From: Alphaproteobacteria bacterium
GTDB lineage: Bacteria; Pseudomonadota; Alphaproteobacteria; Acetobacterales; Acetobacteraceae
Length of the DNA: 33,312 bases
NCBI GenBank assembly: GCA_026400845.1
Contig: JAPLOH010000031.1
Span: 1 to 33,312, forward strand
Direction of reading: 5' to 3'
Positions within the stretch are counted from its first letter, which is position 1. Each line of letters starts with the position of its first letter. Below, piece by piece: positions 1 through 33,312 of the stretch. The translations under genes were made by a program, and so were the position numbers. The notes beneath the pieces were generated by a model. It was given only the letters and a program-made list of their open reading frames with translations. It was not told the DNA's origin and made no database searches.

Positions 1-317
1 AGCAAGGCGTCGCGCATGGCGCCGGCGATCTCGTCGATCGCGGCGTTGGCGGTCTGGGCGTCGAGCAGCCGGCCTTTGTCCTCGTCCAGCGCCATCCGCT
101 GGGCTTCGACCTTCAGAGCAAGCTGCGCGACCTTGAGCCGAGCGTAGGGCGTCGCGTCACCCGACATCGAGCCACCCATACCACCACTCGCCAGGGGGGA
201 ACGGACAGGGTCGGCGGTCTCCACCATGCGGCGTCGGGTCTTCTCGACATCCCACTGGCTGTCCGGCTCGCGCTCGATCCGCCCCTTGGTGGCGGCTTTG
301 CGCAGGGCGGTCTCGGT
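1..317. repeat. Long direct repeat, left copy (prophage terminase region)
   Basis: Positions 1-317 align base for base, without gaps, to 32996-33312 in the same orientation. I counted about 32 mismatches by hand, which gives roughly 90% identity. Both copies lie inside terminase small-subunit genes, and most differences cluster in the linker after the HTH. The repeat probably continues beyond both ends of the window, so its true length is unknown. Confidence 0.9.
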
Positions 318-369
318 GACGCCGATGCGACGGGCGGCCTCGCGGGTCGAGGGGGTCAGTTCCGGCATG
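1..369 (-). CDS. Phage terminase small subunit, 3' end outside window
   Basis: This is the N-terminal 123 codons of a terminase small-subunit-like protein, which would bind phage DNA and recruit the large subunit for packaging. The reading frame is open from an ATG at 369 to the window edge. Residues about 7-33 (beginning STREAARRIGVTETALRKAA) form a helix-turn-helix of the Nu1/MerR-like winged type. A glycine/serine linker and then a charged helical stretch (KVAQLALKVEAQRMALDEDK) follow, as expected for oligomerisation. It is paralogous to the gene at 32839-33312: the two align without gaps over 317 bases at about 90% identity. The large subunit presumably lies to the left of the window. The start is well defined because the N-terminal HTH begins just after it. 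The family assignment rests on the right-hand copy, which directly precedes a recognisable GpA-type large subunit. Confidence 0.75.
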
Positions 370-385
370 GCGGCGACTCAGCCTC

Positions 386-407
386 CCATCGTGCAGGCAC
401 GATGGGG
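386..407. repeat. Perfect 10-bp inverted repeat upstream of terminase gene
   Basis: The arms CCCATCGTGC and GCACGATGGG are separated by only two bases (AG). The element begins 16 bases upstream of the terminase start codon at 369. It could be an operator, a packaging-site element or an RNA hairpin in the 5' leader. No T-run follows on either strand, so an intrinsic terminator is unlikely. Confidence 0.6.
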
Positions 408-565
408 CCCGTCCACGCCTCGCGATGGAGCGTCAGAAATGATGCAATGACAACGTCTTATCAGCTTGGCTCCGGTCGCCCGCAGCGCGAATGGTCCATC
501 ACGCCAGGGGGATACCCCGAGCGTCCGCCCCGACCAGACCGCTGGTGGGGCTCGGGGTTTTAGCA

Positions 566-586
566 GGCGCCCGATGGTCGGGCGCC
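566..586. repeat. Perfect 9-bp hairpin just before the RBS of the broken DUF3489 gene
   Basis: The arms GGCGCCCGA and TCGGGCGCC enclose a three-base loop. A Shine-Dalgarno-like AAGGAG (592-597) follows, and the ATG is at 605. The position suggests a leader hairpin that could affect translation or end upstream transcription. There is no following T-run. Confidence 0.5.
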
Positions 587-604
587 GCTACAAGGAGCAC
601 GCAA

Positions 605-1335
605 ATGAGCCGGTCCGCCGCCGCCACAATCGTCCTGAACCGCGCCGCCGAGCGCCCGGACGGCCGCCTCGAATTCCACCGCAAACTGCCCACCGCCGCA
701 CGGCACAAGATGATCGACGCCCTGCTGCGCGACGGCATCATCGCCAAGACCAAGGGCGACTACCGCCTCGGCGACGCCTCAACCCTGGTCGAGGACAGCG
801 CCAACGGGCTGATGCTCACCACCCTCGTCCTGACCGACGCCGGCTTCCGCGCCATCGACCGTGACCCGCCCGTGCCCGCCACGGACGCCAACACGGCGCA
901 ACACGCGGCTTCTGACGGGGCGGTGGCCCAGGAACCGCCGCGGTCGCCGACGCCCTCGACGCCGCCACTGTGGCGCCCACGCCGCGGGCCAACCTCCGCG
1001 CCGCCGCCGCCTCGGTGCTCGCCGCCTGGGACGACCAGGACAACCGCGATACCGACATCATCGCCGCCCTCGAGGCGCCAATGGAGGCGCTCCGCGCCCT
1101 GCTCGCCGAGAAGGCACCGCGCGAGGCGACCGCGCGGCGACGACAGGCCGATCGCCGGCACCCAGTTGATCCGCGAGTATCAGGGCGTCGAGCACGTCGT
1201 CACCGTCACCCGCGCGGCTACGACTACCAGGGCCGCCCCTACCAGTCCCTGTCCGCCATTGCCCGCGGCATCACCGGCACCCGCTGGAACGGGCGCGTCT
1301 TCTTCGGCCTGCGCCCGAGCCGAGGTGCAGCATGA
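605..1335 (+). pseudogene. Deletion-fused DUF3489 / DUF2924 remnant
   Basis: The ATG at 605 follows a good RBS. The first about 100 codons resemble the N-terminal part of DUF3489 proteins (RKLPTAARHKMIDALLRDG and LTDAGFRAIDRD). The frame then shifts between about 905 and 935, after which the neighbouring segment continues (ANLRAAAASVLAAWDDQDN, then ALEAPMEALRALLAEK). The DUF3489 domain that should follow is missing. Instead the sequence joins the C-terminal half of a DUF2924 protein (GTQLIREYQGVEHVVTVTR) in the first frame. A one-base deletion near 1214 moves the rest (GYDYQGRPYQSLSAIARGIT, ending RVFFGL) to another frame. The final TGA overlaps the recombinase ATG. In related genomes DUF3489, DUF2924 and a recombinase are consecutive genes, so this looks like a deletion between the first two plus small frameshifts. 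Confidence 0.7.
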
Positions 1336-2636
1336 AAAAGGGCATGAAGGCCGCGACCGCCATGCCGGCCGCGGTGCGGAAACTCCGCTGCGCCGTGTAC
1401 GCTCGGAAGTCGAGCGAGGAAGGGCTCGACAAGGAGTTCAACTCGCTCGATGCCCGGCACGAGTCCTGCGAGGCCTACATCGCTAGCCAGCGTGCCGAGG
1501 GTTGGGTATTGGTTCGCGACCGCTACGACGACGGCGGCGTCTCCGGCGGCACGTTGGAAAGGCCCGCTCTCAAACGCCTCATCGCCGATATCGAGGAGGG
1601 GCTGATTGATTGCGTAGTCGTTTATAAAATCGATCGCCTCAGCCGCGCCCTTTTGGACTTCTCGAAGCTGGTGGACGTGTTCGACGCCAACCAGGTGACC
1701 TTTGTGTCGGTGACGCAGTCGTTCAACACCACCACGTCGATGGGCCGGCTGACGCTCAACATATTGTTATCGTTTGCTCAATTCGAACGGGAAGTCATTG
1801 GCGAGCGCATCCGCGACAAGTTCGCCGCCTCCCGCAAACGGGGCATGTGGATGGGGGGCTGACCGTCGCTTGGCTATGACGTGCTGGAACGCAAGCTGGT
1901 GGTGAACGAAACCGAGGCGGCGCTGGTGCGGCGCATCTTTCAGGAGTTCGTCGAGTTGGAGTCGGGGACGAAGCTCACCCGGCAGCTTCACGTCGAGGGG
2001 GCCACGACGAAACGGGGGAGGCCGCTCAACAAGGTCGACATCTACCGCATCCTCAGCAACCGGGTGTATCTCGGCGACGCCGTGCACAAGGGCACCGCCT
2101 ATCCCGGCGAGCATGACGCAATCCTGACCCAGGTCACCTGGGAGGCCGCGCACGCCATACTGCAGGTCAACCCGCGGGTGCGCGTAAACCGCTCCCGCAA
2201 CACCACCGATCCCCTGCTGCGGGGCCTGATCTTCGACAGTGACGGCCGCGCCATGTCGCCGAGCCACGCCCGCGGGCGGCGCGGACAGGTATATAGGTAC
2301 TACACTAGCCAGGCGGTGTTGAAGGGCGGCGGGACGGAGCGGCCGGCAATCGCGCGGCTGCCGGCGTGTGAGATCGAGGCCGCGGTGGTGGCGCAGGTGC
2401 GCGCGTTGCTGCGCCAGCCCGAGGTGGTGGTTGGCACATGGCGGGCAGCGCGGGCGTCGGCGTCGGACGAAACGGAGCACGAGGTACTGCGGGCGCTGGA
2501 GCGGATCGAGCCGCTGTGGGACGAACTTTTCTATACCGAGAAGGCGCGGATCGTCCGGCTGCGGCTGGACGGACTCGGCAGTCTGGTGCGGGACCTTGAG
2601 GCGCGAAACACTGGCGTCGAGAGGGCGGCGGCATGA
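1332..2636 (+). pseudogene. Large serine recombinase interrupted by an in-frame TGA
   Basis: Residues 1-176 are a resolvase/invertase catalytic domain: CAVYARKSSE carries the nucleophilic serine, and YDDGGVSGGTLERPAL, YKIDRLSRALLDF and LLSFAQFEREVIGERIRDK are family motifs. The codon at 1860-1862 is TGA. The same frame then continues without a gap as the recombinase DNA-binding region (PSLGYDVLERKLVVNE, TTKRGRPLNKVDIYRILSNR, YLGDAVHKGTAYPGEHDAI) to a stop at 2636. One substitution (for example from CGA or TGG) explains the stop. The zinc-ribbon region has no cysteines in the usual places (GLIFDSDGRAMSPSHARGR). The gene overlaps both neighbours by ATGA junctions, so it was the middle of a coupled operon. 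Without readthrough only the catalytic domain is made, which should not recombine specific sites. An assembly error at the one base is the main alternative. Confidence 0.8.
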
Positions 2637-2946
2637 GCGCCGATGCACACACCCTGACGGTGGTCATACCGTTGGCCGTCAGGCCGCGCGGCGGGCGGAA
2701 GGTGATCATCACGCCCGACGTGCTGGAGGTGGAATCGCGGCACGACATCACCCTGATCGCGGCGGAGAAGATCAACGCCTCCTACGTCTCGCGTATCCTG
2801 CGGCTGACGCTGCTGGCGCCGGATGTGGTGGAGGCGATCCTCGACGCCGGCAATCGGAGGGAATGACGTTGCCGGGCCTGGTGGCGGGAGTGGCGGTGGA
2901 GTGGGAGGGGCAGAGGTTGGCGCTGGCTGCACCACTATCTCGGTAG
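2633..2946 (+). pseudogene. Small recombinase-associated protein, frameshifted
   Basis: The ATG overlaps the recombinase stop. The protein begins with a short polar segment (RPRGGRKVIITPD). It continues with the conserved motif AAEKINASYVSRILRLTLLA and PDVVEAILD, typical of a short HTH-like protein found after this recombinase type. The family normally continues DGRQPEGMTLPGL. Here a single missing G near 2847 changes the frame so that translation ends at 2866, while the expected residues (SEGMTLPGLVAGVAVEWEGQ) are intact in the next frame up to 2946. The segment between the N-terminus and AAEKIN also looks shortened. The function is unknown; the HTH-like helix pair suggests DNA binding alongside the recombinase. 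Confidence 0.7.
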
Positions 2947-3026
2947 CTAAGCGTCAGCGATCCCTCGATCAATCGGCACGTCTATAGAGCGCACCCGTGG
3001 TAAACCGGTACAGCGCGGCAACGCGG

Positions 3027-3809
3027 CTACTGCGGTGGCTTGGCCTCGATCGCGTCCATGGCGCGGCGCATGCCGGTGTTGCGGGAGCCGCCGAGGTAAG
3101 AGAGCAGCGAGTTCGTGCCTTCCTCCTCCAGCGCGGCGTCGAAATCCTGGTCAAGTGCGCGGTAAAGGGCGGCACGGACGAGCGACATCTCGAACGGAAA
3201 ATTGCCTGCGACCTTGCTCGCCAGGGCGGCGACGGCATCGGCAAGCTCGTCGGCTGGGACGACTCGGTTGACCAGGCCGATGCGATGAGCCTCGGTGGCA
3301 TCGATGAGATCCGTCGTGTAGAGCAGTTCGAAGGCCCGACCGGTGCCGACGATGCGGGCAAGATTGTAGAGCCCACCCATCGTCACCGTGGCGCCCACGC
3401 GCAACTCTGTGAAGCCGAATTTCGTTCCCTCGGCAGCAAGACGCATGTCGGCGAGCATGGCGAGTTCGCAGCCGCCACCCACGGCATAGCCATGCACGGC
3501 GGCGATCACCGGCTTGCGCATGGAGCGGAAAACCCGGGCGATGCGCTGCATCGGATCGATATGGTCGGCGCGGTAGGGCATATGCGGCGCGGTGCTCGGT
3601 GTCGCCTTGAGATCGGCCCCGGCGCAGAACGCACGGCCTGCGCCGCGCAGCACGACTACCAGTGCCTCAGCATCAGCGGCAGCCTGCTCGCCGGCGACGA
3701 CGAGGTCGGTGATCCAGGGGTCGTTGATGGCGTTCAGCACGCGGGGACGATTGAGGGTCACGAAGCCGGTGCTTGCCTCGCGGTGGTAGAGGACAGCGGG
3801 CTCGGTCAT
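3027..3809 (-). CDS. Enoyl-CoA hydratase/isomerase family protein
   Basis: This 260-residue crotonase-fold protein has the usual family length. RAFCAGADLK (59-68) and AVGGGCEL (109-116) form the oxyanion hole. Glu115 (GGGCEL) and Glu135 (FTEL) are 20 residues apart, as are the two catalytic glutamates of mitochondrial enoyl-CoA hydratase (Glu144 and Glu164), so hydratase or hydratase-like chemistry on a CoA thioester is likely. The C-terminal helical part (FEMSLVRAALYRALDQDFDA) is typical. It lies 16 bases downstream of the ADP-forming acyl-CoA synthetase gene on the same strand, so the two probably form an operon in which the synthetase activates an acid that this enzyme then processes. The substrate cannot be told from sequence. 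Confidence 0.9.
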   Translation of the reverse strand: MTEPAVLYHREASTGFVTLNRPRVLNAINDPWITDLVVAGEQAAADAEALVVVLRGAGRAFCAGADLKATPSTAPHMPYRADHIDPMQRIARVFRSMRKPVIAAVHGYAVGGGCELAMLADMRLAAEGTKFGFTELRVGATVTMGGLYNLARIVGTGRAFELLYTTDLIDATEAHRIGLVNRVVPADELADAVAALASKVAGNFPFEMSLVRAALYRALDQDFDAALEEEGTNSLLSYLGGSRNTGMRRAMDAIEAKPPQ

Positions 3810-3825
3810 GGCGGCGTCTCCTGGT

Positions 3826-5916
3826 TCAGGTGCTGTGGATCATCAGCGCGTCGACGGCGCAGGTGCCGAACGGGCCAGCGAGCAGAGGGTTGATGTCGAG
3901 CTCGACGAGACTGCCGGCGTTGTCGGCAGCGAAACGGCAGATGGAGAGAATGGCGGCGACCAGGGCTTTCCGGTCGGAGGGTGGCCGACCGCGGACGCCG
4001 GCGAGCAGGCGGCCGAGGGCGGTTGCATCGATCATCGCCTCGATGTCGGCGGCCTCGCGGGGCAGCGGCGCGACCGCGATGTCGTGCATCGTCTCGACCA
4101 ACACACCACCGGGGCCGAGCAGCAGGCAGAGGCCGAATTCAGGATCGGCCTTGATGCCGACAAAGACCTCTACACCGCCCGCCGCCATGGCCTGCACGAG
4201 GTAGCCGTCGAGCCGCAACGCGGGCCGCGTCGCGCGCAACCGGGCGGCCATGGCGGCGAATGCCGCGTTCAGGGCTGCCTCGTCGGCGATAGCGAGGGCA
4301 ACCGCGCCGGCGTCAGATTTGTGCGGCAGGCCGACGGACTGCGCCTTCAACGCGATGGGATAGTCGATCGCCGCGGCAGCGGCGCGGGCCTCGGCGAGAT
4401 TGCGGCACAGGATCGAGCGCGCCATCGGCACACCGGCGGCGGCGAGCCGGGCGGCGGCTTCGTGCTCCGCGAGGGCGATCGTTACATATCCGGCGGGCCG
4501 ACCGGGAACGAGCGGCGGCGGGGCCGCGCGGGTCCCGGCCTCACCGAAGCGGGTCGCCGCGGCCATCGCCCTGCCGGCACGCGCGAGGTCGGATGACCAG
4601 GCGAGCCCCGCATCGCGGGCCAACCCGATGCCGACATCGGTGTAGGGCCCGCCGACGAACACGCTCAGCACCGGACGCGGCGAGGCCGCCGCAACCCTGG
4701 CGACGGCTGCGACGCAGCGGGCGACATGCGGCAGCCCGGGGATGACAGCGATCAACTTGTCGAAGCCGGCATCGGCGCCGAAGGCATCGAGCGCGACCCC
4801 GGCGAGATCCGCCTCGTCGTCATAGCCGTAGCCGGCGACATCGAGCGGGTTCTGCGCGGTGACGAAGGGCGGCATGGCGGCGCGCAGGGTGATCGCGGTG
4901 GCCGCCGCCATGGCCGGCACGGACAGGCCGTCACCCTCGAGCAGGTCGGCCGCCAGGCTGGTCGCGCCGCCTGAGCCGATACAGACCACGCCGACCCCGC
5001 GCCCGGGGGTGAAGGCGGCCGGCAGCCGGTCGGCGAGCATGGCGCACTCCACCATGTCCTCGATCGTCGCAACGGTAATGATGCCGTGGCGAGCGAAGGC
5101 GGAAGCGGCGATGTCGGCCGCGCCGGCGAGGCTGCCGGTATGCGACAAGATGGCCCGCCGGCTGGCCGGGCTGCGGCCGGTCTTGAGCAGGATGACAGGA
5201 ATCCCGGCCGCGCGCGCCAGGCCGGCGGCGGCAAGGAAGTCGGCCGCATCGCGCAACCCCTCCATGTAGACGAGAATGGCCCGCGTCCGCCCGTCGGCGA
5301 CCATGAAGCGAATGCAGTCGGCCGTGGTGATATCCGCCTCGTTGCCGGAGGAGATCATGTGGCTGACGCCGATGCCCCGGCGGCGCAGGCTGTCGACAAT
5401 CAGGCTGGCGAAGGCGCCACTCTGCGAGATGATGCCGATGCCGCCTTCCGGCACCGGCTCCTCGAAGGTGGTCCCGAAGCAGGTCACCGCGCGATCGAGG
5501 AGATTGGCCACGCCGATACAGTTGGGGCCGCAAAGCCGCACGCCGGCAGCCCGGGCAGTGGTGAGCAGGGCCGCCTCGCGGGCAGCTCCCTCGGGGCCAG
5601 TTTCGCGAAAACCCGAGCTCGCCACGATGGCGGCGCCGATCCCCTTTCGGCCACACGCGGCAATGACGCCAGGCACGCGCTCGGCAGCGACGGCAACGAA
5701 GGCTAGGTCGATGGTTCCCACCGGCAGATCGTCCACTGCAGAAACACAGGGGGCGCCGAGCACCTCGGTGTATCTCGGGTTCACCGCATGGATCATGCCG
5801 GCGAACCCATGGCTGCGCAGGAAACCCAGAGCGCGACCGGCGTATTTCATCGGGTCCGGGGAGACGCCGACGAAGGCGACGGCGCGCGGGCGAAACAGGG
5901 CGTCGAGTTCAGCCAT
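3826..5916 (-). CDS. ADP-forming acyl-CoA synthetase (acetate-CoA ligase family), single chain
   Basis: The protein has about 696 residues with fused alpha and beta parts. The CoA-binding Rossmann domain comes first (FRPRAVAFVGVSPDP), then the succinyl-CoA-ligase-like domains (GIISQSGAFASLIVD), with the phosphohistidine motif SHTGSLAG (His259 from this start). An ATP-grasp domain ends the protein (IALKAQSVGLPHKSDAGAVA and LVELDINPLLA). The enzyme should make an acyl-CoA from acid, CoA and ATP with release of ADP and phosphate, or run in reverse. I chose the ATG at 5916 because GGAGG lies five bases upstream; 5919 and 5970 are alternative starts. It precedes the enoyl-CoA hydratase gene in an apparent operon. 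The acyl substrate is unknown. Confidence 0.9.
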   Translation of the reverse strand: MAELDALFRPRAVAFVGVSPDPMKYAGRALGFLRSHGFAGMIHAVNPRYTEVLGAPCVSAVDDLPVGTIDLAFVAVAAERVPGVIAACGRKGIGAAIVASSGFRETGPEGAAREAALLTTARAAGVRLCGPNCIGVANLLDRAVTCFGTTFEEPVPEGGIGIISQSGAFASLIVDSLRRRGIGVSHMISSGNEADITTADCIRFMVADGRTRAILVYMEGLRDAADFLAAAGLARAAGIPVILLKTGRSPASRRAILSHTGSLAGAADIAASAFARHGIITVATIEDMVECAMLADRLPAAFTPGRGVGVVCIGSGGATSLAADLLEGDGLSVPAMAAATAITLRAAMPPFVTAQNPLDVAGYGYDDEADLAGVALDAFGADAGFDKLIAVIPGLPHVARCVAAVARVAAASPRPVLSVFVGGPYTDVGIGLARDAGLAWSSDLARAGRAMAAATRFGEAGTRAAPPPLVPGRPAGYVTIALAEHEAAARLAAAGVPMARSILCRNLAEARAAAAAIDYPIALKAQSVGLPHKSDAGAVALAIADEAALNAAFAAMAARLRATRPALRLDGYLVQAMAAGGVEVFVGIKADPEFGLCLLLGPGGVLVETMHDIAVAPLPREAADIEAMIDATALGRLLAGVRGRPPSDRKALVAAILSICRFAADNAGSLVELDINPLLAGPFGTCAVDALMIHST

Positions 5917-5979
5917 CATGGCCTCCGGGCATCGGCAATGAGCGTGGTCGCGGTTGATGACGGCAGTCAATGGGCAGTG

Positions 5980-6105
5980 CCGTCGGCTGCGAAGATCAAC
6001 GCTGCCTGGGTTTCACTGATCCTGCTGGCGCCGGCGGTCATCGAGCCGATGCTCGATGGGCGGCAGCCGGAGAGGATGAAGCTGCCGGGGCTGCCGAAGC
6101 CGTCT
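5980..6105 (+). pseudogene. Relic of a second recombinase-associated accessory gene
   Basis: The frame reads SAAKINAAWVS, LILLAPAVIEPMLDGRQPE and RMKLPGL. This matches the accessory protein at 2633-2946 (AAEKINASYVS, LTLLAPDVVEAILD, then EGMTLPGL) but lacks a few residues, has no start or N-terminus, and stands without a recombinase. It retains the DGRQPE motif that the frameshift destroyed in the other copy. It is a fragment, not an expressed gene. It lies on the plus strand on the far side of the acyl-CoA operon. Confidence 0.65.
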
Positions 6106-6231
6106 CCTGTAGTATCGGGGTACTGCGCACTGCCGTCTCCGACTGAAGCTAGCAATAGCAGATCGCGCGTATAGTGCGTCACGCCCGCCCATGACGAGCC
6201 AGTGCGCATCCAAACGGGTTGCTGCTTGGTC

Positions 6232-6362
6232 ATGTTGACGTGGATGGAGACCGTCTTGGAGGGCCTGATCGGCGCCGGTCGACACGAACGCGCCGGCGAG
6301 CGCACCACCTACCGAAATGGCTATCGCAACCGATCGCTCGATACCGTCTCGGCAGCTCGCCG
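6232..6362 (+). mobile_element. IS256-type (Mutator) transposase fragment
   Basis: The frame from 6232 reads LEGLIGAGRHERAGERTTYR then NGYRNRSLDT. This matches the conserved N-terminal region of IS256-family transposases (ERTxxRTTYRNGYR...DT). The expected next residues, RLGS, appear after a one-base deletion near 6345. The catalytic DDE region is absent and no terminal inverted repeats are visible. It is a dead remnant about 130 bases long. Confidence 0.6.
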
Positions 6363-6483
6363 CCCTCCCCCGCCCGTGTTGCCACCTGCCATCATCCCGA
6401 CTAGCCCCCACCGGAACGGCTACCCATAGGCCGGGCACTGGACCCGTCCGGCGCCGACAATTCTCCCGGAGGAGGCGATCCGC

Positions 6484-7890
6484 ATGCGCATACCGCGTCG
6501 TTGGCTCAGCGCCCTGTTACTCACAGGGCTCGTCACAACCCAGGCCCCCCCGCCCGCCGCCGCGCAGGACAGCGAGGCACTCGCCTACTACCGTCAAGCC
6601 AAGATCAACTGGCGCCAGGCCGAGGGCCAGTCCCTCACCATCGGCCTCAACAAGCACCCCTTTACCGAATCCCTGCTGCCCCTCATCCCGCAGTTCCGCG
6701 CCCTGACCGGCATCAACGTCGACTACCTCATCCTCCCCGAAGCCGAGTACTTCACAAAGCTCGCCGCCGACCTCTCCCAGCAGCGCGGTGAATTCTCCGT
6801 CATCATGACCGCCCCGATCCGCAACTGGGGCTACGTCATCCCTGACTGGATCCTTCCCCTCGACGGCTTCCTCAGCGACCCCAAGCTCACCGACCGGGCC
6901 TGGTACAACCTGGAGGACTTCTTCCCCGGCCTGCTCGCCTCCAACCGCTGGAGCGGCAAGATCGGCGGCGGCATCGGCGAGGGACCGCTCTATTCCATCC
7001 CCGTCCTCTCCGAGACCTACATCCTTGCCTACCGCAAGGACATCTTCGAGCAGTACAACATCAAGATCCCCACCACCATCGAGGAGATGGCCGAGGCGGC
7101 CCGCCTCGTGAAGAAGAACGCCGGCATCGCCGGCATCACCGCCCGCGGCACCCCCTCCGTCGCCTCCATCGGCACCGGCTTCATCAGCGGTCTCAAGTCC
7201 TACACGGACAACCAGTGGGGCGAGCTCGACGCCCAGCTCAGGGGCAACCTGCATGACCCCCGCTCGGTCAAATACACCGAAACCTGGGTCAACATGGTCC
7301 GTGAAAGTGGCCCGCCGAACTGGGCCAACGTCCAGTGGTACGACGCCATGGAGGCCTTCACCGCCGGCCAGGCTGGCATGATCGCCGACGCCGATTTTTT
7401 CGCCGCCAACTACGAGGACCCCAGCAAGTCCAAGGTCGCCGGCAAGGTCGGCTACGCCCTCCTGCCCGCCGGCCCCGGCGGCAAGACCTACGCCAGCCTC
7501 TCCACCTGGGCGCTCGGCATCAACAAGGCCACCAAGAACAAGGATGCCGCCTGGCTCTTCGTCCAATGGGCCACCGCCCAGCGGACCCTGCTCAACGCCA
7601 CCCTCGGCTTCCGCAACTATAACCCCACCCGCTCCTCCGTCTTCAATGACCCCGAAGTGCAGAAAGTCATGGGCTCATGGGGCAACGGCAACTACCTCAA
7701 GACCGTCGCCCGCAACCTCGAAACCGCCCGCGTCGCCTGGATTCCCCAGCCCGAGCGTGTCCGCGTTGGCGACATCTGGGCCCGCTCGCTACATGAGATC
7801 TACTTCCAGAAAATGTCCGCCGCCGACGCCCTCAAGCGCGCCGACGCGGAAATCGACAAGGTGCTGAAGGAGGCCGGCATCCGGCCGTAG
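6484..7890 (+). CDS. ABC transporter extracellular solute-binding protein, family 1 (sugar type)
   Basis: The 468-residue protein starts with a Sec signal peptide (arginines, a hydrophobic core, then PPPAAAQDS, cleavage probably after AAA), so it should be periplasmic. The body is a family-1 binding protein: LTIGLNKHPFTESLLPLI at the start, an extended hinge region (GPLYSIPVLSETYILAYRKD), AFTAGQAGMIADADFFAA, and GPGGKTYASLSTWALGINK. A strong RBS, GGAGGAGG at 6468-6475, sits eight bases before the ATG. Two permease genes follow within a few bases, giving a MalEFG-like order. The ligand is probably a sugar or polyol, from family membership only. No ATPase gene is adjacent. Confidence 0.9.
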   Translation: MRIPRRWLSALLLTGLVTTQAPPPAAAQDSEALAYYRQAKINWRQAEGQSLTIGLNKHPFTESLLPLIPQFRALTGINVDYLILPEAEYFTKLAADLSQQRGEFSVIMTAPIRNWGYVIPDWILPLDGFLSDPKLTDRAWYNLEDFFPGLLASNRWSGKIGGGIGEGPLYSIPVLSETYILAYRKDIFEQYNIKIPTTIEEMAEAARLVKKNAGIAGITARGTPSVASIGTGFISGLKSYTDNQWGELDAQLRGNLHDPRSVKYTETWVNMVRESGPPNWANVQWYDAMEAFTAGQAGMIADADFFAANYEDPSKSKVAGKVGYALLPAGPGGKTYASLSTWALGINKATKNKDAAWLFVQWATAQRTLLNATLGFRNYNPTRSSVFNDPEVQKVMGSWGNGNYLKTVARNLETARVAWIPQPERVRVGDIWARSLHEIYFQKMSAADALKRADAEIDKVLKEAGIRP

Positions 7891-7897
7891 TCCACCC

Positions 7898-8797
7898 ATG
7901 ACACCGAAGCGTCGGCGCCGGCGACAGGAGGCGTTCCTTCCCTACCTGTTGATGGCGCCGGCGCTCGTCCTGCTGGCCGGCATCCTCTACCCCTTTAGCG
8001 TCGGCATTTACTACAGCTTCACCAGCTACTGGCTGCAGTACCCCAAGCGCTTCCGCTTCGTCTGGTTCGACAACTACATCAGCCTGTTCGAGGAGGCGCT
8101 GTTCGACCGCGCGCTTCAGTTCACCCTCGGCTTCACCGTCGCCGCCGTCATCCTCCAGGTCGGCCTCGGCCTCGCCGTCGCCCTTTTCCTGCACGGCCGC
8201 ATCCCCGGCCGCGCGGTCCTGCGCGCCCTCATGCTCCTCCCGCTCATGATACCCCCGGTCATCACCGCGCTGATGTGGAAGATCATGATGGCCTCCACCA
8301 ACGCCGGCATCATCAACTATCTGCTCTCCTTCCTCGGCCTCGGCCCGGTGAACTGGTTCGGTTCCCCCTGGGGCGCCATCGCCTCGGTTCTCATCATCGA
8401 CACATGGGGCAACCTGCCCTTCGTCGCCCTCATTCTGCTCGGCGCCCTCCAGGCCCTGCCCACCGAGCCCTACGAGGCCGCCCGCGTCGACGGTGCCAGC
8501 CCCGCCGCCATGCTGCGCTACATCACGCTGCCGCTGCTTAGCCCATTCCTAATCCTCGCCGGCACCTTCCGCGCCATGGATTCGCTGCGCGTCTTCGACG
8601 TCATCTACGCCACAACCATGGGCGGCCCCAACGACGCCACCACCAACCTCCACATCATGGCCTACCAGTTCGCTTTCCAGTGGTACCAGATCGGCAAGGG
8701 CATGGCCCAGGCGGTCGTGCTGCTCATCCTCGTCGTCCTGGTCAGCTACCTGCTACTCCGCCTGTGGAACCGCGCCTCCGAGCGCACCGTCCAATGA
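7898..8797 (+). CDS. ABC sugar permease, MalF/UgpA-like
   Basis: The 299-residue inner-membrane protein has about six hydrophobic segments, beginning YLLMAPALVLLAGILYPFSV. The cytoplasmic coupling (EAA) loop is EAARVDGASPAAMLRYITLP, where the ATPase docks. It starts seven bases after the binding-protein stop and overlaps the next permease by an ATGA junction, so the three genes form one operon. Length and order match the first permease of carbohydrate importers. The substrate is inferred only from the neighbouring binding protein. Confidence 0.9.
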   Translation: MTPKRRRRRQEAFLPYLLMAPALVLLAGILYPFSVGIYYSFTSYWLQYPKRFRFVWFDNYISLFEEALFDRALQFTLGFTVAAVILQVGLGLAVALFLHGRIPGRAVLRALMLLPLMIPPVITALMWKIMMASTNAGIINYLLSFLGLGPVNWFGSPWGAIASVLIIDTWGNLPFVALILLGALQALPTEPYEAARVDGASPAAMLRYITLPLLSPFLILAGTFRAMDSLRVFDVIYATTMGGPNDATTNLHIMAYQFAFQWYQIGKGMAQAVVLLILVVLVSYLLLRLWNRASERTVQ

Positions 8798-9648
8798 CCC
8801 CCCGCCGCTCCCTGGTCCACATCGGCACCGCCCTCGCAGCGGCGGCCCTGCTGTTCTGGACGGTGTTCCCCTTCCTGTGGATCCTCCTGACCTCGCTCAA
8901 GAGCCCCGGCGATATCATCTCCGTCCCGCCCACCTTTATCTTCACCCCGACGCTCGACAACTACGCCGCCCTCGTGATCGGCGAGCAGCGCGGGCAGTAC
9001 TCCTCCACCCGCCCGGATTTTCCGAATTACTTCCTCAACTCCATCATCATCTCCGGCGGCGCCGTCCTGCTCTCGCTTGCAGCCGGTATCCCCTCGGCCT
9101 ATGCGCTGGCCCGCTTCGACTTCCCCCTCAAGGGCGCGCTCGCCTTCACCTTCATGAGCTTCCGCTTCGTCCCCTTCATCGCCTTCGTCATCCCCCTCTA
9201 CCTCGTCTACCAGCAGCTCGGCCTCTACAACACCTACAGCGGCCTCATACTGGCCTACCAGCTCATCACGCTGCCGTTCACTATTTGGATGCTGCGCAGC
9301 TTCTTTCAGGAAATCCCCCTCGAAATCCAGGAAGCCGCGAAGATCGACGGCTGCACCTGGTTCGGTGTGCTCACCCGGGTGATCCTGCCGCTCAGCATGC
9401 CCGGCCTCGCGGTGACCATCATCCTTGGTTTTATCTTCTGCTGGAACGCCTTCAACTACCCGCTCATGCTGGCGGGCCGGCAGACCTTCCCGGTCACCGT
9501 CGGCGCCATCCAGTTCATTTCCTACGAGCAGGTCCTCTGGGGCCAGATGGCCGCCGCCACCCTGGTCTCCGCCCTGCCTCAGCTGATTCTCAGCCTGATG
9601 GTGCAGAAATACATCGTCCGCGGACTGACGATGGGGGCGGTGAAGTAA
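8794..9648 (+). CDS. ABC sugar permease, MalG/UgpE-like
   Basis: The 284-residue second permease starts at an ATG overlapping the previous stop (ATGA). It has a first membrane segment (AAAALLFWTVFPFLWILLTS), a typical periplasmic loop (PPTFIFTPTLDNYAALV) and the coupling loop EAAKIDGCTWFGVLTRVILP. It ends with the basic LVQKYIVRGLT-like tail typical of this family (here QKYIVRGLTMGAVK). It is the last gene of the cluster. The ATP-hydrolysing subunit needed for transport must be encoded elsewhere, as happens in systems that share one MalK/MsmK-type ATPase. Confidence 0.9.
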   Translation: MTPRRSLVHIGTALAAAALLFWTVFPFLWILLTSLKSPGDIISVPPTFIFTPTLDNYAALVIGEQRGQYSSTRPDFPNYFLNSIIISGGAVLLSLAAGIPSAYALARFDFPLKGALAFTFMSFRFVPFIAFVIPLYLVYQQLGLYNTYSGLILAYQLITLPFTIWMLRSFFQEIPLEIQEAAKIDGCTWFGVLTRVILPLSMPGLAVTIILGFIFCWNAFNYPLMLAGRQTFPVTVGAIQFISYEQVLWGQMAAATLVSALPQLILSLMVQKYIVRGLTMGAVK

Positions 9649-9673
9649 GAAGAGTCTTCTTTTTCAAAAAGAC
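9647..9673 (+). terminator. Possible AT-rich bidirectional terminator between convergent genes
   Basis: Just after the permease stop there is an inverted repeat, AAGAAGA-G-TCTTCTT, followed by a T-run and then CAAAAAGAC, which can pair with the preceding GTCTT. It sits in the 34-base gap between convergent genes. The stem is AT-rich and weak, so this is a tentative call. Confidence 0.35.
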
Positions 9674-9682
9674 AACTTCCCT

Positions 9683-11281
9683 TCAATCAAACAACTCTCC
9701 CAACCGCCGCTTCATCTGGTCCGTGATGTAGAGCGCCAGCGCCTGGATCGTCGAGGTCGGGTTCACTCCCCCCGACGTCACCCAGATGCTGCCATCGACG
9801 ATGAACAGGTTCTTCACGTCGTGGCTCCGCCCCCATTCATTCACCACCGACCGCTCCGGGTTCGTCCCCATCCGCGCCGTGCCCAGCAGGTGGCCGGGGC
9901 TGTTCAGCACCGTCCTTGAGCAGCTGATCGAATGCGCCCCCGCGGCCTGCATGATTTCGGTCGCCCGCGCGATGCCATGCTCCATCATCCGTCGCGTGTT
10001 CTCGCTCAGCGTGTAGTCGATCTTCGCCGCCGGGATGCCGTGACTGTCCTTCAGAACCGGATCGAGCGTCACCCGGTTGTGCTCCTCCGGCAGGTCCTCG
10101 GTCGCCACGCCGATATTGAGCCGATGCGCATACAGCTGGCGCATCCGGTCGTGATGCCCCTCGCCCCACGGCAACCGCCCCGCCACCGCACTGCTCGCCG
10201 CCTCGGCCGCAGGCCCCGCGCCTCGCCCGAACTGCAGCATATAACCCCGCACGAAATCCCGCGCGGGATCGGTCTCGTAGAACTGCTTGCTCCACAGGCA
10301 CAGCAAGGGCCCGCGGTTGGCGTCGACCTCTTCCTCCACATAGCCGTACACCATCGGCCAGGGGTGCAGCATCAGGTTACGCCCCACCAGCCCCGACGAA
10401 TTCGCCAGCCCGTTCGGGAACCGCCCCGACACCGAGTTGAGCAGCAGCCGCGGCGTCCCCACCCCGTTACACGCGAGCACCACCACATGGGCGGGCTGGA
10501 ATACCTCTTTCCCCTCGGCATCGTAATAGACCACCCCGCTCGCCATCCCCTGCGCGTCGACGGTGATTTCCCGCACGCGGCAGCGTGTCCGCAGTTCCAC
10601 CCCGGCGCGGATCGCCGCCGGCCAATAAGTGATGTCCGTCGAGGCCTTCGCCCCCTGCGCGCAGCCAGGCGTGCAGTGCCCGAGATTGATGCAGCGCGCC
10701 CGCCCCTCGTAGTCCACCGTCGCGATCGCCGAGTCCGACGGCCACCAGTGCCAGCCCAGCTTGTTCATCGCCCGGGCGTAGACCATCCCGGTCCGCCCCA
10801 GCGGCAGCGGCGGCATCGGCGGGTGGTGCAACGGATACGCCGGATCGCCCGTTAGCCCGGCCACCCCCATCATGCGGTCGTTCTCGGCAAAAAACGGCTC
10901 CAGCGCCGCATAGTCCACCGGCCAGTCATCCGCCACGCCGTCGAGCGTTCGCACCCGGAAGTCCGAGGGGTGCAGACGCGGGAAATGCGCCGTCCAATGC
11001 ACCGTGGCGCCGCCGACCGCGTTGTAATTGGCGATCTTCATCACCGAGTTGCTGTCGTTGACCGGATAGTCCGCCGGCAGTCCGCGTCGGTTGGGGAGGA
11101 TGTCGAAGTCGCCGAACCGCTGCGCCTCCCAGTCGCGCCTGTTGCTGGGATAGTCCTCGGGCCGCACCCAGCCGCCCTGTTCCAGGCAGACGATGCGCAT
11201 TTTCGTTTCCGCCAGGCTCCACGCCGCTGCCGCGCCGGATGCGCCCGACCCGATGATCAACACGTCGACCGGATCGTCCAT
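9683..11281 (-). CDS. GMC family oxidoreductase (gluconate-dehydrogenase-like flavoprotein)
   Basis: This 532-residue FAD-dependent dehydrogenase begins with the dinucleotide-binding motif VLIIGSGASGAAAAWSLAE. NYNAVGGATVHWTAHFPRL (FAD-contacting) follows, then a cysteine pair in INLGHCTPGCAQGAK. The C-terminal GMC signature is GTARMGTNPERSVVNEWGR with FIVDGSIWVTSGGVNPTST. It most resembles the large subunit of gluconate 2-dehydrogenase-type sugar or sugar-acid dehydrogenases. There is no obvious signal peptide, and the small subunit 3 and cytochrome subunit of that complex are not adjacent. It converges with the sugar importer, so a role in oxidising an imported sugar or polyol is plausible but unproven. 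Confidence 0.88.
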   Translation of the reverse strand: MDDPVDVLIIGSGASGAAAAWSLAETKMRIVCLEQGGWVRPEDYPSNRRDWEAQRFGDFDILPNRRGLPADYPVNDSNSVMKIANYNAVGGATVHWTAHFPRLHPSDFRVRTLDGVADDWPVDYAALEPFFAENDRMMGVAGLTGDPAYPLHHPPMPPLPLGRTGMVYARAMNKLGWHWWPSDSAIATVDYEGRARCINLGHCTPGCAQGAKASTDITYWPAAIRAGVELRTRCRVREITVDAQGMASGVVYYDAEGKEVFQPAHVVVLACNGVGTPRLLLNSVSGRFPNGLANSSGLVGRNLMLHPWPMVYGYVEEEVDANRGPLLCLWSKQFYETDPARDFVRGYMLQFGRGAGPAAEAASSAVAGRLPWGEGHHDRMRQLYAHRLNIGVATEDLPEEHNRVTLDPVLKDSHGIPAAKIDYTLSENTRRMMEHGIARATEIMQAAGAHSISCSRTVLNSPGHLLGTARMGTNPERSVVNEWGRSHDVKNLFIVDGSIWVTSGGVNPTSTIQALALYITDQMKRRLGELFD

Positions 11282-11439
11282 CGTCCCGCTTCCTTCGCCC
11301 GTTCCGCCCCGGCCGGGGCTGGCGCATTATGACCCCGGCCGCCGCACTGCGCCTAGCCCGTCCGTTCCCAGCCCGTCCAAAATGCGCCAAGCTCCCACCC
11401 GCACCCGCCGTTGCAGAACTAGAACACGGTAGGTCCCCG

Positions 11440-11735
11440 ATGCGATCGATCCTGCCGCGCGCCGTCGCCCTCCTCCCCGCCGCGTCCAGCGCGGGCACCA
11501 CGCTCGACGCCATCCGCTCCCGAGGCGCCGTCGTCTGCGGCATCGCCAACAACCACCCCGCCATGTTCATCCCCGACAGCCAGGGCCGCTGGACCGGCTT
11601 TCACGTCGAGATCTGTCGCGCCTTTGCCGTCTCCCTCTTCAACGACTCCGACAAGGTCCGCTTCGTCCCCGTCACCTCGCAGCAGCGCTGAACTGCCCTG
11701 CTGAGCGGCGGATTTGCGGTGCTCGAGGGTCGACA
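11440..11735 (+). pseudogene. Truncated amino-acid ABC binding protein (AapJ/BztA-like)
   Basis: The ATG at 11440 starts a short, poor signal sequence. Recognisable N-terminal binding-protein sequence follows: TLDAIRSRGAVVCGIANNHP, then DSQGRWTGFHVEICRAFAVS and VRFVPVTSQQR. A TGA at 11689 interrupts it. The next in-frame residues, TALLSGGFAVL, continue the family pattern for a few codons before homology ends. More than two thirds of the normal protein is missing, with no permease or ATPase genes after it. It is a dead fragment. Confidence 0.7.
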
Positions 11736-12281
11736 CACCAGGTCAACTCGGCAGGTACGGCACGACGGAGAGCTTACGCCAGAGAAAGCAAATAGGCCCT
11801 GCCGACCACGGGCCAAACGGCCCTTGGAACCAATGACATGTTTCGGCTGGCTCAATAGTCTTCGGCTCCGATACTCTGACCGCGGCGGCGTTCAGCGGTG
11901 AGCCGGTGGCGGACTTGCGACTATTTGTGCCCCGTGCCTACCGACCAAAAGCGGTCGCCGAAGTCATCAGGCGGTCATCAGGTTTATATGATTGAAAACA
12001 ATAGAATTTTTGAACCGTACCCGATCACCCCAGCCCACAGGTTCGGAGAGAATCCGCCCTCAGAGAGCGATTTTTGGCCTTCCAAGCCGTCAAGCAGGTC
12101 AACAGGTCCCCTCTGAAAACCGCAGGAAACCTGCGCCTCACGGCGCTACCGGCCGGGCCGGAGAGTGGGATTCGAAAGTGAATTGGCGGAGCGGTCGGAG
12201 CCCGGGACCAACGTTCTCTGGGCCAGCCGCCTTCAGTGGTGCCGCTGCCCTCCAAGGACGATTGCCATGGGTTTCAGCCAG
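11736..12281. other. About 550 bases without a recognisable gene
   Basis: I see no open frame with family-like sequence on either strand. The segment is less GC-rich than its surroundings, especially about 11975-12020. It includes a small perfect hairpin (CGCAGG, loop AAA, CCTGCG; 12121-12135) about 150 bases beyond the end of the leftward ZigA-like gene. The stretch probably represents decayed sequence between the broken binding-protein gene and the zinc island. Confidence 0.5.
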
Positions 12282-13487
12282 TTACGGCTCGTTCCTCCAG
12301 AGTGGAAAAGGGTCGGGCAGAGTGGCCCAGGCCTTAGCGCCCGCCCGCATCTCCTTGTCGGTGAGCAGGCAGGCATCGAGCGCGGTGCGAATGGCGGCCT
12401 CGTCCATGCCGATCCCGATGAAGACGATTTCCTGGCGCCGGTCGCCGTACATCGGGTGCCAGGTCTTTCGGATCGTCTCCTGCCACTCTGGATCCTGGGG
12501 GCGGTTCTGCGGCGGGACGGCGGCCCACCAGAAGCCTGCGGCCTCGTGGCGGCCAACAGCACCGGCGAGCTGCCAGGAGCCGGCCCAGCGCATGCGGCTG
12601 GCCAGCCAGAAGAAGCCCTTGGCGCGGACCACTCCCCCGAGGTCGCCGCCGAGGAAGCGGTGGAAGCGCGTCGGGTGGAAGGGGCGCCTGGCGCGGTAGA
12701 CGAAGTTGGTGATGCCGAACTCCTCGCTCTCCGGCAGGTGTGCGCCGGCCAGCGCCTGGGCCCAGCCTGCCTGTTGCTGGGCGCGGGCGAAGTCGAAGCG
12801 CCCGGTGCCCATCACGCGGTCCAGCGGCACCTGGCCGTGCGTGGTGCGGACGATCTCGGCGCCCGGGTTGAAGGTTGCGAGGATGCCCTCAAGGCGCTTC
12901 AGTTCCGGCTCGCCGAGCAGGTCGGCCTTGTTCACCACGATCACGTCGGCGAACTCCACCTGCTCCACCAGCAGATCGACCAGCATCCGCCCATCGTCCT
13001 CGCCCGCGGTCTCGCCGCGCTGCTCCAGGCTGTCCTGGCTGGCATAGTCGCGTAGGAAGGCGGCTGCATCGACCACAGTCACCATGGTGTCGAGCCGGGC
13101 GCTGTCGGCGAGGCTGAACCCCTCCTCGGTGCGGAAGTCGAAGGTGGCCGCCACCGGCATCGGCTCGCTGATGCCGGTGCTCTCGATCAGCAGGTAGTCG
13201 AACCGCCCTTCGGCGGCCAGCCGCGCCACCTCCTGCATCAGGTCCTCGCGCAGGGTGCAGCAAATGCAGCCGTTCGACATCTCGACCAGCTTCTCCTCGG
13301 TGCGCGAAAGCTGGCCGGCATTGCCCACCAGGGCGGCATCGATGTTCACCTCGCTCATGTCGTTGACAATGACCGCCACGCGCTTGCCCTCGCGGTTGGC
13401 GAGCACGTGGTTGAGCAGGGTGGTCTTTCCTGCGCCGAGGAAGCCGGACAGGACGGTCACGGGCAGCAGCGTTCGGGCGGCGGTCAT
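12282..13487 (-). CDS. zigA: COG0523 GTPase, ZigA/ZagA-type zinc metallochaperone
   Basis: The 401-residue G3E GTPase has Walker [10 protein letters not shown] (15-23), the metal-binding CxCC in [12 protein letters not shown] (Cys74, 76, 77), ESTGISEP, and the guanine-specificity [14 protein letters not shown] after strand 2 and the long C-terminal domain ([27 protein letters not shown]) are typical of the about 400-residue ZigA/ZagA branch induced by zinc starvation, which delivers zinc to client enzymes. Its ATG overlaps the stop of the DUF1826 gene, so the two are co-translated. The divergent promoter upstream of DUF1826 carries a Zur-type operator at 14174-14190. The metal is inferred as zinc from the operator and subfamily. 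Confidence 0.88.
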
Positions 13488-14143
13488 TCGAAGATCCCGG
13501 TTTCATCAATACAAAGAAGGAGCCGAGCGCGGCGGCTGGGTGGCAGATGGCTGACCGGCGGGGAGCGGTGCAGTATCCCCGGGGCACAAGTAGGATGGCG
13601 ACTGCCCTTGAACAGGCCGACCTGGAGGCGCGCCATCCGGTGCAGCCGGCCCTGGGCGTCCTGCCACTGGGTGCCGGGGCCGGCATAGGTGCAGAGAAGG
13701 CGCAGACGAACGGCGTCGACATGGAACAGGCTGCAGGCATCGTCGTTGATATGTTCGAGCCGGAGACGGACCGTTCGGGTGCCTGCCACGGTGGCGAAGA
13801 TGTGAGCCAAGGCCGCGATATCAGCGCCGAGGGCGCCGGCCCGGCGCGACAGTTGCGCCTTCAGCGCACGCGCAGCTTCGTCAGGTGCACCGCTGGCCAC
13901 GAGGCAGCTTGCTGGCGCCGGCACCATCGCGGCAAGTTCGTGCGCTAGTGGGAGGCGCGGCCGACGATCCCATATCGCAAGGCCGATCCGGCGATCATGG
14001 ATGCGTGCCATCGCGCCTGGGCCAAGGCATTGCAGATGCTCGCCCCCGTGGCTCGAAGACCGCGAGCTGCTGCAGGTCCATACCTCGTCTGAGATGGCTG
14101 CGGCTGCGGGTGGCACCTCCTTGGAACCGGCACCCATGTCCAC
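13484..14143 (-). CDS. DUF1826 domain protein
   Basis: The protein has 219 residues. Recognisable features are [58 protein letters not shown] and the C-terminal [11 protein letters not shown]. Conserved His and Cys residues (FHVD, HRSPP) could bind metal. DUF1826 proteins are often encoded beside COG0523 GTPases under Zur; their biochemical role is not established. The start at 14143 lies 31 bases from the Zur-type operator. It is the first gene of the leftward transcript, overlapping zigA. An internal start is possible because the first 25 residues are low in conservation. Confidence 0.8.
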
Positions 14144-14173
14144 GTCTGCTTTCCTTCCGATCGATGGATTGTA

Positions 14174-14190
14174 ATGTTATACTATAACGT
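14174..14190. promoter_or_regulatory. Zur-type operator 1 (divergent promoter)
   Basis: ATGTTATACTATAACGT contains the perfect GTTATA-C-TATAAC palindrome centred on 14182, resembling the proteobacterial Zur box. It lies in the 80-base gap between the DUF1826 gene (leftward) and the binding-protein gene (rightward). It also includes TATACT/TATAAC elements that could serve as -10 boxes, so a bound repressor would block both directions. Confidence 0.8.
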
Positions 14191-14223
14191 CTATCGAGCA
14201 AGCCTTGTTCCCTGGAGGGTTCC

Positions 14224-15753
14224 ATGTTCCGCCGCTCCTTCACATTCCTGGTTGGCGCAGCGCTGGCTGGCGCCGGGCTGACAGCCGCGCCGGCCAGCGC
14301 CGACGAGCGCGTGCTCAATGTCGTAGCCCCCTGGCAGGTCACGTCGCTCGATCCGGCCGATACCGGCTACATCGCCGCGCGGATGGGGATCGCCGAGACG
14401 ATCATTGGCGTGGAGCCCGATGGCAAGCTGGTCGGGCTGGTTGCCTCCGGCTGGACCCTGGACGACGACCGCCTGACGTGGCGCTTCCCCGTGCGCGCCG
14501 GGCTGCGCTTTCATGATGGCACTCCGGTGACGCCGGCGGACATGATCGCGGCGATCGAGCGGGCGCGGGCCAGCGGCGAGACGCTGGCGGCGGTGCCGAT
14601 CGCCTCGATCAGCGCCGAGGGCTCGACGATGGTGTTGAAGACGACGACGCCGTTCGCCCCCTTGCCCGCCTTCCTGACCGACTACGCCGCCATCGTGCTG
14701 GCCCCCTCGGCGCGCGGGGCCGACGGCAAGATCGCCGCCTGGATCGGCACCGGCCCGTATCGCGTTACTGCCATCGATGGTGACCGCAGCGTGGACGTGG
14801 CCGCCTTCGACCGTGGTGGCGCGATGCCGGCTGTGCGCCGCGCGCGCTATCACGCGGTGCCGCAGGGTGAGACTCGGGCCTCGATGGTCGAGGCCGGCGA
14901 TGCGGATGTCGCCTATACGCTGCTTCCGGCCGCGGTGCCGCGCATCAACGCGGGCAGCCGGGCGAAGGTGCAAAGCATCACCATTCCGCGGGCGCGGGTG
15001 ATGCCGCTGAATGTCGGGCTACCGATCTTCGCCGACCTGCGGGTGCGCCAGGCGATCAACCTCGGAATCGACCGGGCGGGCATTGCCGCCGCCGTGCTGC
15101 GCCACCCGCCGAGTGCCGCGACGCAGTTGCTCCCGCCGATCCTGGCGGATTGGCACAACCCGGCGCTGCCGCCTTATGCTCGCGATGTCGCCCGCGCCCG
15201 GACGCTGCTTGCCGAGGCGGGCTGGAAGCCTGGCGAGGGCGGGGTGCTGCACAAGGACGGCGCGCCGTTACGCTTCACCATTCTGGTGCTGGCCAATCGC
15301 CCGGAGCTGCCGCCCATGGCAGCGGCGATGCAGGCCCAGCTGCGCGAGCTCGGCATCGACATGCAGATACGCACCGGGCCCGGCAGCATCGTGCCGCAGG
15401 CGCAGCGCGATGGCACCTTCCAGGCCGGGCTGGTCGGGCGCACCTATGTCAACGTGCCCGACCCGATCGCCACAATCCTGCCAGACTTCACCCGCGACAA
15501 GACGGTCTGGGCGCAGTCCGGCTGGATCAACGCTGAGATCCGCGCGCTGGTGCCGGAATACATCGCCAGCTTCGACGATGCCCGTCGTGCGGCGTTGCGC
15601 AAGCGCATCACCGAGATCCTGCATGCAGAACTGCCGGTGATCCCGGTGTCGTGGTTCGAGCATACCGTGGCGGTGTCCACCCGCGTGAAGCCGGTGCCGA
15701 TCGACCCCTACGAGCAGCGCTACCTGATCGACCGGATGGCATGGGCCAACTGA
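14224..15753 (+). CDS. ABC transporter binding protein, family 5 (peptide/nickel/metallophore type)
   Basis: The 509-residue precursor has a signal peptide (FRRSFTFLVGAALAGAGLTA, then APASADER; cleavage near SADE). It has the family-5 layout of DppA/NikA/OppA: LNVVAPWQVTSLDPADTGYI, LTWRFPVRAGLRFHDGTPVT, WIGTGPYRV, and a C-terminal EILHAELPVIPVSWFEHTVA. It has no histidine-rich metal loop, so binding of free zinc is not evident; a metal-chelate or peptide ligand fits the family better. GGAGGG lies four bases before the ATG, and Zur-type operator 1 is just upstream. It heads a four-gene overlapping operon. Zinc or zincophore import is inference from regulation. Confidence 0.88.
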   Translation: MFRRSFTFLVGAALAGAGLTAAPASADERVLNVVAPWQVTSLDPADTGYIAARMGIAETIIGVEPDGKLVGLVASGWTLDDDRLTWRFPVRAGLRFHDGTPVTPADMIAAIERARASGETLAAVPIASISAEGSTMVLKTTTPFAPLPAFLTDYAAIVLAPSARGADGKIAAWIGTGPYRVTAIDGDRSVDVAAFDRGGAMPAVRRARYHAVPQGETRASMVEAGDADVAYTLLPAAVPRINAGSRAKVQSITIPRARVMPLNVGLPIFADLRVRQAINLGIDRAGIAAAVLRHPPSAATQLLPPILADWHNPALPPYARDVARARTLLAEAGWKPGEGGVLHKDGAPLRFTILVLANRPELPPMAAAMQAQLRELGIDMQIRTGPGSIVPQAQRDGTFQAGLVGRTYVNVPDPIATILPDFTRDKTVWAQSGWINAEIRALVPEYIASFDDARRAALRKRITEILHAELPVIPVSWFEHTVAVSTRVKPVPIDPYEQRYLIDRMAWAN

Positions 15754-16694
15754 TCGGCGCGCTGGCGGCGCGGCTGGCACAGCTGGTCGCGATGCTGCTG
15801 GCTGTGGTACTGCTGTGCTTCGCCGCGATGCAGGCGCTGCCGGGCGACAAGGCGGTGCAGCTGGCCGTGGCGCGGCATGGCGAGCGCGCGGGCGAGGACG
15901 GGATTGCGCGCGCCAGCCGCGACGGCGGGTTCGACCGGCCGGTGGCGGCGCAGTTCGCCGACTGGGCGGGGCAGGTGCTTCGCCTCGATCTCGGGCATTC
16001 GCTGGTCAGCCGGCGGCCGGTGGTGGACGAGCTGTGGCCGCGGCTGCGGGTGACGCTGATCGCCGGCGGGCTTTCGGTGCTGCTTGGGGTGCTGGTCGGG
16101 GTGCCGCTCGGGGCCTGGGCCGGGTTGCGGCCGGGCGGGGTGGTGGATGGCGCGGTCGCGGTGGCGGCGGCGCTGTTCAGCGCGGTGCCGGCGTTCCTGC
16201 TGGGGCTGCTGCTGGTGATGCTGTTCGCGATCCGCCTCGGCTGGCTGCCGGCGGCCGGGGGCGGCACGGCGCTGCATTGGGTGCTGCCGATCTGTACCCT
16301 GGCGGTCGGTTTCGCCGCACCGCTGGCCCGGGTGACGCGCCAGGCGGTGGTGGAGGCGTGGGGCGCCTTTCCCGTGACCTTCGGCCGACTGAAGGGGTTG
16401 TCGCCGGTGCGGGCGGGGCTGCGCCATGGGGTGCGCAATGCGGCGATCCCGGTGGTGATGTTGACCGGGCTGCGCTTCGCCGCAGTGATCGAGGGCTTCG
16501 CGGTGATCGAGACGCTGTTCAACCTGCCGGGGCTGGGCGACCTGCTGGTTCGCGCGCTGGTGTCGCGCGACATTCCGACGGTGCAGGCTGCGGCCTTGCT
16601 GTTCGGGCTGCTGTACGGGGTGGTCGGCCTGGTGCTCGACGCGGCCTGCGCGGCGATCGATCCGCGCCGGCGGCTGCGGGTGCACCCGGCGTGA
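15741..16694 (+). CDS. ABC permease, DppB/NikB-like
   Basis: The 317-residue inner-membrane permease starts at an ATG inside the last codons of the binding-protein gene (13-base overlap). It begins with a membrane segment (LVAMLLAVVLLCFAAMQALP). FDRPVAAQFADWAGQVLRLD and DLGHSLVSRRPVVDELWPRL are diagnostic of the DppB/OppB family. The coupling region is LARVTRQAVVEAWGAFPV and the family tail IEGFAVIETLFNLPGLGDLL is present. The next permease starts at a GTG overlapping its stop. It is part of the predicted Zur-controlled importer. Confidence 0.9.
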   Translation: MGQLIGALAARLAQLVAMLLAVVLLCFAAMQALPGDKAVQLAVARHGERAGEDGIARASRDGGFDRPVAAQFADWAGQVLRLDLGHSLVSRRPVVDELWPRLRVTLIAGGLSVLLGVLVGVPLGAWAGLRPGGVVDGAVAVAAALFSAVPAFLLGLLLVMLFAIRLGWLPAAGGGTALHWVLPICTLAVGFAAPLARVTRQAVVEAWGAFPVTFGRLKGLSPVRAGLRHGVRNAAIPVVMLTGLRFAAVIEGFAVIETLFNLPGLGDLLVRALVSRDIPTVQAAALLFGLLYGVVGLVLDAACAAIDPRRRLRVHPA

Positions 16695-17455
16695 GGGGGT
16701 TGCCGCTGCTGTTGCTGGCCCCGGCGCTGCTGCTTGGGCTGCTGGGGCCGGGCTTCGCGCCCGATCCGCTGCGCCAGGAGCTGATGGCCACCCTGAGTCC
16801 GCCAAGCGGCGACTGGTTGCTGGGCACCGACGAGCTGGGACGTTCCGTGCTGGCGCGGCTGGCGCATGCCACGCGGGTGTCGGCGGGGCTGGCGCTGCTG
16901 TGCGTGGCCATCGCCTGGGGCGGCGGCACGCTGCTGGGCATCGTGGCGGCGTGGCGCGGCGGCTGGTCGGAGGCGCTGGTGTTGCGCGCGGCGGATACGC
17001 TGATGGCGTTGCCGGGGTTGCTGCTGACCCTGATCGTCGCCGGGCTGCTGGGCGGCGGGATGGTGGCGCTGGTGGCCGGGGTGGCGGTGGCGCAGTTGCC
17101 GGTGGCGATGCGGATGAGCCGGGCGCTGGCCGCCGGGGTGGTGGCGCGGCCGTTCGTGCAGGCGGGGCGGCTGGCGGGGCTTCCGGTGCCGGGGCTGCTG
17201 CTGCGCGACGTGCTGCCGCTGCTGCTGCCGCAGTTGGCGACGCAGGCGGCGTTGTCGGTGGCGCAGGCGGTGCTGAGCATCGCGGCGCTGGGCTTCCTGG
17301 GCATCGGCATCCATCCGCCGACGCCGGAGTGGGGCATGATGATCGCGGAGTCGGTCCCCTACATGGCCGAGGCGCCCTGGACGGTGCTGGCGCCGGCCGC
17401 GTTGCTGGTCGCCAGCGTGCTCGGGCTGGTGCTGCTGGCCGAGGCGGCGTCATGA
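16691..17455 (+). CDS. ABC permease, DppC/NikC-like
   Basis: The 254-residue protein is read from a GTG overlapping the previous TGA; no ATG lies near the start. GDWLLGTDELGRSVLARLAH and ATRVSAGLALL are hallmark DppC/OppC sequences. The coupling segment and the tail AALGFLGIGIHPPTPEWGMM with IAESVPYM also fit. It is shorter than usual DppC proteins (about 300 residues) because the N-terminal cytoplasmic extension is nearly absent. It overlaps the ATPase gene by an ATGA junction. It forms the membrane channel with the preceding permease. Confidence 0.88.
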   Translation: MRGLPLLLLAPALLLGLLGPGFAPDPLRQELMATLSPPSGDWLLGTDELGRSVLARLAHATRVSAGLALLCVAIAWGGGTLLGIVAAWRGGWSEALVLRAADTLMALPGLLLTLIVAGLLGGGMVALVAGVAVAQLPVAMRMSRALAAGVVARPFVQAGRLAGLPVPGLLLRDVLPLLLPQLATQAALSVAQAVLSIAALGFLGIGIHPPTPEWGMMIAESVPYMAEAPWTVLAPAALLVASVLGLVLLAEAAS

Positions 17456-18879
17456 GGGTGGCGCTGGTGGCCGAGGGCGTGGCGGTGCATGGGCCGGGCG
17501 GGGCCATCGTGCGACGGGTGGACCTTGCGGTGGCGCCTGGCGAGGCGGTGTGCCTTGTGGGCGAGACCGGGGCCGGGAAAAGCCTGATCGCCCAGGCGCT
17601 GTTGGGATTGCTGCCGGCCGGGCTGCGCGCCGCGGGGCGCATGGCGCTGGGCCAGGGCGGCTGGCGGGGGCTGGACCGGCCGGAGCAGCTGCGGGCCGGT
17701 TGGGGGCGCGAGATATTCCTGCTGCCGCAGGAACCCGGCGAGGCGCTGGACCCGACGATGCGCTTGGTGGGCCAGGTCGCTGATGCGGTGCCGGATGCGC
17801 CGCCGAACCGGGTGGCGCGCGCGCTGGCGCGGCTGGCCTCCTTCGGGCTGGACGGCGCAGCGGCGCGGCGAATTCCGGCAGCGCTGTCCGGCGGCATGGC
17901 GCAGCGCGGCTTGCTGGCGATCGCCGCGGAGTGCCCGGCGCCGGTCCTGGTCGCCGACGAGCCGACCAAGGGTCTGGACGGCGCCCGGCGCGCGGAAGTG
18001 GCCGAGGCCTTGCGCGCCATGATGGCCGCGGGGCGGGCCTTGCTGATCGTCACCCATGACCTCGCGCTGCCGGCGCTGCTCGACGCACGGATGCTCGTGC
18101 TGCACGAAGGGGTGCTGGTGGAGGAGGGGCCGGCCGCGCGCGTGCTGGCGGCGCCGCAGCATCCGTGGACAAGGCGGCTGATGGACGCCCAGCCGGCGAA
18201 CTGGCCCGCCCGCGTTGCGCCGCCGGCCGGCGAGATGCTGGTGGCCGCGCGCGGGCTGGGGTTCGGCTGGTCGGCACGGGATCGTCTGTTCACCGGGGTC
18301 GATCTTTCGCTGCGGGCCGGTGAGATTGTCGGGCTGGCAGGGCCGAGCGGGTCCGGCAAGTCGACGCTGTGCGACCTGCTGCTGGGGCTGCGCCGTCCCA
18401 ACGCGGGCCAGGTGCTGTGGCGCGGTGAGGACATAGCCGGGGCGGGGCGGCTGCGGCGCGCGGTGCAGCGCGCTGTCCAGAAGCTGTTCCAGGACCCCGG
18501 CGCCGCCTTCCCGCCGCATCGGCGGCTGCGTGCCGTGTTCGGGGATCTCGCCGCCGTCACAGAGGCGCCGCTCGACCGGCTGCCGCCGCTGCTCGAACGG
18601 CTGGGGGTGCGCGCCGACGTACTGGAGCGGCGTGTGGGCGAGATCAGCGGCGGCGAGGCGCAGCGGCTGGCGCTGGCACGCGCCCTGCTCCTGCGTCCGG
18701 CCGCGCTCATCGCCGACGAGCCGACTTCGCGGCTGGATGCGGTGACCCAGGCCGAGCTGTGCCGTCTGCTCCGCGATCTCGCCGACCGCGACGGGCTCGC
18801 GGTGCTGCTGGTCAGCCACGACGATGCGCTGCTGGCCGCTATGGCGTCGCGCACACTGCGGCTTTTGCTGCCTGGTTGA
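17452..18879 (+). CDS. Fused double ABC ATPase (DppD-DppF-like in one chain)
   Basis: The 475-residue protein contains two nucleotide-binding domains. Domain 1 has Walker A GETGAGKS (37-44), signature LSGGMAQ (145-151), Walker B/DEPT (169-172) and His202. Domain 2 has Walker A GPSGSGKS (297-304), Q-loop LFQDPG, signature ISGGEAQ (398-404) and DEPT (422-425). The peptide-transporter feature PQHPWTRRLMDAQP lies between the domains. DppD and DppF are usually two proteins; here one shortened chain supplies both. It powers the importer encoded just upstream and ends the operon. No terminator is obvious after the stop. Confidence 0.9.
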   Translation: MRVALVAEGVAVHGPGGAIVRRVDLAVAPGEAVCLVGETGAGKSLIAQALLGLLPAGLRAAGRMALGQGGWRGLDRPEQLRAGWGREIFLLPQEPGEALDPTMRLVGQVADAVPDAPPNRVARALARLASFGLDGAAARRIPAALSGGMAQRGLLAIAAECPAPVLVADEPTKGLDGARRAEVAEALRAMMAAGRALLIVTHDLALPALLDARMLVLHEGVLVEEGPAARVLAAPQHPWTRRLMDAQPANWPARVAPPAGEMLVAARGLGFGWSARDRLFTGVDLSLRAGEIVGLAGPSGSGKSTLCDLLLGLRRPNAGQVLWRGEDIAGAGRLRRAVQRAVQKLFQDPGAAFPPHRRLRAVFGDLAAVTEAPLDRLPPLLERLGVRADVLERRVGEISGGEAQRLALARALLLRPAALIADEPTSRLDAVTQAELCRLLRDLADRDGLAVLLVSHDDALLAAMASRTLRLLLPG

Positions 18880-18902
18880 GACCCTCGTGCCCCGCAGACG
18901 GC

Positions 18903-19322
18903 TCAGGCCAGACTGGCCCGTGTGGCGCGCGCGAGGCGATCAGCTGATCCCGCAGCGCGATCAATCAGCCAACTAGGCTCGTTGCTCTCACATTCGATCA
19001 GCACCAGTTCGTCGCCACGTCGCACAACATCGATGCGCGGAAGGCGGCAATGCCGACATGGCACGTACCCTGGCCTCGACGCGCGGCACGTAGTTGGGCA
19101 GCGGATGGATGAACACACGCACCGGGGCGTGGACCGAGCTGGTGCGGAACTCACCCGGCGGGAGCGGCTTGCGCCGGGCGTGGTTGGCGACCTCGTCGGA
19201 CACCACGATCTGCTCCCGGCCGCCGGTGATCTCGGGGATGAACTCAGACACCAACAGGTCGCGGTGGCCGAGACCGGCCTCGGTCCCGGGCAGCACCGCC
19301 GGCAGCGCGTCGCGGCGCGCAA
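18903..19322 (-). pseudogene. C-terminal remnant of an ATP-grasp (glutathione-synthetase-like) protein
   Basis: One frame reads DLLVSEFIPEITGGREQIVV, then EVANHARRKPLPPGEFRTSS, matching the ATP-grasp core of small alphaproteobacterial proteins of unknown function (pattern: EFIPEI...HAVRKxPxxGEFR). Near 19045 two bases are missing. The other frame then continues with RIDVVRRGDELVLIECESNE and PSWLIDRAAGSADRLARAT to a stop at 18903. The N-terminal half is absent. It lies just downstream of the leftward hisI-cobW-cobW group, but nothing shows that it is expressed as a working enzyme. Confidence 0.65.
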
Positions 19323-19338
19323 GCGGCGTGACTTTGGT

Positions 19339-20313
19339 TCAGCCTTGCGTGGCCAGGCAGGCCTCGAAGCCGCGGCGCAACTGCGGACGGTTCAGGTTGC
19401 GCCCGATGAACACCAGCTTGGAGCGCCGCGGCGCCCCGTCGCGCCAAGGGCCGACGAAATCGCCATCTGCGATCATGTGCACCGCCTGGAACACGAAGCG
19501 CTCGTTCTCACCGGCAAAGTCGAGAATCCCCTTGGTGCGCAGCAGGTCGCCACCGCGAGTCGTCAGCAACTCGCCGATCCATTCCTGGAACTTCCCCTGG
19601 TCGAGCGGCGCGTCGGCCTCCAGGCTCACGGACTGGATCGCGTCGTCGTGCTCGTGCTCGTTCTCGCCAGAGAGGAAGGCGGGCTCCATCTCCAGCACCC
19701 GGTTGAGGTCGAAGGCGCCGCGATCGAGCAGTTCGGCGATCGGCACCGCGCCGTGCTGCGCGTGGTGCAGGGTTGCGTGTGGATTGATCGAGCGGATGCG
19801 GCGCTCGACCGCCGCGAGTTCGTCGGCGCTGACCAGATCGGTCTTGTTCAGCACGATCACGTCGGCGAAGGCCACCTGCTCCTCCGCCTCGTGGCTGTCC
19901 TCCAGCCGGGCCAGCAGGTGCTTGGCATCGACCACGGTGACGATGGCATCGAGCCTTGTGCGTTCGCGCACCGTCTCGTCGACGAAGAAGGTCTGCGCCA
20001 CCGGGGCCGGATCGGCCAACCCCGTGGTCTCGATGATGATGCCGTCCAACCCCCGTCGCTTGATCAGCCCGCCGACGATACGGATCAGGTCGCCGCGCAC
20101 GGTGCAGCAGATGCAGCCGTTGTTCATCTCGAACACCTCCTCGTCGACATCGACGACGAGGTCGTTGTCCACACCCAGCTCGCCGAACTCGTTGATCACC
20201 ACGGCATACTTGCGGCCATGGTTGCCGGTAAGAATGCGGTTCAGCAGCGTGGTCTTGCCGGCGCCGAGATAGCCGGTGAGCACCGTGACGGGGATCGGGG
20301 CGGGTGCGTCCAT
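19339..20313 (-). CDS. COG0523 (CobW/YjiA-like) GTPase
   Basis: The 324-residue G3E GTPase has Walker A GYLGAGKTT (14-22), CxCC in NNGCICCTVRGDL (Cys67, 69, 70), [16 protein letters not shown] and NKTD. The CobW C-terminal domain follows (QSVSLEADAPLDQGKFQEW, LLRTKGILDFAGENERFVFQ). A short acidic/histidine stretch (GENEHEHDDA) may bind metal. It starts 12 bases after the next COG0523 gene on the same strand, so it belongs to the hisI-led transcript. It represents a different subfamily from the 401-residue protein at 12282-13487. Metal delivery is the expected role; zinc is inferred from the Zur-type operator. Confidence 0.88.
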   Translation of the reverse strand: MDAPAPIPVTVLTGYLGAGKTTLLNRILTGNHGRKYAVVINEFGELGVDNDLVVDVDEEVFEMNNGCICCTVRGDLIRIVGGLIKRRGLDGIIIETTGLADPAPVAQTFFVDETVRERTRLDAIVTVVDAKHLLARLEDSHEAEEQVAFADVIVLNKTDLVSADELAAVERRIRSINPHATLHHAQHGAVPIAELLDRGAFDLNRVLEMEPAFLSGENEHEHDDAIQSVSLEADAPLDQGKFQEWIGELLTTRGGDLLRTKGILDFAGENERFVFQAVHMIADGDFVGPWRDGAPRRSKLVFIGRNLNRPQLRRGFEACLATQG

Positions 20314-20325
20314 GGGCGTGTCTCC

Positions 20326-21423
20326 TCAGGCGGAATGGGCGGGTGAAGGGGCAGCGGCATCGAGCCCGGCCGACAGGAAGGCTGCGAGGCTGGCTTCAAT
20401 CGCAGCGCGCGGCAGATCCCGCACGATGAAGACGATGCGCGAGCGGCGATCGGCGCCCGCGGGCCAGGCCGCCAGTTGCACGGTGGGGTGGAACACGTGT
20501 TGCACGGCATGCAGCACCACTGGGCGGTCCTCGCCGGCGAGGTTGAGCAGGCCCTTGACCCGCAGCAGGGAGTCGCCGCGGGTGGCCGTGATCATGTCGA
20601 GCCATGTCGCCAGTGCCGTCAGTGGCAGCGGTTGGTCGAAGGTGAGGCAGAACGAATGGATCCGCGCGTCATGCCGGTTGGGGTCGTGTGCGTGCTGGTG
20701 GTGATGGCCGTGATCGGCGTGGGCATGGCCGGCGTGGTGGTGGTGCGTGTGGTCCTCGTGATGCGCCGCGCCGTGAAGCCATTCCATGACCGCCTCGGGC
20801 CGCGCCGAGGGATCATAGGGTCCGGCCGACATCACCAGGGCCGGGTCGATGCAGCCTTGGTTGGCGCGGTGGAGCGGTGCGCCCGGGTTCAGCAACCGCA
20901 ACCGCGCCTCGAGCGCTGCGACGACTTCAGGCGCTGCAATGTCGGCCTTGGTCACAAACAGCCGGTCCGCGACCGCCGCCTGGCGCACCGCCTCGAACTG
21001 GGCATCCAGCGTCGCCATGCCATTGACGGCATCGACAGTTGCCACCACGCCGTCCAGAACGAACTGCCCCAATATCAAGGTGTCAGCCATCAAAGTCTGT
21101 AGAATGGGCGCCGGGTCAGCCAATCCCGTCGTCTCGATCACCACGCGGGCGATCGGATGACCCTGCGCCATTCGGTCCTGTAGCCCCGCCAGCGCGCGCA
21201 CCAGATCGCCGCGGATGGTGCAGCACAGGCAACCGGCGTTCAGCAGCACGGTGTCGTCGTCCAGATGTTCGACCAGCAGGTGGTCGAGCCCAACCTCGCC
21301 GAACTCGTTGATCAGGACGGCGGTATGTGCCGCTTGCGGGTGCTTCAGCAGCCGGTTGACCAGCGTTGTCTTGCCGGAGCCGAGAAATCCGGTGAGTACC
21401 GTGACGGGAATGCGCTCCAACAT
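20326..21423 (-). CDS. COG0523 (CobW-like) GTPase with histidine-rich insert
   Basis: The 365-residue protein starts at an ATG at 21423 ([20 protein letters not shown]). Walker A is at 12-20, CxCC is in [13 protein letters not shown] (Cys65, 67, 68), and [14 protein letters not shown] follows. The nucleotide-specificity motif is TKAD rather than NKxD. Residues 217-256 contain 18 histidines (for example [20 protein letters not shown]), a probable metal-storage or transfer segment between the GTPase and C-terminal domains. The C-terminal domain is typical ([20 protein letters not shown]). It begins five bases after hisI and ends 12 bases before the next COG0523 gene. It is probably a zinc metallochaperone. 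Confidence 0.9.
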
Positions 21424-21428
21424 TGCGG

Positions 21429-21830
21429 TCACGCCCCGTACAGCGTGGCAGGGTCCACACGCGGCGCGTCGATCTCGCACCATGTGTCGTCGCGGGCTTC
21501 CCAGGAGAAGCACGACCGCCGCCCGGTGTGGCAGGCAACTCCGTGCTGGTCGACCAGCGCCAGCAGCGCGTCGCCGTCGCAATCCAGGCGCAGCGCCACC
21601 AGGTGCTGCTGCTGGCCGGAGGTCTCACCCTTGCGCCACAAGCCGTTGCGGCTGCGCGAATAGTAGCAGACGCGACGGGTGGCCAGGGTCTCCAGCACGG
21701 CGTCGCGGTTCATCCAGGCCATCATCAGGATCTCGCCGGTGTCGTGCTGCTGGGCGATGCATGGCACCAGACCCGCATCGTTCCAGGCAATCGTGGCGAG
21801 AAGGGCATTCGGCTGCACATCGTGTCTCAT
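21429..21830 (-). CDS. hisI: Phosphoribosyl-AMP cyclohydrolase (HisI-like), Zur-linked
   Basis: This 133-residue protein of the HisI family catalyses the third step of histidine synthesis, opening the adenine ring of phosphoribosyl-AMP. It has [37 protein letters not shown], the metal motif DCDGD (83-87), and [12 protein letters not shown] with Cys100 and Cys107. The family's zinc cysteines (84, 100, 107) and magnesium aspartates are all present, so it is not visibly a zinc-free substitute. No other his genes are nearby. The ATG lies six bases from a Zur-type operator and no Shine-Dalgarno is visible. It heads a transcript with two COG0523 GTPases, which may metallate it. HisI paralogues in Zur regulons are known. 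Confidence 0.88.
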
Positions 21831-21836
21831 GATGAT

Positions 21837-21853
21837 ATGTTATACTATTACAT
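21837..21853. promoter_or_regulatory. Zur-type operator 2 (hisI-cobW-cobW promoter)
   Basis: ATGTTATACTATTACAT differs from operator 3 by one base in the right half-site (TATTAC for TATAAC) and is centred on 21845. It lies in the 75-base gap between hisI (leftward) and the end of the alcohol dehydrogenase gene, only six bases before the hisI ATG. That leaves no room for an ordinary ribosome-binding site. Confidence 0.78.
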
Positions 21854-21905
21854 TTCCTGACGCCAGCACTGTCCCTACGACGGCGTGAGCCGGAAGCGGT
21901 CCGCG

Positions 21906-23063
21906 CTACCAGGCCGCGCGATACAGCGCCTCAAAGTCGTCGGCAGCGAGCGGGCGGGGATTGCTGCGGTTGACCGGATCGTTCACCGCATCCGCCACCA
22001 GAAGCGGCAGCAGCTCGTTCGTGCCGCCGAGGTCGCGGATGGTCCGGTCCAGGCCGATGTCCCGGCGCAGCGCGACGATCGCATCGAGCGCGCGCTGGCC
22101 ATTGCCCTGCGATCCGTCGGCCGGATCGGCCACCCCGAGCGCATCGGCGACACGGGCATACTGCGAGTAGGCAACCGGCATGTTGGCCGCCATCACATGC
22201 GGCAGCATGGTGGCGAGGGTCTGGCCATGCGCGGCGTTCAGCCGGGCTGACAGGGCGTGGCCGGTGCCGTGCGCCGCCCCCAGCCCGGAGACGTTGAAGG
22301 CAATTGCCGCCATGCTGGAGGCCAGCATCATCTGCGCTCGCGCCTCGAGGTTTTCGGGCTCGCGCATCACGATGGGCAGATTCGTGGCGACCATGCGGAT
22401 CGCCTGCAGGGCGACACCGTCCGAATACGGCGTGGTGCGGGACGATGAGCAAGCTTCCACCGCGTGCGTCAGCACGTCGCAGCCGCAGGTCGCAGTCGGA
22501 TAGGGCGGCAGCTTCAGGGTAAGAACGGGGTCGAGCAGCGAGACGACCGGCACGATGCTGGGGTGCACGACATAGGTCTTGCGGCCCAGCGCGGTGTTGG
22601 TGATCACACAGGCCGAGTTGGTCTCCGATCCTGTCCCGGCCGTCGTCGCCACCGCGATCACCGGCACGCCGGGCTGGCGCGGCGGCGTGGCCTGCAGCGC
22701 CGCGACCGATCCGGGATTGGGCCCCAGCAGCGCGATTGCCTTGCCGCAATCCATCGCCGATCCGCCGCCGATGGCGATCACTACCGGATCAGCCAAGCTG
22801 CGCAGCAAGGCTGCACCATCCTCGACATTGCGGTCGGTGGGATTGGCCTCGACCCCGTCGAACACCTTGACCGTGATTCCGTCGGCGGCCAGGCGCTCCA
22901 GCATAGGCGTGATCACCCCGGCGCGCATCAGGCCGGGATCGGTGACCACCATGGCGCAACTGCGACCCAATGCCCGGACATGGCCGGCCAGGCCGAGTGA
23001 GGAGCCGACCCCGAAGACAATGCTCGGCAGGGGGCGGATGGTGAAGGTCTTCTCTGACAGCAT
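21906..23063 (-). CDS. Iron-containing (group III) alcohol dehydrogenase
   Basis: The 385-residue protein is read from an ATG at 23063, preceded by GAGG seven bases away. The NAD-binding motif is IAIGGGSAMDCGKAIAL (GGGSAMD 99-105), and TTAGTGSETNSACVIT follows. The metal ligands are Asp196 and His200 (GCDVLTHAVEA), His265 (AAHGTGHALSARLNAAHGQT) and His279, the same spacing as in FucO. It should oxidise an alcohol or reduce an aldehyde using NAD(P) and Fe(II). It faces zur across an intergenic region carrying the perfect Zur-type palindrome, about 120 bases from this start. An iron enzyme replacing a zinc-dependent dehydrogenase during zinc limitation would make sense, but this gene's control by that operator is inference. 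Confidence 0.88.
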   Translation of the reverse strand: MLSEKTFTIRPLPSIVFGVGSSLGLAGHVRALGRSCAMVVTDPGLMRAGVITPMLERLAADGITVKVFDGVEANPTDRNVEDGAALLRSLADPVVIAIGGGSAMDCGKAIALLGPNPGSVAALQATPPRQPGVPVIAVATTAGTGSETNSACVITNTALGRKTYVVHPSIVPVVSLLDPVLTLKLPPYPTATCGCDVLTHAVEACSSSRTTPYSDGVALQAIRMVATNLPIVMREPENLEARAQMMLASSMAAIAFNVSGLGAAHGTGHALSARLNAAHGQTLATMLPHVMAANMPVAYSQYARVADALGVADPADGSQGNGQRALDAIVALRRDIGLDRTIRDLGGTNELLPLLVADAVNDPVNRSNPRPLAADDFEALYRAAW

Positions 23064-23185
23064 ATCAACCTCGGGGCGTTGCGGTGGCCAGCTTGGTGGC
23101 TCGACAGATGTGCGGCGGTCTTGGCGGAGGGGCGTGGCGCCGATCGCCGCTTTGCGGAAGCCAAGTTTTCTGTGTTGTTCGGGAT

Positions 23186-23208
23186 GATATGTTATACTAT
23201 AACATATC
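23186..23208. promoter_or_regulatory. Zur-type operator 3, perfect 23-bp palindrome
   Basis: The half-sites GATATGTTATA and TATAACATATC flank a central C at 23197. All 11 base pairs are perfect. The element ends three bases before the zur start codon and lies in the divergent zur/alcohol dehydrogenase interval. It overlaps TATACT-type -10 sequences. It is the strongest of the three operators and implies zur autoregulation. Confidence 0.85.
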
Positions 23209-23211
23209 TCT

Positions 23212-23733
23212 ATGCCAGCGCCTTTGCCCTCCATTGTCGCATCCGACCTCGCCCGAGGCGCCGTAGCGGTACGGGGTAGGGCGCGCGGGCGTGTCCTGAC
23301 ACCGCTGCGGCGTGCCGTGCTCGATCTGTTGCATCCAGCGGTCCGGCCCATCGGGGCCTATGCATTGTTGGAGCATCTGCGCACGACCCATCCGCAGGCG
23401 GCGCCGCCGACCGTGTATCGCGCCCTGGCCTTCCTGCTGGAGGAAGGACTCGTCCATCGCATAGAGCGGCTGAACGCCTTCATCGCGGCTGGCGAGCAAC
23501 GGGCGGCTCCGGGCACCGTTCAGGTCGCGGGAAAGGTCCAGTTTCTCATCTGCGACCGTTGTGGACACACGGCCCAACTCCACGACCCCACAGTGGTCGA
23601 CGCTTTGGCACAGGTCATGGATCGCCTGGGCTTCGTCGCCTGTGACGCGACGATTGAGCTTCAGGGCGTCTGTGCCACGTGCTCCGTCGCCGACATCCCT
23701 GGCGGCAGTGCCGCCCGCCATGCAGGACCATGA
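23212..23733 (+). CDS. zur: Zinc uptake regulator Zur, Fur family
   Basis: The 173-residue transcription factor has an N-terminal winged helix (TPLRRAVLDLL, YALLEHLRT, PPTVYRALAFLLEEGLVHRI) that contacts the operator. The C-terminal dimerisation domain carries Cys114/Cys117 (CDRC) and Cys154/Cys157 (CATC). The 40-residue separation equals that of Escherichia coli Zur, and HxH-type ligands (RCGHTAQLHD) follow the first pair. Zinc-loaded Zur represses high-affinity uptake genes. The operator ends three bases before the ATG, so there is no Shine-Dalgarno; the mRNA may be leaderless. The stop overlaps the next ATG (ATGA). Zur rather than Fur is supported by the operators and the COG0523/HisI neighbours. 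Confidence 0.88.
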   Translation: MPAPLPSIVASDLARGAVAVRGRARGRVLTPLRRAVLDLLHPAVRPIGAYALLEHLRTTHPQAAPPTVYRALAFLLEEGLVHRIERLNAFIAAGEQRAAPGTVQVAGKVQFLICDRCGHTAQLHDPTVVDALAQVMDRLGFVACDATIELQGVCATCSVADIPGGSAARHAGP

Positions 23734-24188
23734 CCATGACCGCGACCACATTGTCCGCCTCCGCGCCAGGCGACACCATTCGCGCGCCCTCGACGGTGGT
23801 CCTCGTCTGCACACGCTGCCGCTCCGCGATCCATGATCCTGACCGGCCACGCTGTGGCACCACACTGTTGGAAGCCGTGCAGGACGCCGCCAAGAGCGAC
23901 CCCGCGCTGCGAGTTCAGGGTGTCGCATGCATGTCCGGTTGCACGCGCGCCTGCGTTGCCGCTGTGCTGGGGCCGGACAAGGTTGGCTACCTGTTCGGCG
24001 ACCTGGCCCCAGGCAACACCAGTGCCGCAGATCTGCTGCGGATGGCGCGGCTTCATGAGGCACGCCCCGACGGTTTCGTTGCACGCGCTGACCGGCCGGA
24101 TCGCCTGCGAGCCGGCATCATTGGTCGCCTGCCACCGCTGCGCTGGATCGCCTCGGCCGGCCCGGAGATCGCCTGGCCAGCGCGATGA
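23730..24188 (+). CDS. DUF1636 cysteine-rich metal-binding protein
   Basis: The 152-residue protein has Cys27 and Cys30 (VLVCTRC), Cys42, and Cys67, Cys71 and Cys75 (ACMSGCTRAC). This DUF1636 pattern resembles thioredoxin-fold ferredoxin or metal-binding proteins. VGYLFGDLAPGN and a basic C-terminus follow. The start overlaps the zur stop, and a second ATG two codons later is also possible. Translational coupling to zur and an ATGA overlap with the next gene point to a shared role in metal handling. Whether it binds zinc, cobalt or an iron-sulfur cluster cannot be told from sequence; the function is unknown. Confidence 0.8.
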   Translation: MTMTATTLSASAPGDTIRAPSTVVLVCTRCRSAIHDPDRPRCGTTLLEAVQDAAKSDPALRVQGVACMSGCTRACVAAVLGPDKVGYLFGDLAPGNTSAADLLRMARLHEARPDGFVARADRPDRLRAGIIGRLPPLRWIASAGPEIAWPAR

Positions 24189-24571
24189 CCGCCGCGACAG
24201 CCACCGTCCGCACCAACGACGTCACCGAGCGCGAGCGCATCTGGCAGCGCTTCACCGGCGACGACTGGACCTGCTTCGATGCCTTGCCCCCCGCACTGCG
24301 CCAGCGACTGCGCGAGCACGCCTACGATGCCTGGGCGGTGAACGCCTGGACCGCCTGGCGCACCGAACGCCGCCGCGTCGGCAGTGAGCGCGCTCAGCGT
24401 AGGCTGCTCCGCTGGCTCGACGAGTGCGAACGATTGGAGCGCGCAGCCTTCGCCGAGAGCTATCGCCGCCGATACGAAGCGGCATTGCCGCACGATGCGG
24501 CGCGAGTAACAGTGCTGCGCTACGGGCGACCCGTGACGCCAGCCGTCCAGCTACCACGCCGCTGCCCGTAA
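24185..24571 (+). CDS. Hypothetical protein, tryptophan/arginine-rich
   Basis: I do not recognise the family with confidence. The 128-residue product is soluble and helical, with many Trp and Arg residues: ERIWQRFTGDDWTCFDALPP, then ALRQRLREHAYDAWAVNAW, then RRLLRWLDECERLERAAFAE. It has no signal peptide or membrane segment and only two cysteines. The start overlaps the DUF1636 stop (ATGA), and an MFS exporter gene follows 52 bases later. Codon use matches its neighbours and the frame is tightly packed, so it is very likely a real gene of the zur transcript. Confidence 0.7.
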   Translation: MTAATATVRTNDVTERERIWQRFTGDDWTCFDALPPALRQRLREHAYDAWAVNAWTAWRTERRRVGSERAQRRLLRWLDECERLERAAFAESYRRRYEAALPHDAARVTVLRYGRPVTPAVQLPRRCP

Positions 24572-24623
24572 CTCCGCCAAGCCCAAAGCCAGGCACGCAA
24601 ATCCGCGCCGAAGGACCACGCGC

Positions 24624-25880
24624 ATGCCTGGCACGCCACCCAACGCGAATTCCCTGCCACCTCCGGGCGGAGTTCGGTCGACGCCCTTCCTGCGACTCTG
24701 GGCCGGCAGCACTGCGTCTGGGCTGGCCACTTGGGCGTTGCCCTTCGTTCTGGGCCTGGCCGTCCTTGAAGGTGCCCTGACCGCCATGCAGCTCGGCCTG
24801 GTGCTGGCCGCGCGTACCACCGGGTTCCTGGCCGCCATGCCGGTCAGCGGCGTTCTGGCCGACCGTTTCGCTCGGCGCGGCGTGGTGCTCTATGCCAGTC
24901 TGCTCGCAGCGATGGGCATTCCGGTGTTGCTCCTCATGCTCGGCAGCACAAGCCCGTCCGCCCCTGCCCTGATGATGCTCGGGGCCGCGATCGCCGGCAT
25001 GGGCCAGGGCGCCTGCCGCCCCGCTTACCAGGCGCTGGTCCCGCTGGTCGTGGGGCGCGACGGACTCCAGGCGGCGAATGCGGCGATGAGCATCTCGGTG
25101 CGCGTGACCGCGCTTCTCGGCCCCACCCTGGCCACCGCCCTGGCGGTGACAGTCAGCGCGCGCGCCACGCTCGCGGTGATCATCGTGATGTGGCTGGCCA
25201 GCGCGTTCCTGCCGCCCCGCCCTGCGGAGCCGCCACGCACCGGTGCAGCCAGGCTGACCGGTTCCGGTTTCCCGGCGGACTTCGCCGATGGCTTCCGCGA
25301 AGCAGGCCGCCACCCCTGGTTCATCGCCGGTCTTGCCGCTCTCACCACGGTGATCTGCCTGGGCTACTCGGTGACCGGCGTGATCCTGCCCATCGTCAGC
25401 CGTGACCGCACCGGCGGCGCCGCACTGCTGGTCGCCGCGACCACCGCCTACACGTTCGGCGCCTTGCTCGGGGCCTTGCTGACTGCGCGCTGGCGCCCCC
25501 GCCACCAGGGCTGGTCGGCGCTGGCCGGGCTGGCGCTCTATTGCCTGGTGCCGTTCAGCCTGCTGGCTGATCTGCCGCTCGTAGTGCCGCTGGCGGCGTT
25601 CCTGCTGGCAGGTGTCGGGATCGAACTGTTCAACGTGCCCTGGTTCACCGCCACCCAGCGCGAAGTGCCGCCGGAGAGGCTCGCGCGCGTGACCTCGATT
25701 GACTTCCTGTTCTCATACGGCCTCGCCCCGCTTGGCCTGGCGGCGATCGCTCCGGCGGCCGAGGCGTTCGGCATCGCGCCGGTTCTGGCGGTGTGTGGCA
25801 CCGCTTGCCTGCTCGCCCCCCTCGTCGCGATGCTGCCGCGCAGCAGCCGCGGCTTCACCAGCCGCCCGGCCCGTGGATGA
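24624..25880 (+). CDS. MFS transporter, exporter-like
   Basis: The 418-residue inner-membrane protein has about 12 hydrophobic segments. The MFS motif between helices 2 and 3 is SGVLADRFARRGVVLYASLL. The charged loop after helix 4 (GQGACRPAYQALVPLVVGRD) and ELFNVPWFTATQREVPPERL before the last helices resemble drug or siderophore exporters of the EntS/MFS-3 type. AAGGA lies nine bases before the ATG. It sits 52 bases after the hypothetical gene and probably belongs to the zur transcript. Possible roles are metallophore export or metal efflux; no metallophore biosynthesis genes are in the window. Confidence 0.85.
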   Translation: MPGTPPNANSLPPPGGVRSTPFLRLWAGSTASGLATWALPFVLGLAVLEGALTAMQLGLVLAARTTGFLAAMPVSGVLADRFARRGVVLYASLLAAMGIPVLLLMLGSTSPSAPALMMLGAAIAGMGQGACRPAYQALVPLVVGRDGLQAANAAMSISVRVTALLGPTLATALAVTVSARATLAVIIVMWLASAFLPPRPAEPPRTGAARLTGSGFPADFADGFREAGRHPWFIAGLAALTTVICLGYSVTGVILPIVSRDRTGGAALLVAATTAYTFGALLGALLTARWRPRHQGWSALAGLALYCLVPFSLLADLPLVVPLAAFLLAGVGIELFNVPWFTATQREVPPERLARVTSIDFLFSYGLAPLGLAAIAPAAEAFGIAPVLAVCGTACLLAPLVAMLPRSSRGFTSRPARG

Positions 25881-25944
25881 TTGATGTCGGCGCTCGCCGC
25901 CCTCCCGCACTACCAGCACGTTTCGCCAGATAACAGGACAGGAC

Positions 25945-26454
25945 ATGACGAATCAGGCGCAAGTAGAAAACAGGTCTGCCCAGATCGCCGACCTCCCCCT
26001 GATCACTGACATCTACAATTACTATGTGCTTCATGCGCAAACCCCCTTCGCCACCGAACCCGATTCGGTCGAGAGCCGCATGCCGTGGTTCGAATCCTTC
26101 GACGACGGACGCTATCGCCTGCTTGTCGCCGACGCCGAAGGGAGCATCCTCGGTTGGGCCAGCAGCAGCCGCTACCGCCCCTCCGAGCCGTTCGACCGGA
26201 CGGTGGAGAGCAGCATCTATCTTCATCCCAAATGCCGTACACGCGGCGTCGGGTCGCTGCTCTACGATGGGCTTTTCGCAATCCTGCAGACGCAGCCTAT
26301 CAACGTGGTGTTGGCAGGCATTGCCCTTCCGAATGACGCGTCTGTCGCACTGCACCGGAAGTTCGGCTTTGAAGAGGTTGGGACCTTCCGAGAATATGCT
26401 CGCAAGCGCGGTGCATGGATCAGCTCGGCGTGGTTTCAAAAACAAGTCGGGTGA
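25945..26454 (+). CDS. GNAT N-acetyltransferase, phosphinothricin acetyltransferase-like
   Basis: The 169-residue protein has the Pat/Bar subfamily layout. ADLPLITDIYNYYVLHAQTP starts the fold, ESRMPWFES precedes the sheet, and GWASSSRYRPSEPFDRTVES matches the typical substrate loop. The acetyl-CoA loop is RTRGVGSLL, and GFEEVGTFREYARKRGAW closes the protein. It would transfer acetyl from acetyl-CoA to a small amine, often a toxic amino acid or methionine sulfone analogue. It lies 64 bases after the MFS gene on the same strand, but linkage to zinc control is uncertain. Confidence 0.88.
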   Translation: MTNQAQVENRSAQIADLPLITDIYNYYVLHAQTPFATEPDSVESRMPWFESFDDGRYRLLVADAEGSILGWASSSRYRPSEPFDRTVESSIYLHPKCRTRGVGSLLYDGLFAILQTQPINVVLAGIALPNDASVALHRKFGFEEVGTFREYARKRGAWISSAWFQKQVG

Positions 26455-26626
26455 CGGGCGCGCCAGCAGATAATATTCCCGTCTGCAATTCGAATCACTG
26501 TTGTGCATTGATTCACCCAGGCGATGAAACGCGATAGGCCGTGGACGTTATTGGTATATTGAGGTGCATATCCGCGGTTTTATATAATTCCGACAGCAGG
26601 TAGCGTAGTATCGGTAATTTTAGATG
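26455..26626. other. AT-rich intergenic segment with a possible sigma-70 promoter
   Basis: This gap between the acetyltransferase and the prophage genes is clearly richer in A and T than its surroundings. TTGAGG (26559-26564), 18 bases, then TATAAT (26583-26588) forms a plausible plus-strand promoter, but the next plus-strand gene is 450 bases away. It may be a prophage boundary; no attachment-site repeat could be identified. Confidence 0.35.
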
Positions 26627-26962
26627 TTAACTTTGGATCGCGTCTGCATCGCGAAACATTTGATCAATCTCCTGAACATTCAGCCCGAGGCCCACGGCCA
26701 ATGAACTGAGAAATTCGCTGTCTCTGTTCCATTCGGACGCGCCTGCCCAAGCGTCCTGAACACGGCCACCTGCCGTCGCGATCGCTTTTTCAACGGCATC
26801 CAACAACCCGGCCTCTCGCAACGCCGCCTTGCCCTTCCAAGCGGGGATGACGGGCGGCGGGGAGGCCGTAGGTGCGGTGACGTCCCACCCGCGCGACGGC
26901 GTCGCCGGCACGACCAAGGAGCCATGGAATCCAGGATCCGGCTGCCTCCCAAGATTCGAGCA
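26627..26962 (-). pseudogene. Partial duplicate of the phage gene at 27326-27883
   Basis: The frame is open only to 26962, where it meets an in-frame TGA (26963-26965). It encodes a diverged copy of the C-terminal about 110 residues of the neighbouring phage protein: VVPATPSRGWDV, PAWKGKAALREAGLLDAVEK, GGRVQDAWAGASEW and a final DADAIQS, against VVPATPSRGWDI, PAWKGKAALREAGLLGAVEA, GGRVQDAWLGASEW and DANAIQG in the full gene. The N-terminal half is missing and no ATG exists; a TTG at 26917 could start a 96-residue product. It may be a silent C-terminal cassette or simply decay. Confidence 0.65.
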
Positions 26963-27045
26963 TCATCCTAAAGTTATCCGTCGACATCATGCCATGCAGG
27001 CCCCCATGCTCTGTCGGGGAGCAAACGGAGGGACAGGAGGCGAAG

Positions 27046-27243
27046 ATGCCGAGAACCCACGGCGAGCGGCCGGTTCCGGGTCGACGGCCAGGGCCACGAC
27101 AGCAGGCCGAGCTTGAGCGCATTTGGCACGCGGTCGATGACGATGGCCGGAAGATGCTGCTGTATTTTGCGCGGCAGTTGGCGAAGGAACAGGGGTTGGT
27201 GCCTCCCGGTATGCCGCTGGTGATGACCGATCACGTTCTCTGA
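27046..27243 (+). CDS. Small plus-strand protein inside the prophage (moron-like)
   Basis: The 65-residue product is basic at the N-terminus (PRTHGERPVPGRRPGPRQQ) and then helical (AELERIWHAVDDDGRKMLLY, FARQLAKEQGL). AGGAGG lies five bases before the ATG, a good ribosome site. It is the only plus-strand gene in this region and sits between the two copies of a minus-strand phage gene, as moron genes often do. The function is unknown; a small DNA-binding or regulatory protein is possible. Confidence 0.6.
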   Translation: MPRTHGERPVPGRRPGPRQQAELERIWHAVDDDGRKMLLYFARQLAKEQGLVPPGMPLVMTDHVL

Positions 27244-27325
27244 GCGCCGTACCTGACGGGGCCTGGGAGTTTACAGTGAGCCAGCGGGACTTCTCTGCTG
27301 CGGGTGAATGCACCAGCGCACGCAG

Positions 27326-27883
27326 TCAGCCCTGAATGGCATTTGCGTCCCGGAACAATTTGTCGACTTCATCAGGCATCAGCCCAAGCGCTACCGCCAT
27401 TGCGGTCAGAAACTCACTGGCCCGTTCCCATTCTGATGCCCCTAGCCAGGCATCCTGAACTCGACCTCCAGCGGCGGCCACGGCGGCTTCGACCGCTCCC
27501 AACAGCCCCGCTTCCCGTAGCGCCGCCTTACCCTTCCAGGCGGGAACGACCTGCGGCACGGGTGGAGGGGACGCGGGAGGTACGACGATGTCCCACCCGC
27601 GCGAAGGCGTCGCCGGGACAACTTGCGATGCCTGAAAGGCGGCATCCGGCTCACGACCATACCATGCGAGATTGACATGGTAGCGGGGGTCGATGACCTC
27701 ACCCGCGATGGGCTGGCCCTGCTCGTCGATCTGAGGCGGCCCGATGATCTGACCAACGATATCCATAGCCACGCCCTGCGGCAGCATGGGATCCTTGCCT
27801 GGAGGGCAGGTCCAACCGGCCGACTGACACGCCTCGATGAACGCCGCCCGATTGAGGAAGCGGTGGTAGGTGGTGATCCACAT
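27326..27883 (-). CDS. Prophage protein of unknown function, downstream of tail gene
   Basis: The 185-residue protein has an N-terminal domain (WITTYHRFLNRAAFIEACQS, PPGKDPMLPQGVAMDIVGQI, GEVIDPRYHVNLAWYGREPD), a proline-rich linker (VVPPASPPPVPQVVPAW) and a C-terminal helical domain that is duplicated at 26627-26962. I do not recognise a named family. It ends the minus-strand phage gene row, 12 bases after the tail protein gene, so a tail or host-contact role is possible. Confidence 0.6.
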   Translation of the reverse strand: MWITTYHRFLNRAAFIEACQSAGWTCPPGKDPMLPQGVAMDIVGQIIGPPQIDEQGQPIAGEVIDPRYHVNLAWYGREPDAAFQASQVVPATPSRGWDIVVPPASPPPVPQVVPAWKGKAALREAGLLGAVEAAVAAAGGRVQDAWLGASEWERASEFLTAMAVALGLMPDEVDKLFRDANAIQG

Positions 27884-27895
27884 GGCCGGTTGTCC

Positions 27896-29392
27896 CTATG
27901 GAGCTGTCAGCTGCTGGAGCACCGCGTCTGCGACGCAGACCGGCGCGTAGATGAATGCTCGGTGCACCGCGTTGCTGAGCGTGTTGGCGGAGGAGGTCGA
28001 CCACGGCGCGCAGCCGACTGCGATCCGCGCCACCGAGGCCAACGGCACGATGTTGCTCTGGCCGGCGGCGATCGCCCCACCGTCGATGCAGATGGCGTAC
28101 CGCCCGGGCTGCCATGCGACACCGAAGCGATACGTGGTCCCCGGTGTGAAGGCGCAAGTCCGGCTCACAGTGCTGCTGGTCCCGCCAGAGGGGATGTAGG
28201 TCACGCCCAGCGAGGTGTTGCCCTGGCGCGAGATATAGATCGTGTTGCTAAAGGTGTCGCCGATCCCGCCGAGGACGACTGAGGCGCCGCCGATCACCAG
28301 CGGCACCGGACGCGGCACGAACTCGAAGATCATCGTTCCGCGATCGAGCGGCACCTGACCCGATGTGACCGGCAGGATCAGATTGTCGGCACTGCGGGTG
28401 ACGGTGGCACTGGTGGCGGGGATGTAGCTGGAAAGGTTGGTGAGCGCGGACTCTGCCTCCAACTGCGCACCCCAGGCGAAGAGGCTGTTGCCATTGGCGC
28501 TGGCAGTGTTGTCCGCGGCCGCGGGGGCGATGCTGGCGGCAATCGTGGTGGAGACGCTGCTGGTGACCTCCAGCGCGCAGAGGTATCCCCCAGCGGCATC
28601 GCCACGCGCGGCCATCGTGATACGCCCCGCGGCAGAGGCACCAAGACGGACCAGCCCGAGGGCGAGGCAGGTGTCGTAGGTCCCGGCGGCGACCGTCGCT
28701 GCTTCCAGGGCCGCCAAGTTGGCGCGGTCATTGCCGGAGAAGGTCAGTGCCACGCCCTGGTCATAGACGGCGTCGACCGCCTGGGCCTGACCATCGTGGA
28801 ACTGGTAGATCAGCCGGGCGGTGTTCACCAGCACCGGCACCAGCTGGAAGCGCCGACCGAACAGCAACGGCTTGCGGCGGCCCTTGATGTCGTCCGCCGT
28901 GCCCTCGGCGCCGGAGGGCAGCACGTTGCCGCCGGCATAGAGGGTGGCCTGCAGTGGCAAGCTCAGCACCTGCAGCTTGTCGCGCAGGCGGATGGTGGCG
29001 GTGCGGGCACCGACCTCGACCTGCTCAGCGGTGCCGGTGAGCACGGTGGTGTAGCCGGTGGGATAGGGGGCGTCCTGCGGGCCGACGCGCACGACCACGT
29101 CGCGGCCATCGATGCCGAGGTCGCGCAGATAAGCCAGGCCCTGGTCGAGGTTGTTGAGCACGATGTCGCCGACGCCGACCGTGCTGCCGCCGGACACCCG
29201 GACATTGCTGAACATGGAGCGCTTGAAGCGGATCGGCTGCTGCAGGCGTGGGGCGAAGTGGACGTTGGCTGGCGTCTCGGTCGGACGGGTCATGGTGCCG
29301 CGGCCGGAGGAGAAGCGCAGCACACGGGTGCCGGGAATGCTGGGGTCGTAGGCGGTGACCTCGACCAGGGTGACCAGGTCCTGGGACATCAC
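27896..29392 (-). CDS. Phage tail protein with lectin-like C-terminal domain
   Basis: The protein has about 498 residues. The N-terminal half (LVTLVEVTAYDPSIPGTRVL, PIRFKRSMFSNVRVSGGST, VGDIVLNNLDQGLAYLRDLG) resembles baseplate or tail proteins of lambda-like and GTA-like phages. The C-terminal half is rich in small residues and contains GTMIFEFVPRPVPLVIGG and TYRFGVAWQPGRYAICIDGG, reminiscent of concanavalin/LamG-type beta-sandwich modules found in phage tips. Translation starts at GTG 29392 or ATG 29389, overlapping the preceding tape-measure stop. It probably contacts the cell surface. Exact family assignment is uncertain. Confidence 0.65.
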   Translation of the reverse strand: MMSQDLVTLVEVTAYDPSIPGTRVLRFSSGRGTMTRPTETPANVHFAPRLQQPIRFKRSMFSNVRVSGGSTVGVGDIVLNNLDQGLAYLRDLGIDGRDVVVRVGPQDAPYPTGYTTVLTGTAEQVEVGARTATIRLRDKLQVLSLPLQATLYAGGNVLPSGAEGTADDIKGRRKPLLFGRRFQLVPVLVNTARLIYQFHDGQAQAVDAVYDQGVALTFSGNDRANLAALEAATVAAGTYDTCLALGLVRLGASAAGRITMAARGDAAGGYLCALEVTSSVSTTIAASIAPAAADNTASANGNSLFAWGAQLEAESALTNLSSYIPATSATVTRSADNLILPVTSGQVPLDRGTMIFEFVPRPVPLVIGGASVVLGGIGDTFSNTIYISRQGNTSLGVTYIPSGGTSSTVSRTCAFTPGTTYRFGVAWQPGRYAICIDGGAIAAGQSNIVPLASVARIAVGCAPWSTSSANTLSNAVHRAFIYAPVCVADAVLQQLTAP

Positions 29393-30453
29393 GCGGCATC
29401 CCTGACGGTGGCGCGCAGCTTGCGGACGGCCTCGGTGGTGCCATCCGTGCCGGCACGGACTTCACTGGCGATCAGCAGGGCGGCGTCGCGCAGCACCTGA
29501 CGCAGCTCGGCAACCTCCCGCCGCACAGCCAGCAGCTCGGACCGTAGGTTGTCGGACGGCGCAGACACGGTGGCGCGAACCCCGAGGGAGCCATCGGTAG
29601 CTCGCGCCAATGGCATGATCGCCTCGGGCCCTGCCTCACCGAACAGCGCCATCGGCGCCATGGTCGGCTGGTTCACCAGGTCGGGAATGCCTCCCCGCGC
29701 GAAGGGAATGACGTTGCCGCCGGAGAACACACCCCCAAAGGCGAAGGCGCCGCCCTCACCGACATTGCCGCCACGGGCGTCGTCGATCAGCGTCTGGGTG
29801 TTCTGCACCACCTGGCGGGTGAAACCACGGGTCGCCGCCATGTCGTCGCGCATGGTGGCGAGGATCGCATTGGCGGTGGTGAGCAGCCCGGACAGCTTGT
29901 CGTCGATCGAGCGGCTGATCTGGATCGTTTCGGTTGTCTCGACTGCCTGGCGGATGATGCGGGTGATGCTCTCATCGGTGAGCAGTTGCGCGCCGGTTGC
30001 CGCGAGCACCTGCTGGAAGATGCCGCGCAGCACCGCCTCATTTTCGGGGACGATGATGGTGCCGGTGGCGGGGAAGATGGTCTGGCTGATCCCGCGGACG
30101 ACGGTCGTGCTCTCGTAGACCAGCGCCCGCTCGGCCGCGGTCAGCTGCCGGCCCAGCTGCTGTTCCACGGTGCGGATGACGCTGGCGGCCTGGACCAGCC
30201 CAGCACGCTCGTCTGCCGAGAGATCGCGACCGATGGCCTGCTCGATCACCCGTTCGACGCTGGCGCCTTGCACCAGGCTGTCGCGCTCGGCCGCGGACAG
30301 GCTCCGCCCGATCGCCTGCTCAATGCTGCGCAGGACCTCTCCGGCTTGCACCAGGCCGGCACCAGATGCCGCCCAAGTGGACGCTCGGGCGTCCTGGGCT
30401 GCGGCATAGCCGCGCAGGGCGCGCCACGCGTCTCGGATGCGAGTGGCGATCAT
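29389..30453 (-). CDS. Short tail tape-measure-like protein
   Basis: The 354-residue protein contains the diagnostic tape-measure C-terminal motif: GGVFSGGNVIPFARGGIPDL, APMALFGEAGPEAIMPLARA and DGSLGVRATVS. Upstream are three perfect-length 26-residue repeats (residues about 34-111) and helical, Gln/Thr-rich sequence. The final 60 residues form a likely coiled coil (LRSELLAVRREVAELRQVL). The ATG at 30453 has an AGGT just upstream; a GTG at 30459 is the alternative. Functional tape-measure proteins are usually much longer, so the tail would be very short or the gene is reduced. Confidence 0.75.
   Translation of the reverse strand: MIATRIRDAWRALRGYAAAQDARASTWAASGAGLVQAGEVLRSIEQAIGRSLSAAERDSLVQGASVERVIEQAIGRDLSADERAGLVQAASVIRTVEQQLGRQLTAAERALVYESTTVVRGISQTIFPATGTIIVPENEAVLRGIFQQVLAATGAQLLTDESITRIIRQAVETTETIQISRSIDDKLSGLLTTANAILATMRDDMAATRGFTRQVVQNTQTLIDDARGGNVGEGGAFAFGGVFSGGNVIPFARGGIPDLVNQPTMAPMALFGEAGPEAIMPLARATDGSLGVRATVSAPSDNLRSELLAVRREVAELRQVLRDAALLIASEVRAGTDGTTEAVRKLRATVRDAA
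30121..30354 (-). repeat. Three tandem 78-bp coding repeats in the tape-measure gene
   Basis: The gene encodes LVQAGEVLRSIEQAIGRSLS, LVQGASVERVIEQAIGRDLS and LVQAASVIRTVEQQLGRQLT, each followed by AAERDS, ADERAG or AAERAL, giving an exact 26-residue period. A fourth, decayed unit (VYESTTVVRGISQTI) follows. Expansion or loss of units would change protein length. Confidence 0.85.
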
Positions 30454-30459
30454 CAGCAC

Positions 30460-30639
30460 CTACTTCACCACCAGCCGCTTGATGACCTCGACCACGGTGC
30501 CTTCGCCGAACAGCAGCAGGAGCACGATCGCCACCAGCACGAGTTCGATGCGCTTCAACCTGGCGTCCGTTTGCTTCCAGCGCTCGGCACAGACCGCCTC
30601 GTGCACGGCAAGTTTCTGCGCGACATCATCCTCGGACAT
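30460..30639 (-). CDS. Small phage membrane protein (holin-like or XhlA-like)
   Basis: The 59-residue protein has a charged N-terminal helix (DDVAQKLAVHEAVCAERWKQ), a basic turn (DARLKRIE) and one membrane segment (LVLVAIVLLLLFGEG). It ends with a short amphipathic tail. The single-pass layout resembles small hemolysin XhlA-type or holin-accessory proteins, but no family is certain. It lies between the head-joining-like gene and the tape-measure gene on the same strand. Confidence 0.6.
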   Translation of the reverse strand: MSEDDVAQKLAVHEAVCAERWKQTDARLKRIELVLVAIVLLLLFGEGTVVEVIKRLVVK

Positions 30640-30653
30640 GGGATGGTCTCCAG

Positions 30654-30887
30654 TCAGCCGGCGCCGCGCGAGAAGCGGGCCAGGGTGATGCAAGGCCGCC
30701 GTAGCGCCGGGTTCTCGGCGGCATAACCGGCGGCCAACGCTTGGCCGATCTCGGCGAGCGAGCGGTATTCGACAGTGCGCCCCTCGAAGGTCACGCGGGT
30801 GGTGCCGGCGGTGTAGGCGTCGGCCAAGCCGCGCCAGCGGTTGCCGATCGGCTGGGCGATCGCCCAGGCTAGTGCGTCGGGATTCAT
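30654..30887 (-). CDS. Small phage head-tail joining-like protein (gpW-like)
   Basis: The 77-residue protein contains VTFEGRTVEYRSLAEIGQAL and a basic end (RPCITLARFSRGAG). Its size, the strand-strand-helix pattern and its position right after the large terminase gene match gpW-type head-tail joining proteins. Sequence identity to lambda W is not obvious, so the call leans on position. GGAG lies eight bases before the ATG, and the gene starts 12 bases after the terminase stop. Confidence 0.55.
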   Translation of the reverse strand: MNPDALAWAIAQPIGNRWRGLADAYTAGTTRVTFEGRTVEYRSLAEIGQALAAGYAAENPALRRPCITLARFSRGAG

Positions 30888-30899
30888 CTGCGATCTCCG

Positions 30900-32858
30900 T
30901 CAGCGTAGCCAGCCGGAGCGCGGCGTGAGCCATGCGCGCGGGCGTGCGGCGATCGGCGTCGGTGGCGTCTGTTGCCGTGGTCCCTCAGGCGTCGCAGCGA
31001 CATTCCCACCGGGGGGCGTGTCATCCGTGCGCAGGGGCGCGTCGGCAAGCTCCTCGCGCAGCCGTTGCCAGAACCGCTCGCCGTAGCGATCGGCACCCAG
31101 CAGCCACAATGCGGCACGCGCCAGCACAGCGCAGTCCAGAGCCTCGTTGCGCTCCCTGAGCTTCGACCATTCCTGCCGGGCGAAGCCGCGGCGATCCTTG
31201 GTCGTGCGCAGCTGCTCGGCGACCAGCTGCTTCACCCACTCCACTTCGATGGCCCGCGGCAGATGCACCCAGCCCTGCGGATAGTCCTCCGTCTCGCCCC
31301 GCCCCAACCACAGCCGGCGATACAGGTCTGCCTTCCAGGTGGATACGGACACCGTCCACAGCTTCAGCCCGCGCCGCAGCTTCTGGCCATTCACCAGGGC
31401 ATCGACCAGCGTTGGACCTTGCACCGGCTGCGCCCGGTTCCAGCCCTCCACGCCCTTGGTCGGCGCAATGCGCGGCTCCCGCAAGTGCCGCAGATGGCCA
31501 TAGACCGACGCCGTGTCCCGACCACCGGTGTCGACACACACCTTGGCGATGCGCATCGCTCCGGCGGTGGCGCGCGGCCAGTCCCTGGCCAGCAGCTTCG
31601 CCAGTTCCTCCCACGGCGCCCGCTCGCGCGGACTGCCGGGGATGACGACGTGGTCGACGAGCCAAGAGGTGTATCCCTCGGCCCAGCCCCAAACATCGAC
31701 CTCGATCCGGTCGTCCTGCACGTCGACACCAGCCGTCAGCACTAGCGCCGGAGCCGGCACCACGGCGAGCGCGAAATCCTCGCGGCGTTCAACCAGGCGT
31801 TCCCAATCCGGCGCCTCGCCGCGTTCCTGCCAGGTCTCTCCCAGCACGGTGTTGCGGAAGGTCTTCAAATCCTCGGGTTTGCCCTGCGCCGCCTCCCAAT
31901 CCCGTGCGATCTGCTCCCAGGATAGCCAGCCTACCGGCGAATACAGCGCCGAGATATGGAACCCCACAGTGAACGGGTCCTGCGACTGCGCCGTCGCCCG
32001 CCATTCGCCCGCGGCCAGCATCGCAGTCTTGTGATGCTCGCCGATCGGCACCTCGCAGGTATCGCAGTGATAGGCGACGCTGGTGGGAACGCCCTTCTCC
32101 CAGATCAGTCGCTCGAACCGCAGCCACTGCGTCGCCGCGCAATGCGGACACGGCACGAAGAAGCGCCGCTGGTCGCTCGCCTGATACTCGCGTTCGATCC
32201 GGCTCCGCCCGGCGATCGTTGGTGTCGAGACCAGGAACGCCTTGCGCCGCCAGCCGAAGGTCCGTGCCCGCGCCTCGGCGAGCGCAATCGGATCGCCCTC
32301 GCCCTCGACGTCACCGGGATAGGCATCGACCTCGTCGAGGAACAGGAACCGTGCCGTCATCGAGCGCAGCCCGACCGCGGAGTTGGCCCCGGTCAGCACA
32401 AGGATCCCGCCAGGGAACTCCTTCGACAGCATGGTATTCCCGGCATCACGCGACCGCGCCGGCGCCACCCGTTCCCGCAACGCCGGTGTCTCCTGCAAGA
32501 GTGGGTCGATCCGCTGACGGCTGAAGCGTTTGGCCAGTTCCACCGTTGGCTGCACCGCCAGCACCGGGGCCGGTACGTGATGCATTATGTAGCCGAGCCA
32601 ACAGTTCCCCCCCTCGGAAGCCCCGACTTGCGCCCCTTTCATGAATACGACGCGGCGGGCTGGATGCACGGCGGACAGGGCGTCCAGGATATCCTTCAGA
32701 TACGGCGTCCGCGCTGTCCGCCACGGACCGGGCTCCGACGAGGCCCGGGTGCTCAGCACCCGGTGCTGGTCGGCCCACTGGCTGACCGTGAGTTGCGGCG
32801 GCGGGCGCAGCATCGCCCCGGCGCGACGGCGGACGTGCTCAGCCGTCCGATCGCCCAC
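30900..32858 (-). CDS. Phage terminase large subunit, GpA family
   Basis: The 652-residue packaging motor protein has a Walker A-like MKGAQVGASE (73-82) and Walker B FLFLDEVDAY (171-180). A zinc-finger-like pair, CPHC (237-240) and CDTC (265-268), follows. The nuclease domain begins LTAGVDVQDDRIEVDVWGWA and has later acidic sites. Length and order match lambda A-type terminases. The GTG at 32858 overlaps the small-subunit stop by 20 bases; an internal ATG at 32813 (MLRPPPQLTVSQWA) is an alternative start. The gene looks intact, unlike much of the rest of the phage module. Confidence 0.92.
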   Translation of the reverse strand: MGDRTAEHVRRRAGAMLRPPPQLTVSQWADQHRVLSTRASSEPGPWRTARTPYLKDILDALSAVHPARRVVFMKGAQVGASEGGNCWLGYIMHHVPAPVLAVQPTVELAKRFSRQRIDPLLQETPALRERVAPARSRDAGNTMLSKEFPGGILVLTGANSAVGLRSMTARFLFLDEVDAYPGDVEGEGDPIALAEARARTFGWRRKAFLVSTPTIAGRSRIEREYQASDQRRFFVPCPHCAATQWLRFERLIWEKGVPTSVAYHCDTCEVPIGEHHKTAMLAAGEWRATAQSQDPFTVGFHISALYSPVGWLSWEQIARDWEAAQGKPEDLKTFRNTVLGETWQERGEAPDWERLVERREDFALAVVPAPALVLTAGVDVQDDRIEVDVWGWAEGYTSWLVDHVVIPGSPRERAPWEELAKLLARDWPRATAGAMRIAKVCVDTGGRDTASVYGHLRHLREPRIAPTKGVEGWNRAQPVQGPTLVDALVNGQKLRRGLKLWTVSVSTWKADLYRRLWLGRGETEDYPQGWVHLPRAIEVEWVKQLVAEQLRTTKDRRGFARQEWSKLRERNEALDCAVLARAALWLLGADRYGERFWQRLREELADAPLRTDDTPPGGNVAATPEGPRQQTPPTPIAARPRAWLTPRSGWLR

Positions 32859-33312
32859 CGATGCCTGGGGGATCGAAGCGATTGGCCGCCTCCGTCAGCA
32901 GATCGGTGATGTGCTGCTGCAGCACAGTCTGCACCAGGTGTGGATCGGCCCCGAGGTCCGCGGCGATGAGGCCGGAGACCCGGGCGGGCCAGTTCAGCAA
33001 GGCGTCGCGCATAGCGCCGGCAATCTCGTCGATCGCGGCGTTCGCGGTCTGAGCGTCGAGCAGCCGGCCCTTGTCCTCGTCCAGCGCCATGCGCTGGGCT
33101 TCGACCTTCAGAGCAAGCTGCGCGACCTTCAGCCGGGCGTAGGGCGTAGCATCGCTGGACATGGACCCACCGGCGCCGCCGCCCGCCAGGGGTGAACGCA
33201 CCGGATCGGCGGTCTCCACCATGCGGCGTCGGGTCTTCTCGACGTCCCATTGGCCGTCCGGCTCGCGCTCGATCCGTCCCTTGGTGGCGGCCTTGCGCAA
33301 GGCGGTCTCGGT
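32839..33312 (-). CDS. Phage terminase small subunit, 5' end outside window
   Basis: The C-terminal 157 codons of a Nu1-like small subunit run open to the window edge. The sequence begins inside the HTH (TETALRKAATKGRIEREPDG) and continues through a Gly/Ser linker and the helical stretch KVAQLALKVEAQRMALDEDK. It ends with LLTEAANRFDPPGIGGRSDG. The stop overlaps the large-subunit start. It is the paralogue of the gene at 1-369, which supplies the missing N-terminus pattern (MPELTPSTREAARRIGV). Confidence 0.82.
   Translation of the reverse strand, partial: TETALRKAATKGRIEREPDGQWDVEKTRRRMVETADPVRSPLAGGGAGGSMSSDATPYARLKVAQLALKVEAQRMALDEDKGRLLDAQTANAAIDEIAGAMRDALLNWPARVSGLIAADLGADPHLVQTVLQQHITDLLTEAANRFDPPGIGGRSDG
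32996..33312. repeat. Long direct repeat, right copy (prophage terminase region)
   Basis: This is the partner of positions 1-317: same orientation, constant offset of 32995 bases, no gaps, about 90% identity by hand count. Because both copies run off the window ends, the full length and any flanking att-like sequence cannot be judged here. Confidence 0.9.

Follow-up and report, generated by a model that had tools for sequence, protein, structure and literature searches.

A zur-like gene with DUF1636, DUF6525 and an MFS transporter in a putative Zur-controlled island, with a likely role in zinc scavenging and allocation

In Paracoccus denitrificans, a published study (PMC5387054) describes the pden1338-1344 genes, comprising a COG0523 member, two hypotheticals and a Ni/dipeptide-type ABC transporter, which are 8.6-16-fold up in zinc-depleted medium, and reports that Zur binds the pden1338 and pden1341 promoters. 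DUF1826 has been named in Zur-regulated clusters (Haas et al. 2009, PMC2770081), and it is the only DUF in that article, with neither DUF6525 nor COG5469/DUF1636 mentioned. Zur-controlled metallophore clusters include coelibactin, EDDS and pseudopaline, according to a review (PMC6103462). In our study, a DNA stretch of 33,312 nucleotides (the window) was compared with these systems. Like pden1338-1344, it combines a COG0523 GTPase, small hypotheticals and a Ni/dipeptide-type ABC importer under putative Zur control. In the window, however, three divergent units share these genes among them, and DUF6525 follows zur together with DUF1636 and an MFS transporter. Zur control, COG0523 and DUF1826 are also shared with the ZigA/COG0523 zinc metallochaperone loci (PMC2770081). 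The metallophore clusters (PMC6103462) resemble the window in Zur control and in the logic of an exporter plus an ABC importer, the importer part being our inference, but a Pfam scan of 29 window proteins found no chelator biosynthesis gene. The literature searches gave nothing useful on EDDS/zincophore and DUF364, and among the matches listed we recognised none that deals with Zur in acetic acid bacteria.

Table 1. Features of the putative zinc island, in order of position in the window.
Feature	Positions	Strand	Remark
ZigA, zinc metallochaperone GTPase	12282..13487	-	NF038288, 640.8 bits (above cut-off of 600)
DUF1826	13484..14143	-	PF08856, 124.9 bits
Putative Zur box	14171..14193	none	between DUF1826-ZigA (-) and SBP5 ABC operon (+)
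SBP_bac_5 binding protein, two permeases, double ATPase (nickel/peptide/metallophore-type importer)	14224..18879	+	Pfam
COG0523/CobW-type GTPase	19339..20313	-	Pfam
COG0523/CobW-type GTPase	20326..21432	-	overlaps hisI if the GTG start is right
hisI, phosphoribosyl-AMP cyclohydrolase	21429..21830	-	NF000768, 160.2 bits (cut-off 126)
Putative Zur box	21834..21856	none	upstream of hisI; 20/22 positions
Iron-containing alcohol dehydrogenase (Fe-ADH)	21906..23063	-	divergent from zur; putative Zur box common to both
Putative Zur box, perfect 11-1-11 palindrome	23186..23208	none	between zur (+) and Fe-ADH gene (-)
zur-like regulator (FUR family)	23212..23733	+	Pfam and NCBIfam profile matches
DUF1636	23730..24188	+	PF07845 match
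DUF6525 (128 residues)	24185..24571	+	PF20135 match
MFS transporter (MFS_1)	24624..25880	+	PF07690 match
GNAT acetyltransferase	25945..26454	+	Pfam; starts 64 bases past the MFS gene

The regulator carries a FUR domain (PF01475, 32.8 bits against a cut-off of 23.1), and its best NCBIfam model is that of Zur (NF008646, 98.3 bits). It is named zur-like here because this score, though the best of the models matched, does not reach the equivalog cut-off of 167. The first-pass annotation had described ATGA junctions joining zur, DUF1636 and the 128-residue gene, with the MFS gene 52 bases downstream; both overlaps (23730-23733 and 24185-24188) are present in the sequence and the gap (24572-24623) agrees with the gene coordinates. 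The zur-like gene has a putative Zur box at its own promoter, where a perfect inverted repeat, GATATGTTATA-C-TATAACATATC, ends 3 bases before the zur start and scores 21.7 with a motif from published P. denitrificans Zur sites. Further Zur-type boxes sit upstream of hisI and between DUF1826-ZigA and the SBP5-type ABC importer, which lies behind the box at 14171. Judged by these three boxes, the zur operon appears as one arm of a putative 14-kb zinc-starvation island that also holds DUF1826-ZigA, the SBP5-type importer, hisI-cobW-cobW and Fe-ADH. The island is an extra zur locus of the source genome, in which a second zur (G000:C246) with 46% identity to that of the window is found elsewhere. 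No recognisable Zur box was seen at this other zur (L257), nor at the zur loci fetched from four genus relatives, and the window motif is therefore not to be taken as a genus-wide Zur box.

The 128-residue protein had been described as a Trp/Arg-rich unknown. The composition is as described (6 Trp and 25 Arg), but the protein is not without a family, as it matches DUF6525 (PF20135, 44 bits against a cut-off of 23.5). Its structure model is made up entirely of helices, and Foldseek comparison of the model with the PDB gave no match at E<=0.001, the best second-look Z being 4.4; this result argues against no particular fold. No paper was found in a literature search for DUF6525, and PF20135 was absent among the matches listed. 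For box counting, a 23-bp motif was trained on the three window boxes only, with percentiles of 460 control gene starts as thresholds. With this motif, 74 of 80 Acetobacteraceae-type DUF6525 loci have a box above the 99th percentile upstream of the unit. The motif from the published Paracoccus sites finds an upstream box in 76/80, and for it the upstream site is the best of the whole locus in 74/80. In Rhodobacteraceae, 27 of 40 DUF6525 loci have a box above the 95th percentile and 20 of 40 above the 99th, while by the 95% rule 13/40, including locus L334, have none upstream of the unit. DUF6525 is thus a predicted Zur-regulon gene of the Acetobacteraceae, and the boxes suggest independent Zur linkage in two families, Acetobacteraceae and Rhodobacteraceae.

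The main neighbour of DUF6525 is ZigA. A ZigA-type GTPase gene occurs in 40/80 Acetobacteraceae-type loci at a median distance of 14 bp, on the same strand and <=150 bp upstream of DUF6525 in 39 of them, and in 19/40 Rhodobacteraceae loci it lies <=4.5 kb away. The gene order at L334 is ZigA-DUF1826-DUF6525-SBP5-NikB-NikC-NikDE, and on named Paracoccus plasmids the GTPase, DUF1826 and DUF6525 genes are consecutive, the GTPase being annotated zigA in the second of these records. The survey places DUF6525 under probable Zur regulation in two families, with ZigA as its main partner. The way in which COG0523 GTPases reach their clients is, to our knowledge, an open question, and a conserved, co-encoded small protein such as DUF6525 would offer a direct handle on it. 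Since L334 and the annotated Paracoccus plasmids show this order, the two hypotheticals of pden1338-1344 (PMC5387054) are probably DUF1826 and DUF6525 by analogy of gene order. DUF6525 would then probably explain one of the two unnamed proteins in that strongly induced Paracoccus zinc operon.

DUF1636 (PF07845, 98.3 bits against a cut-off of 31.6) is indeed the six-cysteine protein that had been reported, with C27, C30, C42, C67, C71 and C75; in 45 DUF1636 sequences C27, C30, C67 and C71 are invariant and C75 is nearly so. The structure model (pLDDT 87.1) matches PDB 9jn8 with Z 17.8 over 109 residues at 35% identity and PDB 1m2a with Z 10.0, and the sequence itself matches 9jn8 with E 7.7e-12. 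DUF1636 is hence predicted to have the fold of a thioredoxin-like [2Fe-2S] ferredoxin. The 9jn8 entry, Rhodobacter capsulatus ORF378, is a thioredoxin-like ferredoxin of the same family, known here from its PDB title and molecule name, whereas the window DUF1636 lies in a zur operon; no paper on 9jn8 was recognised among the matches listed. The commonest neighbours of DUF1636 are vitamin B12 genes (32 of 63 loci). Our survey adds a second, zinc-linked context, as one clade (n=5, 98/94) occurs with SBP5-type importers, ZigA, DUF1826 or zur, four members adjoining SBP5/Nik genes and the fifth zur-cobW. The window copy falls outside this clade and groups (97/86) with one that lies in a plasmid-borne B12 operon. 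A simple copy from an Acetobacteraceae B12 operon was rejected, as the window gene also lies outside the Acetobacteraceae cobN clade. DUF1636 and DUF6525 do not form a conserved pair; in the 60-genome set seven genomes hold both families (G000, G012, G015, G020, G025, G033 and G057), and the two are together in that of the window only.

For the MFS transporter (PF07690, 112.1 bits against a cut-off of 33.4), no full-length relative above 31% identity was found in the other 59 genomes, where partial matches reach 34%. A search for alphaproteobacterial relatives in 384 further genomes, with <=4 candidates scored per genome, gave none at E<=1e-25. Of the five nearest relatives on plasmids (49-62% identity), four adjoin FecBCD-type importers, the Ochrobactrum relative having no such neighbour. 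Moreover, Zur-like boxes were seen in three actinobacterial clusters holding MFS relatives, and none at either of the two alphaproteobacterial loci. The best PDB matches, SLC37A4 chains at E about 1e-6, are uninformative, and the score with the EntS-type siderophore exporter model (NF007792, 49.1 bits) lies below the cut-off of 324.

Two of the three little-known genes belong to zinc-starvation gene sets in other bacteria, while relatives of the third occur in clusters for metal scavenging. DUF1636, DUF6525 and the MFS transporter probably together help the cell to find and hand out scarce zinc. We therefore favour, with somewhat better than even confidence, a Zur-repressed operon for zinc scavenging and zinc allocation, in which the four genes would be co-transcribed and for which we infer the biochemical roles of the transporter, the SBP5 importer, DUF1636 and DUF6525 as follows. 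Under zinc scarcity, Zur would come off the 23186 box, and a joint transcript of zur, DUF1636, DUF6525 and MFS would be made. The MFS protein may export or recycle a small metal chelator, and the metal-loaded chelator may be taken back up by the island's SBP5-type ABC importer. DUF1636, as a cytosolic thioredoxin-like ferredoxin, could assist in releasing the metal or handing it over, and DUF6525, small and helical, could be a partner of the COG0523 GTPase ZigA when metal is delivered to client proteins. As zinc is not redox-active, a ferredoxin role of DUF1636 is not obvious, and the short Rhodobacteraceae form of DUF6525 is devoid of most residues invariant in the long form. Of the metal-handling or metallophore function proposed in the first-pass annotation, metal handling, with Zur control, is supported, but the metallophore part rests on the MFS relatives and the SBP5-type importer, as the Pfam scan of 29 window proteins showed no gene for metallophore biosynthesis.

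A different explanation arises from the C-terminus of DUF6525, which by profile comparison appears to resemble the last helix of the cobaltochelatase subunit CobS. The DUF6525 profile scored 32.6 against CobS in hhalign (P 3.7e-4), with a maximum of 22.4 among 69 control profiles, and its best three PDB matches are CobS chains (E 0.0039-0.023). Further, the NCBIfam CobS model matches 3 of 15 DUF6525 members at E<=0.1, and a CobS tail profile finds 14/81 DUF6525 proteins at E<0.1 against 0/81 reversed sequences. The operon might then manage cobalt and not zinc delivery: DUF6525, as a copy of the C-terminal helix of CobS, would compete with CobS or dock on a COG0523 GTPase and slow cobalt insertion into B12 under zinc shortage, so that cobalt replaces zinc, with DUF1636 taking part in the same switch. 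The B12 neighbours of DUF1636 are consistent with this, as is the flooding of zinc-starved Cupriavidus metallidurans cells with cobalt described in PMC11340326. However, the match is weak (hhalign probability 36%) and covers about 35 C-terminal residues, which resemble the CobS tail alone; the short Rhodobacteraceae form of DUF6525 is without this tail. Moreover, DUF6525 has no fold match in the PDB and mainly adjoins ZigA, whereas a CobS gene was found in 0/120 DUF6525 loci by six-frame comparison (E<=1e-5). Identity with CobS itself was rejected (17.6 against a cut-off of 558.55 bits, at model positions 292-326 of 327 only). We regard such cobalt management as unlikely, and similarly doubtful is the proposal that DUF6525 mimics the CobS tail under Zur control: as a small adaptor made in zinc starvation, it would use the surface that CobS normally offers and so redirect COG0523 GTPases or the cobaltochelatase. 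If true, such mimicry would link the allocation of zinc to the insertion of cobalt into vitamin B12 by a direct protein switch.

The neighbourhood survey did not recover the trio as a conserved unit, as DUF1636 and MFS adjoin DUF6525 in 0/120 other loci and zur in 5/120, with some flanks cut because 11 of the 80 named loci do not reach 12 kb. No other genome examined showed the four-gene order zur-DUF1636-DUF6525-MFS. Where no annotated record existed, genes were called with our own codon-usage caller, which misses some short genes; for this reason the searches behind the main absences were run again on six-frame translations. That the trio are mere passengers, brought behind the zur promoter by a mobile region, with the MFS protein (and GNAT) an ordinary drug or metabolite exporter having no metal role, would suit this unique order, the absence of DUF6525 from four genus relatives, the scarcity of MFS relatives and the flanking serine recombinase (1332-2636) and phage genes for terminase and tail proteins (27.9-32.9 kb), but seems still less probable in view of the tight ATGA coupling, three Zur-type boxes at the right places, the independent Zur linkage of DUF6525 in two families and the metal-transport genes adjoining most of the closest MFS relatives. 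As for the extent of the proposed zinc operon, the GNAT gene is possibly the end of the zur transcript; its GC content is 0.59 against 0.67-0.72 in the operon.

In our study, the zur operon is, with high confidence, assigned to the zinc-starvation response, and its function is most likely the scavenging and allocation of zinc under starvation. The ATGA overlaps joining zur, DUF1636 and the 128-residue gene in the first-pass annotation are both present, and so is the gap of 52 bases before the MFS gene. The 128-residue protein had been called an unknown; it is indeed uncharacterised, but as its score exceeds the gathering score it is a member of an already described family, DUF6525. A GNAT gene starts 64 bases 3' of the MFS gene; it is of the ArsN/phosphinothricin acetyltransferase type, scoring 122.6 bits with NF040504 against a cut-off of 210, and its GC content of 0.59 is far lower than that of the neighbouring genes.

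Features of the zur operon and its surroundings in the window
Feature	Position	Strand	Remark
Direct repeat, 317 bases	1-317 and 32996-33312		90% identity
Serine recombinase	1332-2636
Related putative Zur boxes	21834 and 14171
Iron-containing alcohol dehydrogenase	21906-23063
Putative Zur box	23186-23208		perfect 11-1-11 palindrome; ends 3 bases 5' of zur start
zur	23212-23733	+	FUR, Pfam 32.8 bits, above gathering score
DUF1636	23730-24188	+	Pfam 98.3 bits, above gathering score
DUF6525 (128 residues)	24185-24571	+	Pfam 44.0 bits, above gathering score
MFS	24624-25880	+	MFS_1, Pfam 112.1 bits, above gathering score
GNAT	25945-26454
Phage-type terminase and tail-protein genes	27.9-32.9 kb

Putative Zur boxes are found upstream of zur and the divergent iron-containing alcohol dehydrogenase, upstream of hisI-cobW-cobW, and upstream of DUF1826-ZigA and a divergent SBP5-type ABC importer. 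ZigA, a COG0523-type zinc metallochaperone GTPase, scores above the curated NCBIfam cut-off (640.8 against 600). COG0523 GTPases, DUF1826 and ABC importers all figure in Zur regulons described earlier (PMC2770081; PMC6103462; PMC5387054), and on that basis we interpret this sequence as a zinc-starvation island some 14 kb long. The alcohol dehydrogenase and zur have one common Zur box; adhA, an alcohol dehydrogenase, is likewise listed among actinobacterial Zur-regulated genes (PMC2823685).

The zinc link of DUF6525 is strong and is new within the searches named here. The family is carried by 12 genomes of the 60-genome set, our own included. Among named genomes, the best 80 loci of 101 confirmed stretches were surveyed, comprising 79 from Acetobacteraceae (Acetobacter, Gluconobacter, Komagataeibacter, Asaia, Roseomonas and others) and one from a proteobacterial MAG; these are not 80 independent events, because many related species are among them, and a few loci share one genome. 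A ZigA-type GTPase accompanies DUF6525 in 40 of these loci at a median distance of 14 bp; in 39 it lies on the same strand and within 150 bp upstream. DUF1826 is present in 25. A matrix trained solely on the three window boxes places, upstream of the DUF6525 transcription unit, a site exceeding the 99th percentile of 460 control gene starts in 74/80 loci. For a matrix built on five Zur motif sites published for P. denitrificans the count is 76/80, and in 74 loci no other site of the locus scores higher. In this test each unit was represented by the best of its starts (1.6 on average) and each control by a single start. No qualifying box was found by the Paracoccus matrix in four loci (L110, L133, L166 and L174). 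The proteobacterial MAG locus (L110, 4527-9384) has zur-cobW divergent from DUF1826-DUF1826-ZigA-DUF6525, which makes it the nearest counterpart to the pairing of zur and DUF6525, and showed no strong box with the matrices used.

In a second family, Rhodobacteraceae, DUF6525 occurs in 91 of 248 genomes. Forty loci, picked down a list of 97 places, had ZigA (19/40), DUF1826 (12/40) or SBP5 (7/40) within 4.5 kb; relative to 115 control starts, the Paracoccus matrix placed 27/40 above the 95th percentile and 20/40 above the 99th, and the window matrix 26/40 and 24/40, at on average 2.1 starts per unit. Paracoccus accounts for seven of the 20 plasmid records carrying the short DUF6525 form. The annotated order is GTPase-DUF1826-DUF6525 on the P. 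versutus and Paracoccus sp. MA plasmids and GTPase-DUF6525 on that of P. alcaliphilus, and an adjoining SBP5 importer is absent from all three records. In Paracoccus sp. MA (L383, 2982-6255) the GTPase is annotated zigA, and hisI and a further GTPase gene run divergently from it; the parts list is the same as that of the window's island. Another fetched locus, L334, reads ZigA-DUF1826-DUF6525-SBP5-NikB-NikC-NikDE and has no box by either matrix. Its order and gene number are those of P. denitrificans pden1338-1344, members of which are reported to rise 8.6-16-fold in zinc-depleted medium, with the pden1338 and pden1341 promoters bound by Zur (PMC5387054). Going by gene order, pden1340 would be the DUF6525 gene.

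The DUF6525 model is all-helical (pLDDT 78.5) and gave no PDB fold match. The last 35 residues of the protein are similar to the CobS C-terminus: the top three matches of the family profile against PDB are CobS chains (E 0.0039-0.023), the NCBIfam CobS model matches 3/15 members (best E 0.0017), and hhalign gives P 3.7e-4 and a probability of 36%; its score of 32.6 exceeds the highest among 69 control profiles (22.4). A CobS-tail profile at E<0.1 matches 14/81 DUF6525 proteins and 0/81 reversed ones. The tail is absent from the short Rhodobacteraceae form, and CobS lies near DUF6525 in 0/120 loci. The likeness is consistent but short, and a shared docking helix may be taken as a lead.

For DUF1636, the model (pLDDT 87.1) aligns with the Rhodobacter capsulatus thioredoxin-like ferredoxin PDB 9jn8 at Z 17.8 over 109 residues (by sequence, E 7.7e-12); a thioredoxin-like fold had been predicted earlier (PMC4520260). 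Among 63 fetched copies, which include that of the window, another from the same genome and one from a plasmid, the neighbours are B12 genes (32), COG0523 GTPases (29), FecB/FecCD (12) and SBP5/Nik (4), and 15 copies have no reference gene nearby. A clade of five (support 98/94; L289, L291, L293, L294 and L297) has zinc-type neighbours. Within it, a box precedes DUF1826-DUF1636-SBP5-NikBC (L294) and DUF1636-NikB (L289), and a weaker one DUF1636-SBP5-NikBC (L291). L293, where zur-cobW runs divergently from DUF1636-luciferase-like-FecB-like-FecCD, has no more than a weak box, and in L297 (ZigA-like GTPase-DUF1636-SBP5-NikBC-NikDE) none was found. A further locus, L299, shows a box ahead of DUF1636-ATPase-FecCD. 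The window copy lies outside the five-member clade and pairs with a Methylibium plasmid copy (97/86) belonging to a B12 operon; its link to zinc is accordingly drawn from the operon in which it sits and from the analogous cases. In the window's genus, three loci (L004 10106-14762, L104 and L105) have a divergent DUF1636 within a FecB/FecCD-type uptake cluster, also with PCuAC and CopC/CopD-like genes, as named by reading the sequences.

The MFS protein has few relatives. Across 59 further genomes, full-length ones do not exceed 31% identity, with partial matches reaching 34%, and a search of 384 further genomes gave none at E<=1e-25. Seven plasmid records match it; neighbourhoods were taken for the five best, namely Pelagibacterium sp. 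H642 (62%), Streptomyces (59% and 57%), Nonomuraea (57%) and Ochrobactrum (49%), the other two being at 31%. FecBCD-type importers adjoin four of the five. The Ochrobactrum locus has neither such an importer nor a Zur-like box, and no box was found at the Pelagibacterium locus, the other alphaproteobacterial one. Both Streptomyces loci (L317 1-6242; L320 1196-9095) read DUF364-GHMP kinase-PLP enzyme-FecBCD-MFS, one also with a methyltransferase, and look like small metallophore clusters; an SBP5 gene and permeases adjoin the Nonomuraea gene. In these three actinobacterial loci, the sole site agreeing in at least 12/15 positions with the S. coelicolor Zur consensus given in PMC2823685 is intergenic, upstream of MFS or of neighbouring transporter genes, and was equalled by 2, 0 and 0 of 1000 randomised intergenic sequences.

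By the first-pass annotation's own criterion, missing linkage across genomes together with a missing metal phenotype would refute its suggested metal-handling or metallophore function; the three genes do not form a conserved unit, which amounts to half of that refutation. The parts nevertheless come from one functional pool. Much lower confidence is given jointly to the four specific biochemical roles, that is, chelator export or recycling by MFS, return by the SBP5-type importer, metal unloading by DUF1636 and partnership of DUF6525 with ZigA.

A second zur of the genome (contig C246, 5481-5909; 46% identity) adjoins hisI-cobW, a layout also seen at zur in genus members and several relatives. 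No recognisable Zur box was found in its intergenic region or at the zur loci fetched from four genus relatives, and this second regulator may have drifted or been re-tuned. Among the matches listed for a 14.2-kb window query against 40 genomes, our own included, the island was found only in the window, with no other match exceeding about 2.3 kb (identity 64-85%). The flanking serine recombinase and phage-type genes suggest, without proving it, that the region is mobile or assembled. The direct repeat at both contig ends adjoins the phage-type terminase and tail genes.
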